DNA from: Bdellovibrio sp.
GTDB taxonomy: Bacteria; Bdellovibrionota; Bacteriovoracia; Bacteriovoracales; Bacteriovoracaceae
Length of the DNA: 64,000 nucleotides
Assembly: GCA_016187935.1 (NCBI GenBank)
Contig: JACPIU010000011.1
Span: 1-64,000 of the forward strand
Reading direction: 5' to 3'
In this document: piece by piece, positions 1 through 64,000 of the stretch
How positions within the stretch are numbered: the stretch's first letter is position 1
Layout: every line of letters begins with the position of its first letter
Program-made: the position numbers and the translations under genes
Notes under the pieces: generated by a model
What the model saw: only the letters and a program-made list of their open reading frames with translations
What the model was told of the DNA's origin: nothing
Databases searched by the model: none

Positions 1-1089
1 TTTCTTAAATATTGGGGCTTGACCACTGTGTTGAGCTTGGGACACTGGCATTTTAGATAGTGTCAGAGCTTCATCCTTAGTCATCCCAACTGCCTTCAAA
101 CGCTCATCAAGTGATCTTCCGGTGCTAAGTGGACTTTTAATACCACCTTTTTTATCAAGAAGTTTCATCTTGCTCTTATCTGGAGCATTTTCCTTTTGTA
201 GAAGTTCTTTGATTGATGGTTCCATGAGAGTGTTTGAACCAACTCGACTCATTCCTCGTGCTGCATTTTTCATTCCTCCTGCAAGCATTGGATAAAGAGT
301 CATGGCCTTCATCCCCGAACTCACGACCATTGACCCCATCTTGGCACCAAATGAATGAATGCCTTCGCCTTTTACCATCGCGTAGGTAATCATGGGGCTT
401 ATGAGTAAAAGCAGCGTCACACCAAAGAGCCAGATGATTGTATCCATCTTGGCCAAGACGAATTCCCCTGAAATGGCAGACTCATCAATGCTGTTTCCAA
501 CAAGGGCGAGAATGGTCACAATCACAAAAGGCATGGCCATGCACCAAAGACTGGCCTGCACTGTTCCCTTGAGTGAATCCTTGGTCCACCCCAGGAAATA
601 AAGAATCGCCGTGATGCCTGAAAAAACATAGGTCAGGTGATAGACACTTGAGTAGATGAGTTTGAGTAACCAGATGAAGGCCTTGCTGAAAACGAAAAAG
701 ATAGTGGCGATAAGGTCGTTTAAGTTTGGGATGGCAATAGATTGAATGAAATTCCAATCTCTCTTCTCGGTCGTCTTCATTTTGGCCGTGGTCCACTTCT
801 TAACGAAGAGATTTCTGGGACTGACCTTTTGTAACGTAATACTTGCGGTTTCAAGGGCAAGTTTTACGCCGGTGGTGTGCATCTCGTAGAATGCGCCCAT
901 AAACATGGTGATAATAAAAAGTTTAACTACGACCGCGCCGAAATTCATCTGGCCGAAATATTCCAGGATCAGGCCAATAGTGAAAACTGGAGCGACAAAA
1001 TATCCCGCGATCTGCATCATTTCTTTATAGAGAATAAAAACACTTTTCTCCTCGATTAGGAGCATTTCTTGCAAAATGTTTACATTCAT
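1..1089 (-). CDS. VirB6/TrbL-like type IV secretion membrane protein (3' end cut by window edge)
   Basis: An open frame of 363 codons runs from an ATG at 1089 off the left edge, so the C-terminus is missing. The product is polytopic: after an amphipathic N-terminus come hydrophobic segments near residues 27-40, 55-68, 130-165, 180-200 and 215-235. A Gly/Met-rich and then charged hydrophilic tail follows. That layout, directly after a VirB5/TrbJ-like and a VirB4 gene, fits the VirB6/TrbL inner-membrane channel component that helps move DNA across the inner membrane. The start overlaps the upstream stop, which suggests translational coupling. The family call rests on topology and gene order, not on a recognised motif. 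Confidence 0.72.
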   Translation of the reverse strand, partial: MNVNILQEMLLIEEKSVFILYKEMMQIAGYFVAPVFTIGLILEYFGQMNFGAVVVKLFIITMFMGAFYEMHTTGVKLALETASITLQKVSPRNLFVKKWTTAKMKTTEKRDWNFIQSIAIPNLNDLIATIFFVFSKAFIWLLKLIYSSVYHLTYVFSGITAILYFLGWTKDSLKGTVQASLWCMAMPFVIVTILALVGNSIDESAISGEFVLAKMDTIIWLFGVTLLLLISPMITYAMVKGEGIHSFGAKMGSMVVSSGMKAMTLYPMLAGGMKNAARGMSRVGSNTLMEPSIKELLQKENAPDKSKMKLLDKKGGIKSPLSTGRSLDERLKAVGMTKDEALTLSKMPVSQAQHSGQAPIFKK

Positions 1090-1772
1090 TTTGATGCCCC
1101 CCTTGCACTTCCTGGCATCCCGCGTTTTAGATTGTAGGATTGTTCCTTTTCAATTTGCTCTAAGCGTTTTTCTTCCATGTCTTCTGCAAGGAGGCGATTC
1201 GTCGTTGATACCTTCTCCAAAATTTCAAGTTGGGTTTTGTGCATATCCACGTTCGATTCATAGAGAAGTGCCGTATTCTGCGCCGTGAGCTGAGTCGCGC
1301 GCCCGGTTGTTCTGGCATTGATGGATTTTTCCACCTGGCCTTGGGCCATACGCTCTTTTTTTTGATTTACCTTTTTTTCTGATTTGACCTGTATTTTAGT
1401 TTTCTTTTCATCGCCCTTGATCTTGGCGTAGTCGCGCAAAAGTTCCTTCATGTCAGCAATTGAGTATTTAAGTTCCCGAATGGCTGAGTTAAGTTCGCCC
1501 AGGTCGTTAATTTCCTTTTTAGAAGCGAGGGACTCGGCCAGATATAAAATACGTTCGGCCCTAAAATACTCATCCTGAAATAGCTCGTTATAGTGCTGCA
1601 TTTTTTCAGTGTATTTTTCCGCGTTCGATACAAGTTTCTCAAGCTCATTTAATTGGCTCGCCGTAGTCGTAACCAGTTCAACCAAAAGTGCCGTATCAGA
1701 GCTAATGATTTGTCCATGTACGTTCAAGCTCAAAACAAAACTAAAAATGAAAAAGATTTTATGCATTTTCAT
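1086..1772 (-). CDS. VirB5/TrbJ-like secreted conjugation protein
   Basis: 228 aa with an N-terminal signal peptide ending near VHG, then an almost wholly helical, coiled-coil-rich body (Glu/Lys/Gln rich) and a basic tail. TrbJ/VirB5 proteins are periplasmic and help assemble the conjugative pilus. They typically show a signal peptide plus long helices and sit between VirB4/TrbE and VirB6/TrbL, exactly as here. Its start lies inside the end of the VirB4 gene (14-nt overlap) and its stop overlaps the next start. No catalytic motif is visible and sequence conservation in this family is low, so the name depends largely on position. Confidence 0.68.
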   Translation of the reverse strand: MKMHKIFFIFSFVLSLNVHGQIISSDTALLVELVTTTASQLNELEKLVSNAEKYTEKMQHYNELFQDEYFRAERILYLAESLASKKEINDLGELNSAIRELKYSIADMKELLRDYAKIKGDEKKTKIQVKSEKKVNQKKERMAQGQVEKSINARTTGRATQLTAQNTALLYESNVDMHKTQLEILEKVSTTNRLLAEDMEEKRLEQIEKEQSYNLKRGMPGSARGASK

Positions 1773-3636
1773 GTGTCCCCCAATGTGGATTTTTTATTTT
1801 GGTGTAATTGGTAATTGCGTCTTTGAACGGGAGAAAGCGCCCTTTCTCTTTCATGTAAAGGTCAAAATGATTGGTGTCGTTTTTATCTGAAGTAAATAAC
1901 TCGTACTCCAAGTGAGTAGGATAATAACGCAAAGGTTTTTTATGAGTGTCGCTAAGAAATAAAAATTCACTGTAGGCCCCCTTTTTAGATAAAACGGAAT
2001 CCAGTAAAGATTTTCCTGTGGCATCCAGGAACTCCGACTCCGACAGCGCCTGCTTGAACATAAGTTTGAAGTAGGTGTTTTGAATAATGACTCGCCCTAG
2101 TTGAGTTTCCGAAAAGTCATCCATGTTTTGAGAAATTGCCATGGCACTGGCGTTTTCTTTTCTAAAGGTTCTAAAGCATTCGGCAATGTAGTCAGCATTC
2201 TTGGATAGCAAATGCCAGCACTCATCAAAGACGAATATTTTTCGGCCACAGAGGTGTTTAAAATATTCAATCAAATAAATGATGAGTGGTGCCTTCATGG
2301 CGTCTGGGTAATTGCCAAAGTCGCAGTAGGTAAAACCGTTAAGTGGCATGACTTCATCTGTAAAATACTGCTCGATCTCACTAAAGTAATAGCTAATGCC
2401 GGAAAATTCTTTTTCAAGTGCTCCTATGAAACTGGCAAAATCTGGACAGGCGTCTTGCTCCAAAATATTTGTAATAACTTCAAAGAGACGCCCTTCTTCC
2501 TTTTTTGGAAGGCGTTCATCCATGGCAGACAAAACAAATTCCTTTAAATAGCGTGGATTTTTAAATTGAAGTGGATTGAATTTTTCAGAAAAAACTAGGC
2601 CTTCACCATAAAGGGCGTTCTTCCGAAAAGAATTACCAAGGTCAAGACAAAGTGCCCTGGTCCCGCGCTCAAGCTCGAATTTCAAAATTTTATTGGCCAT
2701 CATCGACTTTCCTTGGCCAGACTGCCCTGTGATCAGGCAATTGAAATTTAAGGCGTCCTTGTGAAAGAGGTCTAAATAAACTGAATTGCCCGAGCGACTG
2801 CTTAGTTCAAGGCCATCCTCAAAGATAAAATCTCGATGTAGTGGAATAAGGTAAGAGAGATAATCCGAAGGCAAGTCCAATTTTCGTTTGAAGCTTGGGG
2901 GAACGCCTGGGACCAGAGTTTGATAAAAATAGCTTAAGGCCCGTTCTTCCTTGAACAGTGAGCCATTTTTACCTTTGAATTCGGCCAAGAGGTGGTCCGT
3001 TTCTCTATCCAAGGCCTCTTTCGTGCTGGCGCGAACAAGAAAAAAGCACTCAACCAAAAAGAGTGCCTTATTATCAGTCGTGACCTCGTTTAATAGGTCT
3101 TCCGACTGATAATAGGCATTCTCAGAATCTAAATCCCGCATTCCCTTGAAAAGCGCCGAGAAGTGAAGCTTGCGCTTGAAGTTGATTTTGTTTTTGGCCG
3201 CAACTTTTGGAATCTTTTTAAAGCATAAGACAAAATCCGGGTATGAATTGGCCTCAAAGCGTCTAATCGACTCTGGAAAGTCTTCAACTGAGAGAATCCG
3301 TAGATATTCATTCCCGAGAGTCAGGTAATTATCATAAAATTGTACCCGCGCCTCTTGTTGCTTTAAAAAAGTGGCCACAGGTTCACTTTTGGGAATGATC
3401 TTTCCATGCGTGAGAGAAATATCACCAAAAGAGTTTAAGCAAAGCTTGCCGCCTAACCAATAGAACTTAAGTACATCCCCTGTTTTGATCAAATCATTTT
3501 CAAGATCAGAAAAGACTCGATCTACGGCACTTGCATCCAATCCTTCAAAATCAGGGCCTAAAATTTGAAAGAAAGTGCTGACCTCCCCATTTAGTGAGGT
3601 CAGTTTATTTTCCTCAACGTGAAATAGTGGAATCAT
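1759..3636 (-). CDS. virB4: VirB4/TrbE/TraC-family conjugation ATPase
   Basis: 625 aa cytoplasmic or membrane-associated ATPase that powers pilus biogenesis and substrate transfer in type IV secretion. The Walker A motif GQSGQGKS is at about residues 304-311, and the Walker B strand IFVFDE lies at about 467-472, followed by CWHLL. The N-terminal 280 residues form the family-typical non-ATPase domain. The length is on the short side for VirB4 proteins (usually 600-850 aa). It starts within the VirB3-like gene (23-nt overlap) and overlaps the VirB5-like gene downstream. Both nucleotide-binding motifs are intact, so it is probably functional. Confidence 0.93.
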   Translation of the reverse strand: MIPLFHVEENKLTSLNGEVSTFFQILGPDFEGLDASAVDRVFSDLENDLIKTGDVLKFYWLGGKLCLNSFGDISLTHGKIIPKSEPVATFLKQQEARVQFYDNYLTLGNEYLRILSVEDFPESIRRFEANSYPDFVLCFKKIPKVAAKNKINFKRKLHFSALFKGMRDLDSENAYYQSEDLLNEVTTDNKALFLVECFFLVRASTKEALDRETDHLLAEFKGKNGSLFKEERALSYFYQTLVPGVPPSFKRKLDLPSDYLSYLIPLHRDFIFEDGLELSSRSGNSVYLDLFHKDALNFNCLITGQSGQGKSMMANKILKFELERGTRALCLDLGNSFRKNALYGEGLVFSEKFNPLQFKNPRYLKEFVLSAMDERLPKKEEGRLFEVITNILEQDACPDFASFIGALEKEFSGISYYFSEIEQYFTDEVMPLNGFTYCDFGNYPDAMKAPLIIYLIEYFKHLCGRKIFVFDECWHLLSKNADYIAECFRTFRKENASAMAISQNMDDFSETQLGRVIIQNTYFKLMFKQALSESEFLDATGKSLLDSVLSKKGAYSEFLFLSDTHKKPLRYYPTHLEYELFTSDKNDTNHFDLYMKEKGRFLPFKDAITNYTKIKNPHWGTHENA

Positions 3637-3883
3637 TTTTCACCTCCCATGCATCACTTAGAAAGATGTCTTTTTTCATAGGCAGCATCCATCCAATAAG
3701 ATCAAAGTTCTTACGGACGAATTTAAAAGTAAGGATCGCCAGAGCGCTTAAGCTGATACTTGCAAACGGGCGAAAATTAAAAAGCATGGAGAAGTACAGC
3801 ATCGCCATCAAAACGCATAAATCTGGAAATCCAAGGCCATAAAATTCTGGCAGTGATTTCAAAAATTTTGGATATTTTCTCAT
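3614..3883 (-). CDS. VirB3/TrbD-like small membrane protein
   Basis: 89 aa with two closely spaced hydrophobic helices (about residues 20-37 and 40-55) and charged ends. VirB3/TrbD/TraL proteins are short inner-membrane partners of VirB4 encoded between the pilin and the ATPase gene, which is this position. The start overlaps the pilin stop, and the 3' end overlaps the VirB4 start. There is no diagnostic motif; topology and order carry the call. Confidence 0.7.
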   Translation of the reverse strand: MRKYPKFLKSLPEFYGLGFPDLCVLMAMLYFSMLFNFRPFASISLSALAILTFKFVRKNFDLIGWMLPMKKDIFLSDAWEVKNDSTISR

Positions 3884-4143
3884 TAGGCCAATCCTTTGAT
3901 AAAGCTCAAGATAGATGGACTCAGCATCAGAATAAAAACGCCAAGAAGTGCCTGGGTCATTTTTTGGCCGGCATCTTGCCTGCCAATCATGAAGTAGACT
4001 GCTGAAAGCACCAGACCAAAGAGCGCCAGCCCAAAACCGATTCGAGTTGTTTCCTGTGCGAGCTTATCTGCCGAGGCCTTAAGACTCACGGCCCATGAGC
4101 TTGGGGCGAGCAAAAATAGAAAGAGCAAGAGTATTTTTTTCAT
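3883..4143 (-). CDS. VirB2/TrbC-like pilin subunit
   Basis: 86 aa: a cleavable signal peptide (hydrophobic stretch after MKK, likely cut after SSWA), then two hydrophobic helices separated by a short polar loop (GRQDAGQK). This is the standard VirB2/TrbC pilin layout, the subunit of the conjugative pilus. An AGGA ribosome site lies 6 nt before the ATG. It is followed by the VirB3-like gene with overlapping stop and start. Confidence 0.8.
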   Translation of the reverse strand: MKKILLLFLFLLAPSSWAVSLKASADKLAQETTRIGFGLALFGLVLSAVYFMIGRQDAGQKMTQALLGVFILMLSPSILSFIKGLA

Positions 4144-4151
4144 CTTTGTTC

Positions 4152-6053
4152 CTAGTTGAAGTAATTGTTAATGACTGAGGTAACGGCGATTTCCATGCCC
4201 TGGAAGTACGTCTTGTTCTCGCCGAGCTTGACCGCATTCCAGTTCACCCCGCCTCGCCATCCTCCGAATTCTGCCGATTCTACCGAGAGAGGAAAACCAG
4301 ATCGCGCAGAAAAATCAACGACCATCGGGATGCAATATCCGCGATCACGCCCGGTAAAACTATTCAGTTTGACGCCATGAAAAGTCGTGTTGGTAAACGC
4401 CATGATTTTTAAGGCGAGATTGGTCTCTTCTCCCGGCGTGACTTCTTTGATCTTTTCAATGTCAGGTATTCTCAAGTGTAGATTGCCATTCATGTTTTGA
4501 ATTTCAATTTTCTTATCCTTCATAAGCTGCTCAAGCGAATATTCGTCATGATCGACAATCAAATACATCCTTTTAAATTCTGCCGTTTCCGTTGTGAGCG
4601 TAAACTTTGGTTCAATTGGTTTAAAAAGATTAATACTTATCTCACAGACAAAATCGCGCGAAATACAATTTTGTCCGCATGAGCCACCTCGACTTATCCA
4701 AGCGTCCTGAAAGTTTCCAAGCTCCTCTCCAATTCTTTTCACTGGTTTTAATTGAAACTCAATCAGACTATTTTGAGAGGAAACACCGAGTGGGAAAATT
4801 GTGAAGCTCTCACTGGTTGAAAGGTTGGCCTCAAAAGAATAGATTTTTTCAAGACTCACGCTGGCGAGTTCTTTTCCCGTGGCATAGGTAAGAACAATGA
4901 CATCAATTGGTGTAAATTTATGATCAAGGTAAGTGGTCTTTAAGCGTTTCGTGAAAACAAACCATTTACCCGCTTTATCAAGGTCTGCGACTTCTTTTAG
5001 GTGAGTAAATTCAGAAAGATTGTTTCTCCACTCGCCGATCTGACTTAAGCGATCATCCTCGATTTTGACGTTTTTATCATACAGGATCGACAAAATTTGA
5101 GAGAATGTCGCTGGACGAGCATGAACACCATCAATCCCAACGTAAGACACAGAGGTGCCAAGAGGCGTCGTCACTATCACGGGCAGGCACTTCTCTTTTA
5201 CCGATGCTAAAAGAGTTCTATAGGTGGATTCGAGTTCTGGAATCTCATAGTCGGCGACTTCCGAGATAATGAACTCGCCTTTTTTAAAATAATTGTCCTC
5301 AATTAAAAGCGAGGGAACATTGTCTAACTCAACCTCGAAAGTTTCAACTACGCCTGCTTCAAAATGGCGTGAGACTACCTTGGCGGCGATAATCTCAAAA
5401 TTCTGTGTCTCGTAATTGTAATAATAGAAGTTAAGTTTGAGATTTTTGATCGATCGAAAATATCCATTCCCCTTAAGTTTAACCGTGTTTTCAAGCGTGA
5501 TTTTGAGATTAGTGATTTCAAAGTCAGCCGAGTCAAAATATTTCTTATATTTTAAGACTTGTTCCGAATAAAAAGCAGGATCAACGTCTGGATACTTTAC
5601 CCAAGATAGGTCGTGATCTTCGATTTCTCCAGAGGAATGTGACGAAAAACGGCCTACCGATGCCGCTGATCTTAGCGCATTGCCTCGAACAAAAAGTTCA
5701 CCCACTCGATACTTGAAGGAGGGGTTATTTCGTCCAACTCTTGTATCAATTTCGATTTTTGTGATTTCCCCTGTGGAAATTGATCTTGCATCAGCGGTAA
5801 TCTTATAGTTTTGCAGAAAGTTGATCGAGAGTTCGGGAATATCGGCCACTAGAGGATGGCGGCCCAAAGATAATTCGGCGGCATTTTTAACAAAGTCACC
5901 ATCGTTGTCCGCGTTTGGATCAAGGCCAGTCTCAAGAACTTCATGCCGTCCATCACCATGGCCCTGCTCAACGCCTTGGGAATTTTCATCAGTGTTTGAT
6001 TTCAAAGAACAAGAACAGAACAAGAAAACTAACAAAATAAGTAAAAACTTCAC
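4152..6053 (-). CDS. Large lipoprotein with a calcium-type DxDxDG segment, in T4SS operon
   Basis: 633 aa starting at GTG (6053), preceded by AGGGGG. The N-terminus is a lipoprotein signal with Cys in a FCSC context. Near residues 45-60 is DPNADNDGDF, a thrombospondin type 3-like calcium-binding segment, followed by ELSLGRHPLVAD. The rest is beta-rich with scattered Cys (the C-x-x-C and single Cys of the C-terminal third may form disulfides). No enzyme motif is seen. It lies 8 nt upstream of the pilin gene, so it is probably an outer-membrane or surface component of the conjugation apparatus, such as an adhesin or mating-pair factor. That role is inferred from position only. Confidence 0.6.
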   Translation of the reverse strand: MKFLLILLVFLFCSCSLKSNTDENSQGVEQGHGDGRHEVLETGLDPNADNDGDFVKNAAELSLGRHPLVADIPELSINFLQNYKITADARSISTGEITKIEIDTRVGRNNPSFKYRVGELFVRGNALRSAASVGRFSSHSSGEIEDHDLSWVKYPDVDPAFYSEQVLKYKKYFDSADFEITNLKITLENTVKLKGNGYFRSIKNLKLNFYYYNYETQNFEIIAAKVVSRHFEAGVVETFEVELDNVPSLLIEDNYFKKGEFIISEVADYEIPELESTYRTLLASVKEKCLPVIVTTPLGTSVSYVGIDGVHARPATFSQILSILYDKNVKIEDDRLSQIGEWRNNLSEFTHLKEVADLDKAGKWFVFTKRLKTTYLDHKFTPIDVIVLTYATGKELASVSLEKIYSFEANLSTSESFTIFPLGVSSQNSLIEFQLKPVKRIGEELGNFQDAWISRGGSCGQNCISRDFVCEISINLFKPIEPKFTLTTETAEFKRMYLIVDHDEYSLEQLMKDKKIEIQNMNGNLHLRIPDIEKIKEVTPGEETNLALKIMAFTNTTFHGVKLNSFTGRDRGYCIPMVVDFSARSGFPLSVESAEFGGWRGGVNWNAVKLGENKTYFQGMEIAVTSVINNYFN

Positions 6054-6062
6054 AGAAACCCC

Positions 6063-6272
6063 CTATAGTTTTATGACATTAACAACTGCGTTTATTGGAA
6101 ACGTGAAAATGATTTCGAGTCTTGCCACTGTAAAAAGATGGCCCTTGTGGATGGCCATGAAAATTCCCTCATAGATTTTCCCATCTCGGGTCTTGATGAT
6201 TTCGTGGCCGATTTCAAGTTCACTCTCTAGCTTTGCCTGGCCCTGAATTTTGCAACTATGCTTGTTGTTCAT
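6063..6272 (-). CDS. Small basic protein of T4SS operon, possible Sm-like beta-barrel
   Basis: 69 aa, no signal peptide or membrane helix. The ATG is preceded by GAGGTAAGG. The pattern DGKIYEGIFMAIHKGHLF followed by IIFTFPINAVVNVI resembles the strand order of small Sm/LSm-type barrels, but I cannot confirm this and the usual conserved residues are not clear. It sits between a 37-codon mini-gene and the lipoprotein gene in one transcription unit. Confidence 0.5.
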   Translation of the reverse strand: MNNKHSCKIQGQAKLESELEIGHEIIKTRDGKIYEGIFMAIHKGHLFTVARLEIIFTFPINAVVNVIKL

Positions 6273-6283
6273 AGGGCCTTACC

Positions 6284-6397
6284 TCAAAGTTTTGAAGGCC
6301 AAAGCTGTAGGGCCTTGACCTTGTTCTGTTCGATTCTTTCTTGAACCTTCGGGCATACTGATAGGCGCAGGAATTTTTTAAAATATGCAAACTTCAT
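6284..6397 (-). CDS. 37-aa basic mini-protein, translationally coupled
   Basis: A very short frame starts at the ATG at 6397 and ends with TGA at 6284-6286. The ATG is preceded by GGAGG at ideal spacing and overlaps the stop of the zinc-ribbon gene as ATGA. The product is Lys/Arg-rich (begins MKFAYFKKFLRL) with one Cys. Evidence for translation is the ribosome site and overlap only; I do not recognise the protein. Confidence 0.42.
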   Translation of the reverse strand: MKFAYFKKFLRLSVCPKVQERIEQNKVKALQLWPSKL

Positions 6398-6606
6398 GGT
6401 GTGCCTCCTGAGATGACTCGAAGTTGGCGATCAATTTTCTTTGAATATTCGCGAAACTCAACTCGGGCCCAAGGTGGGATCATCTCTTCGCTTTCGTATC
6501 TGTCATGCACGAAGAGACAGTTCACACAATGAGAGTAGGTGATTAAATGCTCATACCCACGGTCCCCGCAATGCGGGCAAGTATCAAATAAAATTCCACG
6601 TTCCAT
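6394..6606 (-). CDS. Small zinc-ribbon protein, first gene of T4SS operon
   Basis: 70 aa with CPHCG near residues 10-14 and HCVNC near 26-30, a likely four-Cys zinc ribbon, followed by a charged helix. GGAGGAC lies upstream of the ATG. Such proteins often open conjugation or plasmid operons and may bind DNA or protein, but no target can be named. It is the first gene after the promoter region at 6607-6760. Confidence 0.6.
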   Translation of the reverse strand: MERGILFDTCPHCGDRGYEHLITYSHCVNCLFVHDRYESEEMIPPWARVEFREYSKKIDRQLRVISGGTP

Positions 6607-6651
6607 GTTCGTCCTCCGGTTTTTTTAATTTGGTCCCCTCACCTATATAGG

Positions 6652-6668
6652 ATCAAGAATCGTGCCAA
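6652..6668 (-). promoter_or_regulatory. Sigma-54-like element upstream of T4SS operon
   Basis: Read on the minus strand, TTGGCACG-ATTC-TTGAT matches the -24 block of a sigma-54 promoter perfectly, but has GA where the -12 block should have GC. It lies about 46 nt upstream of the start at 6606. A CTATATAGG palindrome is just downstream and could instead act as a -10-like element. Either reading is tentative. Confidence 0.35.
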
Positions 6669-6761
6669 CTTTTGTTTTGGAGAATTGAGTGAAGAATTAC
6701 GAATGGTTTGCGTTGCGTATAATTTTATTGCGAAAAATTTGCTCAAAAATTTGCGGAAATT

Positions 6762-6940
6762 GTGATGAACCATCGTCACAATTTTACCCAAATTTCCTAT
6801 GAAAATGGGTGATTCCTTTTTAGATTCGCGGAGTTTCAGAATGTGACGAGAATGTCGTCACGGCGAGAGTGAAAAAATTGCAAAAATGGGGGAAATCTTT
6901 TTTGATTCGAGGGGTTGGTTGTGTGACGAAATGTTGTCGC
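6762..6940. repeat. Three palindromes (GTGACGA-N4/5-TCGTCAC type), left flank of CRISPR locus
   Basis: Copies at 6762-6779 (one arm mismatch), 6843-6861 (perfect 7-bp arms, 5-nt centre) and 6923-6940 (two mismatches), spaced about 80 nt apart. The same palindrome occurs three times on the other side of the cas operon (13151-13324). They may be operators of one regulator or structural marks of the module. No gene covers 6669-6970 apart from these. Confidence 0.7.
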
Positions 6941-6970
6941 GGATTACTAGCAAAATCAGTTTCACCACTG

Positions 6971-8120
6971 CTCTTTCACATTCCCGTAATCTCTTCGGCC
7001 TCAGACCTCACCGTCGGGTTGGCAATACAGCGAATGAGTTTGCTCTTTCACATTCCCGTAATCTCTTCGGCCTCAGACAACTGCTTAATATTCTTAGTTC
7101 TAATCTCAATCTACTCTTTCACATTCCCGTAATCTCTTCGGCCTCAGACCAATACAGCGTGAACCCAAAGCATCGGCAACACTACTCTTTCACATTCCCG
7201 TAATCTCTTCGGCCTCAGACTAACTGGCCATGCCCTTGGGCATCTGTTGCAGTCTCTTTCACATTCCCGTAATCTCTTCGGCCTCAGACAAAAAGAATTA
7301 CTCACCAAGAAACTTTATAAATTAAACTCTTTCACATTCCCGTAATCTCTTCGGCCTCAGACAGATACCTAGAAAATGAAAAAGCAGTTTTCCCACCTCT
7401 TTCACATTCCCGTAATCTCTTCGGCCTCAGACTTCCGTTATGACTTACCAATAGTCTTTCGCCTGTTACTCAATCTCTTCGGCCTCAGACAAACACCCGG
7501 CGAAAATAGATTCACAATCGGAGAACTCTTTCACATTCCCGTAATCTCTTCGGCCTCAGACGCAGTGTATGAATGTAAGTGCATGTGCGGGAAAGTCTTC
7601 TCTTTCACATTCCCGTAATCTCTTCGGCCTCAGACTGAATTAGAAAAAGAAACATCAGCTCTAGAAGGCAACTCTTTCACATTCCCGTAATCTCTTCGGC
7701 CTCAGACGAACTGCTTTTCAAGGGGCACAAATAAGATTTTACTCTTTCACATTCCCGTAATCTCTTCGGCCTCAGACAAGATCAACGCAGTCTTCAAGAC
7801 GCCGAACTAGCATACTCTTTCACATTCCCGTAATCTCTTCGGCCTCAGACTGTCCTGATAAATCATCTTTGACTCTTTCACATTCCCGTAATCTCTTCGG
7901 CCTCAGACGTGAGATTCTAAATTAAACCTAGACTTAAGCACTTCTCTTTCACATTCCCGTAATCTCTTCGGCCTCAGACTGTTGACCGGCAGCAACAGCG
8001 CCCAATCATGGGAACTCTTTCACATTCCCGTAATCTCTTCGGCCTCAGACTGTGATCTTCATCCACCTCGGCCAACCCTGCGTACTCTTTCACATTCCCG
8101 TAATCTCTTCGGCCTCAGAC
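6971..8120 (-). CRISPR. Type V CRISPR array, 17 repeats and 16 spacers
   Basis: Sixteen identical 36-nt repeats plus one variant. On the plus strand the repeat begins CTCTTTCACATTCCCG and ends TCTTCGGCCTCAGAC. Repeats start at 6971, 7043, 7114, 7185, 7254, 7327, 7397, 7455 (variant), 7526, 7600, 7672, 7742, 7815, 7873, 7944, 8015 and 8085. Spacers are mostly 33-38 nt; two are 22 nt (7433-7454 and 7851-7872). Because the cas operon and AT-rich leader lie at the right end, transcription is most likely on the minus strand, giving crRNA repeats that start GTCTGAGGCC. In that orientation the repeat shows only a weak internal stem, which suggests a separate tracrRNA rather than Cas12a-type self-processing. 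Confidence 0.98.
7455..7490 (-). repeat. Variant CRISPR repeat inside the array
   Basis: The last 19 nt (plus strand, AATCTCTTCGGCCTCAGAC) and the TCTTTC near the start match the standard repeat, but the 10 nt between are replaced by 11 unrelated nt. The preceding spacer is only 22 nt. In crRNA orientation the altered part is the half next to the spacer. Confidence 0.85.
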
Positions 8121-8268
8121 CCTTGCTTCTTTAGTAAAAATCCCTGCATAGTTTAGACCTGTAAAATGGCATTCAGGCTGTTCCACATATAAACAGTGAG
8201 TTACAGATTTAATACCAATCTAAATTTCAATAAGTTATAAGGATAATGTCTTCACGCTTCCTGGCGTT
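8121..8268 (-). promoter_or_regulatory. CRISPR leader
   Basis: 148 nt of AT-rich DNA without a gene between the cas2 stop and the first repeat. It should hold the array promoter and the integration-signal sequence. No confident -10/-35 pair was picked out. Confidence 0.65.
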
Positions 8269-8538
8269 TCAAAAAACATAAATCTTTTCCGCACTCAAAT
8301 ATGCTCCAATTCTCAATATCTTAGCATCCTCCTCATTCGGGATCGGATATATAAAAAGTTTATCGTCTGCTCCTAGCTGGATGGCTGAAATCTCCTGTTT
8401 CATTGTCTGATAAACAGTCATTGGCATCTCTGCCTCGAAGACTGAAAACTGACAACGGGTTGCATACGCCTCTAGTACACCCACGAGAGTACGACGTATT
8501 TTATCATCGGAAACATCAAAGCAAATCAATAATCTCAT
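8269..8538 (-). CDS. cas2: CRISPR-associated endoribonuclease-like Cas2
   Basis: 89 aa, standard Cas2 length. It opens RLLICFDVSD, the first ferredoxin-fold strand with the conserved Asp, and continues with the RRTLVGVLEAYATRCQFSVFE pattern of helix 1 and strand 2. Cas2 dimerises and bridges two Cas1 dimers in the spacer-integration complex. The ATG overlaps the cas1 stop (ATGA). It is the last gene of the operon, 148 nt from the array. Confidence 0.96.
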   Translation of the reverse strand: MRLLICFDVSDDKIRRTLVGVLEAYATRCQFSVFEAEMPMTVYQTMKQEISAIQLGADDKLFIYPIPNEEDAKILRIGAYLSAEKIYVF

Positions 8539-9494
8539 GCTACCTTTTTTTCATTTTCTGTGATTAGTATTCCTTCATCAGGGGAATCAATAATCAAGTT
8601 ATAAATACTGCGAGCGAAGTCAAGCATTTGCTCTCGATGCTGATCATTAAAGAATTCAGAGCGAAAAAGTTTATAAAAATGGGTTCGCTTTTCTTTATTA
8701 TCAAATGAACACTCACTTTCAATGGTTTTAAAATCAGATGATTTAATTCCTATTTCTGCTATCGCAAAAAGAACATATTGATCCGCCAGTGTAGAGCGAA
8801 ACGGTTCCATAAGGTCACAAATTAATGATTCCCTTCCGTAGTAATCACGATGGAGAAAACCAAAGGCCGAATCAAATCCAAAGGTTCGTGCAACAATTCC
8901 GGCCTCAACAAACAATAGATTGTACGCCATTGAGAGCAGCGAATTTATAGGATCAGGTGATGGGTGAAATTTGCGACCTTCAAATTTCAACTTTAGATTT
9001 TCAATAATGGGAGCAAGGTTTTGAAAATATATTTTAGAATAGTGTCCCTCAATGCCAAGTAACTCTTCGTATCCTATGCAAGACGCGATTTTTTGCAAAA
9101 TTTCTTGGATATCTGGATATGCATAGCAAGAATGCATTGCCTCGATTTTGCAGGCCACAATTTCTTTTGAAATCCTCATTGTTTTTTCTAACGAGTTTGC
9201 GGCAAAGATTTGCGCTCTTCTAACAAAAATATTCTTATTCTTCGGCCCTTCAAAGCGTCCTTGGTATTTCCCTGCCCAATCAGAAAAAACGACCTCAACA
9301 CCATTTTGGTTTAAGTCAATGATTGCTTGAGATGAAAATGAACAGTGAGCATTGACCACGACAGCATCTAAGTCAAAATAATGAAAGAAAAACTTACTGG
9401 GGGACTCCTTTGTTTTTATATAAAGTTTATTATTTTCACATCCAATGAAATTTCCATAGCCGTCAATGTAAATAATCCTTCCAAGTTGTTTCAT
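8535..9494 (-). CDS. cas1: CRISPR adaptation integrase Cas1
   Basis: 319 aa, usual Cas1 length. The N-terminal beta-domain begins RIIYIDGYGNFIG. The C-terminal helical domain carries the metal-binding site: Glu in LLGIEGHYS, His in FGFLHRDYYG and Asp/Glu in LICDLMEPFR. It catalyses integration of new spacers with Cas2. The ATG overlaps the cas4 stop as TGATG and the 3' end overlaps cas2. It is separate from Cas4, not fused as in many V-B loci. Confidence 0.97.
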   Translation of the reverse strand: MKQLGRIIYIDGYGNFIGCENNKLYIKTKESPSKFFFHYFDLDAVVVNAHCSFSSQAIIDLNQNGVEVVFSDWAGKYQGRFEGPKNKNIFVRRAQIFAANSLEKTMRISKEIVACKIEAMHSCYAYPDIQEILQKIASCIGYEELLGIEGHYSKIYFQNLAPIIENLKLKFEGRKFHPSPDPINSLLSMAYNLLFVEAGIVARTFGFDSAFGFLHRDYYGRESLICDLMEPFRSTLADQYVLFAIAEIGIKSSDFKTIESECSFDNKEKRTHFYKLFRSEFFNDQHREQMLDFARSIYNLIIDSPDEGILITENEKKVA

Positions 9495-10066
9495 CAGTCA
9501 GCTCCACAAGTTTTTTCAAACATGCATCCGCTGCATCTTGAATCAAAAACTTGGTCAAATTTTGATAACGCGAAATCTTTGCACTTATCCTTAATTTCAT
9601 TATAGAGTGTCTCAATCTTATTTTTCGCATTATTATCCCAAGCGACAGTCCTGGTCCTTCGGCTCTTTTGGTAATAAATAAGACATGCCTCGATCTTGGG
9701 TTCTGGAAATGTTTCTTCAAAACAATATGCCTCTAGCTGGCACTGTAGATCATGCTGCTCGTTGCTTCTAAGACGCCCCCTTTTCTCTTCGATGATACGA
9801 ACTGTGTCTCCGCAATAAATTACGCGATCAATCTTGCCTGTCGCTTGAATTTTTTCGGATTTAACATAGATACTGCGTTTTTCGGGCAGGCCTTCTCTGT
9901 TGTATGAAACTTTTTTATCATCTAAACGCTGATGAGTTGACCGACCATCGACGATGAAATAGTTTTCATCTTCGTGCGGTTTAAATTCAATGAGACGATA
10001 TGCGAATGACCTCTGGCAGTAAACGTACTCACTTAGAAGGCTTATTCCGAAGTAGTTTTTTTCCAT
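9494..10066 (-). CDS. cas4: CRISPR-associated RecB-like nuclease Cas4
   Basis: 190 aa from the ATG at 10066, which overlaps the cas12 stop as TAATG; an upstream in-frame TTG (10078) is less likely. An N-terminal Cys in EYVYCQRSF and the C-terminal CSGCMFEKTC supply the four iron-sulfur ligands. GKIDRVIY and the EEKRGR segment form the RecB nuclease core. Cas4 trims prespacers and selects those next to a PAM before Cas1-Cas2 integration. Its presence shows the adaptation module is complete. Confidence 0.95.
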   Translation of the reverse strand: MEKNYFGISLLSEYVYCQRSFAYRLIEFKPHEDENYFIVDGRSTHQRLDDKKVSYNREGLPEKRSIYVKSEKIQATGKIDRVIYCGDTVRIIEEKRGRLRSNEQHDLQCQLEAYCFEETFPEPKIEACLIYYQKSRRTRTVAWDNNAKNKIETLYNEIKDKCKDFALSKFDQVFDSRCSGCMFEKTCGAD

Positions 10067-12762
10067 TATGCGGCCCAACTTTTCTCTTTAGTAAATTTTT
10101 GCCAATATTCCTTCTTGTTGGGCATTTCTTTTTGCATGTCTTTGATGACCCAATGCTTATAGGCAAGCCATTTTATTAAAATGTTTTCTGATGCCTGCAA
10201 ATCTGCATTGTCCCTATGTCCACATCCCGTACAAAAAAATTGCTCACCATTTCTACTTTTACGATCAATAAGACCGCACTTTCTACAAATTTGTGATGTG
10301 TAAGCAGGATGGATTTCGAAGATATGAAACGGAAGTTCGTAGAAATTTCTGTTATCTCGAATTGTTTTTATCATCTTATACATTTGGGTTAGCTCAACAT
10401 AGGCGTTCGTGCCCTGGCGCTTTAGTTTGCTATCAATAAATTCAAAAACAAGAGAACAATAACGTTTATCTTTCCTTGCAGGAATGGAGTATTTAAGTGC
10501 CAAAGCTACAAGGTCAGCCATTGCATTATCAACAAATGATTTTACAGTGCCTGAAATTTTTTGATCAATTCTTCTAATCTTGATTGGGTTAGGGGCTTCG
10601 GAACGGGCCTGTGCTTGGTCTTTTTTTAATTCATCAATTTTACTTTTAAAACCTGCCCCGAGAGGAATTCGCTCTAATAATTTCATATCATCTAGGTCGT
10701 AGACAGCAGCGCACAAGAGGGTGTTTTCTCCTCTATCTAAACCAATGAGATACCTCGTTTGTTTAACAAGATAATCTGCTCTGCCTTCTTGTGTTTTTAT
10801 TTTTTCTGGATACTGAAGTAGCTTGTTCGCAAACCGACGCTTCACCATAGCAAATGAACCCCTAATCTCTGGGCAAGCATTGACTTTATATCTAATAAAG
10901 AAATTTGGAGTCCCTAGTTTCGTAGTCATTAGATCATTGCGATCCAAGACTTTTTTTGTAATTCCTATTGAGTGATTAAAAAAAAATTTGCGCCCAATTC
11001 TTTTTGAGAAGTGAACAGGCAGATTGATTATTGGCGCACGTAAATCTCTTGTTGCTTGTACTACTTCTCCATCATCTTTAAACTCATAGTATTGAATGGA
11101 ATTTTCAGTCATTTTATTATCATCGTTTCCACTCTGGATCACCAGATTGAACTTATAGTTTCCCAGTCCATCAGCAGCAATTTGTGGAAAAATATCCGCT
11201 TGATCAAAATTTTTGAATTGAAAACTAAACTGCTTATATGGTCTAGTTTTTAAAAGTGACATTTGCAGATCACCACAAATCTTTTTGATTTCTCCATCAA
11301 GCTGAAAAATCCGATAATCATCTTTGTAGTTTCTAGAATTTAATTCCAGCCTTAAATGCTTTTGCATGTGAGAAGCAAGTTGCCTCATTCGTGTTGCATT
11401 TAGATTGCTGAAACTCACGATATTTTGTATCTTCGCAGCTAAATATTTAGATTCTTTTTCGAGAGAAGATTCAAGAGCATCTAGCGTATTCTCAAAAATA
11501 ATGGGTCTAAGTATTCTCTTCTTATGAGAGATGATCTGATTGGAATTTTCTTCATTTTTTAATTCCAAAAACTGCTCTTTTAACATTTCTAAGGTAATGG
11601 CCTTGGGATCTTGTCGTAATATTTTCTCTGTTGCTCTTGTTTCATCGAATTTCTTTTTCCTAAGCTCGTTTAGGAGGTGCTGATATTGTAGAATTGCATC
11701 TTGAAGGACATTATCTTTCGATTTGTCTCGGTAATATGTCGAAGGACGAAATGTTGGCGGAGAAGGGTATTTTTTGATCTCTTTTAATGTCTTTATGGGA
11801 CCCGATCTAAAATCTTTCCATTTTTTCTCTAGTTCATCTCGATCTAGTTTGTTTGGTAATTCTTTTTGTGCCAAGAACTTTCTAAAGTCTTTGACCCTTT
11901 TAAAATTCTGTCCCGTCTCTTTAGAAAGCTCCTTAAGTGCATGATCTGTACACCCACCGAGGTAACCACCAAGATATACATTTAGTTGGCGTATAAAAAT
12001 ATTGTGCTCTTTTACTCCCTCATATCCTTTAAGTTGCTTGATTTTTCCTACTGAATCTATTTCAAAATTTTTTAATTTCGGAAGTCTAGCAAGAGCTTTC
12101 TCGATTAGTAGTCGTTTTGCTTTCTTCTCGTCCCATTTTTTCAGTTCTGCTTTGATTACTGAATTAAATATTTCCAAACTAACAGTTCCATCTTCATCTG
12201 TGTCAGATACCCAAGTATCGAAAATATTCTTTTTTTGATCTCCTCCAGCCATTTTCATCAGGGCCAGGTAGCTGCTAATTTTTGGTTCTAAGTCGTAGGC
12301 AATCCACCATGGAGCTTTACTTTGATTAATGTGCGCATATTGACCTTTCGATTTAGCGATCACACTTTTAGCAATCTGGTGAATATAGGCTTTCAATCTG
12401 TATTGTTGTGTACTTTTTTCTGTACCAACTCCTGTGTTTTTTAAAAATTTTCCAAACGTCACAGCGTCTAGCTCATTCCATAGACCAACGGATCGACTAA
12501 GTTCATTCCAAGTGAGGAAGCGAATATCATTCAAGTCCTCAAAAAATTTACAAATTGCATTATGCTCTTGATCAGTTACTCCTTCTTTTTCTTTCTCTGC
12601 CGATTGCTTTTCGACGAGAAAAGAAAAAGATTTTGCATCCCCATGGGCCTCGTCATTACTTTCCCCCGCTATCGGATTCCTTCTCGTATCGTTATATAGT
12701 AATTTGTCTCCTGTTGCCTCCATCATGTAGGAGAGCAGGCTTCGATCTTTTTTAACTGACAT
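10066..12762 (-). CDS. cas12: Cas12 family RNA-guided nuclease, subtype unresolved
   Basis: 898 aa single-protein type V effector. RuvC-I is IGLDRGEN (Asp about 676), RuvC-II is LVFEF (Glu about 774) and RuvC-III is ADLQASENI (Asp about 854). Between II and III is a compact zinc ribbon, Cys about 826, 829, 844 and 847. All catalytic residues are present. The N-terminal 650 residues are helical and charged, with no HNH domain. By memory the RuvC motifs most resemble Cas12e (GVDRGEN, FGRQG then QYTKM, HADEQAALNI; here KRQG then MYKM). However, the large insertion in the Cas12e ribbon is missing, the protein is about 80 aa shorter, and the N-terminal half is unlike it. A compact V-E relative, V-L or a new subtype are all possible. 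AAGGAG precedes the ATG; it is first in the operon. Confidence 0.93.
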   Translation of the reverse strand: MSVKKDRSLLSYMMEATGDKLLYNDTRRNPIAGESNDEAHGDAKSFSFLVEKQSAEKEKEGVTDQEHNAICKFFEDLNDIRFLTWNELSRSVGLWNELDAVTFGKFLKNTGVGTEKSTQQYRLKAYIHQIAKSVIAKSKGQYAHINQSKAPWWIAYDLEPKISSYLALMKMAGGDQKKNIFDTWVSDTDEDGTVSLEIFNSVIKAELKKWDEKKAKRLLIEKALARLPKLKNFEIDSVGKIKQLKGYEGVKEHNIFIRQLNVYLGGYLGGCTDHALKELSKETGQNFKRVKDFRKFLAQKELPNKLDRDELEKKWKDFRSGPIKTLKEIKKYPSPPTFRPSTYYRDKSKDNVLQDAILQYQHLLNELRKKKFDETRATEKILRQDPKAITLEMLKEQFLELKNEENSNQIISHKKRILRPIIFENTLDALESSLEKESKYLAAKIQNIVSFSNLNATRMRQLASHMQKHLRLELNSRNYKDDYRIFQLDGEIKKICGDLQMSLLKTRPYKQFSFQFKNFDQADIFPQIAADGLGNYKFNLVIQSGNDDNKMTENSIQYYEFKDDGEVVQATRDLRAPIINLPVHFSKRIGRKFFFNHSIGITKKVLDRNDLMTTKLGTPNFFIRYKVNACPEIRGSFAMVKRRFANKLLQYPEKIKTQEGRADYLVKQTRYLIGLDRGENTLLCAAVYDLDDMKLLERIPLGAGFKSKIDELKKDQAQARSEAPNPIKIRRIDQKISGTVKSFVDNAMADLVALALKYSIPARKDKRYCSLVFEFIDSKLKRQGTNAYVELTQMYKMIKTIRDNRNFYELPFHIFEIHPAYTSQICRKCGLIDRKSRNGEQFFCTGCGHRDNADLQASENILIKWLAYKHWVIKDMQKEMPNKKEYWQKFTKEKSWAA

Positions 12763-12782
12763 GGCTTCTCCTTATTATTAAA

Positions 12783-12805
12783 GAGGGGGCATTAACCGCC
12801 CCCTC
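12783..12805 (-). terminator. Strong hairpin in the cas12 leader
   Basis: A perfect 8-bp GC stem (GAGGGGGC / GCCCCCTC) with a 7-nt loop, followed on the minus strand by TTTAATAAT and then the cas12 ribosome site. It can end a short upstream RNA or act as an attenuator for the cas operon. Confidence 0.6.
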
Positions 12806-12890
12806 AAATAATTGGAATGTGTGGAAGTTTTTATCCCTTTTTGAGGGGGTATACCGAGGAACTTCCTAAAGAGAAATGCGGAATACCGCT
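12783..12890 (-). ncRNA. Candidate tracrRNA upstream of cas12
   Basis: Two patches on this strand are complementary to the crRNA repeat. 12869-12884 shares AAGAGA and GGAAT at the same spacing as the repeat (11 of 16 positions), and 12814-12821 matches its GGAATGTG exactly. The terminator-like hairpin at 12783-12805 follows. The patches are short and in non-collinear order, so this is a weak candidate. Confidence 0.25.
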
Positions 12891-13085
12891 TTTAGAACAA
12901 ACCTGGCATCCACTATTCGTCGATTTCCAGTTGAACTTTAGTCCATTCGTAATTACTTTTTGCCCGAGTTTTTTAAGGATTTCTCTAACGATGAAATCAA
13001 CTATTATGCCATGCGGGGTGTTTGTTCTACCTACGGTGTGTGTTTCAGTCGGATTAATTGAAGATGCCGCATACAATTGCCCCAT
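12831..13085 (-). CDS. Hypothetical 84-aa protein upstream of cas12 (doubtful)
   Basis: An open frame in the same direction as the cas operon, with a plausible helix-strand composition and a CQVC pair near the C-terminus. There is no clear ribosome site before the ATG at 13085, and I do not recognise the protein. It overlaps the candidate tracrRNA region. It may be a gene remnant or chance. Confidence 0.25.
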   Translation of the reverse strand: MGQLYAASSINPTETHTVGRTNTPHGIIVDFIVREILKKLGQKVITNGLKFNWKSTNSGCQVCSKSGIPHFSLGSSSVYPLKKG

Positions 13086-13150
13086 GAGATCGAAGTAGTA
13101 CGATCTCCATGAGGTAACTTTTCAATTGAAGATAAGAATTGGTTCATTCG

Positions 13151-13324
13151 ATGACGAGATTTCGTCACGCTGAAACCGTGCAATTTAGAACCCTTCGGGC
13201 CATTACCAAAAAAAGCGACGGAACTTCGTCATTTTCTGAAAACCCGACCTAACGCGGTGATATTAAAAAAGAATTTCCTGGCAAAGGCTTTCAAAACGTC
13301 CAAATCATGACGTGTTTTCGTCAC
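13151..13324. repeat. Three palindromes, right flank of CRISPR locus
   Basis: Copies at 13151-13168, 13215-13232 and 13307-13324, all of the form (A/G)(T/C)GACGN-N4-TCGTCA(C/T) with 7-nt arms and a 4-nt centre. They match the left-flank set at 6762-6940. They lie between the CRISPR locus and the sigma-54 promoter at 13399, so they could serve either unit. Confidence 0.7.
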
Positions 13325-13398
13325 AATTTGAATTATCAAAACTGCCATGATACGTAGCGCAAGCAATAATTTCTGAGGGATAGATAATTTTTCATATT

Positions 13399-13414
13399 TG
13401 GCACACCGATTGCT
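13399..13414 (+). promoter_or_regulatory. Sigma-54 promoter
   Basis: TGGCACA-CCGA-TTGCT, with GG at 13400-13401 and GC at 13412-13413, is a near-consensus -24/-12 element. Transcription should start near 13425, 25 nt before the response-regulator ATG. As that regulator is itself a sigma-54 activator, the operon is probably self-activating. Confidence 0.8.
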
Positions 13415-13448
13415 TAAGGCCTGGTCAAACTTAACAGGGGAATTATTT

Positions 13449-14924
13449 ATGAGTAACAATGCACGGCAGAGAATCTTGGTTGTAGATGATCACGAATCGG
13501 TCTTGGAGGCCTTCAGACAAAATTTACAAGATGAAGATTATTGTGTGGATTATTTCATTTCAGGACTTAAGGCCTATCGGCATTTTTCCATGAGTCCATC
13601 TGAGTACGTCATGGCCTTTGTTGACTACAACCTCCTGCCTTCCGATGAGGAGTTCGCCGACGGGAGTACGCTGATCCGCAGGTTGAAAAAACTCAATGAA
13701 GATTTGATCGTGATCCTCATCTCCGGCGACACTTCAGAAGAGGCGTATCAAAAATGGCTTGATGCCGATGTGGACAAGGTACTCTATAAACCCGTCAGTA
13801 AGCAAAAAATTATTGCAAGCATCAGAGCGGCATTCGCCAAGTATGATAATGGAAGTGGCCCGCAAAAAATTTCTTCGGGCGACACGGATTATGCCAAACA
13901 AATCGGTATGGTCGGTGCCTCTGACGATTTTCAAAATACAGCAAGAAATACCCTAAAATACGCGGAAGTCGATTCTGACGTTTTGATTTTAGGCGAGACT
14001 GGTACAGGCAAAGAGCTTATCGCTAAGGCCATTCATAAGAATTCCAAGAGGGCCAAGCATGGAAAATTTGTGGCCATCAATTGCGCATCTTTTAAGGGGG
14101 ATGCCCATTTAATGGAATCAGAACTTTTTGGCCATGAGAAGGGGGCGTTCACGGGGGCCGTAGCAACGAAGATCGGAGTTTTTGAAGTGGCACATGGTGG
14201 CACAGTTTTCCTCGATGAAATTCATCATTTAGGCCATGACGGCCAGGCGAAACTTTTACGTGCCTTGCAAGAGCGAAAAATTAAGCGGGTTGGTGCTACC
14301 AAAGAATTTGCGGTTGATTTTCGTTTAATTTGCGCCGGAAAGCCCAAGCTAAAAGAAATGTGCAAAGGTGCCGACGCCGAATTTCTGCCGGACTTATTTT
14401 ACCGAATCTCTAATGTGGATATAGTGATCACTCCACTTCGAGAAAGGCCTGAGGATATTGTGCCGCTCTTAATGCACTTTAAGAATAAGGTTGAAGAAGA
14501 GTTAAGTGTGAAAAAAGAATTTTCCAAATCGGCGATGCTCGCCTTGAAAACCTACAATTGGCCTGGCAATATCCGCGAACTTGAGAATATGATTCATGGG
14601 CTGTATGTGACAGTGGAGGATAAGATAATTAAGCGAATTCACCTCTCCGATGATGTCTTGCAGGCCAAATCAATGAATGAGGCCATTGCGGAGTTAAACC
14701 TTGAGGCCCTGGAAACATTGCAGAACATGCAGATCAAGAAGGTGATTCTCGCCTCGCTTAAGAAAAATGAGCATAATATAAAACAGGTCGCAGTCGAGTT
14801 AAAGGTAAAAAGAACCACTTTGAATTCAAGAATGAAGTCGCTGGGAATTTTCGATTCTGGCCCTGCTGAACGGGATGGGATGCTGAAGGCAATAATTGAT
14901 AATTTTAGAAGCTTTAGAATGTAA
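13449..14924 (+). CDS. NtrC-family sigma-54 response regulator
   Basis: 491 aa from the ATG at 13449, preceded by AGGGG; a longer frame from 13398 would overlap the promoter. It has a receiver domain (residues 1-130) with acidic pair VVDD, phosphoacceptor Asp59 in FVDYN, Ser in LISGD and Lys in YKPVS. The AAA+ domain has Walker A GETGTGKE, the sigma-54 contact loop GAFTGA and Walker B GTVFLDE. A Fis-type helix-turn-helix ([18 protein letters not shown]) is at the C-terminus. When phosphorylated it should drive open-complex formation at sigma-54 promoters. The hybrid kinase at the operon end is the likely partner. Confidence 0.95.
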
Positions 14925-14936
14925 AGGATGGAACAG

Positions 14937-15419
14937 ATGAAAAAACAAATTTTGACTCTCTCGATTATCTCGTCGGTTCTCAATCTTAATGCTGCTTTGG
15001 CAGGTGAGCAGGGGATACAAAAGCAGAGTGGTGCCATCAAGGTGCAGGCAGATTTTTCTTGGGGAGCTGGTGACGGGGAAAGGTTATGGTTTCCTGAACT
15101 GGAAAACTATGAACTTCAAGATCGCATTATTCATGTGGTGAAAGCGTTGATTGATGCAAGTCAACTCCATGCTGATGGCATGGTTTTGGAGAAGGCCTTG
15201 AACAGACTTAAAATGCAGGTTTTGGTGTTGGATAGTCTGTACCCGGAGCATGCCGCGAGTGTGAAGCGGAAAATTGTGGATGAGTTATTGCGGGCGGGTG
15301 TCATCGTAAAAGATGATAACTCGTTTACGCTAAGCGATTCGATTGTGCACGAGCTAGAGGAGCGCGGAATTGTCACTGATATTTATGCCAAGAGAGGTGG
15401 AATTTGTATAGAAGTTTAA
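14937..15419 (+). CDS. Small secreted protein, possible modified-peptide precursor
   Basis: 160 aa from the ATG at 14937; AAGGA is well placed for it, whereas an ATG at 14928 is too close. The signal peptide ends near NAALAG. The mature part is mostly helical with an LHADG turn, a DELLRAGV segment and C-terminus AKRGGICIEV with the only mature Cys. I do not recognise the family. With a YcaO gene two genes on, the GG followed by a Cys-containing tail invites the idea of a peptide precursor, but a plain periplasmic protein is equally possible. It is 12 nt after the regulator gene and overlaps the next gene by 16 nt. Confidence 0.6.
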   Translation: MKKQILTLSIISSVLNLNAALAGEQGIQKQSGAIKVQADFSWGAGDGERLWFPELENYELQDRIIHVVKALIDASQLHADGMVLEKALNRLKMQVLVLDSLYPEHAASVKRKIVDELLRAGVIVKDDNSFTLSDSIVHELEERGIVTDIYAKRGGICIEV

Positions 15420-16954
15420 AAACGACATTCCTCGCTATGAGTTTTTCCATTTCGTGCGTAAGTAATTTCGGACCAAAGGATAATCATACTATGAAACTTA
15501 GAGTGGCATTTCCTTATGATAAATCGGTTAATCAGTACGAACCGACTCGGATTCATTTTTCTCCAGAATATATTTTTCTTGAGAATGTCTTTAGTCCGTT
15601 GATTGAACTATCTACGGCCAATGGACAGCCAGTTGGAGGAGTGGCAGAAAAGTTTCAGTGGGATGAAAAGACAAATGAGTTTTATCTATACATCCGAAGA
15701 AACCTGATGACGATTGATGGCCATCAGATTACCGCTTACGATGCAGAGTTTTCGCTTAAGCGCCTGCTGGTTTTGTCGAGTAATACCCATGGCAATTTTA
15801 AAGATATAATTTGCCCAGACGTTGAAATTAAGTCTATTGAATCGGCGTGTCCAGGTATTGAGGTCAAAAACGATTTTACCCTCGTCCTTAGGCCAGGTAA
15901 GAAGATGCCATTCTTGACCCATCTCTTGACCGCCATTGACTTTGCCGTGATTCCAAAAAAATCGGTAGACCCGAAAACGCTGGCGATTTTGGATTATAAA
16001 AATACCTCAGGGCCATATTATGTGGATTCATCAGATGACAAGGGGAGGATCAATCTACGTGCCAATCCCGGACATTATCATTATACACAGAACCTACCAC
16101 AAGAGATTGAACTGATCCCAAGTAGAGTAAACAAAGAAAAATCTTCTATAGATTTATATAAGGAAGGAAAAGTCGATCATCTCATGACTATTGAAGGTAT
16201 TGGACCAGAAAAAACTCTGCAAATTGCTCAGGAGTTGAGTGATGCCTCATTACACACGACCATGGATATAAAAATGATGGCAATCTTCTTCACAGAACGT
16301 GGGCTAAAGGAATTGTCGGCTGAAGAACGCCTTGCCTATGGTAAAGCGATCAAAGGAATTGTTGGCACTTATTTTCTTTCCCAACCTGGGTATCAAAATC
16401 GGACTCAATTTCTTGCACCTTTTGGTGATGGGCAATTGTCGAAATCGCAACAAGAGGAACTTAATGAAATAATAAAAAAAATCAACCAGCCGAAGAAAAG
16501 CATACAATTTGAGCTGTCCCTCTTTAGATATGTCCCCATTGAAGTCTTAAAAGAGCAATTGGAAATGTTATTACCGGGGATTCATGTATATCAGGAAAAT
16601 AAAATCCCCGCGTTTGCAGGATACAAGTCCCTTAAAGAAATTCCTCATGCATTTGTCGCCAATGTGGATATCTCCTTTAATGAAGATATTTCTCTCATCA
16701 CTTATGCAATCAATGCCGGACTCTTTGGGATGAATAAAGCCGAGCAAAAACATTGGATTAAGGATTATATGTCCATCATGGATAAGGAAAAGCGTCTGGA
16801 GAAATTGCAACTGTTGCATTTTGAGTCACTAAAAAATGGTGTCGTGTATCCCCTGGTATCGTCGCCGTATATCGCGATTCTGCGTAAACCATGGGTGAGT
16901 CATCTCCCCCAAATTTTTGCCAATAACCCACTATGGACAATATCAAAAAATTAA
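15404..16954 (+). CDS. Family 5 extracellular solute (oligopeptide)-binding lipoprotein
   Basis: 516 aa starting at TTG (15404), supported by AGAGGTGG 6 nt upstream. A short hydrophobic start with SISC suggests a lipoprotein. The family 5 (OppA/DppA) pattern is clear: an N-terminal FSPEYIFLENVFSPLIE segment, LYIRRNLMTIDGHQITAYDAEFSLKRLL, and a later SGPYYV strand. These proteins bind peptides in the periplasm, usually for an ABC importer. No permease or ATPase gene is nearby, so it may work as a sensor subunit. Its end overlaps the YcaO gene by 22 nt. Some family members bind haem or nickel complexes instead. Confidence 0.85.
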   Translation: MYRSLKTTFLAMSFSISCVSNFGPKDNHTMKLRVAFPYDKSVNQYEPTRIHFSPEYIFLENVFSPLIELSTANGQPVGGVAEKFQWDEKTNEFYLYIRRNLMTIDGHQITAYDAEFSLKRLLVLSSNTHGNFKDIICPDVEIKSIESACPGIEVKNDFTLVLRPGKKMPFLTHLLTAIDFAVIPKKSVDPKTLAILDYKNTSGPYYVDSSDDKGRINLRANPGHYHYTQNLPQEIELIPSRVNKEKSSIDLYKEGKVDHLMTIEGIGPEKTLQIAQELSDASLHTTMDIKMMAIFFTERGLKELSAEERLAYGKAIKGIVGTYFLSQPGYQNRTQFLAPFGDGQLSKSQQEELNEIIKKINQPKKSIQFELSLFRYVPIEVLKEQLEMLLPGIHVYQENKIPAFAGYKSLKEIPHAFVANVDISFNEDISLITYAINAGLFGMNKAEQKHWIKDYMSIMDKEKRLEKLQLLHFESLKNGVVYPLVSSPYIAILRKPWVSHLPQIFANNPLWTISKN

Positions 16955-17895
16955 AATATTGGATTTCTGTCAACGCAGAAACGCTTAAGCTTCAAGTGGA
17001 GCGCATGCGCTGGGTGGATGACTGGTTTCCGGGGTATTTTGACTTTGCTGTGAGTGCCCAGGTTGATGGCCAGATATTCACGGGGCGTGGGATTGCTGGG
17101 GATGAGGATACGGCCTTCTTAAAAGCGTTGTCAGAAATGGTGGAGCGTGTGTACTGCTTCTATCATAAAATTGGAAGCAACGGTGTGGCGGCCCACCCTG
17201 ATAGAGACCAAGCAATCTTGAACGCCAAGAAGGAATTGATTGAGCGGGATGCTGTCCTTTGCCACACGTTGACCAATACACCCTTTTTTCATTTTTTAGC
17301 ACATGACCTGAAAGAATATCATTTTATAATGGATCATCTTTCTACAAAAGGCGTATCACTAAAATTGGCGCAGGCACACTCATCCGTACCAGACCTCTCG
17401 GTTGTTATCTGTACAACTTCAGGCGAGGGAATCCCGGGCCAGCTTTTTGGGTTTGGTTGTGACCATGATCTACAACGTGCCTCTTTGAAGGCCATTTTTG
17501 AATGTATGCTAAATTCTGTCGCCATCCTTGAAGGCCATGACAAGCTTCCACCGTTGCGGATGACAGAATTTTTAGAAATGAAAGTGCATGGTCCAGACGA
17601 GCATAAGCGGGTCCATTTTACCGAGAAATTGTTTTGCTTTAACACTGGGAGCACTTGTTTGCTCCCGCGACCCGGCTTAACAATTGATGATATTTCCACC
17701 CATGAGCTATTAAGTCCGATGACACTTTTTGACTCAATTCCTTTGACCGTCATGAAAGCACAGTCCGGTGCGCTTCAAAAGATGTTCTATGGGCCTCCAA
17801 AAATAGAGAACGTGAACATAAACCGGCTCACCAACTTCGCTGGCCGAACTTTAACAATTTCAGACTTGGTGAGTATCACTCACCCAATAGGATAG
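16933..17895 (+). CDS. YcaO-domain ATP-dependent peptide-backbone modifying enzyme
   Basis: 320 aa. YcaO hallmarks are in order: GRGIAGDEDTAFLKALSEMVERV near residues 50-70, SNGVAAHPDRDQAILNAKKELIERDA near 84-110 and ASLKAIFECMLN near 190. These make the ATP site, where Glu and Arg of ExxxR-type motifs bind Mg-ATP. YcaO enzymes activate a backbone amide to form azolines, thioamides or amidines. The C-terminus lacks the Pro-rich PxPxP tail of azoline-forming members, and no E1-like partner gene is adjacent. It starts inside the binding-protein gene and ends 2 nt before the kinase, so it is translated from the same message. Confidence 0.88.
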   Translation: MDNIKKLKYWISVNAETLKLQVERMRWVDDWFPGYFDFAVSAQVDGQIFTGRGIAGDEDTAFLKALSEMVERVYCFYHKIGSNGVAAHPDRDQAILNAKKELIERDAVLCHTLTNTPFFHFLAHDLKEYHFIMDHLSTKGVSLKLAQAHSSVPDLSVVICTTSGEGIPGQLFGFGCDHDLQRASLKAIFECMLNSVAILEGHDKLPPLRMTEFLEMKVHGPDEHKRVHFTEKLFCFNTGSTCLLPRPGLTIDDISTHELLSPMTLFDSIPLTVMKAQSGALQKMFYGPPKIENVNINRLTNFAGRTLTISDLVSITHPIG

Positions 17896-17897
17896 TT

Positions 17898-19457
17898 ATG
17901 GCAAATGATAAAAAACTAACCAAACATTTTATCTCGCTTTCCATTGTCGTTGGGGGGCTGCTTCTGTTAATCACGGCCGTTTCCGTGCTGTCTTATGTAT
18001 ACGCCACCAAGCGCGAGAGTGCGTTTCATGTGTCCAAGGTTGTCGAGGGGATGCTCAAGGCCCACCAATATCGTGAGGCGATCTATGCGCTTTCAAACGC
18101 GAAACTCGGCAGCTTTGATGCCATCGGGTATTATGACTTCGAGGGCAACCCCGTATTTGTCCTTCCACCGAGCGTAGGACCTGATTACTTTAAAGAAAAC
18201 GGTAAGGGGTTGAATCGGCTCTTTACCACGACCATCCCTGTTGATATTGACTTTGATGAGGCAGGCCAGAATCGTGCTGGTAAAATTTTTTATGCGTACA
18301 ATAACACCAATGCAGTCTCGTCGATTTTTCTTGTCTGGGTCATTGGACTCTTATGTTTTCTTCCCGTTTTTTATAAGTACAAAACTTTAATAAAAAGTGG
18401 CATTGAACGCGATATTCTGGATGAAAAGAATCGAGGAATCAAAGAGACCGTGAGACAGGTCTGGCACGATTTAAACCAGCCCATGCAATTTCTCTATGCA
18501 TTGGCGGAAAGTGGAAAAGACATAGGAGACTTTGAGCGCGACAAGATTAAAAGTTCTTGTGATGATATGCGCTCCATCTTGGATGATTTGAAAGAGAAAA
18601 AAAACAAGCTTGGTGAGGGGAAAACCGCGACGATTTGCCTCGCCGCCGCGATTAAGGAAATTGTTGAGAAAGAAAATCTGAAGCTTTCAAAAATGAAGAT
18701 GACAGTTAAATTATCCATCACGAAGGATGGTCTTTCGGCGTTCTCTGATATTAACGAAAGTGATTTGAAAAGGATTCTTGGAAACATCATCGACAATGCC
18801 GCACATGCCAGTACCGAAGGGGACACCATCCAGGTCACGCTTGAGCATTTAAGCGAAATGAATATCGTCAGAGTAACGGATCAAGGCCATGGGATTAAAC
18901 TGGAGCAGTTATCCCAGATTGGAAAACGTGGAGTGTCGTTTAGAACAGGCGGCAACGGTCTTGGACTCAGCTATGCGATCAGCAAAGTCGAAAGCTGGGG
19001 TGGTAGGCTTGAGATTGAGTCTGTTTATCAACAGGGCACCACTGTAACGGTCAAAATTCCAAGCGTGGCCATTCCCGAGTGGTTTACCGCCGGGATGGCC
19101 CTTGATGGTGCTAAGGAATTTATTTTGACAGATGACCGAGCAGATATGCATCTGTTGGTTCAGGATGCGTTGAAAGAAAATCACGGCCATCTTGAAAAGT
19201 ATTTTCACCAGACATCCGAGGAGTTTGAGACGTGGTTCTTAAAAAACAAAAATGCGCTGCACTCCCCAGTTTTTGTTTTTGATTATGATCTTGGCCAGGA
19301 CGAAAAAACAGGGATAGATTTGATCGAGGAGTTTGGACTTCAGGCGAATTCAATTCTGATGACCAACTTTCATGATGATGCGTTTGTGCAAGCGAAGGTG
19401 ATGAAGGCCGGAGTGAGGATGTTTCCAAAGGCCTTGGTGGAGTTTGTTGGAGGGTGA
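17898..19457 (+). CDS. Hybrid sensor histidine kinase with C-terminal receiver
   Basis: 519 aa. Two membrane helices (about 11-36 and 140-160) bracket a 100-residue periplasmic sensor. The phospho-accepting His190 lies in VWHDLNQPM. The ATPase domain has N box NIIDNAAHAS, G1 TDQGHGI and G2 GGNGLGLS. A receiver domain follows from about 400, with the acid pair in LTDDRAD, Asp in VFDYDLGQ, Thr in LMTN and Lys in FPKAL. It probably passes phosphate to the regulator at 13449. Location at the end of the operon with a binding protein and a YcaO enzyme suggests its signal is a peptide or its modified product. Confidence 0.93.
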   Translation: MANDKKLTKHFISLSIVVGGLLLLITAVSVLSYVYATKRESAFHVSKVVEGMLKAHQYREAIYALSNAKLGSFDAIGYYDFEGNPVFVLPPSVGPDYFKENGKGLNRLFTTTIPVDIDFDEAGQNRAGKIFYAYNNTNAVSSIFLVWVIGLLCFLPVFYKYKTLIKSGIERDILDEKNRGIKETVRQVWHDLNQPMQFLYALAESGKDIGDFERDKIKSSCDDMRSILDDLKEKKNKLGEGKTATICLAAAIKEIVEKENLKLSKMKMTVKLSITKDGLSAFSDINESDLKRILGNIIDNAAHASTEGDTIQVTLEHLSEMNIVRVTDQGHGIKLEQLSQIGKRGVSFRTGGNGLGLSYAISKVESWGGRLEIESVYQQGTTVTVKIPSVAIPEWFTAGMALDGAKEFILTDDRADMHLLVQDALKENHGHLEKYFHQTSEEFETWFLKNKNALHSPVFVFDYDLGQDEKTGIDLIEEFGLQANSILMTNFHDDAFVQAKVMKAGVRMFPKALVEFVGG

Positions 19458-19499
19458 TATGGTATACGACGGTAAAATGGTATGCTATAGCAGGCTCGG

Positions 19500-19516
19500 C
19501 AAAATGTGCCATTTTG
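19500..19516. promoter_or_regulatory. 17-bp palindrome before the beta-barrel gene
   Basis: CAAAATG-TGC-CATTTTG, perfect 7-bp arms, 45 nt upstream of the ATG at 19562. A possible operator. No clear promoter elements were assigned. Confidence 0.4.
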
Positions 19517-19561
19517 AATATTATGCATTTGCAAAATCATTGATGTCTTAAGATAAAAGAA

Positions 19562-20296
19562 ATGATGATGAAATGTAGTTACTATACTTTGTTTGGCTTA
19601 TTAATAATTTCTAACATTGCTTTGGGCGCATCAGCACGTAAGTCATATGAGCAACGTCGGCCCCAGATGATGTTGTTTTCAGATATGGATGGCAAACGGA
19701 CTGTGTCCTATCATTTTGAAAAGCATTGGGACGATCAGTCCATTCTCATGGAGGATGGAACGAGAGTGGGGCGAGAGGCTTCCTCGATAACAGGAACTCC
19801 AGGAATCTCATGGTCTTTTTCACAAAATTTTCATCTGGGATTGCAGGCTCAGTGGTATATCTTTGACGTTGCATTGCTTCCGAATGCTCAGTATGACTTT
19901 ATAAGAACTGCCACGGCAAAACTCTCGTTTGGAGTAATGTACAAGGGAAGCTGGCTTGTTGTTCGCCCAGGCGCTGGAGCCCAACTAGTATATTATCAGT
20001 TGCTATCAAAATCTAGCGGAGGTCCAAATTTGGAAGCAGTTTTGGGGGCAAGTACTCGCTATATTGATCATCGATACTTGGAGGTAAAAACTCAAGGTGA
20101 AGCTGTTCCGCAGAGGACATATTTAGATTACATTAGAACCTCCAATATCTTCGCTGGTTTTAACATTGCGTGGAGTCCTTTAATTTTGCGTTTCGTGGGT
20201 GGATGGGAATGGTCTTCTGGAATTGAGAGCGTCCCTACTGGTTATCAACGTGCCAATGGTCCTTTTGCATGGGGCGAAATTGGTGTGCGGTTCTAA
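19562..20296 (+). CDS. Outer-membrane beta-barrel-like protein
   Basis: 244 aa with a signal peptide ending near LGASA. The rest is alternating aromatic and polar strands (for example FHLGLQAQWYIFDVAL, WLVVRPGAGAQLVYYQLL) and ends in an aromatic residue (GVRF), as outer-membrane barrels do for BAM recognition. About eight to ten strands are likely. It follows the kinase by 104 nt with its own upstream palindrome, so it may be a target of that regulator. No specific porin family is recognised. Confidence 0.7.
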   Translation: MMMKCSYYTLFGLLIISNIALGASARKSYEQRRPQMMLFSDMDGKRTVSYHFEKHWDDQSILMEDGTRVGREASSITGTPGISWSFSQNFHLGLQAQWYIFDVALLPNAQYDFIRTATAKLSFGVMYKGSWLVVRPGAGAQLVYYQLLSKSSGGPNLEAVLGASTRYIDHRYLEVKTQGEAVPQRTYLDYIRTSNIFAGFNIAWSPLILRFVGGWEWSSGIESVPTGYQRANGPFAWGEIGVRF

Positions 20297-20307
20297 TCTG
20301 ATAGCTC

Positions 20308-20682
20308 TTATTTCGTAATTAAAACACCATCGCGCTTAAGTTTTACAAAACCGCATATATCAGGTCCAGACTCCTTATCTGTAAACGCAGGTGCTTCCAA
20401 TGTCGGATAACCTGACTTCACAAATTTCACATTACGTCCGGAGTACCAAGTTCTTGTTTTGACAGAGGCAAATGAATATTTTCCATTATTGTCAGTCACC
20501 GATAAAACGGTCTCGCCCATCATAATTTTAACATCACTGAGTGGTTCTTCTTTTTCATTCATGACAATTCCACTGAACTCAAAATCTTTCTCGCATTTTT
20601 CACTCAAGCCGCATTTCGCTGCCAAAGTAGAAACAGAAAGAAATAGAATCGGCAACCAAGAAAGTTTCATGAATTTAATCAT
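20308..20682 (-). CDS. Small secreted Ig-like (carboxypeptidase-regulatory) protein, candidate immunity protein
   Basis: 124 aa from the ATG at 20682, nine nt after AAGGAG; an upstream GTG is too close to that site. The signal peptide ends near STLAA. The mature domain shows the carboxypeptidase regulatory-like fold pattern: FSGIVMNEKEEPLSDVKIMM, then SVTDNNGKYSF and a KSGYPTLEAP strand. Three or four Cys suggest disulfides. It lies 13 nt after the RHS stop. Immunity genes usually sit there, and a periplasmic inhibitor would suit a secreted metallopeptidase toxin. That role is inferred from position. Confidence 0.6.
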   Translation of the reverse strand: MIKFMKLSWLPILFLSVSTLAAKCGLSEKCEKDFEFSGIVMNEKEEPLSDVKIMMGETVLSVTDNNGKYSFASVKTRTWYSGRNVKFVKSGYPTLEAPAFTDKESGPDICGFVKLKRDGVLITK

Positions 20683-20695
20683 AGACACCTACTCC

Positions 20696-23600
20696 TTAAT
20701 AGCGGCATTGAGGCACTGGATGGTTAAGGTCATGATAATCACAAACTGGTACGCCAAAATATTCGGTTGATCTTCTATCTGCATCTTGTTCAAACCCACT
20801 GGTATCACCTTTGTTTTTTGACCCAGTCTTCATGTACTTCCATCCACCCCAATCTTTATATTGTAAAGTGTGTCCATATTCATGCATTAGTACTTCCGGA
20901 TCATCGGAATAGTCCGATCCTATGAAAGCCATAAACCCTAGCGAAAAGGCTGGAACTCCCAACATTTCGGGCAGTACGCTATTCTTAATGTAAGGTGTAC
21001 CTTCGTAAAAATGCAATTCTGCCAAATTCCCTGTCCCGACTAAATTGATTGCCTGACCGTAAGCTGAAAGATTGAGCGCCGCAGCTCCAATACTAAGGCC
21101 CATTGCAGGATCGAAAACTGCAATTACAACCGCGGCAATCAAGATTTCAGGCAAAGCAGCTGTCACGACTACTGCAATTGCAACTGATGCAATGGTACTC
21201 CAAAAACTTTTACCAGATGGGTCGGTTCTTGTAATCGGATTATTTCCGGTATAAATATATTTATTACCCACAGTGATAGGAGCGCTCAATTTTCCGGGTG
21301 CTGGGTCAGCTTGCTGGAAGCGCCCTGTGACGGGATCATAAAATCTCGCCCGATAATAATAGAGCCCGCTTTCAATGTCAGATTCCCTATTGGTGTATGT
21401 AAGATAGGGTGTAAGCACCGGAAAGCTTGTCTCTTGATTATTATGATCACGAATTGAAAGCAATTTCCCAAAAGCTGAATATGTGTATCTTTGAATGATG
21501 TCTCCATCTGAATCTGTAATTTCTGTAATGGACCCAAGGCCATCTTTTAAAAAATAGAAAGTTCCAGAAATAATTGCAAGGCCTGCTTGGGTTCCTGCAC
21601 TTGTGACATCCACTGCAAGGGTGTCGTCAGTTCTGAGTCCTGAGTGGGTATAGGTAGAAAGAATTTGATTGGTCGCATCCATCTCATGCAAAATTTCATT
21701 GTCGTGATAGACGTACCGACGAGTGAGATTGTTGGTTGCATTTTGATGATCAACAATCACTTTTTCCACCCGCTGGGCCAAGGCATTATAAAAATAGTCC
21801 GCGGATTTAATGAGGACATTATTTTCGTAGTGTTCAAAGCGGATTAGTTGATTTTCAGAATTATAAATAAAATTTTCGACTTCCTGGCCAAGCGTCTTTG
21901 ACTGTTTGGATGTTAGATTGCCGTTTAAATCATAATAGTAATAATAACGATAATCTTCAGTTAAGCGCTGCTTGGTTAAATCAAATAGGTAATTTCCTAA
22001 CTGGTCATCAGTTCTATTTCCGATTCCATCATAATTGAAGATTTCAGAGGCAAAATCCCCTGTGACTTCTGGGTTAGAAGAACTGAGCAGCTGATTATTG
22101 GAATCGTATCCAAAAACAAAATTCCCAGCGGGTGTCCTCATCTTTGTCCGATTTCCAATCGAGTCACGTTCATAGAGAATATCTTTTATAACAGTGCTGC
22201 CTTTTTTATGCACAATGCTGGTTAAAAAATTGGTGTTGTCAAAATCAAAAAAGCTTTTGCCGTTTGGACGGGTGAGTTCTCGCAATCTATTTGCAAGATC
22301 AAACGCGAAGGTAAAAATTTCACCTTTGTGATTAGTCAACGAGGTTTGGCGATCAAGCAAATCGTACCCGTATGAAAAACTTCCAACCGCGGTTTCCATT
22401 CCCACCCTGTTGCCTGACTGATCAAAAGAATAACTGAGTTCATAATCAGGATAATCAGATTTGGTACCAAGACCACGGCTTCGCGCTGTTGCAACCTGAT
22501 AACCTTTTTCGGTTGGTTCGTATTCAAAATCGATTTGACTTATATTATTTTTTGCCATACTCAAATTGCCTTGGGAATCAAAGTCAAATTCGTAGACATT
22601 GTCTGGTAGAATCTTTTTTACAAGGCGGTCCATGGTGTCATATTGATATGATTTTAAATTGCCGTTGGGGGCTAGCTCAGTCTCCAAATTTCCATTTTTA
22701 TCGTAGGTCATGAGCGTTTCATGACCCAACTGATCAACTTTTTTAAACATCTGATTTAAAGAGTTGTAGTAAAAATTCACTTCTTTACCGAGGGGGTCTT
22801 TAATATTAATCAGCTCCCCAGTTTCCTGATATTTGTATTCTGTCCTTTCATTTTTTGCAGAAACCACAGCAGTTAAACGGTTCCATGAATCATGCTCCCT
22901 TCTTATCATTTGCCCTTTGGCATTCGTTATTTTCGTGATATTTCCCGCACTATCACGTTCAAATGAAGTTTCTGAAAGGTCCGGGGCAACTTGAATTTTT
23001 AGGTTGCCATCTGGAAAATAATCAAAAGAAATTTTTCGATTTAAAGGATTAGTCTGTTCCTTTAAAAGGCCTAAGGCATAATAACTAAAACTATAGCTCT
23101 GCCCAGCACTATTCGTTGCACTCATGAGAAGTCCCGTTAATACATCATAAGTCCGGGTTGTCGTGAGACCGCTTGCATTGGTTTCACTGATTATTTGTCC
23201 ATAACTATTGTAGGTAGAAGACACCGAAGCATTTGTGGCAGAGTCATGCCGAGATAAGAGGTCGCGCGTATCAGGATCATAAACAAAAGTGACTTCAGAT
23301 AAGTCAGGGCGGATAATTTTTATTGGATCACCATAGGCGTTTCGTTCAATTTTGGTAGTCTTGCCCTCGCCATCTACGATGGTGTCGATGAATCCGTTGG
23401 TATCTTTTACAAATTTGGTTTCGATATTTTTCGCATCTTTGATACCATCATAGGCTTGGTCATCGTTGGTTCCATAGGTTTTTAATTGTCCACTCGCGCC
23501 CCCTATATAATTATTTCCCACTGTCGCTGAGGCCGAATCTTGAATTGTCACCTCGGAATCATCCGCTCTTTTTACCTTGCTTAAACGATGCCACTGATTG

Positions 23601-26600
23601 TATTCATATTGGGTGGCATTGCCTCTTTGATCAGTTTCAGAGAGCATCAGTCCATTTTCATCATAAATAAAATTTTTCTTGTTCCCATCTGGAAATTCAA
23701 CTTCGGTTAGCAAGGCACCAGTGTAAGTGAATCTTGTCTCTCTTCCTGTTGGGTCTGTAATTGTTTCGAGTTTATCTCCACTGTAGCTATAGGTTATTGT
23801 TTTTCCCACAGCGTCCGTTTGGGAAGTTATTCGCCCACTTGAATCGTAGCCAATTAAAATTTCGTTTCCGACTCGATCTTGTGCTTTGTTCTGCCTTCCT
23901 TCGTTATCAAAGAAAATCTTGGTGCCATTTCTATATGTTCTAATAAATGTTCCATCACTATTTCTAAGCAATGTTGATTTATCCACGGAAACCGGCGAAT
24001 AAGCAAGTGATCCCGTAGCTGTGCTTTGAAAAATCACTCGCCTTACTCTCTTTTGAGTCGGGTCTGTGATGAGCAAATTGTTATCAGAGTCAAGCCCGAC
24101 ATCAACTGGACTACACAAACTCGCTTGCAATGCGGGTTTGGAATCCCCAATTTCGCCACTGTCAACGCATGTGCCATTTCCGGCAACTGTTTCAGCTATT
24201 TTATTTTGGAGATCAATTCTGACTATTCTATGGTTTCCCGTGTCAGCGACATACAGATATCCCCGGTCATTATCTATTGTCATTCCAAATGGTTCTTGTA
24301 AGTACACATCTTCCGCTCTCGTGATATCGGCGTAGATTCCACCAGAAGATAGTGGTTTTCCTGCAATAGTTGAAATGACCCCATTTGTATCAACTTTTCT
24401 GATATAACCATTTTCAGTTGAAATATATAAGCTGCCTAGCGAATCGTGCACAACACCTCTCGGGTGAAATATGCTGGCAGATAGTGCAGGACCACCATTA
24501 CCGTTATCATATGTTTGAGCATTACCAGCAATTGTATTAATTGTATTGGTTTCAAGATTAATCTGTCTGACTACATTATTTCCGGTATCGGCAATGACAA
24601 TTAAGTTTCCAGGCCCGTATGTCATTCCCATTGGTTTACTTAATTTAGAATCTACGAGTGGACCATCAACATAACCCAAGGCTGGAACTTGCCCCCAGGC
24701 GGTTGTGGGCAACGGACATTGAATATTTCCGCTATACGTGGTTACTTGAACTTGTGCCAATGGATTGCAAACTCCGGTTAAACCATACATCAGATTTGTA
24801 AAATCAGCACTCCAGCAAAATGTGTCAATAAAAACTAGGCCTAGTTGCTGTGGCAATATTGAAGCAATATTGCCGGCCAAAGTTGATATTTGCCCGCTTG
24901 CATCTTTGAAAATTAAATTGGCAAAATCTGTTCCAACAATTGAGTTATCCGGAAATCTTAAAAGCTTTTTAGGTTCCCGCATAAAATCAAAAGTGCCTTC
25001 GCGATATGTGCAACGCGTTCTGGTAGGAAAATAGAGAGTTTGTTTAGATACTCCTGCTCTCCTTCCTACAAAGTTCGGAAGATTGCTCCTTGTGGTACTT
25101 TGTGGTGATTCATCCGAAAGATCGACTTCTTTAATATTGCGTTGATTATCAGCATAGGTGATTTTTGGCCAATTGCTTAAGTCTGTTGCCCTGATTCCCA
25201 AATCATCTGAGTGCAAAGTGTCTATGGTATTTTCAACAGTATATGTAGAAATACTTCCATCCGCTTCTTCAAGCATAATCCTGCCAGCTTGTGGATTTGT
25301 GATTTTCTGAACTCCGGCGATTTTCCAGCCACGGCCAACTTCAGAATTTATTTTGTTTTGAACGTAGAGTGGCCCTTGCAAATCCTGTGGAAACACCATT
25401 TCAGTAATACCATATCCCAGTTGATACTTTTTCTCGCTGATTAATGTTGTACTGCCGCCAGCAAACGCATAGCCCTCATTGGCCGTTGCTGTAACTTTTC
25501 GTGTGCTGATCACCATGCGTTTTAATTGAACTTTATAATTGGTTGAGTATGGATAAATACCACTACCCAAATTACTTAAATCCATCGCATAGGAAATCAC
25601 CGCCCGATAGGGGATACCGGTAAAGCGTATAGGCCCACTTACAATCCCGGCCGTCACAAAGTTTGCTTCGATATAATCAGGTTGTATCCATGAGAAATCA
25701 CTTCCTGTGTAGCTTGCCGTGTATTCACGTCTTTTGATCGTGCCTTCAACATCTCGATACACTTCGTTTCTCGGAATATCAAAAAGGTTGGATACAACTA
25801 TCGTGGGTTTTGCCCAATTGCTTTTATACATGAGACTGGCAGCGATATTTTGGCCTCGTGATTTATAGGAGGGGAGTTCAATAGAGGAAATGAGCGCACC
25901 ATTAAAGGTATCCGCACCCGGCCTATCTTGTGCACCTATCTGCTTGATAGTAGGACCCAGTGGTACGCAAAACACCTCCGAAAAGTGCGTTATCCCCATT
26001 CCTGGCTTTGTCACGACCTCATTACCATTTTCACTAACCTGGGCAATTCCATCCACCTCCCATTCGCCGGTTACACTATTTTTGGAAAGGATCACCAAGT
26101 CCATTCCAGATGGGAATTCATTTTCGTTAGGAAGTACGAGGTCTACGGGTTTGGAGAATTTGACTCCCGATGGCTCAAGAGCAATCACGGTCTCAGGGAC
26201 AGCAAATTCTGGTGGCGGGATCGTAGTTCTATCGCTTGAAACGATAGTCATATTTATATCGCCAGATTGAGTGCCATCAGGAAATGTTGTGACTCCTGCT
26301 GGAATTGAAAGCTCAACGCCGGGTGCATGTGGGCTCACAACTGAAGCTGATGAATTTTCAGCAATATGTGTTTCTGTTCCATCAAAAAGCAGAGGCGCAA
26401 GATAAATTATCCTCTGGATGACATTGCTCTGAGTTCTGCCAATTGACACAGATAATGCTACGGTTGAAAATTTTCGATTTGGTCCAACGACCTCAGGTGG
26501 GATTGTCGTTCCATCAATCAGGAGCTTTTGGTCCCCGGTCATTGGATCAGATATTCTAAACGTACCCGTGGCATCGGTTATGGTGCTTTGGCCAGACTGC

Positions 26601-28837
26601 TCAATTCTTACAGTAACACCCGGAAGTGGATTATCATCGATATCTTTAACAACTCCGGCAAGAGTGGTATCGATATTAAATGTAACGGTGACCGCATCAG
26701 TTCTTCCTAAAAGAGTATCGGTCGCCGTAATCGTGGCAGAGGTGAACACATCCATCTGAGCGGAGAAGCTTCCATCGGCCAGTGATCGAACCGTTTTAGA
26801 ATTAAAAAGACCTGCGGAAATATGAACATCAATATTAGGCCTTGCCGCACCTGCCGCGCCAATAATCATGAGATAGTTGTCTTGGGGTTCCACAGCAATT
26901 AGGTCTTGATTTAAAACTCTAAGCACAACATCAACAGACCTTTCAGTTGTAGTGGTATTTCCGGCCAGATCGGTGGCACCGACAGTGTACGAAAAAGCAC
27001 TTTCGGCCGTCGCACTTATAGCTAGTGAGAAGGACTTTTTATCCAGAGAAAGTGATGCAAGTTGGTTATTCACTAATACTTGAGACAGGATTTCATTGGA
27101 GAAACCAGACACGGTGAAGGCCAGAGTGTTAAGAACTGCTCCGCTTGCTGGGATTAAATTTAAAATTTGCGGAGGAATGGTATCAAGTTCGACAATCACA
27201 GTCTGGGGTGCCGCTGTATTTCCGGCGGCATCTATACTTTCCGCACGTATGAAGTTAAGCCCCTCAAATAATGGGCCGGACAAGTCAAAGAAACTATCGG
27301 GACTTTGAAACCGCAATTGATCTTGATGGAAAATTGTCGTCATCTTTGGTGAATGATCAAAAACACTAACGTGCAAGTCCAAATTGGGATTATTGGTAAT
27401 CAGATTATTATTTAAAGAAAGCAAGATAGTGGGCGTAGTTCGGTCCAGACGAATGAGACGAGATAAATCCACAGGAGAGGCCAAATTGGAGGCGAGATCA
27501 CGCGCCTCGAACAAAAGGGTATATTCTCCCTCGGGCAGAGAATTCAAGTCGCCAAAAACCCGAAAACTGCGTCCACTATCTTCGCTTACCTTGTTTAAAT
27601 TATTCAAAGTCGTTGTCGTTTGAGTGCCATCAATCAGACTTGCCTTCAATGTGAGATTAATCGAATCAGGGTTGATTTTCCCAAAACTATCTTTTGCAGT
27701 GGCATCGATGGGCGGGAAATTCTGAGCATAGCGAATCGCAGGATCAGGCAAAATGGGCTCAAGCCATTCAGGCGCGACATCATCATTGGCAACAAAGAGT
27801 TCTTGGTCAAGACGTCCCCACAGCGTGGTTTTAATCGTGCCATCATCCTTTTCTTCATACTTGATAAATTTCAAACTCAAACTTGGAAAATTATCGGGTG
27901 ATAGGGCCTGTGTTGAAAAGTTGTGCGACACGGTTGAGTTAAAGGGAAAGAGAGCAGGAGAACTTTCAAAGAGGACATTATTATCCAAGATTACTTGATA
28001 ATAGAATTTTTTCCCATCATCAAGCAGCTCATCGTCATCCTCTGAATCTTGATCGGCAAAGGCCGGCATCTTCACATCTTTAAAAGACATATCATAAATT
28101 GATGCTGTGACTGCTGCGCGGTCGCCTTCAATTAATGATCCAGCGCGAGCATCAAGAGAGAGTCTGTATCCATCAAAAATAGTGGAGCTAATAAAAGGAG
28201 CGGCGATGTTGTTGCCGACCTGGACGGGCATTTCTAAGCGACCAAGCACCTCGGGTCTGGCGTCCAGCGCGCTTTGAACTTTAAGTCTCACACTACTAAG
28301 CTTGGCAATAAACTCGCTAAATTTGGCGACGACTTCCTGGTTTTCCCCACGTCTCATCATCTTGTCTTTGTGTTGTTCATAATGAAAAATTCTGCGATCA
28401 AGGCGCGCCTTAAAATGCAAGAGGTGAGTGACATTGCTGTGATGACGCCCCTTTGATTCAATCAAGAAAGTGAGCGTATTGACGTCGCTTGCGCTAATTT
28501 GTGACGTTGCAAAACTATAATGAAACTCGCGGCCACCTGCTATTTTAGCAATGTCTATTGCCACTTCACTAAAGGGATCAGGCCAATAGGCGTGAGTCTC
28601 AAATTCATTATCTTTCACTTTTCGGCATTTTGGATTTTTATTGATATTTCCGACTACATGCCAGACACAAAACTTTCCTTCAAGAACCGCGGTCTCCCCA
28701 GCAACTTTAGGCGTGGGCAAATTTGGTTCAATATGAAATCCCTTTCTAGGGCCTTCAATATGTGTACCGCCATTAGGCAAAGCTTCACCAAAGGGTATGG
28801 CCAGAGCGAGAAGAAGGGGGAGAATTGGTTTTCGCAT
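20696..28837 (-). CDS. Secreted RHS/YD-repeat protein with C-terminal HEYGH metallopeptidase domain
   Basis: 2713 aa from the ATG at 28837, preceded by AGGGGGAAT; a 14-residue longer start would overlap the lipoprotein gene. A signal peptide is followed by Ig-like repeats to about 720, a carboxypeptidase-regulatory-like domain near 720-790, and an autotransport-like ZU5-type segment (SIPAGVTTFPDG). NHL beta-propeller repeats (VIADTGNNVVRQI, YVADTGNHRIVRI) lie near 1370-1570. Some 900 residues of YD repeats follow and end in the RHS core YYRARFYDPVTGRF. The variable tail has two hydrophobic stretches and LMHEYGHTLQ (His about 2652), with FEQDAD supplying a third ligand. This is a typical polymorphic toxin with a zinc-peptidase warhead. 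Confidence 0.92.
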   Translation of the reverse strand: MRKPILPLLLALAIPFGEALPNGGTHIEGPRKGFHIEPNLPTPKVAGETAVLEGKFCVWHVVGNINKNPKCRKVKDNEFETHAYWPDPFSEVAIDIAKIAGGREFHYSFATSQISASDVNTLTFLIESKGRHHSNVTHLLHFKARLDRRIFHYEQHKDKMMRRGENQEVVAKFSEFIAKLSSVRLKVQSALDARPEVLGRLEMPVQVGNNIAAPFISSTIFDGYRLSLDARAGSLIEGDRAAVTASIYDMSFKDVKMPAFADQDSEDDDELLDDGKKFYYQVILDNNVLFESSPALFPFNSTVSHNFSTQALSPDNFPSLSLKFIKYEEKDDGTIKTTLWGRLDQELFVANDDVAPEWLEPILPDPAIRYAQNFPPIDATAKDSFGKINPDSINLTLKASLIDGTQTTTTLNNLNKVSEDSGRSFRVFGDLNSLPEGEYTLLFEARDLASNLASPVDLSRLIRLDRTTPTILLSLNNNLITNNPNLDLHVSVFDHSPKMTTIFHQDQLRFQSPDSFFDLSGPLFEGLNFIRAESIDAAGNTAAPQTVIVELDTIPPQILNLIPASGAVLNTLAFTVSGFSNEILSQVLVNNQLASLSLDKKSFSLAISATAESAFSYTVGATDLAGNTTTTERSVDVVLRVLNQDLIAVEPQDNYLMIIGAAGAARPNIDVHISAGLFNSKTVRSLADGSFSAQMDVFTSATITATDTLLGRTDAVTVTFNIDTTLAGVVKDIDDNPLPGVTVRIEQSGQSTITDATGTFRISDPMTGDQKLLIDGTTIPPEVVGPNRKFSTVALSVSIGRTQSNVIQRIIYLAPLLFDGTETHIAENSSASVVSPHAPGVELSIPAGVTTFPDGTQSGDINMTIVSSDRTTIPPPEFAVPETVIALEPSGVKFSKPVDLVLPNENEFPSGMDLVILSKNSVTGEWEVDGIAQVSENGNEVVTKPGMGITHFSEVFCVPLGPTIKQIGAQDRPGADTFNGALISSIELPSYKSRGQNIAASLMYKSNWAKPTIVVSNLFDIPRNEVYRDVEGTIKRREYTASYTGSDFSWIQPDYIEANFVTAGIVSGPIRFTGIPYRAVISYAMDLSNLGSGIYPYSTNYKVQLKRMVISTRKVTATANEGYAFAGGSTTLISEKKYQLGYGITEMVFPQDLQGPLYVQNKINSEVGRGWKIAGVQKITNPQAGRIMLEEADGSISTYTVENTIDTLHSDDLGIRATDLSNWPKITYADNQRNIKEVDLSDESPQSTTRSNLPNFVGRRAGVSKQTLYFPTRTRCTYREGTFDFMREPKKLLRFPDNSIVGTDFANLIFKDASGQISTLAGNIASILPQQLGLVFIDTFCWSADFTNLMYGLTGVCNPLAQVQVTTYSGNIQCPLPTTAWGQVPALGYVDGPLVDSKLSKPMGMTYGPGNLIVIADTGNNVVRQINLETNTINTIAGNAQTYDNGNGGPALSASIFHPRGVVHDSLGSLYISTENGYIRKVDTNGVISTIAGKPLSSGGIYADITRAEDVYLQEPFGMTIDNDRGYLYVADTGNHRIVRIDLQNKIAETVAGNGTCVDSGEIGDSKPALQASLCSPVDVGLDSDNNLLITDPTQKRVRRVIFQSTATGSLAYSPVSVDKSTLLRNSDGTFIRTYRNGTKIFFDNEGRQNKAQDRVGNEILIGYDSSGRITSQTDAVGKTITYSYSGDKLETITDPTGRETRFTYTGALLTEVEFPDGNKKNFIYDENGLMLSETDQRGNATQYEYNQWHRLSKVKRADDSEVTIQDSASATVGNNYIGGASGQLKTYGTNDDQAYDGIKDAKNIETKFVKDTNGFIDTIVDGEGKTTKIERNAYGDPIKIIRPDLSEVTFVYDPDTRDLLSRHDSATNASVSSTYNSYGQIISETNASGLTTTRTYDVLTGLLMSATNSAGQSYSFSYYALGLLKEQTNPLNRKISFDYFPDGNLKIQVAPDLSETSFERDSAGNITKITNAKGQMIRREHDSWNRLTAVVSAKNERTEYKYQETGELINIKDPLGKEVNFYYNSLNQMFKKVDQLGHETLMTYDKNGNLETELAPNGNLKSYQYDTMDRLVKKILPDNVYEFDFDSQGNLSMAKNNISQIDFEYEPTEKGYQVATARSRGLGTKSDYPDYELSYSFDQSGNRVGMETAVGSFSYGYDLLDRQTSLTNHKGEIFTFAFDLANRLRELTRPNGKSFFDFDNTNFLTSIVHKKGSTVIKDILYERDSIGNRTKMRTPAGNFVFGYDSNNQLLSSSNPEVTGDFASEIFNYDGIGNRTDDQLGNYLFDLTKQRLTEDYRYYYYYDLNGNLTSKQSKTLGQEVENFIYNSENQLIRFEHYENNVLIKSADYFYNALAQRVEKVIVDHQNATNNLTRRYVYHDNEILHEMDATNQILSTYTHSGLRTDDTLAVDVTSAGTQAGLAIISGTFYFLKDGLGSITEITDSDGDIIQRYTYSAFGKLLSIRDHNNQETSFPVLTPYLTYTNRESDIESGLYYYRARFYDPVTGRFQQADPAPGKLSAPITVGNKYIYTGNNPITRTDPSGKSFWSTIASVAIAVVVTAALPEILIAAVVIAVFDPAMGLSIGAAALNLSAYGQAINLVGTGNLAELHFYEGTPYIKNSVLPEMLGVPAFSLGFMAFIGSDYSDDPEVLMHEYGHTLQYKDWGGWKYMKTGSKNKGDTSGFEQDADRRSTEYFGVPVCDYHDLNHPVPQCRY

Positions 28838-28838
28838 G

Positions 28839-29171
28839 TTATTCCCCCTCTTGCATGGACGAGAGCGCTGCCAGCTCATCCTCGGTTAAGCTGAGTTCAC
28901 CCGACACGGCAGACAACTCCTCAGAGGGAACTGGTTGTGCCGCTTGGGAAGTGTCCGTGGAAATCGCTTGATTGACTTCAACAATATTGCTTTGGACTTG
29001 TGCTTGAACTTGAGTGGTAGTTTGAATCGCCGACGATGAAACCTTAGCGCCTTGACTGGCAGAACCGCCATCAGTGGTGCCTCCACCACCGCCTCCGCCA
29101 TTACAAGCGGAAAAGAGAAGTACTAAAGCGAGATATAAAAACGTCTGGCGACATTTAGTGTGGAGATTCAT
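28839..29171 (-). CDS. Small lipoprotein with poly-Gly linker, coupled to RHS gene
   Basis: 110 aa. The lipobox LFSAC is followed by an Asn and seven Gly, then a low-complexity Ser/Thr/Gln/Ala region rich in acidic residues at the end. GAGGAG precedes the ATG. The stop is separated from the RHS ATG by 1 nt, so the two are co-translated. It may anchor or chaperone the RHS shell at the outer membrane. I do not recognise a defined family. Confidence 0.72.
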   Translation of the reverse strand: MNLHTKCRQTFLYLALVLLFSACNGGGGGGGTTDGGSASQGAKVSSSAIQTTTQVQAQVQSNIVEVNQAISTDTSQAAQPVPSEELSAVSGELSLTEDELAALSSMQEGE

Positions 29172-29623
29172 CTCTTAAACTCCTCTTTTCGTCTTAAAGG
29201 CAAATACGCAAATGTAACTAACAGTTAGAAGGCTTTGTTTTTTGCATTTGGCAATTATCTGATCATTTCGGTCTATTTTTTGGAAATATTATATCCTCAT
29301 ACGAATAACAAGAATTATAAGGGCTTAGCGGAACGGGATTTTAAAGAATTAACATGACGTCGATTTGATCGGACTGTTGCAGCTTTTCATCGAAATAGTC
29401 CTTTGAATTTGGTGAGTTGAGAGGCGGCCCTGAAGTGAATGCATATACGAGCATGGCAATTTATTTTGGCAGATGAATTTTTCCAACTGGCCAAGAATGC
29501 TCCTTGCTTCGAGTGATTGCGCGACGTATTCAAGAAATAAAGAAATAGTCATAGAAACCTTACCCTTGTGTCTTGATGCTGAATTTGGGATATGGTTCAC
29601 GTTTGGACAATCTGGAGATGAAA
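29172..29623. other. Intergenic region between RHS operon and DUF5680 gene
   Basis: About 450 nt of AT-rich DNA holding the divergent upstream regions of the lipoprotein (minus) and the DUF5680 gene (plus). Short open frames here lack ribosome sites. No hairpin or repeat was noticed. Confidence 0.5.
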
Positions 29624-30084
29624 ATGGACTTGGAACAATTTATCGTACAAGCAAAAGCTAATGGATGGGTGGGCGCACTCAAGGGCGGCAAGAAGATCGC
29701 TGCTTCTCGCAGGGTTCATTTGATATTACTTATGATGATGGTGACCTCCATTACCACGACTCCTTTGTGGGTTTCTCAGATTTTTGCGGCCAAGAGCATG
29801 TCACCCATAAAAACGAACCCATCTGGAGCATGGTTTACTATGGGTATCTTTTGCAACCAGCAAAGTTCACAGGAGATGAGGCCGTCACTATTTTAAAAAA
29901 TGCACTTTCCAAAATGTATGATGAACATAGATTCTTAGGCGGTTTTTACTATGCTGAAGGACCGTATGAATATCGCGATATGAACTTTGGTGATCATAAG
30001 CGATTTAATGGCGTAGAAAAAATCTTTAAAAGCGGTGAGATGGTTTACGAGCTGATCTACTGCGGTGGAATGGTGAGAAAGTAA
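29624..30084 (+). pseudogene. DUF5680-like protein gene with a one-base frameshift
   Basis: The protein starts at ATG 29624 (GGAG six nt upstream) as MDLEQFIVQAKANGWVG and runs to KKIAASRR. It then continues in another frame as GSFDITYDDGDLHYHDSF through SDFCGQEH and PIWSMVYYG to the stop at 30084. The two halves join if one G is added to the GGG at 29712-29714. The pattern agrees with DUF5680 proteins, which are small and of unknown function. Conservation on both sides argues for a recent mutation or a sequence error in a G run. Confidence 0.75.
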
Positions 30085-30108
30085 ATTTACCTGTTGGTGG
30101 CGAAAATC

Positions 30109-31167
30109 TCACTTCCTATTACTTGCTTTGCTCTTTACCTTGAGTACCCGCCCGAGAGCATCGACAAAATCCCTGTCAAAATTTCCAACTTGGTCTGCTT
30201 GCAGTTGAGCAAAGACCTGATGATGATCCTCACTTTGCCCTTTGATCACAGAAGAATTCCATGAAGTCGGCTGGTAATGATGACAATAATAATCTGCAAT
30301 GGCGATTAACTTCGCAACAGGATGAATTTTACTTCTGGCAATGCCCTCGGGATAGCCAGCACCATTGCACAACTCATGGTGATAAAGAGTTGCCTGCAAG
30401 CAGGCCTCAGGAACAATTTTTAACCGCCTCAGCATCGCAGCACCATTTTTTGGATGCATCCGAAGCAGTTGTTGTTCCTTTTCATTTAAAAATTCCAAAT
30501 TCTGCTCAAGAATTTCTTTCGGAATTCTTGCTAAACCAATATCGTGAAAAATCCCGGCCTCAAAAATAAGCGCGAATGTTTTCGGAGAGGTCCATTTCAG
30601 CTCTAGGGCAATCGCCTTCATGATCACGGTCACGGCAAGCGAATGCCCATAGAGCTTTGAATTGTTTTGCAATAATTTATTTAAGTGCAAAAAGAATGAT
30701 TGGTTAGAGAGCAAAAGGTTCAGGTGCTTGGCCAGGCCGGTGGAAATTGTTGTGTAAATCTCAGGAGTAATCATCCTCTCAAAATTATATTGCAGAAGAA
30801 TCTGCGCCGTGTGACGGATAAATTCGGCCTTTTCTTCATTGGGCAGCCTGGACTCGATAATCGTTTTTTGTAACTGCGTACTCGCAAAAGCATATTTGCA
30901 AAAATCTTCTCGCGCCATATAAACGTACTGAACCTTTTTGCTACGTAAGCGTTCCAACTGGCCTGTATCAATTGCTTGGCCTTTCTCGACGATTTTTATA
31001 AACTTTTCTTTGGATAGGCGCAGATAGAGAGAAAAACGATTGATTTTCGTACACAACAATTCATCCAGCAGAATCTCAAAGTAGTCCTGCTCAGAAAAAT
31101 CCACTGGGATTTGTACTTGTTTTTCCGAAATGCTTTCCAGCAGCATTTCAAATTCTTTATTTTCCAT
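30109..31167 (-). CDS. HD-GYP domain protein (putative cyclic-di-GMP phosphodiesterase)
   Basis: 352 aa, soluble. The N-terminal 130 residues are helical and may be a regulatory domain. The HD-GYP domain shows GHSLAVTVIM, FHDIGLARIP (the HD pair), MHPKNGAAML and HHELCNGAGYPEGI, the signature HHExxxGxGYP with Asn in place of the usual Asp before Gly. The metal ligands appear intact, so hydrolysis of c-di-GMP is likely. It lies opposite the DUF5680 gene and diverges from the methyltransferase gene. Confidence 0.92.
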   Translation of the reverse strand: MENKEFEMLLESISEKQVQIPVDFSEQDYFEILLDELLCTKINRFSLYLRLSKEKFIKIVEKGQAIDTGQLERLRSKKVQYVYMAREDFCKYAFASTQLQKTIIESRLPNEEKAEFIRHTAQILLQYNFERMITPEIYTTISTGLAKHLNLLLSNQSFFLHLNKLLQNNSKLYGHSLAVTVIMKAIALELKWTSPKTFALIFEAGIFHDIGLARIPKEILEQNLEFLNEKEQQLLRMHPKNGAAMLRRLKIVPEACLQATLYHHELCNGAGYPEGIARSKIHPVAKLIAIADYYCHHYQPTSWNSSVIKGQSEDHHQVFAQLQADQVGNFDRDFVDALGRVLKVKSKASNRK

Positions 31168-31288
31168 TTTTCATTTATCAAATAAAAATGCATTTATTCG
31201 TTTGAGATTATGCCTTATAATTCTCAAAGATTGCAAAGGAAAATTATTTAACGTAACGAATCCGAAAGCATTACATGGAGTAAATTTC

Positions 31289-31897
31289 ATGGACTCAAAT
31301 TATTGGGACAGTATTTATCAAAAGAAAAGTGAAAAAGAAGTCAGTTGGTTTCAGGAGGTGCCAAGAAAATCTTTAGAACTCATCGAAAGTTTCAATCTCG
31401 CTTTGGATGCCAACATAATTGATATCGGAGGCGGTGACTCAAGACTGGTTGACTGTCTCTTAGAGCGTGGCCTTAATCATCTCTCTGTTTTAGATATTTC
31501 AGCGATCTCGTTAAAAAAATTAAAAGAAAGACTCGGGGCAGATGCCAGCAGAATCACCTATATCGAGTCAGATATTGTGGCGTTTAGGCCATCGAAGTCT
31601 TATCAACTGTGGCATGACAGGGCCACTTTTCACTTTCTCACCGATCTTGAGCAAATTGAAAAGTATTTATCCATCGCCCATGATGCCCTTGCCATAGGCG
31701 GCCACCTCATCGTCAGCACCTTTTCTAAAACCGGCCCAGAAAAGTGCAGCGGTTTAAGTACTGCCCAATACTCGGAAGATGACTTAAAAAAGCTCTTTGG
31801 AAGATTTTTTAAGAATATAAAATGTTTTGAGGATACCCACCAAACACCTTGGGGAGCGACACAGAATTTTGTCTACTGTGGCTTTAAGAAAGTCTAA
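31289..31897 (+). CDS. Class I SAM-dependent methyltransferase
   Basis: 202 aa from the ATG at 31289, with GGAG 8 nt upstream; the frame extends to 31130 but overlaps the divergent gene. Motif I is IIDIGGGDSRLV, the acidic end of strand 2 is VLDIS, motif II is the ESDIVAF area, followed by LWHDRATFHFL and GGHLIVSTFS. The start NYWDSIYQKKSEKEVSWFQ is seen in small methyltransferases annotated near TehB or trans-aconitate enzymes. The substrate is unknown. Its stop overlaps the CopD-like stop on the other strand by 4 nt. Confidence 0.88.
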   Translation: MDSNYWDSIYQKKSEKEVSWFQEVPRKSLELIESFNLALDANIIDIGGGDSRLVDCLLERGLNHLSVLDISAISLKKLKERLGADASRITYIESDIVAFRPSKSYQLWHDRATFHFLTDLEQIEKYLSIAHDALAIGGHLIVSTFSKTGPEKCSGLSTAQYSEDDLKKLFGRFFKNIKCFEDTHQTPWGATQNFVYCGFKKV

Positions 31898-32328
31898 AAC
31901 CATCCTTGTCTGAAATTCACGCCAAGAAACATAAAGCCGATAGCTATAAGTGTGACCAGATAAATATGCAAGGCCAGGGGATGCAAATTTTCTTTGGTCA
32001 ACTTAGGGATGATTCCGAGACGCGCATGCAGTGCAAGAGTAATGGTAAGTAAAAGGCCTGCCAATTTCAATGTCACGGTACGCTGTGGCCCTGAGGTAAG
32101 GCCAATGAGGTCTTTACCCAGCATTAGATAGGCGAGGGATAGGCCTGTAATCACCTGGACTATCAAGGCGGGAATTCCGATTTTTTCAAAAACCGCTTCA
32201 AAATCTTGAACGATACCAGGATCGTTTGCCTTGAGGGCCTTAGGCAAAATACCAATGGCAAGGATGAGGTGCCCTCCGACCCAAATCGATGCGCCAATCA
32301 GATGCAAAAAAATTAAGATACCATACAT
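31894..32328 (-). CDS. CopD-like four-helix membrane protein
   Basis: 144 aa from the ATG at 32328, preceded by AGGGTG; an upstream GTG is less likely. Four membrane helices are spaced evenly. FLHLIGASIWVGGHLILA carries the His and Trp-x-Gly-Gly-His pattern of CopD/YkoY-type and related cytochrome-like membrane proteins. Conserved His residues suggest copper or haem binding. A conserved LHARLG segment is in helix 3. It stands alone, convergent with the methyltransferase gene. Confidence 0.7.
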   Translation of the reverse strand: MYGILIFLHLIGASIWVGGHLILAIGILPKALKANDPGIVQDFEAVFEKIGIPALIVQVITGLSLAYLMLGKDLIGLTSGPQRTVTLKLAGLLLTITLALHARLGIIPKLTKENLHPLALHIYLVTLIAIGFMFLGVNFRQGWF

Positions 32329-32408
32329 CACTTCGCACCCTGTCACGCGTCCATTTAGTTATACGATAATTTTGGACGTTTTTTTAGCAGATACTTCTAT
32401 CAAAAAGA

Positions 32409-32452
32409 ATTCCATGACACTTGTGAAGATCAAAACACAAGTGTCATGGAAT
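32409..32452 (-). terminator. 17-bp perfect inverted repeat
   Basis: Arms 32409-32425 and 32436-32452 (ATTCCATGACACTTGTG and its complement) with a 10-nt loop. On the minus strand it is followed by TCTTTTTG, as in an intrinsic terminator, yet no gene lies upstream on that strand. It may end a small RNA. Confidence 0.5.
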
Positions 32453-32519
32453 CCTAACACTAGGAAAGAGAAGGCAAATCGAAAGAATCCGATTTGCTAT
32501 TTGAAGTTTATAATTCAGC

Positions 32520-32539
32520 ATGTTTGATATGTCAAACAT
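32520..32539. promoter_or_regulatory. 20-bp palindrome, possible operator
   Basis: ATGTTTGA-TATG-TCAAACAT, perfect 8-bp arms, in the upstream region of both flanking genes. It resembles a dimeric repressor site. No partner is known. Confidence 0.4.
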
Positions 32540-32828
32540 ATATTTAGCCTTGCAAACATCATCATGTCTGGAGTGTTTATGCTAACCAACAATTGCAACT
32601 CTCACCGCAGCTCACTCCTTCCCTGGGCCGATTGGGGCCGGTGACATCATTGAAAGTCAAATACCAATTGCTAACTTGTCTCCGCCTGCGCGAGTGCACA
32701 ATCTTATTGTCACTTTCTGAATATATCTGAAGACAAATTCTTGCCTAAGTCCGTGATATCAAGAATTCCTCACCTTTCCAGTAGAATGTATAAAACGATT
32801 AATTTGCCGGAGCCAAAATGTTGGTCAC

Positions 32829-33131
32829 TTGGAGCAAACTGCGAATGAGAAAAAAGGGGGGGAAATTAAAATCCTACTTATGTCAGTATCCACAATTGAT
32901 GAAGTTGAAAAAATAAAACAGGCCCTGCATGAGTACAATCTTGGCAATATTACCGTCGTTTATGACAAGGAGTCTGCAAAAAATATACTTGAAAAAAATG
33001 ATGAAGGTCGTGACGGTGGATACATGATTATTGGCGATCAGATCACTTCAACTTGGTTGCCAGGAGAGGAGTGTCACAGAATATTTTGGGATGAAAAAGG
33101 TGAAAATATTATCGCAATTTTAAAGGGGTAG
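32829..33131 (+). CDS. Hypothetical protein paired with a STAS protein
   Basis: About 100 aa if it starts at TTG 32829. An ATG at 32881 would cut the first beta strand (EIKILLMSVS), so the longer form is favoured, although the ribosome site is weak. Strand-helix alternation (IKILLMSVS, DEVEKIKQALHEY, ITVVYD) recalls a degenerate receiver fold, but the phosphoacceptor is not evident. It lies 3 nt before the STAS gene, so the two probably act together in a regulatory switch. Confidence 0.55.
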   Translation: MEQTANEKKGGEIKILLMSVSTIDEVEKIKQALHEYNLGNITVVYDKESAKNILEKNDEGRDGGYMIIGDQITSTWLPGEECHRIFWDEKGENIIAILKG

Positions 33132-33134
33132 GCC

Positions 33135-33512
33135 ATGGATGAAGGCAACGTCGTAGAACAATTTAAATATTTGCTCGCAGAACAAAAAGAGTTTTGCCTG
33201 ATATCCTTTATCGGGCCAATGGATAATCATGCGGCCATGGCCCTTGATGAGTGTTATAAAAAAATCAAAGAATCAAATTGCAAATATTTCATCTTTAATT
33301 TTCGGGATGTCGCTTTAATTCACAATACGTCACATCGCCACTTGGTTCAAATGCAACATACTATCAGAAAGGAAAAAAAATCTTTTCTGCGACTCTGTGG
33401 TATCCATCCAAAATGGAAATCTGATCTTATGGCCGACGGCTCCATCAGAGCGGATGAGATGGTAGATAATATTAGGATTGCGCTTAATGAACTAAGCAGG
33501 TTCCTCAAATGA
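33135..33512 (+). CDS. STAS-like (anti-sigma-antagonist type) protein
   Basis: 125 aa. FCLISFIGPMDNHAAMALDECYKKIKESNCKYFIFNFRDVALIHNTSHRHLVQM follows the STAS pattern: strand, a helix starting near Asp/Asn, a long strand FIFNFRDV, then the loop (HNTSHRH) where antagonists are phosphorylated on Ser. Such proteins switch partners in anti-sigma or polarity circuits. It follows the 100-aa protein directly. No kinase is adjacent. Confidence 0.72.
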   Translation: MDEGNVVEQFKYLLAEQKEFCLISFIGPMDNHAAMALDECYKKIKESNCKYFIFNFRDVALIHNTSHRHLVQMQHTIRKEKKSFLRLCGIHPKWKSDLMADGSIRADEMVDNIRIALNELSRFLK

Positions 33513-33566
33513 ATTTTCTTATGGCAATTTTTTTACGATTTTAATCTTGCGGAAGTACAAAGCCGC

Positions 33567-33875
33567 TTAACCTGCGACTGCCGTCTCGTCACCCACGGGT
33601 TGTTTGGTAGATCGTGTAAGATGGTTTTCGATAGTCATTTCAAAATCTACCATCATCGCTTGTTTGATTTCGATAGGACCAATTTGTAATATTTCGCAAA
33701 CTCTGCCGAGCATTTTGAGTGGAATGTTGCATAGACCACGCTCTACGTTGCTGATGAACTGGCCATTTTTATAGCCCAATAAATGAGATAACTCAGATTG
33801 GGAATATTTTTTGGGATGTGTTTGGCGCTTGGTCCGAATCAGTCTAGCGATATTTTTAAAACTTCGATTTCCCAT
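33567..33875 (-). CDS. XRE-family helix-turn-helix regulator
   Basis: 102 aa, AGGA 5 nt before the ATG. The helix-turn-helix is KKYSQSELSHLLGYKNGQFISNVERGLCNIPLKML, residues about 20-55, the standard XRE spacing with Gln and Ser in the recognition helix. A short C-terminal tail follows. It stands alone. Targets are unknown. Confidence 0.85.
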   Translation of the reverse strand: MGNRSFKNIARLIRTKRQTHPKKYSQSELSHLLGYKNGQFISNVERGLCNIPLKMLGRVCEILQIGPIEIKQAMMVDFEMTIENHLTRSTKQPVGDETAVAG

Positions 33876-34081
33876 AAATTCCTAGTGGAGGTAAGGTTGA
33901 AACAATAGTGGTATTATGCCAGTGAAAATAATTTAGCACCATCTTCAGATCAAAATTTCTTCACTTGTGTGTAATTTTGTGCGAATAATATATAGATTAC
34001 CGAACTGAGCAAATTCATCAAATAAATTTTCAATTTCATAGGAAAAAAGATATTTTTAGGTGCCTATGAATTCGGAAATTT

Positions 34082-34312
34082 CTATTCCTTCTTGTCTGTT
34101 ATTCTTCCCACGGTCTGTCGATAAAGTGCAAACAGATAGATTCCACCAAGGGCGCGAGCTACGTCGACGCAAGCGAAGGCGACAGAGGCAACCGTTTTAA
34201 GAGTGCCGTTTTTTTCAAGGGGAGCAATCACAGGGTGAAGGCCTCGATTGGCCGAGAGGGGAAATGTCTTAGGTGTCATGTGGCGACGAGATTCGGTTGA
34301 GTTAATGGACAT
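34082..34312 (-). CDS. Hypothetical small protein with one hydrophobic helix
   Basis: 76 aa from the ATG at 34312, preceded by a GGGGGG run with good spacing. A polar N-terminus (MSINSTESRRH) is followed by one hydrophobic stretch (ASVAFACVDVARALGGIYLFAL) and a basic end. It is likely a single-pass membrane peptide. I do not recognise it. Confidence 0.5.
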   Translation of the reverse strand: MSINSTESRRHMTPKTFPLSANRGLHPVIAPLEKNGTLKTVASVAFACVDVARALGGIYLFALYRQTVGRITDKKE

Positions 34313-34498
34313 ATATCCCCCCAAAAGACACACAGTAAAAATTATTTATCCGCATTCATAACAAATAGAGGGAACAAGCGTCAATAAATACTATCTAGGC
34401 ATACTCGCCTTGGGAAAAAGAAGCCCATATAGCTGCTTTTATTGAATGAAAAGGCGTTCACAGACTCTTAAAACGAATTGTTTCAGTGCAAACTCTGC

Positions 34499-34813
34499 TT
34501 ACCCCATCCCAAGGTGGTTATTGTCTTCGCAGGAAAGCAACCATGTTCTGATCTCGAAAGTCTCGGCTCCCTCTGAAACAAAGGGGTCGTGACCAACGAT
34601 GTTTTGTGCTTCTTCGAGTGAAGCCGCTTTGATGATCACCATTCCACCAGAATAATCCGTAAATGGCCCACAGAGTACAAGTTGTTCTTTACGTTCGAGT
34701 TCCCGTAAATATTCGACGTGCCGTCGAATTAATGATTCAGAAAATGGCGTGTCTGTGCGAGTAAGCAAGATGACGTAACGAGTGAAATTATCTGCAACCG
34801 TTGATTCTGACAT
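34499..34813 (-). CDS. YciI-family protein, cassette copy 1
   Basis: 104 aa. TRYVILLTRTD, HVEYLRELERKEQLVLCGPFTDYSGGMVIIKAASLEEAQNIVGHDPFV follow the YciI ferredoxin-like fold, including the His in the N-terminal helix and the Asp of HDPFV. Family members may bind small molecules or have weak hydrolase or isomerase activity. GGAGG sits in the end of the preceding gene. It is the third gene of an AraC-PPOX-YciI cassette repeated at 39141. Confidence 0.88.
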   Translation of the reverse strand: MSESTVADNFTRYVILLTRTDTPFSESLIRRHVEYLRELERKEQLVLCGPFTDYSGGMVIIKAASLEEAQNIVGHDPFVSEGAETFEIRTWLLSCEDNNHLGMG

Positions 34814-34815
34814 TT

Positions 34816-35283
34816 TTATTGTCCTCCCATCGCTGTCAGCAAGACAGCGGAAACATCTTTGGCCTCATCATCTCCTGGGCGCATATATTCGATCCGCTCC
34901 GGGATAATACGCAGAAAAGCAAGATTAGGATCATCCGCCCCCTTCCAGTGGCAATTCAAATTATACGCGACGGCATCGGTGATCTCTTTTCTTTCAATCT
35001 GGTCAGCAACTGGCTGAGCACTACCAACGATTCGTAGATATCCCAAAAATGCTTCATTCTTAAACATGATCAACGCTGAGACTTTGGGATGCGCTGCCAT
35101 TTCGTGGGCCTTGCGGGTCTGTGCCGTGGTGGCGACATAAAAATGCCAGTTCAACTCCATAAGGGTCATGGGACGAATCTCGGGAGTAAATCCATTTGTC
35201 CGATCAACGGTTGCCAGATAGGCCGTTGCTTTATGAGGTGTGGGGAAAAAGCTACGTATTTCTGTTTCAAGTTCAGATTTCAT
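34816..35283 (-). CDS. Pyridoxamine 5'-phosphate oxidase-like FMN-binding protein, copy 1
   Basis: 155 aa. The split-barrel pattern KATAYLATVDRTNGFTPEIRPMTL, WHFYVATTAQTRKAHEMAAHPKVSALIMF and a strand LGYLRIVGSAQ match general-stress or PPOX-type flavin-binding proteins. It probably binds FMN or F420-like cofactors as a dimer; the reaction is unknown. It is 22 nt downstream of the AraC gene and followed by YciI after 2 nt. Confidence 0.87.
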   Translation of the reverse strand: MKSELETEIRSFFPTPHKATAYLATVDRTNGFTPEIRPMTLMELNWHFYVATTAQTRKAHEMAAHPKVSALIMFKNEAFLGYLRIVGSAQPVADQIERKEITDAVAYNLNCHWKGADDPNLAFLRIIPERIEYMRPGDDEAKDVSAVLLTAMGGQ

Positions 35284-35305
35284 ATGCTCTGAAGTCTATA
35301 GCTTT

Positions 35306-36187
35306 CTAAATAGCGCCGGCCTGGAAAAAATTGCGGTATTGCGTAGGTGACATTCCTGTGTGCCTCTTAAACGCCTTATTGAAGGCCGACAGGTCAGTGA
35401 AACCAACATCCGCCGCAATGTCGATAACTGATCGCGCGCGTGCTTGAAGTTTTTGTTTTGCAATATCAACCCTAAGACTGTTTAAGTATCGGACAGGAGT
35501 CATGCCCGTCTTTTCTTTGAACGCACGCACGAAATGAAACTTGCTGAGTCCTGCCAGGGTTGCAATCTGTTGTAAATCCAAATCTTGTGAAGCGACAAGA
35601 TCGCGAAGGAGCGCCTGAGCACGAGCGACGGGGCCAGGATAAAATCCTCTTTGTTCCAAGGTTCGCAATTTACCACTTGCCCCATGCTTAAGACGGGTGG
35701 TGAGTTCAATCACCAGTTCGGTCAGTGCGCAATCAATGGCAATGGGAGATGTACCAGGAGTGGTTGCGGCGAGAAAAAGGGAATCGAGAGTATTTCGTAA
35801 GTTTGGGTTGGGGCGAATAAGTACGTCATCAAAGACAAGTTCGTCGGTATTTATGGATACGTCGGCCAGAAGTGCGTTAATGAAATCTGGGTGGATAATG
35901 ACCGATCGAAGATCGCGTAGATCGGGATTAAATGAGCACTCTTCGATATGACGTTCGCGGGCGTTGAACACCATGAGTGTATCACTAGCAACTGGCCACT
36001 TTTGGCCACGAAAGCGCCGCTGGTGCCGCGTGTTTCCCGTGACAAAACAAAGCTCAAGGCCCGAATGCTCGGCTTCAGTGTGCTCAAAAAATCCAGCGGT
36101 ATTGACCTGAAGAGTGGTACACAGGCCGAAATGATCCCGCCGATTTGTTGCGCAGAATGGTGTTTGTATCTTGTTCACAGTATTCAT
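35306..36187 (-). CDS. AraC-family transcription regulator, copy 1
   Basis: 293 aa. The N-terminal cupin-like effector domain (HTEAEHSGLELCF) leads to two helix-turn-helices: DLQQIATLAGLSKFHFVRAFKEKTGMTPVRYL and SVIDIAADVGFTDLSAFNKAFKRHTGMSP. It probably controls its own cassette. A TATAAT lies upstream at 36243-36248. The copy at 39946 is very similar across the whole length. Confidence 0.93.
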   Translation of the reverse strand: MNTVNKIQTPFCATNRRDHFGLCTTLQVNTAGFFEHTEAEHSGLELCFVTGNTRHQRRFRGQKWPVASDTLMVFNARERHIEECSFNPDLRDLRSVIIHPDFINALLADVSINTDELVFDDVLIRPNPNLRNTLDSLFLAATTPGTSPIAIDCALTELVIELTTRLKHGASGKLRTLEQRGFYPGPVARAQALLRDLVASQDLDLQQIATLAGLSKFHFVRAFKEKTGMTPVRYLNSLRVDIAKQKLQARARSVIDIAADVGFTDLSAFNKAFKRHTGMSPTQYRNFFQAGAI

Positions 36188-36242
36188 TTATCACATTTAT
36201 TTTCTTTTTGTCACACTGCCAGGTGAATTGTGGCAAGGCCGC

Positions 36243-36248
36243 ATTATA
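36243..36248 (-). promoter_or_regulatory. Putative -10 box for cassette copy 1
   Basis: TATAAT on the minus strand about 55 nt before the AraC start; the -35 at 17-nt spacing is poor, which would suit an activated promoter. Confidence 0.4.
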
Positions 36249-36267
36249 CTTACACTTTCACGCAAGT

Positions 36268-36654
36268 TTACTCTTCGGTGTTTAACATGAACGAGCGCAA
36301 GGCATTTGTGGGGCCATCCTTTGGTGGAATTTGTGTGTTCTCCTTCCCGTGCTGATCTAGTCGATGGGCAAAGCGGCAAGCGATATCTTCTTTTAACATC
36401 TCTGACGGTCGAAAGGTTACGACTCTTCGTGCAGAAATTTCCATGGGCATCCCCGTTTGAGGATCGCGCCCGAGACGTTGTCCTTTGTTGAGAAGAGAAA
36501 ATCTGCCAAATCCTGAAATTTTTATTTTCTCGCCCTGGGATAAGGTATCTTTTAGCAGCTTGAAAACTAAATCAACGAGATCAGTGGCCTTCACTCTTGA
36601 AATACCTGCTTCCTTATAAATTCGCTCAATGATATGGGCCTTAATTAAGCTCAT
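36268..36654 (-). CDS. HU/IHF-family DNA-bending protein with C-terminal extension
   Basis: 128 aa from the ATG at 36654 (GAGG six nt upstream); the frame runs further but the HU fold begins MSLIKAHIIERIYKEAG. IKISGFGRFSLLNKGQRLGRDPQTGMPMEISARRVVTFRPSEMLKE is the beta-arm with the signature near GRDPQTG and the Pro-containing tip, closest to IHF-alpha type. About 35 extra residues follow the normal end. It binds and bends DNA and may serve an integrated element or global regulation. It is 84 nt downstream of the Cys-rich gene. Confidence 0.9.
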   Translation of the reverse strand: MSLIKAHIIERIYKEAGISRVKATDLVDLVFKLLKDTLSQGEKIKISGFGRFSLLNKGQRLGRDPQTGMPMEISARRVVTFRPSEMLKEDIACRFAHRLDQHGKENTQIPPKDGPTNALRSFMLNTEE

Positions 36655-36738
36655 GGCCGCCTCGAAATTAATATTTGGATCGAGAAATAAGATGCTTGTC
36701 GGTATTCTCGAAAAAATATTTATAGGCCTCATGAAGGC

Positions 36739-37173
36739 CTATAGGGCCTCCAGGTCATAGGCCCAATAATATGTGCCGCCGTCAAATGTGACGATGGTAC
36801 CAGCTTCACATTCTTGATCTTCCCATTCGCCTTTTGCGATATTCCAAGAAACGGGGTCTATTTCTTGGCAAACTGTGCATACATCAAGGTTCATCCAGGC
36901 CACTTGGACAGTTTCTGGATACGATTCTCTGACTGATTGTTCAAAGGCTTCCGCGAGATCAACTGGCGTGAGGCATTCTTTTAAGATTTCTTCAATAATC
37001 CAATCTAGGCCCCAGCCACAAGAGCAACCTGGGAGCAAAAAACCGAGATCATCTGAGCCGCACGATAAGCATCGGCCGTCTTTAGCTTCTTTGTGGCAAC
37101 CCATACAGTAGGGAATCGAACGTTTGAGAGCAAGTTGTGAAAGTTTGTCGTAAAAATCGTTTTGCATAAGCAC
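36739..37173 (-). CDS. Cysteine-rich putative zinc protein
   Basis: 144 aa. CMGCHKEAKDGRCLSC near residues 22-37, PGCSCGW near 49-55 and CTVC near 102-105 can form two zinc sites. The C-terminus is acidic and aromatic (TYYWAYDLEAL). A GGAGGTG ribosome site precedes the ATG. I do not recognise the family. It precedes the HU-like gene on the same strand and may share its message. Confidence 0.6.
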   Translation of the reverse strand: MLMQNDFYDKLSQLALKRSIPYCMGCHKEAKDGRCLSCGSDDLGFLLPGCSCGWGLDWIIEEILKECLTPVDLAEAFEQSVRESYPETVQVAWMNLDVCTVCQEIDPVSWNIAKGEWEDQECEAGTIVTFDGGTYYWAYDLEAL

Positions 37174-37534
37174 CTCCTTTAAAAAATAATTTTTGAGTGA
37201 TGTGAATCAGAGGAAGCGCCGACGAGCGCATTTCCAGATAAAATCTCGGAGGGTCCTCTGGATACCGACGATTTTTCTTGAAATGAAAGTGAGCAAAGTG
37301 AATGCTAGAAATTCGCAGCAAAAAATTATGGCAAGTTAAAGGAAAGCTGGAGATTAAACTTGCTGAAGGAAACTCTCAAAGGCCGCTAGAAACAATGGGC
37401 ACAAGGGTCTCAAATGGGTGCTTGTCTGGTGTTGATGCAGAGTGATTCCCACTGCACTTAGAAAAGAGTCCTAGATTATCGCTCGGTGAAAAAATGCAAG
37501 CTGATAGAAACCTATTTTGGAATAGAGTTAGTTC
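37174..37534. other. Intergenic region
   Basis: 360 nt. A 47-codon frame on the plus strand (37302-37445) has no convincing ribosome site and is not called. No hairpin or repeat is evident. Confidence 0.5.
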
Positions 37535-37840
37535 TCAATTCTGCTCAGCGGTAATTTTTTTTATCCTAGCCAATTCTTGGTTGAATTTTGTTAACAGGTC
37601 AGGATTTGCTACGTTAGCTGGGTAAATGTGAGCTAGTGGATATCGTAGGTATACGAGCTTCAGCATTTCATTAAAAAATGATTGGTTCACCGATTTTATT
37701 TCAGAAAAGTCAAAAACAATTTCCCTTATATCGGTAACATTTTCACAAGAACTCAATTCGGAATTAATAAAAGAAGACGCGATAGTTCGACCGGAAAGCC
37801 GTGGCTGTTTTAATTTCGACAGTATAATCATAATGTTCAT
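37535..37840 (-). CDS. STAS-like DUF4325 protein
   Basis: 101 aa. LSGRTIASSFINSELSSCENVTDIREIVFDFSEIKSVNQSFFNEMLKLVYLRYP fits DUF4325: an early conserved Arg/Gly, then FDFSEIKSVNQSFFNE, equivalent to the STAS strand and functional loop. Such proteins pair with a GHKL ATPase in partner-switch systems. Its start overlaps the stop of the ATPase gene by 4 nt. Confidence 0.75.
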   Translation of the reverse strand: MNIMIILSKLKQPRLSGRTIASSFINSELSSCENVTDIREIVFDFSEIKSVNQSFFNEMLKLVYLRYPLAHIYPANVANPDLLTKFNQELARIKKITAEQN

Positions 37841-38541
37841 AGCCTAATTTTTAGAGTTACAAGGGCGCCACATAAATCCCAAGTACCATCAAAAGCATTT
37901 TGCCTCTGATTTCTGATATTTACAACCCCCCTGGCACTTCTTACCTCAAGACTACTACCCGACATTTTAACGTAGTCACGGACTTCGAATAAGCCAATGC
38001 CTCTGTAGGGATCAGAAGTTGATGTTACCCCACGCTCAAAAGCATTTAATATCAGCTCTGCATCTACAGTGCTGACTACTTTGCCTCCCCTTGCAAAGGC
38101 ACCTCTAAAACCTATGCCAATATCAGCAAATGACACAGTTAATTCATCGGAAATGACATGGCCACAAGCGAAACCCCATCCCGCATTTTCTAAAGTGCCA
38201 GAATGATAAAAAATATTGTCAGCGGTTTCTGTAAAGGGTGTATGAAGTGCATCAATTAGTCCCGCTGTGGCCCTGCCTGAATTGAGCATTATTTTTTCAA
38301 GGTTTTCAATTAAGAAGCCATTGTTGTCGCTTGTAATCTTAGTCAGGGGAACATACCAGTCACTATTATTTTTTTTGTAAGGCAGGCTGTAATTTTTAAT
38401 TCTATCAAACAAACCCATATTGCCAGCGTACATTTGATGCAACTTTTCTTTTGGATATTTGACATAGATATTCCTATGGCCAATGTTTAAGGCTGAAAAC
38501 TCTAGAATACATGCCAAGTAGGCAAGATCATCAGGGAACAA
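37837..38541 (-). CDS. GHKL-type ATPase with STAS-like N-terminus; 5' end lacks a normal start
   Basis: 234 aa if it starts at TTG 38541. The frame stays open for 43 more codons to a stop at 38671-38673, and these encode protein-like sequence (HEDIVLDLSTVDILFPDD) that completes a STAS-like strand. No ATG, GTG or in-frame TTG is found there. The ATPase part has ETADNIFYHSG (N box), ADIGIGF (G1) and GIGLFEV (G2). It probably acts as a switch kinase on the DUF4325 partner. The missing start suggests a rare start codon such as ATT or CTG, or 5' truncation. Confidence 0.72.
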   Translation of the reverse strand: MFPDDLAYLACILEFSALNIGHRNIYVKYPKEKLHQMYAGNMGLFDRIKNYSLPYKKNNSDWYVPLTKITSDNNGFLIENLEKIMLNSGRATAGLIDALHTPFTETADNIFYHSGTLENAGWGFACGHVISDELTVSFADIGIGFRGAFARGGKVVSTVDAELILNAFERGVTSTSDPYRGIGLFEVRDYVKMSGSSLEVRSARGVVNIRNQRQNAFDGTWDLCGALVTLKIRL

Positions 38542-38673
38542 GATGTCAACTGTGCTTAAGTCTAAAACAATGTCTTCATGAGGGTGTGATTCGATAATGT
38601 ATCTGGCCTGATATCTTTGATTATAATTTCCGAGATCAATATTCTTTGGTGTCAGACGATGGCCTTGGATTTA

Positions 38674-39140
38674 TTTTATTAAAATTAAGCTAATTTTCCT
38701 TACTTCGGAAAAATCGCATACCTAAATAAGCATACCGCATTTTGTTCACATCAGATAAAATTCCTGTCATAAATATGACTTCACTTACTGTGATAATTTC
38801 ACAAATTTGGTACACGCGTGCTTGATCCGAGCGCAGGTGTCACCAATTTTAAAATGTGGTCTGGTTTTGGTCTGGTCACCCCCTGAAACATAATGAAAAA
38901 TGATGAAAGAAGATGAAAAGAAAAAAGCATAACCTTATGAATTTGTTCCTAACATGTTGTTAATAAAAGATTATTCGTCCACCATGGTGTCCCCCTTTGG
39001 GACCACCAGTAATTTAAAATCTTGAAGGAAGTCACAATAATTTTGGCATAGAACCATGTAAAAAATAGTAAAGCGGGAGAGCAATAATTGGCGTCAGCAC
39101 CTGTAATTAGTGCCAAGAGAAGTGTTGGATGTTACTCGAG
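38674..39140. other. Intergenic region with small repeats
   Basis: About 470 nt with no gene. It holds a direct repeat GGTCTGGT (38858 and 38869), a CACCATGGTG palindrome (38980-38989) and an imperfect inverted repeat GGTGTCCC/GGGACCACC over 38986-39007. None matches an insertion-sequence end I know. Confidence 0.45.
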
Positions 39141-39461
39141 TTATCCCATTCCCAGATGATTGTTTTCTTCACAAGAAAGTTGCCAGGTTCTGATTTCACA
39201 GGTTTCTGCCCCTTCAATGATGAAAGGATCGCGCTTAGCGATTTCGTGCGCTTCTTCGAGTGAAGAGGCCTTAATGATGATCATTCCACCGGAGTAGTTT
39301 GTGAACGGGCCACACATGACAAGTTGTTGCCGACGTGCAAGCTCACGCAGGTGTTCGACATGTCGACGTATCAACGATTCAGAAAATGGTATATCAGTTC
39401 GAGAAAGCAAGATAACGTAACGAGTGAAATTATCTTTAGAAGATGATTCTGGCATTTTCAT
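39141..39461 (-). CDS. YciI-family protein, cassette copy 2
   Basis: 106 aa, close paralogue of the protein at 34499 (shared FTRYVILL, GPFTNYSGGMIIIKASSLEEAHEIAKRDPF and identical ending NNHLGMG). In this copy the His before the DPF segment is Arg (KRDPF for GHDPF), so any role of that His is lost. GGAGGG lies before the ATG, which overlaps the PPOX stop. Confidence 0.88.
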   Translation of the reverse strand: MKMPESSSKDNFTRYVILLSRTDIPFSESLIRRHVEHLRELARRQQLVMCGPFTNYSGGMIIIKASSLEEAHEIAKRDPFIIEGAETCEIRTWQLSCEENNHLGMG

Positions 39462-39934
39462 GGGTTCCCTCCTCTGATCGGAAGCAAGTCAGCGGTAACA
39501 TCTTTTGCATCATCTTCTCCCGGGCGCATATATTCAATTCGTTGTGGGATAATGCGAATGAAAGAGAGATTTGAGTCCTTGGCTCCCTTCCAGCGACACT
39601 CCAATACTTTTCGAAATGCTGCGACATCAGCTATACGCTCTCTTTCCATAACGTCGTAGACTTGTTCTATGGTGCCAGCTATTCGTAGATAACCTGAAAA
39701 AGTATCATTTTTGAACATAACTAGGGCGGATATATTTTCATGTCGGGCCAATTCTGTCGCTTTTCGCGACTGGGTGGTGGTTGCGAAATAAAAAAACCAA
39801 TCCAGTTCAATCAGAGTAATGGGCCGAATCTCAGGCATAAATCCGTTCATAGAATCAACCGTCGCCAGATATGCCGTTGCCCTATGTGGTGTGGAAAAAA
39901 AATTGCGAATTTCTGATTCAAGTTCAGATTTCAT
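39458..39934 (-). CDS. PPOX-like FMN-binding protein, copy 2
   Basis: 158 aa, paralogue of the protein at 34816 with the same split-barrel pattern (RATAYLATVDSMNGFMPEIRPITL, FYFATTTQSRKATELARH). It is 3 aa longer than copy 1. It lies 11 nt after the AraC stop and overlaps YciI by 4 nt. Cofactor and substrate are unknown. Confidence 0.87.
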   Translation of the reverse strand: MKSELESEIRNFFSTPHRATAYLATVDSMNGFMPEIRPITLIELDWFFYFATTTQSRKATELARHENISALVMFKNDTFSGYLRIAGTIEQVYDVMERERIADVAAFRKVLECRWKGAKDSNLSFIRIIPQRIEYMRPGEDDAKDVTADLLPIRGGNP

Positions 39935-39945
39935 ATATCCATATC

Positions 39946-40827
39946 TTATAGCTTATTCGATATGTCGGCCTGGAAAAAATTGCGGTATTGAGTTGGTGAC
40001 ATGCCTGAATGTCGTTTGAATGCCTTGTTAAAGGTGGATAGATCATTAAAACCGACATCCTCAGCAATATCTATTATCGATTGTTTGCGCGCTTGGAGCT
40101 TTTGTTTTGCGATATCAACTCTGAGATTGTTGAGGTAACGGATAGGAGTCATGCCTTTTTTCTGTTGAAATGCACGTACAAAATGAAACTTGCTAAGTCC
40201 TGCACGTGTGGCAATTTGTTGTAAGTCTAGATCTTGGGAATTGACTTCATCACGAAGAATTGTCAATGCTCTGGCAACCGCGCCGGGATAATGGCCTCTT
40301 CCTTCAAGGGAACGCAATTTGGCACTTGCTTGATGCCTGAGGCGGGTTGTGATTTCAATTACCAATCTGGTTAACGCACAATCAATGGCAACATGTGACG
40401 TTCCTGGAGTCATTGCTGCCTCAAAAAGAGTGTTGAGTTCCGCTTGGATATGAGAAGAACAAGAAATGAGTACTTCATCAAAAACAAGTTCGTCGGTATT
40501 CATCTTAATGTCACAAAGGAGTGTGTCGATAAAGTGAGGATGAATAATGACTGAACGCAAGTCATGCAAATCTGGGTTAAGAGAGCATTCTTCGATATGT
40601 CTCTCACGAGCATTAAATACCATGAGTGTATCAGTAGCGAGTAACCATTTTTTACCTCGGAAACCTCGTTGATGTCGTGTTTTTCCATTGGTAAAGCAGA
40701 GTTCAATGCCTGAATGCTCGGCTTCAGTGTGCTCGAAGAAGCCAGAAGTATTAATCTGAAGAGTAGTGCAAAGGCCGAAATGGTCCTGTCTATTCGTACA
40801 ACAATATGGTGTTTTAATTTCGTTCAC
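39946..40827 (-). CDS. AraC-family transcription regulator, copy 2
   Basis: 293 aa, alignable along its whole length with the regulator at 35306. Most changes are in the effector domain (residues 100-150), while the two helix-turn-helices are nearly unchanged (DLQQIATRAGLSKFHFVRAF and IIDIAEDVGFNDLSTFNKAF). DNA targets may be shared but inducers may differ. Its ATG overlaps the stop of the secreted-protein gene, unlike copy 1, which has its own promoter region. Confidence 0.93.
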   Translation of the reverse strand: MNEIKTPYCCTNRQDHFGLCTTLQINTSGFFEHTEAEHSGIELCFTNGKTRHQRGFRGKKWLLATDTLMVFNARERHIEECSLNPDLHDLRSVIIHPHFIDTLLCDIKMNTDELVFDEVLISCSSHIQAELNTLFEAAMTPGTSHVAIDCALTRLVIEITTRLRHQASAKLRSLEGRGHYPGAVARALTILRDEVNSQDLDLQQIATRAGLSKFHFVRAFQQKKGMTPIRYLNNLRVDIAKQKLQARKQSIIDIAEDVGFNDLSTFNKAFKRHSGMSPTQYRNFFQADISNKL

Positions 40828-41891
40828 AATTTTTCAGGCCTATGTTCATTTGGACCGTGTACATCATCTTCATGACGATACACGGATTGAAAAAGCATGA
40901 CATGCTGATCTGGCCCTTCAACTCCTATTGCACAGGTAGTGAGTTTTTTGTTAGTGGGAACTACTACTTGTTCCAAATAATAAATCTTTTTGAAAATATC
41001 GGGATAAGCTCTGAGGTGTTGAATAAAGAGATCTGTCAGCATTTTTTGCTCAGCTCCAGTAATGCCCGATGGGCCTTGTGTATAAGAGATAAACACGCAT
41101 CGAGATATCATTTCGGACAGGATATCCATATCAAATTTTAAATTAAGCACGTGAGTGCGTTTGGTAAACTCTGAAACTGGCTCGTAAATGTATTCAACAT
41201 TATAAAGATCAAAACTTCCAAGCTGACGATACCCTTGATGACTTAGGAAATAGAGTCCACGATGCCAGCCAAAATCATTGGTCTGGAGTCTTGCAGCTTC
41301 TTTCACTACCGACCTAAGCGCAGCATTAGGAATTGTACTAAACTCCTCATGAATAACTCTTGCCAAAGGAACAGGTGAATTTGGAATCTCACCACCGACG
41401 ATAATATAAGTTCCAAGTGTATTCACAAAGATTTCATCATCGCGGTAATTGGACTTGAAAATATGATGGGGAATTTCCTGTGCAATAACTCGCGCCAGAG
41501 TGCGGGCATCATACTCAAGAACCTGTCGTGAAAAATAGATGGGAGCACCCGAGGTAAACTCAGTCATAGCACCATTGGAAACCAATTTAGTGTAGTCGCC
41601 CGGGTATCGTCCAAGTCCAACGGAAAAAAGCTGCGGGATATAAAAGAAGTTATTTTTTTGATGTAAAAGATTCAGCTCACTCTTGAAGGCAGTCTTAAAT
41701 TCATCAATGAAAACGGTTTCCTTAATTCTGACTTCCAAAAGATCCAAAGCATCTTGCAGCAAACTCTGGTTAGGAAAAGGGTAAGTTTGAACGATGACTG
41801 GATCGCCACCACCGCTGCTCCAGTCACCCGCGACGACGGCAAAGACCCATATAATCAAGACAAAAAGTGTAATAATACGTGTTGTTTTCAT
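40824..41891 (-). CDS. Secreted protein with SGGGD start and QEIPHH motif
   Basis: 355 aa. The signal peptide is followed by DWSSGGGDP, a pattern common at the mature start of secreted proteins of Bdellovibrio-like bacteria. In the middle, LARVIAQEIPHHIF resembles a HExxH zinc-peptidase helix in which the first His is Gln, so activity is doubtful. It heads a unit with the second AraC cassette. Family not recognised. Confidence 0.65.
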   Translation of the reverse strand: MKTTRIITLFVLIIWVFAVVAGDWSSGGGDPVIVQTYPFPNQSLLQDALDLLEVRIKETVFIDEFKTAFKSELNLLHQKNNFFYIPQLFSVGLGRYPGDYTKLVSNGAMTEFTSGAPIYFSRQVLEYDARTLARVIAQEIPHHIFKSNYRDDEIFVNTLGTYIIVGGEIPNSPVPLARVIHEEFSTIPNAALRSVVKEAARLQTNDFGWHRGLYFLSHQGYRQLGSFDLYNVEYIYEPVSEFTKRTHVLNLKFDMDILSEMISRCVFISYTQGPSGITGAEQKMLTDLFIQHLRAYPDIFKKIYYLEQVVVPTNKKLTTCAIGVEGPDQHVMLFQSVYRHEDDVHGPNEHRPEKL

Positions 41892-42041
41892 GACTTAGCA
41901 CTCCTAACATCCAAAATCTACTTGGGCAAGTGAGTATGAAAAGATACCTATGCCATTTTTATGTCCGAGAAGGAGTAAAGTAAATTTATTATTTATTAAA
42001 AATAATGGTAATGTTTGCTAATAATTAACTAGGAAACAGCT

Positions 42042-42869
42042 ATGTACAATATCTTTATGGAATCTGAATATCGTAAAATTATAAAAACGATAGTGGAAAC
42101 GAAAAAACAAGTTGATAAAAAATTTAATTATCAAAAGATGGCCGAATCCATGGGTATTCAAAAGGCCTATCTTTCTCAAGTTCTTCAAGGCACCAGAGAT
42201 TTTTCCCAGGACCAACTTTATCGTGCGGCACAATTCCTAAGACTAACTGAACCTGAATATGAGTACATGAAATTACTGCTCGAATACTCCCGAAGTGCCC
42301 TGGCCGAGCGCAAGCAAAAGTTGCAAAAAGAAATTTCTGAAATTCAAAGTCAGAATTTAAAAACCGAAAAGAGTGTTGATTTAAAAAAGATTGAGGTAAT
42401 AGCTGAAAAAGGTGCAACATATTATCTGGATCCGCTCAATCAGATAGTGCACATGGCGCTGGACATCCCACGTTTTCGCAAAAATATTTCTGATTTGGCC
42501 AAGGCGCTTGAGTTGAGCGATGTAAGGGTGAAAAAAACTTTAAGCACGTTACAAGAAATAGGTATTATCGAAATTAAGAATAATGAAATAAAAGTTCTTA
42601 CTCATAATATTCATCTTCCCAAGGACTCACCTATTTTTTGGCCATGGAAGACGGCCCTTTCAGCTATGAGCAATTATCGCATTCGCAATTTGGAGGAGAA
42701 TTCAACTTATAATTTTTCAGTGGTTTTCGCTGCCGACGAGGAAACAAAAACTAAACTTCAGGCGATGTTTTTAAATTTTTTAAAAGATGCTCGACCATTG
42801 GTTGAAAAAGCAAAATCGAAAGAGGTTTTTCAAATGAATTTTGATCTTTTTTCTTGGACAGCACATTAA
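42042..42869 (+). CDS. TIGR02147/DUF4423-type regulator
   Basis: 275 aa. The N-terminal helix-turn-helix is YQKMAESMGIQKAYLSQVLQGTRDFSQDQLYRAAQFLRLTEPEYEYM; the linker is coiled. The DUF4423 domain includes a second winged-helix-like part (ISDLAKALELSDVRVKKTLSTLQEIGIIEI). This family is frequent in Bdellovibrio-type and Fibrobacter genomes. AGGA lies 8 nt before the ATG. It is divergent from the secreted-protein unit and may regulate it. Confidence 0.87.
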   Translation: MYNIFMESEYRKIIKTIVETKKQVDKKFNYQKMAESMGIQKAYLSQVLQGTRDFSQDQLYRAAQFLRLTEPEYEYMKLLLEYSRSALAERKQKLQKEISEIQSQNLKTEKSVDLKKIEVIAEKGATYYLDPLNQIVHMALDIPRFRKNISDLAKALELSDVRVKKTLSTLQEIGIIEIKNNEIKVLTHNIHLPKDSPIFWPWKTALSAMSNYRIRNLEENSTYNFSVVFAADEETKTKLQAMFLNFLKDARPLVEKAKSKEVFQMNFDLFSWTAH

Positions 42870-42870
42870 A

Positions 42871-42894
42871 AAGGCCTCGATTTCTCGAGGCCTT
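42871..42894. terminator. Bidirectional intrinsic terminator
   Basis: Perfect 10-bp stem AAGGCCTCGA/TCGAGGCCTT with TTTC loop between two convergent genes. The better U-tail (TTTTTAAT) is on the minus strand, so it mainly ends the 42920-44569 gene. Confidence 0.85.
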
Positions 42895-42919
42895 CTCCTA
42901 CCTTTCATTTGATTTCCAA

Positions 42920-44569
42920 TCATGGAAGGGGTTTTATTTTGTAGCAGGTAGTATCTCCGTCGGTAAATTGCCAGTAACTCATTCCCAATTGACGACAGTG
43001 TTGAAGATTATCGGGATGGCAAAACAAGCAGGCGGAATCACGGCAACACAATCCTCTGATTTGCCGGCCACCCATAATTTGCTGGAGTAACTGTTCAAAG
43101 GACAATCCCGGAAGAATGGGAGTGCGTTCTTCAGGATAGCTGATAGCTCCGGCAGCATTAGTACCAATCACTTGATCTCCATTGCTCAAGGCCCGAACAT
43201 TTTGGCGCACTACCGATTTGTGTGCCTTCACTTCCAAATTAGCTGGTCGCTTGATTATTTTTACTTTCAAATCGTAATTAGTTTTTTTGTCACTAAATTT
43301 AATCTCTGGATTCTCGATTTTGACATTGCTTCCAGTGAGCGAAAGACCTTCGAATCCCAAACCGGCATCGCTCACATTCACGCCAAATGACTTACCAGAT
43401 TCACTAATTGTGACTTTGGGACTAGAAGAATCTTTTTTAATAGTAAAGTTCTTTTGGCCAATGACCCCGGCATCGCCATAGGCAAGCAATTTTGCTTTAT
43501 ATTCGCCATGCGTTCCGATATTGGGCAGATCAATGCGCACTAAACCCCTTTGCGGCAGAAAATTAACTGGAATTTTCTTGCCGTCAACATCCATTTCAAT
43601 TTTTCGTAAATCTCGTGGATAGGCCCCATTCAAATTTGCCAGTACCACAACATTATCATTTGCGATTGGTTCCGTTCCTTCGAAATATTGTGGAAGTTTA
43701 ATTTCAACTTGCGGATTGGGATTTCTAAGTTCACTTTGACCGTGCTCTTTTACGAATGAACCCCATTCGTTATTCAAATTATCACCGACTTTTGTCAGTT
43801 CGATTTTTTCTTTTTTGAGAGTGGTTTCAAAATCAGAGCAATTGCCCCCAAGCCTGAGACAGCTTTCCTGATCTCGGAGTGCTTTTAAAAAATCACGATA
43901 TTTTGCAACTTGTTTCCCGAGTAATCCTCCGATCATGCCAAGAGCAATCGATCCTGCAGGAATAAGATACTTTTTCATATCTCCCAAACGATGTTGCAAC
44001 GAGCGCTCGGCAGCTTGTGCATTGGCAGTGGCCTCCACAACTTCCGTTTTTGCCTCCGTACATTCTTCAGGTGTTTTACAATCCGCAAGTCTGCTGTCGG
44101 CGAGCATGCGCTCTGCCTCACGTTGCAAATTCAAATTTTGCAAGTCGATGATATCCGCTAGAATTGCTGTGCCTTCCTCACCCTCAAAACCCGAAGGGTA
44201 GTAATTTTCTGTTTCCTGGCCGTTTACGGCAAATCGATAATGAGCAATCGGTCCTCCCATGGCCTTAGTGGAAATCTTGCTCTTCAAGCATGCTCCTTTG
44301 GCAATTTTAAGGCCTTCTACTCGTACGCTTTTGGCGTCAGCGCTGATTTTTACCAAGGCCGTCTCAATATCGTCTTGACCTAGCTGAAAAGTCGCATCCA
44401 AGAGTGGAAGCGTTGCCTGCGCGTAAAGGCCTTGAGCTTCATCCTGTCCTTTGTTGCAAAACTCGTAAGACCGCTCTGCTGAAATTAGCTCCAAAGGATG
44501 ACATGTCAAAATTGTTGAAAAAATAAGAAAATTAGCAATAGACTTTCTGAATGTATTTACATTTTTCAT
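42920..44569 (-). CDS. Large secreted Cys-rich protein of unknown function
   Basis: 549 aa. A signal peptide is followed by an N-terminal domain with several Cys, a helical region with a hydrophobic stretch near 200-218 (IPAGSIALGMIGGLLG), then Ig-like beta domains (VEIKLPQYFEGTEPIANDNVVVLANL). A Cys-rich tail follows (GLCCRDSACLFCHPDNLQHC). It may be a surface protein. No enzyme motif and no family recognised. It has its own terminator. Confidence 0.65.
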   Translation of the reverse strand: MKNVNTFRKSIANFLIFSTILTCHPLELISAERSYEFCNKGQDEAQGLYAQATLPLLDATFQLGQDDIETALVKISADAKSVRVEGLKIAKGACLKSKISTKAMGGPIAHYRFAVNGQETENYYPSGFEGEEGTAILADIIDLQNLNLQREAERMLADSRLADCKTPEECTEAKTEVVEATANAQAAERSLQHRLGDMKKYLIPAGSIALGMIGGLLGKQVAKYRDFLKALRDQESCLRLGGNCSDFETTLKKEKIELTKVGDNLNNEWGSFVKEHGQSELRNPNPQVEIKLPQYFEGTEPIANDNVVVLANLNGAYPRDLRKIEMDVDGKKIPVNFLPQRGLVRIDLPNIGTHGEYKAKLLAYGDAGVIGQKNFTIKKDSSSPKVTISESGKSFGVNVSDAGLGFEGLSLTGSNVKIENPEIKFSDKKTNYDLKVKIIKRPANLEVKAHKSVVRQNVRALSNGDQVIGTNAAGAISYPEERTPILPGLSFEQLLQQIMGGRQIRGLCCRDSACLFCHPDNLQHCRQLGMSYWQFTDGDTTCYKIKPLP

Positions 44570-44705
44570 AAAAAAACCCCTTTTAAAAATTTTGTTATAA
44601 AAAGAAATATCGGCTTTGGATCCTTAAGCGTTTACTTCTTTAGTGACCAATTTAAGGGAGGTTGTAAAAAAGGTAAATTTAATTTAAATTATTTGTTATA
44701 TAAAA

Positions 44706-44722
44706 GTTTGCAATTTGCAAAC
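44706..44722 (-). terminator. Terminator of the stress operon
   Basis: GTTTGC-AAATT-GCAAAC followed by TTTTATAT on the minus strand, 8 nt after the exchanger stop. The full 17-bp palindrome could also be an operator for the 42920-44569 gene, whose start lies on the other side. Confidence 0.5.
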
Positions 44723-44729
44723 ATATTTC

Positions 44730-45743
44730 TTATAGCTTTGCAGCGAAAATGATGTAGGCGTTAAGAAAAAAAACTGCAATTAATGTCAGACTCAAAATAC
44801 TCACGGTGTTGAGTAACCTTTTTTGCGGTGGTTGAATCAAGGCAACGAGGACCACTCCTGTCATCATAATAGCAGAAAAAGTGGTAGCAAGATGTGAAGG
44901 AGAAACTACTTGAAGCAAATATCCTTTTTCATAAAAAATATCATCGACAGTGAGAATCACGACATTAAAAAGACTGCTCCCCAGTACATTACTTAGGGCG
45001 AGTTCAATGGCACGTAATCTGATCGCGCTGACCGCAACAACGAGTTCAGGGATTGATGTCGCAGCGGCCATGAAGATTGTTCCTACGAAGGCCGCATTCC
45101 AATCCATGGCGATAATTATTTTTTCGCCGGCGAATGGGAGGAACGTCCCAGCACCAAGGACAAATATAGCAGCAACACTGAATAGGGCGTAAGCTCTTTT
45201 TAAAGATATTCTTGCACCTTTACTATCCACAGTTCCACCGACAATGGCCCTCTGTTTGCTTTCGAATGCATAAAGCATTTTCATTGCCAAAACATAAAAA
45301 AGCGGGATGACCGCTGCAAATCCACCGACATGTCCAAGAGCAAATTTGGGAAAGATAGGACCTGTCACGATGCCAAATCCAACGAAACTCAGAAGTAACA
45401 TACCCAATGCGGCCGAAAGAATATTTCCCATTGTCGCTTTGGTGTAAACACTGGTTTCTCGATGCATAAGGTCTAGCACAAAGACAAGGGTCAAATTGAA
45501 GACACAACTTCCCAATATATCGCCAACAGCAAGATTTGGGTCGTCAGCAAATCGTACGGCGCTAATACCAGACATAAGCTCTGGAAGAGAGGTGATCGTG
45601 GAAAGCAAAATAAGACCAATCCAATTTCTTCCTAGCCCCGTTCGATCAGCGATGATGTCGGCATAATAACACAGATGATGGCCGGCAAAACCAATGATGC
45701 TAGCTAATCCCAGGAATTGCAACCACACAAAAACAACTTGCAT
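44730..45743 (-). CDS. CaCA-family Ca2+/cation antiporter
   Basis: 337 aa, about 10 to 11 membrane helices. Both alpha repeats are present: TSLPELMSGISAVRFADDPNLAVGDILGSCVFNLTL near residues 50-85 and TSIPELVVAVSAIRLRAIELALSNVLGSSLFNVVI near 225-260, each with the ion-binding Glu in PEL and the Asn/Ser of the GS.FN loop. It exchanges Ca2+ (or Na+/K+) against H+ or Na+. It is the last gene of an operon, 14 nt after a P-type ATPase. Confidence 0.92.
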   Translation of the reverse strand: MQVVFVWLQFLGLASIIGFAGHHLCYYADIIADRTGLGRNWIGLILLSTITSLPELMSGISAVRFADDPNLAVGDILGSCVFNLTLVFVLDLMHRETSVYTKATMGNILSAALGMLLLSFVGFGIVTGPIFPKFALGHVGGFAAVIPLFYVLAMKMLYAFESKQRAIVGGTVDSKGARISLKRAYALFSVAAIFVLGAGTFLPFAGEKIIIAMDWNAAFVGTIFMAAATSIPELVVAVSAIRLRAIELALSNVLGSSLFNVVILTVDDIFYEKGYLLQVVSPSHLATTFSAIMMTGVVLVALIQPPQKRLLNTVSILSLTLIAVFFLNAYIIFAAKL

Positions 45744-45757
45744 CGGCGACCTTTTTA

Positions 45758-48454
45758 CTAGTGATAAATTAAGTTACGACGTATCAGCCATTTTTCGAGT
45801 TCCACCGCCAAGAATATAATAGGAGATATACCTAGGCAGATAAGAAGTTCATTTATCGTGAGTGGTTCAGTTTTGAAAATTGAATTCAAGGAAGGGATAT
45901 AAAGTGTTGCCATTTGAAGAGCGAATGTAATGAGTACTGATCCCAAAAGAGGAAGGTTCGAAAACAAACCTTGCTTGAACAAGGATTCAGTCTCAGAACG
46001 AACTGCCAGGACATGAAACATCTGGCAAATCGTAAGAACGGTGAACACCATGCTTTGCCAATGAGCGGAATCTGTATGGTAGGCCCATGCTTGAACGGAA
46101 AGACTCATCGTGGCCATCAATAGGCCCGCCCAGACTGCATGTTGCCATAGTCCGTGAGCAAAGATGCTTTCATTGGGAGGACGAGGTGGTCGCTTCATAA
46201 TACCGAATTCCTCGGGCTCAGCCGCTAAGGCAAGCCCAGGCAATCCGTCGGTCACGAGATTGATCCACAAAATATGAATTGGAAGAAAGGGCATAGGCAG
46301 TCCCAGAAAAGGTGCCAAAAACAGTGTCAGGATTTCAGCGGTGTTTCCCGCAAGAACGAATTTTACGAACTTTCTGATATTATCGAAAATTCGGCGACCT
46401 TCTCGCACAGCGCTTACGATTGTGGCAAAGTTATCGTCGAGCAAGACCATATGTGCGGCCTCTCTGGCGACATCAGTGCCTTGCTTTCCCATCGCAATCC
46501 CGATATTTGCACGCTTCAATGCAGGAGCATCATTCACTCCATCACCCGTCATAGCTACAAACTCACCTTTGTCTTGCAGTGCCTTCACTATCTTGATCTT
46601 TTGTTCGGGAGAAACGCGAGCGTAAACACGAATATCCAGGACGCGATTTTTAAATTCTTCCAGAGTTAATTTGGCCAGCTCTTCACCCGTAAGAACGGGG
46701 CCATGACGCCCTTGATTGGGAGTGGAATTGGTAACAATCCCAAGCTCTCGTGCAATCGCTAGGGCCGTATCGTGATGATCACCTGTAATCATCACAACGT
46801 GCATCGAAGCGCTTTGGCAAAGCTCAATCGCTTGCTTGACCTCAGGGCGAGGTGGATCAATCATTCCGACAAAACCAATCAAAGTTAAATCACACTCAAG
46901 TTCTTCTGATTTAATTTCAGAAGGAAGAGTCTTGAGAGTTTTGTGGGCGATTGCGAGAACTCGCAGGCCTTCTTTTGCCATAGCTTCGGCCTTCGTAAGG
47001 GCCCCTTGGGAGTCAATCGACATGATCTCCTCATTTCTCCATTCATGTGTGCATTGTGAAAGGACCCGTTCAGGTGCTCCTTTTGTGAACATCAGAATTT
47101 CTGAATTTCCATTCTCATGAAGCGTACTCATCATTCCACGCTCGGATGAAAATGGAATTTCACTTGCTCTGGGAATCTGTTTTTCAATTTCAATCTTTGC
47201 GAATCCGGCCCTTTGTGCAGCATCAAAAAGCGCGGTTTCAGTTGGGTCGCCTTGAAGACTTCCATCTTCGCCGAGGGAGGCATCATTGTTCAATGCCATT
47301 GCTTTAAAAAGTAGCGTTGTTGCTTTCTGATTGGTCATTGTGCTTGATATCGGACTACGAACAAGATTTCCATTGACTTGGTAAGCTGTCACTTGCATTC
47401 GATTTTGGGTAAGGGTACCGGTTTTATCAGAACAGATAAAAGTCACCGAACCAAGCGTCTCGACGGCCGGAAGACGTCGAATAAGTGCCTTTTGCTTAAC
47501 CATGCGCTTTGCCCCTAGTGCAAGTGAGACCGTGACAACCGCAGGTAAGGCCTCGGGAATTGCCGCCACCGCCAAACTTAAAGCTGTCATGAACATAAGC
47601 AGAGGCTTTTCTCCCCTGAGAATCCCGACAATAAAGATAACAGAACAAAGAGCAATGACAGCGATCGCCAGGCGTTGTCCGAAACGCATTAATCGCTTTT
47701 GAAGTGGGGTTTTTGAGTCAACTTCGGATTGTAAAAGTGTCGCTATTCTACCAAGCTCTGTGTTCATTCCCGTGGCAATCACAATCCCAATGCCACGTCC
47801 ATAGCTAATAAGAGTGCCTTTATATGCCATATTATGCCGATCACCAATTGGGATTGAAGGCCCTGCTTTTACATCGGTGTTTTTTTCTGTCGGTTGAGAT
47901 TCTCCAGTGAGGGCAGCCTCCTCAATACGCAGTTGTACAGTTTCAACTAACCGTAGATCAGCAGGGACGAGGTTTCCAGCTTCAAGAAAGGCAACATCGC
48001 CGGGAACAAGTTCTTGGGCAGGAATGTTTGTGATTTTTCCAGAGCGTACAACTTTTGCGATAGGAGTCGCCAGGTCCTTGAGTGCCAGCATGGCACGCTC
48101 AGCGCGATATTCTTGAATAAAACCGAGAATAGCATTGAGAGCTACGATTATGGCAATCGCGAGCGTATCTTCCACTTCACCAAAGGCACCCGCAATCAAT
48201 GCGGCCCCAATTAGAATCAAAACCATGAAATCGGTGAATTGTTCAATAAGCATTCGAAAGATGCTGCGGCGTTTGCCTTCCACGAGGGAATTGGTGCCAA
48301 ATTTGTGTAACCTCTCATTTACTTCATTTACAGTTAATCCATGAGCAGTATTTGTTTTCAGCTCGTCAATTACAGATTCTTTCGAAAGAGTGTGCCAATC
48401 CGTGACTTTTGAGTTTGCATTTTCAGAATGAGCTTGCTGGTTATTTTGAGACAT
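45758..48454 (-). CDS. P2-type cation-transporting ATPase, probably Ca2+
   Basis: 898 aa, full length. Order: N-terminal cation ATPase domain, A-domain loop with [20 protein letters not shown] in the fourth membrane helix, the phosphorylation site [14 protein letters not shown]-binding KGAPERV, and hinge [12 protein letters not shown]. Six C-terminal membrane helices include a [15 protein letters not shown] segment. The PEALP form and the Asn/Asp in helix 6 fit bacterial Ca2+ pumps such as LMCA1, but Na+ or Mn2+ cannot be excluded. It overlaps the USP gene by 14 nt and sits beside a CaCA exchanger, both serving ion balance. Confidence 0.94.
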
Positions 48455-49379
48455 GCAATACCCAAACGGGGCAAGGGGCGCTCCTTACCAACCATCGGGC
48501 GGTACTACCGATAAAATTTGAAGCGACCGGGCCTTTCTTGGAAGCGATTGCGATCATATCGACTTTAAGGGCGCTGGCAGCTTCATTGGCGCTATCAGCA
48601 ATATTTCGATTTTTGCTACTGAAGTGCGAGGTGCAAGGTACACCATGAGTTCGGGACATCTTTTGCCATGCCAAGGCCTTACTTTTCATGTTAAGAAAAT
48701 TCTTCTGCAGAAATTCAGCTCTTGCTAGCTGCCACTTCCCTCCCTTGGGTAGCAGAACGTTTGATTCAATGTCCTCATTCGCCTCTTTATGCTGATGAAA
48801 TAAAACTATTTTAGCTTTAAACTGCTTGGCAAAAGCGATAACTGATTTGAATGCAATTTGTGATTCAGGACCAAAATCAGTGGGAAACAAAATCGAACGA
48901 ATCTTTTGTGTAATATTTGCTGTCGGGTTGATCGTAATAATGGGAATCTTTGAACTCAAAAGAAGTGTTTCAGCAAAACTTCCCAGAAAAAAACGCGCGA
49001 CTCCTTTTTTTGCATGAGTACTGACAACAATTGCTTGAGCATGAGTCGAATAAGCATAAGCCAGCAGGGCCTTGACGTCATTTCTTATGAAGCCGGCACC
49101 AGGTTGCACAATAATTTTTTCAGGCATCATTGAACGAAATCCTGCCTTTTTAATGATTCCATGAAACATTTCTTCTGTTCTCGGCAAATAATCAATAATT
49201 GTCTTTCGATCACCCGGGCCAGGGATACCTGCCATGCTTAGGACAAAAACAGGCCATACCTCGGCCTTTAAAGCTCCCGTAAATCGCTCTAAGAACGATG
49301 CCACATTAATTTGAAGTTCTTCCTCGCCGAGCACATCAATCGCCCAGATGATCCTTTTCAGTTGACCGGAGTGCTTCAT
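48441..49379 (-). CDS. Tandem universal stress protein
   Basis: 312 aa from the ATG at 49379 (GAGGG upstream); the frame has an 8-residue longer form. Two USP domains: RIIWAIDVLGEEELQ to SSKIPIITI, and IRSILFPTDFGPESQIAF to [20 protein letters not shown], the latter with the ATP-binding GS(T)-x-Pro-Val end. It opens the operon with the cation ATPase and exchanger. Such proteins help survival under starvation or ion stress. Confidence 0.9.
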   Translation of the reverse strand: MKHSGQLKRIIWAIDVLGEEELQINVASFLERFTGALKAEVWPVFVLSMAGIPGPGDRKTIIDYLPRTEEMFHGIIKKAGFRSMMPEKIIVQPGAGFIRNDVKALLAYAYSTHAQAIVVSTHAKKGVARFFLGSFAETLLLSSKIPIITINPTANITQKIRSILFPTDFGPESQIAFKSVIAFAKQFKAKIVLFHQHKEANEDIESNVLLPKGGKWQLARAEFLQKNFLNMKSKALAWQKMSRTHGVPCTSHFSSKNRNIADSANEAASALKVDMIAIASKKGPVASNFIGSTARWLVRSAPCPVWVLHVSK

Positions 49380-49579
49380 AATTTTCCCTCTTCGTTCTCG
49401 CAATTCGGGTTAATGTGACCGCATCCTATTGTTGTCTGTATCTTTAAATTTAGAAATAGTTCTTCTCATCTTTCGTGAAGATATCTATCAAATGAGCTAG
49501 ATCACTACAGATTGTAGCTTTACATCATTACTCATATCTTTTTTTTAACTTAACGTTAAATTCTTTAACAAGAGGATGC

Positions 49580-52500
49580 ATGGCGCTTGAAGATTCGATA
49601 TCATTCCTTCCGCAATTGCCAAGCTTTGTCAAAGCCTCAGATGATTTGTTTGATAATGAAAAAGGAATACGTGATATCTTCAGTGCTGAGCGCTTTATTG
49701 AGTTGGCAGGCCAGCTAGCGGTAGAATCAAATACAGTAAGCACTGAAAAAACTGAAATTGATCTTCTTAGTGAAGTAACAGATGCTTCGAATGATATTCT
49801 TAAATCTTATCTCTATCTTACAAAACTTAAAGATCGTCATGGATTACCTCCTGCCTCAGAATGGTTTTTAGATAATTTTTTTATTGTTGAAGATCAATTT
49901 AGAAGTATCAAGCGAGATTTACCTAAAGATTACTATCTTGAATTGCCTAAGAACATTTTGGGTAAATATACCGGATATCCTCGCGTCTATGCCATAGCTC
50001 ATTCAATCGTTGGTCATAGCGATTCACAACTATCACTTGAAACAATAGCAAAATTTATCATTACCTTTCAAAGCTACACTCCACTCAATATTGGAGAGCT
50101 GTGGGCCATATTCATCACATTCAGAATTGCATTAATCAATCGATTGCAACCGCTCGTAAATAGAATTATTCACTCTCTGCAGAAACGCGAAGATGCGGAT
50201 CATTTTGCGGATGAGCTTTTAGAATATGCCATTGATCCCCAAACATTGCCTCAGGATTTGGTGCAAATGTTGGCCAATTATTTGAAGACATCGGGCAAAT
50301 TAAGTTGCGCATTTATCGTGCAGCTTATTCAGCGTTTGCGTGATCAGGATCAAAGTCTGTTTGCTGTCCTTGATTGGTTGGAAAAAACACTGAATTCATG
50401 CAACTCTTGCACGACAGATGTGATTAAGTTTGAACACTTTCGGCAAGCCGCTGATCAAGTCACGATTGGTAATATTATAACCAGTATGCGGTTTCTTTCA
50501 TCTATTGATTGGCACACCTTTTTAGAAGAAGTGAATTTAGTAGATCCGATTTTGAACAATGATCCTATTGGGGCTTATGTAAAAATGAATCAACAAACTC
50601 GGGATTCATATCGAAAAGCAATCGAACGGGTTGCGAAGAGAAGCAAAGGAAGCGAAATAGAAATTGCAAAAATGGTGGTTGAATTTGCAACGAGAGAAGG
50701 CGCGCAAGCGACAAGTGAAATCAGGAAAAAACATATTGGCTATTATCTCTTGGATGAGGGTGTATTCCAGTTAGAAAAATATTTCCATTATCGTCCTCGG
50801 TTTCGAGAGAGGGTAAGCCGATTTATTGATAGACATCCGCTTTTTATCTATTTTGGACTTTTTACAACACTCATAATAGTTTTTTTAGGAATTATTACAA
50901 AATATTTCTTCGTATATGATCAAAGCATCCTTTTTGGCATAGGACTGTTGTTCATTATTCTCAATCCTGTCAGTGAATTCTCTTTAGGCATTTTAAATTA
51001 CAGCATTAGCCTTCTTCGTCAGCCGCGCCATCTTCCTCGTATGGAAACCAAATTCGGTATTTCGGCAGATGATAAAACAATGGTTGTTATCCCTTGCCTT
51101 TTAAGCAATGAAGCAGTGATCAAGGAACTTACAAGTAATCTTGAAATTCATTATTTAGCTAATCAGGATCAATATATTTATTTTTCACTTCTGGCCGATT
51201 TGCAAGATGCTGATTCAGCAACGACTCCAGAAGATATGGCGCTGTTAAATGTGGCGAGTCGGGAAATTGAACGCCTTAATCTGCGCTATTCGACTGGTGA
51301 GTTTCGGCGCTTTTATTTTTTTCATCGATCACGTCTCTTTAATTCTTCTGAGGAAAAGTGGATGGGTTGGGAGAGAAAACGAGGAAAAATTTTTGAGTTT
51401 AATCGTCTTCTAAGAGGTGACAAAAGCACAAGTTTTCTTGCTCATACTGTCGCTGATGAGTTTCTTTCACAAATCAAGTATGTCATTACGCTAGATGCAG
51501 ATACTCAACTTCCTTTGCACAGTGCTCGGCGTTTAATTGGAGCCATCACCCATCCATTGAATGCTCCGGTCTTTAATCCGACAGAAAGGCGGATAGAATT
51601 TGGTTATGGAATTATCCAACCAAGAATTACTATATCTGCCATAGCTGCAACAAGAACGCGATTTGCTCATATTTTCTCAGGCAATACAGGATTAGACCCA
51701 TATACAACTGGCGTATCAGATGTTTATCAAGATTTATTTAAGGAAGGAACTTATATCGGAAAAGGACTTTATGCAGTAGACGCATTTCAGGAAGCTGTCG
51801 GAGATAAAGTCCCAGAAAATACCGTTTTGAGCCATGACCTCTTTGAAGGCTGTTTTGCCCGTGTGGGCCTTGAAACAAGTATTGAACTTATTGATGATTA
51901 TCCCGCAGATTTTGAAACGTTTGCAAATCGCCTGCATCGTTGGACGAGGGGAGATTGGCAAATCGCACGATGGCTATTTCAAAGAGTTCCAGATCGTTCT
52001 AGAAAATTAGTCCGCAATTACTTACCTTTTATTTCTCGCTGGAAAATTTTTGATAATTTACGACGAAGCCTTCTGACTCCAGCATTCTTGAGTTGCTTTT
52101 TGCTGAGTTGGACTTTCTTGCCCGGTTCAGCTCTCGCTTGGACGGCCGTCTTTCTTGCTATTTTATGTTTTCCTATTTATATGCCTTTTATTGAAGATGT
52201 CAGTAAGCACCATGAAAGTCCTTTATGGGAACATCTAGAAAATTGTATTCGTTCATCGAAGATTCGCCTTGAACAGAATTTTCTCCTGCTTGTTTTCATG
52301 CCTTCGCTCGCAGCAAGTCAACTCGATGCTATTTTGAGAACTCTTTATCGCATGCTCATTTCTAAGAAAAAATTATTACAATGGGTCACTTTCTCACAGG
52401 TACAAAGGCAATCTGCAAAAGGCGTGCGAGCAAGAAATCTTTTGCTTGAGGGACCAGTATTCTCACTTGCGACTGCAGGACTACTGGTGTGGGTGAATCC

Positions 52501-55500
52501 CTCCGCGATTCCAGTTGCGCTCCCATTTCTGGTCATTTGGCTTTCGGTCCCACTAATTTCGAGCTGGACAAAGCAGGCACTGACAAAAAAAGTTAAACCA
52601 TTAAAAAGTATGGAAATAGAGAGTTACCGTCGATATGCGCGTATAACATGGCATTTCTTTGAAACTTTTCTCGACGCCAAAGATCACTGGCTTGCTCCAG
52701 ATAATTATCAAGAAGATCCTAAGCCAGTCATTGCCCATAAGACTTCCCCGACAAATATTGGTCTTCAACTGTTAGCGACACAATCGGCTTATGATCTCGG
52801 TTATATTGGATTGACTGAATTGGTAGAGCAATTGGATAGAATATTTACGGTACTGGGCAAACTTGAGACCATGAATGGTCATTTTTATAACTGGTACGAC
52901 ACTTTAACACTTCGTCCGTTACATCCCTTATATATCTCATCTGTTGATAGTGGAAATTTGGCAGGACATTTACTCTGTTTGAAGCAGGCCTGCCTGGAAT
53001 TAGCGCAGGGCCCTTTTTTTAATCTAAATGCAAGGCAAGGGCTCCAAGACGGCTTGCGAATTTTGATAGAAAACATCAAACGATTACAGAAAATACCAGA
53101 CTTGCCTCGGAGCGGTTCGATGAAAAGGCTGCTTCATGCGTTGATAGATATTTTAAATCGAGTTGAGAAGGAAAGCTGGCAGGTCCTTCTAAGTGAACTC
53201 GGGCAAACCACTAATCTTCTCAATGACCTTATTGTCGAAGGGACAGAAGAAATATCTCCTAATATTCAGCGTTGGATGAATAGTGTAATTCACCAAATTC
53301 AATCTTATCAAAAAGATGAAAATGCCGATGTTCATGCATTGCGCGCCAAAATTGAAAATATTGCTTCATTGTGTGAAGTTTTAGCCGCACGGATGGATTT
53401 TCGATTTCTCTATGATGACACCAGAAAAATTCTGTCTATAGGTTTCAATGTTCGAGAAAGAAGAATAGACAATTCTTATTATGATCTTCTCGCATCAGAG
53501 TCAAGACTTACCAGCTTTTTTTCAATTCTGAAGGGAGATATTCCTGTAGAACATTGGTTCAGACTTGGTCGCCAATTAACAAAGGTCACAGGTCGCAAGG
53601 CCTTAGTATCGTGGAGCGCCACCATGTTCGAATACCTCATGCCACTTTTGGTTATGCGCACCTATAAAGACACGTTGTTAGATATTACATATGAAGCCAT
53701 CATTCATCGACAAATTGAGTATGCAAAACAAAGACAAGTTCCATGGGGGGTTTCTGAAGCTGGTTATAATGCCAGAGATTTGCATTTTAATTATCAGTAT
53801 GGTGCCTTCGGAATTCCAGGCCTTGGTTTAAAGCGCGGTTTAAGAGATGATCTGGTGATTTCACCATACTCCACCATGCTCGCTTCGATGATTTTGCCAT
53901 CAGAGGCCTTAGCGAATCTAACCATGATGGAGAAGCTTGAAGTTTTAGGAAAGTATGGTTTTTACGAGTCAATTGATTACACTCTTGAACGCGTCCCCCA
54001 GAAGCAGAAGTTTGCCGTTCTTCGATCCTATATGGCACACCATCAAGGCATGTCATTGGTGGCACTAAATAATCTATTGAATGGATTAACAATGCAGAGA
54101 AGATTCCATGCAGATCCACGCGTACAGGCAAATGAACTTCTACTGCAGGAAAGAATTCCAACTGAAATTCACATTATAAAGCCACGTGCTGAAGAAACAC
54201 ATTGGGAAGCTCTACCCCAACCAAGTGAGATTTATCATACGCGAGTCTATACTGACGTGCCATTGCCTTCACCCAGAACACAAATCATTTCCAATGGAAC
54301 GTATTCTGTCATGGTGACATCAGCAGGCTCGGGCTTTTCGAAATGTGAGGATGTCATGATCACCCGATGGAGAGAGGATCCAACGCAAGATCATTGGGGA
54401 CAATTTTTCTATATTCAAAATTTCACGGATAGCGGGATTTGGTCATCTGGAATTCACCCTATGTTAAGCAAAGCGGATAAATATCAAGCAACCTTTGCGG
54501 AAGATAAAATTGAGATTGCTCGCAAGGACAGGCATATCTCGACTCAAACAGAAATAATTGTTTCTTCCGAAGACAATGTGGAGTTACGGCGAATCTCGCT
54601 CTCAAATGAATCTGATATTGCGATGGAAATTGAAGTCACAAGCTTTATGGAGATTGTCCTTGCGAGGGCCAATGATGATAATGCGCACCAAACATTTAGT
54701 AATCTTTTTATTCAGACAGAGTTTTGCCCTGAAGTGAAAGCGCTTTTAGCTCATCGTCGAAAGAGGTCACAATCCGATCGTGATATCTGGGGGTTTCATA
54801 TTTTGACTTCTGAGGGCGAGGGAATTGGCCCGATCCAGTATGAAACTGATCGCTCCCGTTTTATCGGCCGAGGTCGAAGTGCAGCTATGCCAATCGTGTT
54901 AAGTAATGAAATTCCACTTTCAAATACGACAGGTCCCGTTCTTGATCCAATCTTTTCTTTGCGCCAAAGAGTTCGCATTCCTCCGCATGATATAGCAAAG
55001 CTTACGTTTATCACTGGTGTTTCCCGCTCTCGGGAAGAGGTGAGAAGGCTTTCAGAGCAATATCACACCAAAAATATTTTTCAACGAGAAACTCATCTCG
55101 GCTGGATTAAATCCCAAGTTGGACTGCATCATCTCAATATCAGTATGAAAAAGGCCCACATATATCAACTTTTGGGAAATAGAATTATCTATTTATCACC
55201 TGACATGAGAGTTACTTCACAAAATTTGATAGTCAGCAATAAAAAACAATCGGCTTTATGGCCTTATGGGATTAGTGGAGATCACCCCATTATCTTAACT
55301 CAAATTAATGAGCAAAAAGATATGGTGATGATCAGAGACCTCTTGCATGCTCACGAATATCTAAGACTCAAAGGAGTAAAGATTGATTTGGTCATTATAA
55401 ATGCGCATGCTACAAGCTACTTGCAGTCTCTCCATGATGAATTGACAAGGCAAATCCTTATTAGTGGCAATCATGCATTGATCGATAAGCCTGGAGGGAT

Positions 55501-58105
55501 TTTTATAAGAAGGGCCGATCTTATCCCTGAAGAAGACCGCAGTCTTCTCAAGTGTGTGGCCCGTGCCATTATCTATCCATCTAAAGGGAGCCTTGAAGCA
55601 CAGTTGCACCGGAGAATTCTTGAGATGGAACCTCCCGCTCGATTTGTAGCAACTTCTCAAAGGCGAGATTATCCGCGTATTCCCATTCATGTTCCAGAAC
55701 TTGTTTTTTTTAACACCATTGGTGGTTTCACTCCCGATGGGCGTGAATATGTTATTTCACTCAAGGAAGACCAATGGACACCGGCACCGTGGGTTAATAT
55801 TATTGGCAATCGAAATGATTTTGGATTTATGATCACTGAAAATGGACAAGGTCACATCTGGTCCATTAACAGTCGTGAGAATAAGATTTCACCATGGTCA
55901 AATGACCCGGTTTCGGATTCGGCCTCCGAGGCTATTTATGTTCGCGATGAAGAAAGTGGAACTTTTTGGACCCCAACTCCATTGCCGATTCGAGGCCCGG
56001 AACATTACCTGATTAGACATGGTCAAGGATATAGTCAATTCGAGCATAATACTCAAGGAATCGCGCACATCATGACTGTTTTTGCACCAGTTGATGAGAG
56101 TGTAAAGATTATTCGTCTCAGGTTGAAAAATCTGAGCAAAGCAATCCGCAAGCTTTCCGTTACTAGTTATGTTGAATGGGTGCTAGGAGTTTCTCATGCT
56201 CAATCGGCGCCGATGGTATTTACCGAGTGGGACAATGAATCTCAAGGGATTCTGGCACAAAATTCATACAATAATGAATTCGCCAATCGGATTTCCTTTA
56301 TGTCCACAAGTGAAAGTGAAAAAACCTATACTTGCGATCGCAAAGAATTTATTGGAAGAAATGGTTCTCTTGCTAAACCTGCCGGACTTGGTCGTATTGG
56401 TTTAGGCCAAAAGAGTGGAGGTCGGCTAGATCCCTGCGCAGCTATTCAAAGTTATTTTGAGCTTGCACCAAATAAAGAGCGTGAAATAATAATATTAATT
56501 GGACAGTCAGAATCGAAGGATGAAGCGCGAAAATTAATTTCAAAATACAAAAATCACAAGGATGTACACGAATCCTTTGTGGGAATGCAAAACTTTTGGA
56601 ATCAGACACTTGAGGCAATTGAAATAAAAACTCCAGATCCATCAATGGATCTCTTAGTGAACCGCTGGCTTATTTATCAAACACTTTCGTGTCGAGTTTG
56701 GGCAAGATCTGCCTTTTATCAAGTGGGTGGTGCCTTTGGTTTTCGTGATCAATTACAGGATGTAATGGCCTTAGTCTATTCACATCCTCAGATTATTCGC
56801 TCACATATTCTTTTAACTGCTTCACGCCAGTTTCCAGAGGGCGATGTTCAGCATTGGTGGCACCCACCAACAGGACGCGGTGTTCGTACTCGATGTTCAG
56901 ATGATTTGTTATGGCTCCCTTATGTTCTTAGCTTTTATCTTAAAGTCACGGGAGATGAATCCATTTTATTTGAAATCGTTTCATACATCGATGCGCCCCA
57001 ACTTATGCCGGAGCAGCATGATATTTATCTGGAGCCAAAACCATCAAGCGAAAAAAGTAATCTATTCGCTCATTGCCTGCGTGCTATCGATCGCAGTCTT
57101 ACGTTGGGAGAACATGGTTTGCCTCTTATAGGTTCTGGAGACTGGAACGATGCTATGAATCTTGTTGGCGATAAAGGCAAAGGCGAGAGTGTGTGGATGG
57201 CATGGTTTCTCGCTGCAACACTAAAGGCCTTTATTCCACTCTGTGAAAAACTTAATGAGCATTACCATACAGCAAGATATCAAGAATATTTGCAAAAACT
57301 TAAAGAATCAATCGAAGCAAATGCATGGGATGGTGAGTGGTATCTGCGGGCCTTTTTTGATAATGGAGAAAAATTAGGTTCACAGAGCTGTGAGGAATGT
57401 AAAATTGATTCCATCTCGCAAACATGGGCGATCTTATCTGGCATGGGAGATAAAACACGCGCGCATACTGCTCTTCAATCAGTGAGCAAACATCTGATTA
57501 ATAAGCAAGACCGTATCATTAAACTGATCGCACCTCCGTTTGATCAGGGCACTACCGATCCAGGTTATATAAAGGGCTATCTACCTGGCATTCGTGAAAA
57601 TGGTGGTCAATATACTCATGCGGCGATTTGGACCATTATGGCCTATGCCGCCTTAAAAAACGCAGAGACAGCGACAGAACTTTATTCTCTAATCAATCCG
57701 ATTAATCATACGTCGAGCTATACAGACCAACAAAAATATAAGATCGAGCCTTATGTCATCGCAGCAGATATCTATGGCGTTCCTCCCCATGTCGGTCGGG
57801 GCGGGTGGAGTTGGTACACGGGGTCAGCCAGTTGGATGTATCGTGCAGCAATTGAATCAATTCTTGGTTTTGATCTCAAGCAAGACAAACTTACAATCAA
57901 TCCTTGCATTCCGAAAGAATGGAACGAATACAAAATTACTTATCGTAGAGGAAAAACGCAATTCAATATTTTAGTTCTTAATAACCAGGAAAGCGCAGTG
58001 ATCGAATTTGATGGCAAGTTGCTTGAGAAACAAGATATAAACATCACTGATGATGGAAAAATACATCATATACTAGTCAGACTCGGTCCGAGTTCGGAGA
58101 ATTGA
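49580..58105 (+). CDS. Cyclic beta-1,2-glucan synthase (NdvB/ChvB/Cgs type)
   Basis: 2841 aa, the family length. Membrane helices near 425-480 and 845-1010 frame the glycosyltransferase 84 domain, with TLDADTQLP as the UDP-glucose site and HDLFEG, HRWTRGDWQ downstream. A glucoamylase-like domain follows (WGVSEAGYNARDLHFNYQYG). Then come two carbohydrate-binding/GH94 units, ending in the phosphorylase domain with QDVMAL, RTRCSDDLLWLP and GSGDWNDAMN, whose first Asp is the general acid. It makes cyclic beta-1,2-glucans found in the periplasm, where they buffer osmotic pressure. AAGAGGA precedes the ATG. No frameshift seen along the whole gene. Confidence 0.95.
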   Translation: MALEDSISFLPQLPSFVKASDDLFDNEKGIRDIFSAERFIELAGQLAVESNTVSTEKTEIDLLSEVTDASNDILKSYLYLTKLKDRHGLPPASEWFLDNFFIVEDQFRSIKRDLPKDYYLELPKNILGKYTGYPRVYAIAHSIVGHSDSQLSLETIAKFIITFQSYTPLNIGELWAIFITFRIALINRLQPLVNRIIHSLQKREDADHFADELLEYAIDPQTLPQDLVQMLANYLKTSGKLSCAFIVQLIQRLRDQDQSLFAVLDWLEKTLNSCNSCTTDVIKFEHFRQAADQVTIGNIITSMRFLSSIDWHTFLEEVNLVDPILNNDPIGAYVKMNQQTRDSYRKAIERVAKRSKGSEIEIAKMVVEFATREGAQATSEIRKKHIGYYLLDEGVFQLEKYFHYRPRFRERVSRFIDRHPLFIYFGLFTTLIIVFLGIITKYFFVYDQSILFGIGLLFIILNPVSEFSLGILNYSISLLRQPRHLPRMETKFGISADDKTMVVIPCLLSNEAVIKELTSNLEIHYLANQDQYIYFSLLADLQDADSATTPEDMALLNVASREIERLNLRYSTGEFRRFYFFHRSRLFNSSEEKWMGWERKRGKIFEFNRLLRGDKSTSFLAHTVADEFLSQIKYVITLDADTQLPLHSARRLIGAITHPLNAPVFNPTERRIEFGYGIIQPRITISAIAATRTRFAHIFSGNTGLDPYTTGVSDVYQDLFKEGTYIGKGLYAVDAFQEAVGDKVPENTVLSHDLFEGCFARVGLETSIELIDDYPADFETFANRLHRWTRGDWQIARWLFQRVPDRSRKLVRNYLPFISRWKIFDNLRRSLLTPAFLSCFLLSWTFLPGSALAWTAVFLAILCFPIYMPFIEDVSKHHESPLWEHLENCIRSSKIRLEQNFLLLVFMPSLAASQLDAILRTLYRMLISKKKLLQWVTFSQVQRQSAKGVRARNLLLEGPVFSLATAGLLVWVNPSAIPVALPFLVIWLSVPLISSWTKQALTKKVKPLKSMEIESYRRYARITWHFFETFLDAKDHWLAPDNYQEDPKPVIAHKTSPTNIGLQLLATQSAYDLGYIGLTELVEQLDRIFTVLGKLETMNGHFYNWYDTLTLRPLHPLYISSVDSGNLAGHLLCLKQACLELAQGPFFNLNARQGLQDGLRILIENIKRLQKIPDLPRSGSMKRLLHALIDILNRVEKESWQVLLSELGQTTNLLNDLIVEGTEEISPNIQRWMNSVIHQIQSYQKDENADVHALRAKIENIASLCEVLAARMDFRFLYDDTRKILSIGFNVRERRIDNSYYDLLASESRLTSFFSILKGDIPVEHWFRLGRQLTKVTGRKALVSWSATMFEYLMPLLVMRTYKDTLLDITYEAIIHRQIEYAKQRQVPWGVSEAGYNARDLHFNYQYGAFGIPGLGLKRGLRDDLVISPYSTMLASMILPSEALANLTMMEKLEVLGKYGFYESIDYTLERVPQKQKFAVLRSYMAHHQGMSLVALNNLLNGLTMQRRFHADPRVQANELLLQERIPTEIHIIKPRAEETHWEALPQPSEIYHTRVYTDVPLPSPRTQIISNGTYSVMVTSAGSGFSKCEDVMITRWREDPTQDHWGQFFYIQNFTDSGIWSSGIHPMLSKADKYQATFAEDKIEIARKDRHISTQTEIIVSSEDNVELRRISLSNESDIAMEIEVTSFMEIVLARANDDNAHQTFSNLFIQTEFCPEVKALLAHRRKRSQSDRDIWGFHILTSEGEGIGPIQYETDRSRFIGRGRSAAMPIVLSNEIPLSNTTGPVLDPIFSLRQRVRIPPHDIAKLTFITGVSRSREEVRRLSEQYHTKNIFQRETHLGWIKSQVGLHHLNISMKKAHIYQLLGNRIIYLSPDMRVTSQNLIVSNKKQSALWPYGISGDHPIILTQINEQKDMVMIRDLLHAHEYLRLKGVKIDLVIINAHATSYLQSLHDELTRQILISGNHALIDKPGGIFIRRADLIPEEDRSLLKCVARAIIYPSKGSLEAQLHRRILEMEPPARFVATSQRRDYPRIPIHVPELVFFNTIGGFTPDGREYVISLKEDQWTPAPWVNIIGNRNDFGFMITENGQGHIWSINSRENKISPWSNDPVSDSASEAIYVRDEESGTFWTPTPLPIRGPEHYLIRHGQGYSQFEHNTQGIAHIMTVFAPVDESVKIIRLRLKNLSKAIRKLSVTSYVEWVLGVSHAQSAPMVFTEWDNESQGILAQNSYNNEFANRISFMSTSESEKTYTCDRKEFIGRNGSLAKPAGLGRIGLGQKSGGRLDPCAAIQSYFELAPNKEREIIILIGQSESKDEARKLISKYKNHKDVHESFVGMQNFWNQTLEAIEIKTPDPSMDLLVNRWLIYQTLSCRVWARSAFYQVGGAFGFRDQLQDVMALVYSHPQIIRSHILLTASRQFPEGDVQHWWHPPTGRGVRTRCSDDLLWLPYVLSFYLKVTGDESILFEIVSYIDAPQLMPEQHDIYLEPKPSSEKSNLFAHCLRAIDRSLTLGEHGLPLIGSGDWNDAMNLVGDKGKGESVWMAWFLAATLKAFIPLCEKLNEHYHTARYQEYLQKLKESIEANAWDGEWYLRAFFDNGEKLGSQSCEECKIDSISQTWAILSGMGDKTRAHTALQSVSKHLINKQDRIIKLIAPPFDQGTTDPGYIKGYLPGIRENGGQYTHAAIWTIMAYAALKNAETATELYSLINPINHTSSYTDQQKYKIEPYVIAADIYGVPPHVGRGGWSWYTGSASWMYRAAIESILGFDLKQDKLTINPCIPKEWNEYKITYRRGKTQFNILVLNNQESAVIEFDGKLLEKQDINITDDGKIHHILVRLGPSSEN

Positions 58106-58111
58106 ATGATT

Positions 58112-58129
58112 TTATCTCTAATGAGATAA
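58112..58129. terminator. Small hairpin between convergent genes
   Basis: TTATCTC-TAAT-GAGATAA, perfect 7-bp arms, over the ends of the glucan-synthase and MarR genes. AT-rich and without a long U-tail, so only a weak terminator. Confidence 0.4.
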
Positions 58130-58477
58130 TGTAGAGTATTCCTTGCTGTGGAGTAGGAGTCCTATGCCTTTGGAAAATCTTTTTAATTGTTCACTGCCTT
58201 TTCTTGTCATGCTTAAAATTTTCTTTCGTGAATCTTTAGGATCTTCGCCAACAAAAATAGCTTCTTTCTTTTGCAAGCGTTTCATGCTTTGAGTGAGTGT
58301 GCTCGGATGCATACCAATGGCCTTGGCAAGTTCTTGAGGAGAACAACCAGGCATATCCCTTAGAGTCACGAGGAAGTAATATTGAACCAAACTTAGTCCA
58401 AGTTTTATCTCCGCAACTTTGTTCAGATTGTGAAATGACAGACTTTCACGCACAAGTTGTGCGATCTCAGAATCCAT
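58118..58477 (-). CDS. MarR-family transcription regulator
   Basis: 119 aa, GGAGG at good spacing. LSLVQYYFLVTLRDMPGCSPQELAKAIGMHPSTLTQSMKRLQKKEAIFVGEDPKDSRKKILSMTRKG is a full MarR winged helix, with the DSRKK wing. It is shorter than usual at both ends. It lies 21 nt after otsB on the same strand and probably controls the trehalose operon or the convergent glucan-synthase gene. Confidence 0.88.
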   Translation of the reverse strand: MDSEIAQLVRESLSFHNLNKVAEIKLGLSLVQYYFLVTLRDMPGCSPQELAKAIGMHPSTLTQSMKRLQKKEAIFVGEDPKDSRKKILSMTRKGSEQLKRFSKGIGLLLHSKEYSTLSH

Positions 58478-58498
58478 TTATCCTCCATTCTAGACATT

Positions 58499-59260
58499 CT
58501 ATTTATTGTTAACCTTGATTAATCTACGTAATAAATTATTGATCTCATTTTGTCGTTTCAAAAAAAACTGTGCTTGCGAATCCTTCTTCAATCCGATCCG
58601 TGCTGTAATAATTCGATTATCTGGCAAAGAAAAAACATCCTCGTCGGTATCGTCGTCACCTATATAGAATGCGCATTTCAAATTGAGTTTCATCATTGCC
58701 TCAAGCAAAGCGACTCCTTTGTGTGGTCCGCCCGCAGGAATAAGATTCATCACACATTTTCCCAAAATCACTCTTGGTGATGGCCTTAGTTTCTCGATTC
58801 GTGAGAAGAATTCAATGCGTGCACGCTTCTTATTTCTAGATTTTCGATAATGTAATGCCAGGGAATATTTTTTGTCTTCGATGAATGAGCCGGCATCATT
58901 TTCCAGTGGCTCCCACATATTTTTGAGGTGGCTTAACCACTTCTGGCAAATGATCTGAGATTTCGCGATAGTTTCTTTTTTGACTCCTAATCCCTCCAGA
59001 CCATGATTTCCAATAAGATGCTTACGCCCTAATTTAATATGTGTACTAAGGTCCGCTACAGACCGCCCCGAAATAACGAGGACGGGTGCGCAAGAAGCCA
59101 GCTCATGCAAGAGTTTCTCTGTTTCTTGCGAGACGCGCGCTAATTCTGGTCTTGAGACGATTGGTGCGAGGGTTCCATCAAAATCAAAAGCATAGAGAGT
59201 ACGGGTAAAAGATAGAGACTCGACAACTTGCTTACCGGTATCGGAGAACAAATACTTCAC
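58499..59260 (-). CDS. otsB: Trehalose-6-phosphate phosphatase
   Basis: 253 aa HAD enzyme that removes phosphate from trehalose 6-phosphate. Motif I is FDFDGTLAPI (nucleophile Asp), motif II ISGRSVADL, the cap has HGLEGLG, and motif IV is GDDDTDEDVF. The start overlaps the otsA stop as ATGA, so both are made together. Confidence 0.95.
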   Translation of the reverse strand: MKYLFSDTGKQVVESLSFTRTLYAFDFDGTLAPIVSRPELARVSQETEKLLHELASCAPVLVISGRSVADLSTHIKLGRKHLIGNHGLEGLGVKKETIAKSQIICQKWLSHLKNMWEPLENDAGSFIEDKKYSLALHYRKSRNKKRARIEFFSRIEKLRPSPRVILGKCVMNLIPAGGPHKGVALLEAMMKLNLKCAFYIGDDDTDEDVFSLPDNRIITARIGLKKDSQAQFFLKRQNEINNLLRRLIKVNNK

Positions 59261-61500
59261 AGGTCTGGCCCCTCTTGGAGAGAAGATTCACTAATTCGAA
59301 TACGTTCCATGAGTCGATTCCTCTGTCGCATTCGTGCCGCGTCCATAAGCATTTTTCCGGCCCAACGGTATACATTAAATTCTTGGATAAGCCCGCGCAT
59401 ACTTCGCATCCGATCCCTCTGCTCGTTGATTGGCATTAAGAGTGCTACCTGCAGTGCAGTTGCACACTGATCAATATTATAAGGATTAACGACAAGAGCT
59501 TCAAGCAATTCTCGTGATGCACCAGTGAACTGACTTAGAATCAAAACACCTCGCTCATCATCACGGGCGGCGACAAATTCTTTCGCTACAAGATTCATAC
59601 CATCATGAAGGCTGGTTACCATGCAAAAGTCTGCGGCACGGTAATATCTAAATACTTGATCAGGTGTATGATGCTCAATTTTCAGGCAGATTGGTTGATA
59701 TCTCTCGTTACCAAATCGCTGATTGATTTGAGTTGCAAGAGCGCGGACTTGGGCATCAAAGTGTTGGTACTGTTCTATACTCGACCTACTCGGAGCTGCG
59801 ATCTGAATGAATGTGAATTTTCCAATCAATTCTGGCCGCAGCTCTAAAAGACGTTCTACTGCCATAAAGCGTTCAATGATACCTTTGGTGTAATCTAGAC
59901 GATCTACACCGATGCCAAGTAAGCGTTCCTTATCCATGTTATTAATAATACGAATTTCTTCGCGACATTCAGCGATTGATTTTTGATTCTTTAACCAAAT
60001 AGGTGGCCACTCTATTGAGATTGGGTAACTTCTTATTGCCGATAATTTGCGACCATATGAGATTGTAGATGTTTCACGATTTATTCTAGCTTCGACAAAG
60101 CGGTCAACAGTATCAATAAAGTTGTTGCAATGGAACTTGGTATGAAATCCGATGATGCTGCTTCCAAGAAGTCCTGAGATAATTTCTTCACGCCAAGGGC
60201 AAATACCAAATGCTTCGGGATTAGGCCATGGAATATGCCAGAAGGAAATAATTGTGGCATTGGGTAGTTTTTCTCTGATGAGTTTTGGCAGGAGGGCAAA
60301 ATGGAAATCTTGAACTAAAATCACTGGATCATCTGTTTTCGCTTCTTCAATGACAGCTTTTGCGAATTTCTCGTTCACTTCAACATATTGTTTCCAGTCC
60401 GAAGTTCTGAATGTTGGCCTGGTATGCGCGATATGACACAATGGCCACAATCCCTCATTAGAGAATCCATAATAATATCCAGCTTCCTGCTCTTTAGAGA
60501 GCCAGACTCGGCGAATCTGATAGCAAGGATGTTCGGGAGGAACACGAACATGGTCCTTCTTATCAACAACATCTCGATCCGCCGAGCCACTCCCGTGAGC
60601 AATCCAAGTTCCAGAACATGCGCGCATGATCGGTTCCAGGGCCGTCACTAGTCCGCTTGCCGGAACTTGAACTTCGACTTGATCACCACGTCGAACATGG
60701 ATATAGGGCTCTCGGTTAGAAACAATAAGAACTTCATCTCCTGCCAAATCTTCATGAAGAATTTTTTTAAGTGCCTTGGGAGTCCAGGTTAATTGTGTTT
60801 CATCTTTCACTCGCCTTTCTTGTTCGAGATCACGCACTAAGGTCCTTAAATCCTTCGCAAGTGGGAGGAGTTCGCGAGATTTGATTTGCGAAAGGGGTAA
60901 TAACCCTTCTCCCCTTACCAATGTCCTTATTCCGGTTACTAGGCCTCTTAGGCTAATCTGAGCGATAATTACCGTAATCAGAGAAATTATGGCAGCCAGA
61001 CCGGCGAACAGATAGAAGACGTACTTTTTTGTATCACTGCTTCGGCGCTCAATAAAGCTCATATCATGTACGAGTATTAGACGTCCGAGATGTTGGCCTT
61101 CAGATTCAATCGGATGAACAGCGACATGTAAGAGACCCTGGCGCTCTTTTACTAAATCCCCTTTTCCGTCTTCTTTGAGTTCTTGATTTTGGCATGCGAG
61201 AGTTGATGGAAAAGTTTGTGTTTTGAAACGAAGAGCGCTCTGATTATCACAAAAACCCAATGCAAAAAGGCGCTCATCTTGAGTAACGCGATTAAATAAA
61301 GTAGAAACCTTACTCGTGGATTTTGATTGTATGAGTTCAACCAAGGGACCATGCATAGTATTAGTGATCAAATGCGAACGCATATCGATATCGCGCACAA
61401 ACCATTTTAAAGTCAATAAATCGACTAAGGGCACCAGTCCATAAGCGATAAGTCCGAGAACGATAATGAGAGGAAAGATAAATCGCAGTGCAAATTTCAT
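59257..61500 (-). CDS. otsA: Trehalose-6-phosphate synthase with N-terminal membrane sensor
   Basis: 747 aa. The first 230 residues are an addition: a membrane helix (7-30), a periplasmic-looking domain of about 130 residues with two Cys, a second helix (about 160-180) and a HAMP-like linker. The glycosyltransferase 20 domain follows: VSNREPY, the GVDRLDYTKGI sugar-phosphate site, and HDGMNLVAKEF. It transfers glucose from UDP-glucose to glucose 6-phosphate. The usual enzyme is soluble and about 470 aa, so here synthesis is tied to the inner membrane, perhaps to an envelope signal. First gene of otsA-otsB-marR. Confidence 0.93.
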   Translation of the reverse strand: MKFALRFIFPLIIVLGLIAYGLVPLVDLLTLKWFVRDIDMRSHLITNTMHGPLVELIQSKSTSKVSTLFNRVTQDERLFALGFCDNQSALRFKTQTFPSTLACQNQELKEDGKGDLVKERQGLLHVAVHPIESEGQHLGRLILVHDMSFIERRSSDTKKYVFYLFAGLAAIISLITVIIAQISLRGLVTGIRTLVRGEGLLPLSQIKSRELLPLAKDLRTLVRDLEQERRVKDETQLTWTPKALKKILHEDLAGDEVLIVSNREPYIHVRRGDQVEVQVPASGLVTALEPIMRACSGTWIAHGSGSADRDVVDKKDHVRVPPEHPCYQIRRVWLSKEQEAGYYYGFSNEGLWPLCHIAHTRPTFRTSDWKQYVEVNEKFAKAVIEEAKTDDPVILVQDFHFALLPKLIREKLPNATIISFWHIPWPNPEAFGICPWREEIISGLLGSSIIGFHTKFHCNNFIDTVDRFVEARINRETSTISYGRKLSAIRSYPISIEWPPIWLKNQKSIAECREEIRIINNMDKERLLGIGVDRLDYTKGIIERFMAVERLLELRPELIGKFTFIQIAAPSRSSIEQYQHFDAQVRALATQINQRFGNERYQPICLKIEHHTPDQVFRYYRAADFCMVTSLHDGMNLVAKEFVAARDDERGVLILSQFTGASRELLEALVVNPYNIDQCATALQVALLMPINEQRDRMRSMRGLIQEFNVYRWAGKMLMDAARMRQRNRLMERIRISESSLQEGPDL

Positions 61501-61554
61501 AACGGAAGTTTAAACATATTTTACTTTGATAGCAAATTAAAGTATGCTTTTGTA

Positions 61555-63336
61555 ATGTACCCATATGGTTTAGTCGGTAATTGCCAAATTTCTGCCCTGA
61601 TTTCAAAAAAAGGATCGATTGATTGGCTTTGTTTACCACGACCTGATAGCGATCCTGTTTTTGGAAGATTGTTAGATGTTGATGGTGGTCATTTCTCGAT
61701 CAGCTTAGCTACCCATGATGTCGATGTCACAACTCAATATTATTTGGCCAATACCAATATTCTTATAACTGAAATTCGAGGATCGAATAATGAGCGCTTT
61801 CGTATAACTGACTTTTGCCCGAGGTTTGAGCAGTATGGTCGTATGTTTCGACCAATGTCGCTTTTTCGCATTGTCGAACCGATTTCAGGTTCTCCCTTTA
61901 TCCGAGTCTCATGCAAGCCAATTACCGGATGGAAAAAGGACGAAGCAAAGTTTATACGTGGCAATAGTCATGTGCGCTTCGAATTTCGCGAAGACAACTT
62001 GCGCCTCACAACCAATATGCCGCTCACATATTTATGTGAGGAAAGTCCCTTCGCCTTAAAAGAGAAACTCTATTTTGGTCTCACATGGAGTTCTGCAATC
62101 GAGGAAGATCTCATACAGGTTTGTGAACGTTTTTTTCAACACACTCAAGACTATTGGAAAACTTGGGTTAAACACTGTTCTATCCCAAGTTTGTTTCAAG
62201 CTGAGACCATCCGTTCAGCACTGGCGTTGAAGCTTCATTGTTACGAGGATACTGGTGCAATTCTCGCTGCACTTACAACAAGTCTGCCTGAAGAACCTGG
62301 CGTCGAGCGAAACTGGGATTATCGCTACTGTTGGTTGAGAGATGCACATTTTTTGCTTTCGGCCTTTCATAACCTTGGTCATTTTGAGGAGATGGAAGGA
62401 TTTCTTAAATTCTTTCTTGGAATCGCCCAGAAATTTGAAATTTCTAAGGATAGACTGGCCCCTGTTTATACCTTGAGCCAAGGGCTTCCTTTGCCGGAAA
62501 TAAGACACTCGATCTGGCGTGGTTACAATGGATATGGTCCAGTTCAAACCAATAACCAGGCCGCAGAACATGTCCAAAACGATGTATATGGTGAAATGGT
62601 TCTTACTCTTGCTCCGATTTACTTTGATGAACGCTTTGTTCATCTTCGTACTAAGGATCATGAAAATCTTCTTGCAAACCTGGCAAGAAACTGTGCGTGC
62701 TCCATCTCTCAACCAGATGCGGGATTATGGGAAGTGCGTAGTGGTTGGCAAGAGCATAGCTTCACTAATTTAATGAACTGGGCGGGGCTTGAGCGGACTT
62801 TGCGCATTCAAAATAATGGTCATCTTAAGCTCTCGCAATTCAATGCTAAGGACGCACAAGATCAGGCCTTTGCCGCTGTTGAAAAGGCCGCACGAGAGGG
62901 CTCAATTCGAAATGGACCGAATGATACAAGTTTTGATTCGGCCCTTTCACTTGCAACAATATTGCGATTTCCACGAGAGAAACTATGCTTGGCAACAGTG
63001 AGAGATATTCAGAAACATTTGGCACTGGGTACATCTAGACCGCAATCTTCATTTTTTTATCGATATATTAGAAATGACGACTTTGGAAAACCATCTTCGG
63101 CATTTGTAATTTGTTCTTTTTGGCTGGCACAAGCACTGGCCCGGTTGGGTTACAAGAAAGAGGCAAGCGACATTCTTGAAGATGCTATCCAGGCAAGTAA
63201 TCATTTAGGGCTCTTCTCTGAACATTACCGGCCTCATAGTAGAACTCAATTGGGAAATTTTCCCCAAGCCTATTCTCATGTAGGATTGATTAACGCTGCG
63301 TTTGCGGTCAGTCCACCTTGGAGCGAAATACTCTGA
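61555..63336 (+). CDS. Glycoside hydrolase family 15 (glucoamylase or trehalase-like)
   Basis: 593 aa, no signal peptide, so cytoplasmic. The start MYPYGLVGNCQISALISKKGSIDWLCLPRPDSDPVFGRLL is the standard GH15 N-terminus. The (alpha/alpha)6 barrel shows NWDYRYCWLRDAHFLL and GLWEVRSGWQEHSFTNLMNWAG, which hold the substrate and catalytic acid region. GH15 members hydrolyse terminal alpha-glucosides; several bacterial ones act as trehalases. Divergent from otsA by 54 nt, so it may degrade the trehalose made next door. Confidence 0.92.
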   Translation: MYPYGLVGNCQISALISKKGSIDWLCLPRPDSDPVFGRLLDVDGGHFSISLATHDVDVTTQYYLANTNILITEIRGSNNERFRITDFCPRFEQYGRMFRPMSLFRIVEPISGSPFIRVSCKPITGWKKDEAKFIRGNSHVRFEFREDNLRLTTNMPLTYLCEESPFALKEKLYFGLTWSSAIEEDLIQVCERFFQHTQDYWKTWVKHCSIPSLFQAETIRSALALKLHCYEDTGAILAALTTSLPEEPGVERNWDYRYCWLRDAHFLLSAFHNLGHFEEMEGFLKFFLGIAQKFEISKDRLAPVYTLSQGLPLPEIRHSIWRGYNGYGPVQTNNQAAEHVQNDVYGEMVLTLAPIYFDERFVHLRTKDHENLLANLARNCACSISQPDAGLWEVRSGWQEHSFTNLMNWAGLERTLRIQNNGHLKLSQFNAKDAQDQAFAAVEKAAREGSIRNGPNDTSFDSALSLATILRFPREKLCLATVRDIQKHLALGTSRPQSSFFYRYIRNDDFGKPSSAFVICSFWLAQALARLGYKKEASDILEDAIQASNHLGLFSEHYRPHSRTQLGNFPQAYSHVGLINAAFAVSPPWSEIL

Positions 63337-63458
63337 TGTTAAGATAAAAATAATCAGATTATCAAAGATTGAAATCGGAACAGGCATTTGTTAAAATTCC
63401 TCTAAAGGTGTTCAATAGCTCTCGCAATTGAAGGTTCCTGTGTGGTCGGGCCGCCATG

Positions 63459-63479
63459 CAATTACGTAGTATGTAATTG
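63459..63479 (+). promoter_or_regulatory. Inverted repeat over the ribosome site of the next gene
   Basis: CAATTAC-GTAGTAT-GTAATTG, perfect 7-bp arms, ending just at the GGAGG that serves the ATG at 63489. It could be an operator or a hairpin that limits translation. Confidence 0.35.
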
Positions 63480-63488
63480 GAGGCGTGC

Positions 63489-63806
63489 ATGTCGAATGAC
63501 AAATCTAAAAATTCTTTCCTAGGCATTTTTTTTAGACTTTATTGGATGATTATCTGGGCCTTTCCTTCAATGATTATCATTTCATTTGTTGTTGATAAGA
63601 AAATTGGAGTTACGGCCTACTTTCTATGGCCGATTATTTTTTTGAGTATGATAGGTACTAAATACATCGATATTAAGTTTTATGAAGGTACAACTGCGGA
63701 TGGTAAACCGGCCACCATGCATGATTTTAAGAACTATTGTCTCTTTGCCTCGCCTCTAATTCCAGGGGCCAGCTTGGTTACATATCTTCTTTTGGCCAAC
63801 GGTTAA
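63489..63806 (+). CDS. Small three-helix membrane protein
   Basis: 105 aa from the ATG at 63489 with GGAGG at best spacing; an upstream TTG is rejected. Hydrophobic segments near 14-30, 42-56 and 85-102, with KYIDIKFYEGTTADGKPAT between. No family recognised. It may be co-transcribed with the DedA gene 29 nt on. Confidence 0.6.
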   Translation: MSNDKSKNSFLGIFFRLYWMIIWAFPSMIIISFVVDKKIGVTAYFLWPIIFLSMIGTKYIDIKFYEGTTADGKPATMHDFKNYCLFASPLIPGASLVTYLLLANG

Positions 63807-63835
63807 AACTCCTTGTCATGGAATGAAGGCCCGAA

Positions 63836-64000
63836 ATGGAGCAACTACTTCAGCTTATTCAAAGTAATATCCATTACGCTCACTGGATCATTTTTGGATC
63901 TTTACTGTCTGCTGGGTTTAACATTCCGGTTTCGGAAGATGCCATGCTTTTTGTTTCTGCCTGGTTGGCCAGTGAAAATCCTCAATATTTTTGGCATCTG
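63836..64000 (+). CDS. DedA-family membrane protein (5' part only)
   Basis: 55 codons from the ATG at 63836 (AAGG 7 nt upstream) to the right edge. HWIIFGSLLSAGFNIPVSEDAMLFVSAWLA is the DedA/VTT N-terminus with the conserved Gly-x-x-x-P(I/V)-(S/P)-E-D/E segment, here FNIPVSEDA. DedA proteins act as flippase-like or proton-linked membrane proteins. The rest is outside the window. Confidence 0.75.
   Translation, partial: MEQLLQLIQSNIHYAHWIIFGSLLSAGFNIPVSEDAMLFVSAWLASENPQYFWHL

Follow-up and report, generated by a model that had tools for sequence, protein, structure and literature searches.

Control of conjugation by peptide pheromones is known from plasmids of Gram-positive bacteria, as with PrgZ/PrgX of pCF10, where a short secreted precursor and an OppA-like binding protein are found beside the conjugation regulator. 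Control shared between separate elements is known for AcaCD, the FlhDC-family activator of IncC plasmids and SGI1-type mobilizable islands, in which the activator of a conjugative element has its sites on a separate integrative element (PMC4605294). The UAS bound by NtrC-family activators (bEBPs) of sigma54 promoters are located about 100 bp or more upstream, as one or several sites (PMC7057263, PMC4641369).

The window, the 64,000-nucleotide stretch of DNA analysed here, carries six palindromes, three on either side of a type V CRISPR-Cas locus (Table 1). These very probably constitute the UAS of a sigma54 regulon belonging to an integrative conjugative element, with the adjacent activator as the predicted binder. 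As in NtrC-family UAS clusters, each promoter has more than one copy of a dyad of about 18 bp, situated 90-280 bp ahead of -24/-12, and the sites adjoin a two-component bEBP gene that is apparently autoregulated (PMC4641369, PMC7057263). Unlike those clusters, the dyad was matched to no named bEBP, three copies are present at nearly every promoter, and what they are predicted to control is conjugation machinery carried by a mobile element; a literature search on sigma54-controlled conjugation, with most subscription journals outside its coverage, found nothing relevant. What appeared to be an odd repeat flanking a CRISPR locus would become a defined regulon of one activator, one 18-bp site and three promoters, all for DNA transfer, and as such a testable entry to the switching-on of conjugative elements in relatives of the Bdellovibrionales.

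Table 1. Positions of the features discussed, in window coordinates; distances of palindromes are to the -24 element of the promoter they adjoin, and fractions are arm positions matching the consensus.
Feature	Position	Strand	Remarks
T4SS (conjugation) genes	1-6053	-	operon continues to contig start
228-aa VirB5-like	1086-1772	-	T4SS operon
VirB4/TraC ATPase	1759-3636	-	T4SS operon
VirB3-like	3614-3883	-	T4SS operon
Pilin-like	3883-4143	-	T4SS operon
633-aa protein	4152-6053	-	T4SS operon
70-aa zinc-ribbon-like ORF	6394-6606	-	first gene of T4SS operon; GGAGG Shine-Dalgarno
Sigma54-type promoter, T4SS operon	6652-6668	-	TTGGCAC-GATTC-TTGAT
Left proximal palindrome (putative UAS)	6762-6779	.	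GTGATGA-ACCA-TCGTCAC (13/14); 111 bp upstream; kept in sister species
Left middle palindrome (putative UAS)	6843-6861	.	GTGACGA-GAATG-TCGTCAC (14/14); N5 spacer; 193 bp upstream
Left distal palindrome (putative UAS)	6923-6940	.	GTGACGA-AATG-TTGTCGC (12/14); 272 bp upstream
CRISPR array	6971-8120	-	17 repeats of 36 bp, one degenerate; between the two triplets
cas2, cas1, cas4, 898-aa Cas12-like effector	8269-12762	-	most likely deleted in sister species
Right distal palindrome (putative UAS)	13151-13168	.	ATGACGA-GATT-TCGTCAC (13/14); 247 bp upstream
Right middle palindrome (putative UAS)	13215-13232	.	GCGACGG-AACT-TCGTCAT (11/14); 183 bp upstream
Right proximal palindrome (putative UAS)	13307-13324	.	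ATGACGT-GTTT-TCGTCAC (12/14); 91 bp upstream
Sigma54 promoter, regulator operon	13398-13414	+	TTGGCAC-ACCGA-TTGCT
NtrC-type response regulator (bEBP)	13449-14924	+	REC, Sigma54_activat AAA+, Fis-type HTH
163-aa protein	14928-15419	+	signal-peptide-like start; conserved Cys near C-terminus (GGICIEV)
OppA-like solute-binding lipoprotein	15404-16954	+	SBP_bac_5
YcaO protein	16933-17895	+
Sensor histidine kinase	17898-19457	+	HATPase domain

Palindrome triplets and sigma54-type promoters

All six palindromes of the original prediction are present, three left and three right of the CRISPR locus. Their description as GTGACGA-N4/5-TCGTCAC is exact in the arms only at 6843, the site that deviates in its 5-bp spacer; the other five agree at 11-13 of the 14 arm positions. 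The exact consensus occurs a single time in the window and in none of 100 shuffles, and no other cluster lies within the window. The genome scanned is a 4.40 Mb assembly of 48 contigs, of which the window is C2:1-64000. With up to two mismatches allowed, single matches are near background in the 4.40 Mb (31 against 22 for the reversed-pattern control with an N4 spacer, and 52 against 29 with N5). Palindrome triplets exceed chance by far: three triples with such spacing occur in the genome, two in the window and one at C28:88326/88394/88485, against none in 4 Markov-simulated genomes and an analytic expectation of about 0.002 per genome, which is not the picture of a motif scattered at random and frequent. 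In a logo built from 31 sites the dyad comes out cleanly as [G/A]TGACGA-N4-TCGTCA[C/T].

Overlooked in the original prediction was the sigma54 promoter that each triplet appears to serve. All three triplets of the genome are directly upstream of TTGGCAC-N5-TTG, and because each lies just upstream of a sigma54-type promoter, the triplets are assigned to those promoters. The top-ranked sigma54 promoter of the window, TTGGCACACCGATTGCT at 13398 (+), immediately precedes the NtrC-type gene (ATG at 13449). Ranked second is TTGGCACGATTCTTGAT at 6668 (-), 46 bp ahead of the start of the small ORF; the sole other match of equal score is at 16065, within the SBP gene. The 17-mer TTGGCACGATTCTTGAT is identical at the C28 triplet (G000:C28:88607), where the sites are 122, 213 and 281 bp from the -24 element, and it is present in the sister species as well. 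The T4SS and C28 promoters read TTGGCAC-N5-TTGAT, with a single deviation at -12; having TTGAT or TTGTC in place of TTGC, the T4SS and coupling-protein promoters of this genus are therefore off-consensus. The dyads fall within about 80-300 bp upstream of -24/-12, the range taken here for enhancer sites, and their placement at 91-281 bp, three per promoter, fits published UAS positions (PMC7057263, PMC4641369).

This geometry bears on the possibility that the palindromes act as RNA hairpins, either terminators or processing sites. Two stretches overlapping the right-hand sites did score as terminator-like in a mechanical scan, but the sites precede promoters and are not placed at gene ends, their spacing to -24 is fixed, and the hairpins would have 7-bp arms and 4-5 bp loops, mostly without a T run. 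None of the palindromes matched an Rfam family, and we give the hairpin explanation almost no credence.

A conserved ACGCAACGCAAACC-like element is found at 6700-6720 (-), between the proximal UAS and the -24 of the T4SS promoter, with equivalents in loci L016, L086 and L087 at T4SS or coupling-protein promoters; it is perhaps the site of a DNA-bending protein.

The CRISPR-Cas locus between the triplets

The original prediction also allowed that the palindromes mark a mobile cassette holding the CRISPR system. Their presence on both sides of the locus would suit such a reading, with the sites as the ends of a cassette that brought CRISPR-Cas in, or as duplicated marks of it. A species of the same genus, Bdellovibrionales bacterium GWA2_49_15 (MEPP01000030.1, apparently the same assembly as G002 and counted with it as one), whose regulator is 98% identical to the 13449 protein, speaks to this directly. 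It keeps both promoters and all six palindromes, with the promoters about 690 bp apart and no cas genes between them. In their place is an apparent deletion scar (L038 1330-1419) of one repeat and 54 bp of leader; the 54 bp correspond to window 8122-8175, after which homology jumps to window 13143, with the word TTCA shared at the joint. The leftover repeat and leader imply that CRISPR-Cas was formerly present, and most likely the sister species lost it while the palindromes stayed. The homology break points (6962, 8175 and 13143) all miss the palindromes, which thus do not mark the limits of the insert, and the spacing of the sites is enhancer-like and unlike that of inverted ends. The sites also persist without CRISPR in three other genera, a third triplet lies far from any CRISPR locus, and no sigma54-type promoter leads from the triplets into the array or cas genes. 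The cassette-mark explanation is accordingly very hard to credit. A mobile element does appear to exist, with the CRISPR locus as cargo inside it and the palindromes as transfer-control switches rather than ends.

Regulation of the cas genes or the array by these sites is likewise improbable, if a little less decidedly so. The right triplet is about 390 bp upstream of cas12, the left one adjoins the array, and enhancers are able to work in either direction. Against this, neither triplet has a sigma54-like promoter scoring at least 10/12 that is directed into the array or cas12. The left triplet adjoins the end of the array distal to cas2, which is probably the trailer, and the sites are kept where cas genes are absent. 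Both window promoters face away from the CRISPR locus. It is important to emphasize that repeats bracketing a CRISPR locus may have nothing to do with CRISPR; here the bracketing is incidental, and the type V system would be cargo in the gap between divergent promoters, outside control by the UAS.

Several features of the locus itself deserve mention. The degenerate repeat of the array (7455-7490) lies beside a 22-bp spacer, and a comparison of the array spacers with the other T4SS elements collected for this analysis gave no match above chance. The 898-aa effector (10066-12762, -) has Cas12/TnpB profile matches mainly in its C-terminal part, to Cas12f, Cas12u and CasPhi; a weak match to CasX covers a longer stretch and is far under the cut-off. 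No full-length homolog turned up in a further 128 genomes of this family, and the protein is possibly an unclassified type V variant. An 84-aa ORF (12831-13085, -) between cas12 and the right triplet has no Pfam match and is missing from the sister species.

The regulator operon and its relatives in other genera

Between the window and the sister species, site arms are identical at 78 of 84 positions against 521 of 606 in flanking DNA, mildly above background; at the 6843 site the arms are identical and the spacer alone differs. Comparison with other genera is more telling. When the YcaO protein encoded by the regulator operon served as query against 129 genomes of the family, the five-gene operon turned up whole at four further loci in three other genera (G046, twice, G117 and G028), with bEBPs 58-65% identical. 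In each, TTGGCAC-N5-TTGC precedes the bEBP gene, and the palindromes lie 91, 181-183 and 259-261 bp away from that promoter. The TTGGCAC-N5-TTGC form is common to the regulator promoter in all 6 orthologous loci, and the proximal site is 91 bp from -24 in 6/6. Across the 73 bp from proximal site to -24, the other genera and the window are 23-33% identical, which is chance level, while 9-12 of the 14 arm positions match and -24/-12 is intact. The homologous loci thus retain the motif at the same distances, and no CRISPR was found between their divergent genes.

At three of these four loci (L092-L094) a T4SS-type operon adjoins in divergent orientation, the fourth locus being cut by a contig end. 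Genes there include small sigma-region-4 proteins, a TraU-like protein (by reading), a T2SSE/VirB11-type ATPase and TraF/thioredoxin-like proteins. At L093 and L094 a separate sigma54 promoter, itself preceded by palindromes, serves the T4SS-type operon; at L092 none scored above threshold.

This distribution bears on which protein would bind the sites. The 13449 gene has the sigma54-interaction AAA+ domain and HTH of an activator, and the genome encodes rpoN (sigma54). It encodes further NtrC-type proteins as well, so that assignment to 13449 rests on linkage and co-conservation, and since this binding is predicted from sequence, a different regulator such as a repressor could occupy the sites, the sigma54 promoters being coincidental or used by another bEBP. 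We consider this unlikely. In one genus after another the sites accompany this bEBP gene and keep their distances; G001, of the same genus though only 83% complete, lacks both the regulator and the triplets; and the L041 type of T4SS promoter has GGTTTGA-N4-TCAAAAC instead, which hints at separate sites for separate regulators. The original proposal that one dimeric regulator binds the three-fold arrays, which listed the NtrC-type protein at 13449 among its candidates, is strongly supported by linkage, fixed geometry and co-conservation. The XRE protein at 33567 and HU at 36268, also listed, were set aside, as nothing connects either to the sites.

With the 13449 bEBP as binder, its dimers would occupy the GTGACGA-N4-TCGTCAC sites, three per promoter. 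The kinase encoded at 17898-19457 would phosphorylate and thereby activate this response regulator, which would oligomerise on the three sites, loop the DNA and open sigma54-RNA polymerase at the -24/-12 promoter 91-281 bp downstream. From 13398 (+) this would drive the bEBP's own operon in a positive feedback loop, from 6668 (-) the T4SS operon of the integrative conjugative element, and at the C28 site-plus-promoter unit a T4SS coupling-protein/MobC-like module.

What signal the kinase might respond to is suggested by the remainder of the operon. The family of short, secreted, Cys-tailed proteins directly upstream of the OppA-like lipoprotein and YcaO genes (14928-15419 in the window) has homologs in loci L087, L092-L100 and L102. 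The tails in orthologs all contain the Cys (GGICIEV, GVICFGV, GTICF, GTVCI), and more distant SBP-YcaO-kinase operons have a short signal-peptide-like ORF in the equivalent position with Cys near its end (GTICV, GTICTGAGEG). A short secreted ORF with Cys near the C-terminus, as looked for in a RiPP precursor, thus precedes the SBP gene in every readable operon, which suggests that the 163-aa protein is a candidate precursor of a YcaO-modified peptide signal.

The regulon accordingly hints at a peptide-sensing input and at regulatory sharing between conjugative and mobilizable elements. A more speculative reading, to which we incline less than to its alternatives, is that a Gram-negative pheromone system based on a YcaO-modified peptide governs conjugation through sigma54 UAS triplets, and that separate mobilizable elements bearing the same triplet might be switched on by helper elements. 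Its parts are a secreted Cys-ended precursor, an OppA-like receptor, a histidine kinase and the bEBP, and one mobilizable element also has the UAS of a second element family in tandem. The likeness to pCF10 lies in the precursor and binding protein; unlike pCF10, the host is Gram-negative, a two-component system and sigma54 are involved, and the YcaO enzyme suggests a modified peptide, the signal being a prediction. A literature search on YcaO pheromones, with most subscription journals outside its coverage, found nothing relevant.

Transfer genes and separate elements with the same sites

The T4SS operon of the window includes a VirB4 ATPase gene, and homologs of its 70-aa first ORF are the first genes of other T4SS operons (L039, L040, L091). 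The assemblies are fragmented, and the contig of the window's genome starts inside this operon; in the sister species it can be followed onward through TrbI/VirB10, T4CP, MobC-like, SSB and Xis-like HTH_17 genes to a tyrosine integrase and tRNA-Leu(CAG), the integrase and tRNA-Leu being seen in that assembly only. Two element contigs there have an exact 23-bp end in common, consistent with adjacency. The region appears to be built like an integrative conjugative element; a search for a second att site by tRNA-Leu similarity found none. Four VirB4 (T4SS) copies are present in the window's genome (G000), on contigs C2, C6, C32 and C42, those on C42, C6 and C32 being 82%, 79% and 35% identical to the window's copy.

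At the third triplet, on C28, genes for a coupling protein (TraG/VirD4) and a MobC-like protein follow 118 bp downstream of TTGGCACGATTCTTGAT. Coupling-protein genes on C23, C6 and C32 of the same genome have no triplet upstream. The sister species has a further triplet at C31:204220, 204299 and 204380, located 272, 193 and 112 bp before TTGGCACGATTCTTGTC, in agreement with the 272/193/111 of the window's T4SS promoter. It lies upstream of genes for a coupling protein (38% identical to that of C28), a MobC-like protein and an integrase (L086, G002), and no VirB4 match was found on the 439-kb contig. With an integrase and mobilization genes and no VirB4 match, C31 of G002 has the composition of an integrative mobilizable element. 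As with AcaCD and SGI1, the transfer functions of this T4CP-MobC-integrase element and of the C28 module could switch on together with those of the conjugative element; unlike AcaCD, the activator would be a sigma54 bEBP acting at UAS triplets, and mobilization is proposed here by comparison.

Upstream of the C31 triplet is another sigma54-type promoter with a distinct dyad, GGTTTGA-N4-TCAAAAC, which the window's genome also has, ahead of a T4SS operon on C32. The C31 element therefore has the look of a mobilizable element that would answer to helpers of two families. The second sigma54-linked dyad reads CGGTTTGA-ATCT-TCAAAACG at L041 7643 and L086 8071, where it precedes a T4SS operon and the mobilizable element, and it is nested in a longer GTTATCG...CGATAAC palindrome.

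Follow-up and report, generated by a model that had tools for sequence, protein, structure and literature searches.

Palindrome triplets as probable enhancer sites of a response-regulator bEBP upstream of its own operon and of T4SS genes in Bdellovibrio sp.

In a 64,000-nucleotide stretch of a Bdellovibrio sp. contig (JACPIU010000011.1; hereafter the window), one palindrome occurs in two triplets, each of them followed at a set distance by a -24/-12 promoter. One of these promoters precedes the five-gene operon of a response-regulator bEBP, the other the divergent T4SS genes. Comparison of related loci indicates that the palindromes are very probably (rough probability 0.85) the upstream activating (enhancer) sites of the bEBP encoded at 13449, through which it would switch its own operon and the T4SS genes. 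The features of the window are collected in Table 1. G000 is the own genome, G002 the sister species, and C and L with a number designate contigs and loci.

Table 1. Features of the window and their positions (distances run from the palindrome to the -24 element)
Feature	Position	Strand	Remark
VirB4/TraC-type ATPase	1759..3636	-	
89-aa protein in VirB3 position	3614..3883	-	no Pfam match
VirB2/TrbC pilin-like protein	3883..4143	-	24.4 bits, below Pfam cut-off 27.9
633-aa lipoprotein-like protein of T4SS operon	4152..6053	-	homologue near G061 array
70-aa CxxC protein, first ORF of left operon	6394..6606	-	
Sigma-54-like promoter of T4SS operon, TTGGCACGATTCTTGATC	6651..6668	-	GG-N10-GA
GCARCGCAAAC element	about 6680-6730		also L041 about 8555-8590; L144 about 1940-1975
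Left palindrome, proximal	6762..6779		93 bp
Left palindrome, middle	6843..6861		174 bp; 19 bp with 5-nt spacer
Left palindrome, distal to T4SS promoter	6923..6940		254 bp
CRISPR array, between the two triplets	6971..8120		
cas2-cas1-cas4-type V effector	8269..12762	-	absent from sister G002
Right palindrome 1 (distal), ATGACGAGATTTCGTCAC	13151..13168		229 bp (from 3' end)
Right palindrome 2, GCGACGGAACTTCGTCAT	13215..13232		165 bp
Right palindrome 3 (proximal), ATGACGTGTTTTCGTCAC	13307..13324		73 bp
Sigma-54-type -24/-12 promoter of regulator operon, TTGGCACACCGATTGCTT	13398..13415	+	GG-N10-GC
bEBP: receiver, Sigma54_activat AAA+ with GAFTGA, C-terminal HTH_8 (just under Pfam cut-off)	13449..14924	+	
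163-aa protein, signal-peptide-like N-terminus (by inspection)	14928..15419	+	C-terminal ...GGICIEV
SBP_bac_5 peptide-binding-type protein	15404..16954	+	
YcaO-domain protein	16933..17895	+	
Sensor histidine kinase (HATPase_c)	17898..19457	+	

The three right and three left copies share the consensus RTGACGA-N4/5-TCGTCAY, an imperfect palindrome. The initial annotation had noted three right copies within 13151-13324, and these were confirmed, with exact starts at 13151, 13215 and 13307; in both triplets the tandem palindromes lie roughly 70-250 bp upstream of a -24/-12 element. The plus-strand sigma-54-type promoter that it put downstream of the right triplet was also found; some 33 bp separate it from the start codon of the regulator, and the -24/-12 element is identical in the sister species (L042). 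With a weight matrix, six sites in the window scored at least 25 against 0.2 expected per 64 kb from Markov shuffles, a comparison that is partly circular because the matrix was drawn from the same sites; the cleaner test is provided by loci found by protein search alone (see below). In the own genome, 85 matches with at most three mismatches stood against 94 for the reversed control, and this lack of excess shows that the motif is not a general or dispersed repeat. The best matches were clustered at the window locus and at C28:88326/88394/88485, and a strict search for TGACGN6CGTCA recovered just two of the sites, both at the window locus. A CRP site (TGTGA..TCACA) was considered and rejected because the palindromes have a spacing of 10, not the 6 of the CRP consensus.

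The matches on C28 form a third triplet, located upstream of a gene for a TraD-like coupling protein; this coupling protein is encoded on another contig than the T4SS genes of the window. The left T4SS promoter element is nearly repeated before this gene. The pattern TGGCACN5TTGM had 43 matches in the own genome versus 11 for the control, and when all 43 were examined, three had at least two palindromes within 320 bp upstream, namely the two promoters in the window and that of the coupling-protein gene on C28. The sister species carries another array before a coupling-protein gene (G002-C31), and the three paralogues most similar to the C28 coupling protein in the two genomes (L063, L068, L069) have no array. 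The T4SS-side promoters keep the -24 element, with GA at -12 in the window and on C28 and GT in G002-C31. Between array and -24, the T4SS and coupling-protein promoters share a conserved element around GCARCGCAAAC, which could be the site of a second factor.

When 129 genomes of the family were searched with the bEBP (E<=1e-90), matches were obtained in six genomes, and arrays were found at the bEBP loci of G000, G002, G039 (two copies), G065 and G136. No array was present in G137, whose bEBP (44% identity) has a diverged helix (EKRSTLSSTIKKYGI). All six bEBP promoters have a proximal site at 73 bp and a second one at 163-165 bp, measured to -24, and the third site is at 229-243 bp; in G039-C75 the proximal site, with a score of 21.0, stayed below the cut-off of 21.5. 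The 73 and 163-165 bp spacing is kept in three genera beyond the own and sister genomes, mostly together with divergent T4SS genes. On the T4SS side the distances are 93/174/254 bp in both G000 and G002, and the nearest site is 119-122 bp from -24 in G065, G039-C21 and G136. The coupling-protein arrays lie at 94/175/254 (G002-C31) and 104/195/263 bp (C28).

Fifteen of the 16 promoters tested beat all 2000 dinucleotide shuffles. Four of these 15 supplied the matrix, and those of C28, G002-C31, G061 and G081 were found by motif search; with the matrix- and motif-derived promoters set aside, the fair test rests on the eight promoters found by protein alone (G065, G039, G136), seven of which beat all 2000 shuffles. 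The exception, the divergent promoter of G039-C21 with one site, was reached by 45 of 2000. A de novo palindrome-pair statistic that is blind to the motif gave 0/1000 shuffles each for G136 (both sides), G039-C75 and G217, a member of another family discussed below. It failed on both window promoters (G000_R, G000_L), on G065 and on one G039 promoter (G039a), since it requires more symmetry than their sites possess.

In a scan of the family that allowed at most one mismatch, 41 of 129 genomes gave matches, many of them singles and several of these before an IS transposase, so that the scan offers no clean test of presence or absence. The strong singles G136:C95 and G039:C21:70577 fall inside ORFs, and further singles occur at G137:C80 and G039:C38. 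In 13 further loci the singles are mostly intergenic, several of them directly before an apparent IS transposase start, and that in L162 is inside an ORF. A near-identical palindrome, GTGACGAATTTTCGTCAN, stands just before an apparent IS transposase start in L153, L155, L157-L159 and L161, and not at sigma-54 promoters. Arrays with sigma-54-like promoters were also found in G061 and G081, where the best bEBP matches reach only 36-39% identity and differ in their helices. The G061 array precedes an FtsK-type gene followed by genes for a Mom-like protein, an HTH_17 protein and an integrase; that of G081 precedes MobC, relaxase and integrase genes. Arrays without a close bEBP may reflect incomplete assemblies or a recent arrival of the elements. 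An RHS-like C-terminal piece is encoded near the G061 array (L150 9498-10526), and a 2727-aa RHS-repeat protein is encoded beside the bEBP operon of the window (20696-28879, minus strand).

In the T4SS operon of the window, the P-loop_TraG model scored above its cut-off, and TraC-F scored 109 versus 567, below. In G065, G039-C21 and G136 a divergent T4SS operon also adjoins the bEBP gene, and encodes a Sigma70_r4-type protein, a weakly TIGR03756-like protein, a T2SSE-type ATPase and a TraF-like protein (families were searched for the G065 members, and the others were named by similarity to G039). On the divergent side of G039-C75 the contig breaks off after the Sigma70_r4-type gene.

The recognition helix provides a further line of evidence. 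One nearly invariant bEBP helix (S to T once in G136) accompanies the RTGACGA sites. The G039-C75 paralogue has the helix KRTTLISRMQALDIY, with N to I among the changes, and some of its sites read GTGTCGA; the mixture of GTGTCGA and GTGACGA sites at this paralogue (L059 875-1176) is a natural case of covariation. In two other families (G217 and G238) the bEBP helix is KRSTFIW[HV]LKDL, and sites of the form RTATCAA-N4-TTGATAY precede the bEBP gene, 96/195/273 bp (G217) and 95/271 bp (G238, found using the motif of G217) from -24. T4SS operons are located near these regulators too, each with a site and a sigma-54-like element. In G217 a site lies 83 bp from the weak element TTGGTACAGCCATTGAAA, one of the two sites there (score 11.5) being at chance level; in G238, where the T4SS genes were assigned from their position and from their resemblance to VirB4 of G217 and to the sig4 family, a single site lies 140 bp from TTGGCACAGCCTATGTAA. 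Across the sequences compared, the site changes with the recognition helix.

Taken together, the spacing fixed in several genera, the third array and the covariation of helix and site strongly support the proposal of the initial annotation that the NtrC-type regulator uses the palindromes as enhancer sites. Its suggestion that the left copies link a T4SS promoter to the same regulator is likewise strongly supported by the comparison, although the promoter itself departs from the expected form, with GA rather than GC at -12. The arrays that lack a close bEBP in G061 and G081, and the scarcity of arrays at the other loci of the regulator's gene cassette (see below), also speak against the proposal.

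The AAA+ domain of the regulator scored 193.9 bits with PF00158 and HEKGAFTGA is present in the translation; the C-terminal HTH_8 scored 21.8 bits, just below the Pfam cut-off of 22. It heads a cassette (window 13449-19457; L206-L225) in the order bEBP, Cys-tailed secreted small protein, SBP_bac_5, YcaO and histidine kinase, which recurs across families of the phylum, the SBP being found in 31 of 368 phylum genomes (E<=1e-60). The order bEBP, SBP, YcaO, kinase was observed in 16 of 20 further SBP-matched loci; of the remaining four, L218 is cut by the contig end after the SBP gene, and L210, L225 and L219 (at a contig edge) are without a bEBP match. Exact GAFTGA occurs in 13 of 17 cassette bEBPs. 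Sixteen other cassette loci have enough sequence upstream of the bEBP gene (L206 has just 106 bp); 14 are without an array, the exceptions being G217 and G238, and only four of the 16 have a sigma-54-like site scoring at least 20.5 there. A search of the plasmid collection with the cassette SBP (E<=1e-20) gave no match.

The 163-aa small protein had no match among the families searched. Its C-terminal Cys is invariant in 6/6 aligned orthologues, and the protein has [ILV]C at or close to its end in 6/6 loci of alignment A1 and, by reading, in 19/20 other loci (partial in L219, LC in L224), L218 being the one without such an end. The YcaO domain is present (PF02624, 56 bits versus a cut-off of 25.7), whereas the TOMM-specific model TIGR03604 gave 46.9 bits versus 219; since this is below the TOMM cut-off, membership of the RiPP/TOMM class is not claimed. 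A cassette of Cys-tailed secreted protein, SBP, YcaO and kinase headed by a bEBP suggests peptide-signalled control of the T4SS, and because it contains YcaO and the Cys-tailed protein, a modified peptide is the natural guess for the signal.

The palindromes bracket a CRISPR-Cas locus, and the initial annotation had tied them to a cas promoter and operon. Neither part of this was supported. The closest palindrome is 389 bp away from the cas12 start (12762), and the minus strand of this interval yielded neither a sigma-70-like site nor a sigma-54-like site with a score of 20 or more. The sister species, Bdellovibrionales bacterium GWA2_49_15 (MEPP01000030.1), aligns on both sides of the region and has no counterpart of 8176-13142 and no cas genes there, yet it keeps all six palindromes and both promoters. 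The palindromes are therefore independent of cas, and a role in regulating the CRISPR array and cas operon is very improbable. A single relic CRISPR repeat with array-side flank remains in this genome (L042 about 1330-1365). Inspection by eye of the ORFs listed for orthologous loci in other genera showed no cas genes. The CRISPR-Cas locus looks like a passenger or bystander between the arrays and not a target of the regulon. Its 898-aa type V effector (10066-12762, minus strand), encoded with Cas4-Cas1-Cas2, scored 51.5 bits with the Cas12e model NF045604 (cut-off 200) and has only remote similarity, to Cas12e and to the C-termini of Cas12f/TnpB; it possibly represents an unclassified subtype. 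Between cas12 and the palindromes lies an 84-aa ORF (12831-13085, minus strand) with no Pfam match.

Two other explanations concern the palindromes themselves. They might be operators of another DNA-binding protein acting as a repressor, for example the Sigma70_r4/KORA-like protein, whose gene is the first of the T4SS operon in G065, G039, G136, G217 and G238 and which in G217 gives a weak match (E 0.0012) to the model of the TrfB/KorA repressor. However, tblastn (E<=1e-3) revealed no such gene in the window or in L042, where both triplets are intact, and conservation of the protein is only about 40% between genera with one and the same site, in contrast to the nearly invariant bEBP helix. We consider such a repressor unlikely. 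Still less likely is that the palindromes are ends of mobile elements, REP-like repeats or terminators. They can fold as hairpins, two terminator-like matches overlap 13216-13231 and, as described above, look-alike singles precede transposase genes in other genomes; against this, only two of the six fold better than shuffles (z below -2.9), no transposase adjoins the window palindromes, no transposed copies were seen elsewhere, and neither the fixed distance to -24 in several genera nor the count in the own genome fits scattered repeats.

If the palindromes are enhancer sites of the bEBP, the histidine kinase would phosphorylate the bEBP, which would bind the palindrome array cooperatively and, by looping, contact sigma-54 RNA polymerase at both promoters. 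It would thereby switch on its own operon, a positive feedback on the cassette, and would also activate the T4SS operon and the coupling-protein operon elsewhere in the genome. A wider and much more tentative picture is a peptide-signal circuit operating across several families. A YcaO-modified C-terminal Cys peptide of the secreted protein might be sensed via SBP and kinase, and the bEBP, acting through multi-site arrays that co-evolve with its helix, might then activate the sigma-54 promoters of operons for T4SS, for coupling proteins and, in G081, for a relaxase; integrative elements of the G061/G081 type might plug in by carrying the same arrays.

As far as the consulted portions of PMC8657755 and PMC4878744 go, the system resembles NtrC/LuxO-type sigma-54 enhancer systems in its response-regulator bEBP with GAFTGA, its -24/-12 promoter, the tandem palindromic sites 70-260 bp upstream and the cognate-looking histidine kinase. 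It differs from them in that the targets are T4SS/transfer genes and the regulator shares its operon with YcaO, SBP and a Cys-tailed secreted protein. No characterised bEBP is known to have the site RTGACGA-N4-TCGTCAY. Peptide pheromones can control the conjugation of Gram-positive plasmids; the present case likewise connects DNA transfer with a peptide-binding SBP and with what may be a peptide signal, but involves YcaO, a histidine kinase and sigma-54, and its peptide is a prediction. As in RiPP/TOMM clusters with YcaO (TIGR03604 family), a YcaO-domain protein is encoded beside a small protein, here with an invariant C-terminal Cys; unlike in those clusters, the YcaO protein is far below the TOMM cut-off, and the small protein, whose N-terminus resembles a signal peptide, has no family match. 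The titles and opening lines of abstracts of open papers contained no description of sigma-54/bEBP control of T4SS in the phylum or of the cassette, and term look-ups in PMC12316311 gave no mention of conjugation, type IV secretion, T4SS, Bdellovibrio or YcaO. Enhancer arrays are already known; the T4SS target set with the cassette was not found in the open papers covered.

With these arrays, T4SS control in an under-studied phylum would gain a defined DNA code together with its regulator and its targets, and would be tied to a cassette of YcaO and a Cys-tailed small protein, of which the same papers gave no description. If the proposed circuit is true, a modified-peptide signal would switch DNA transfer in the phylum through sigma-54.
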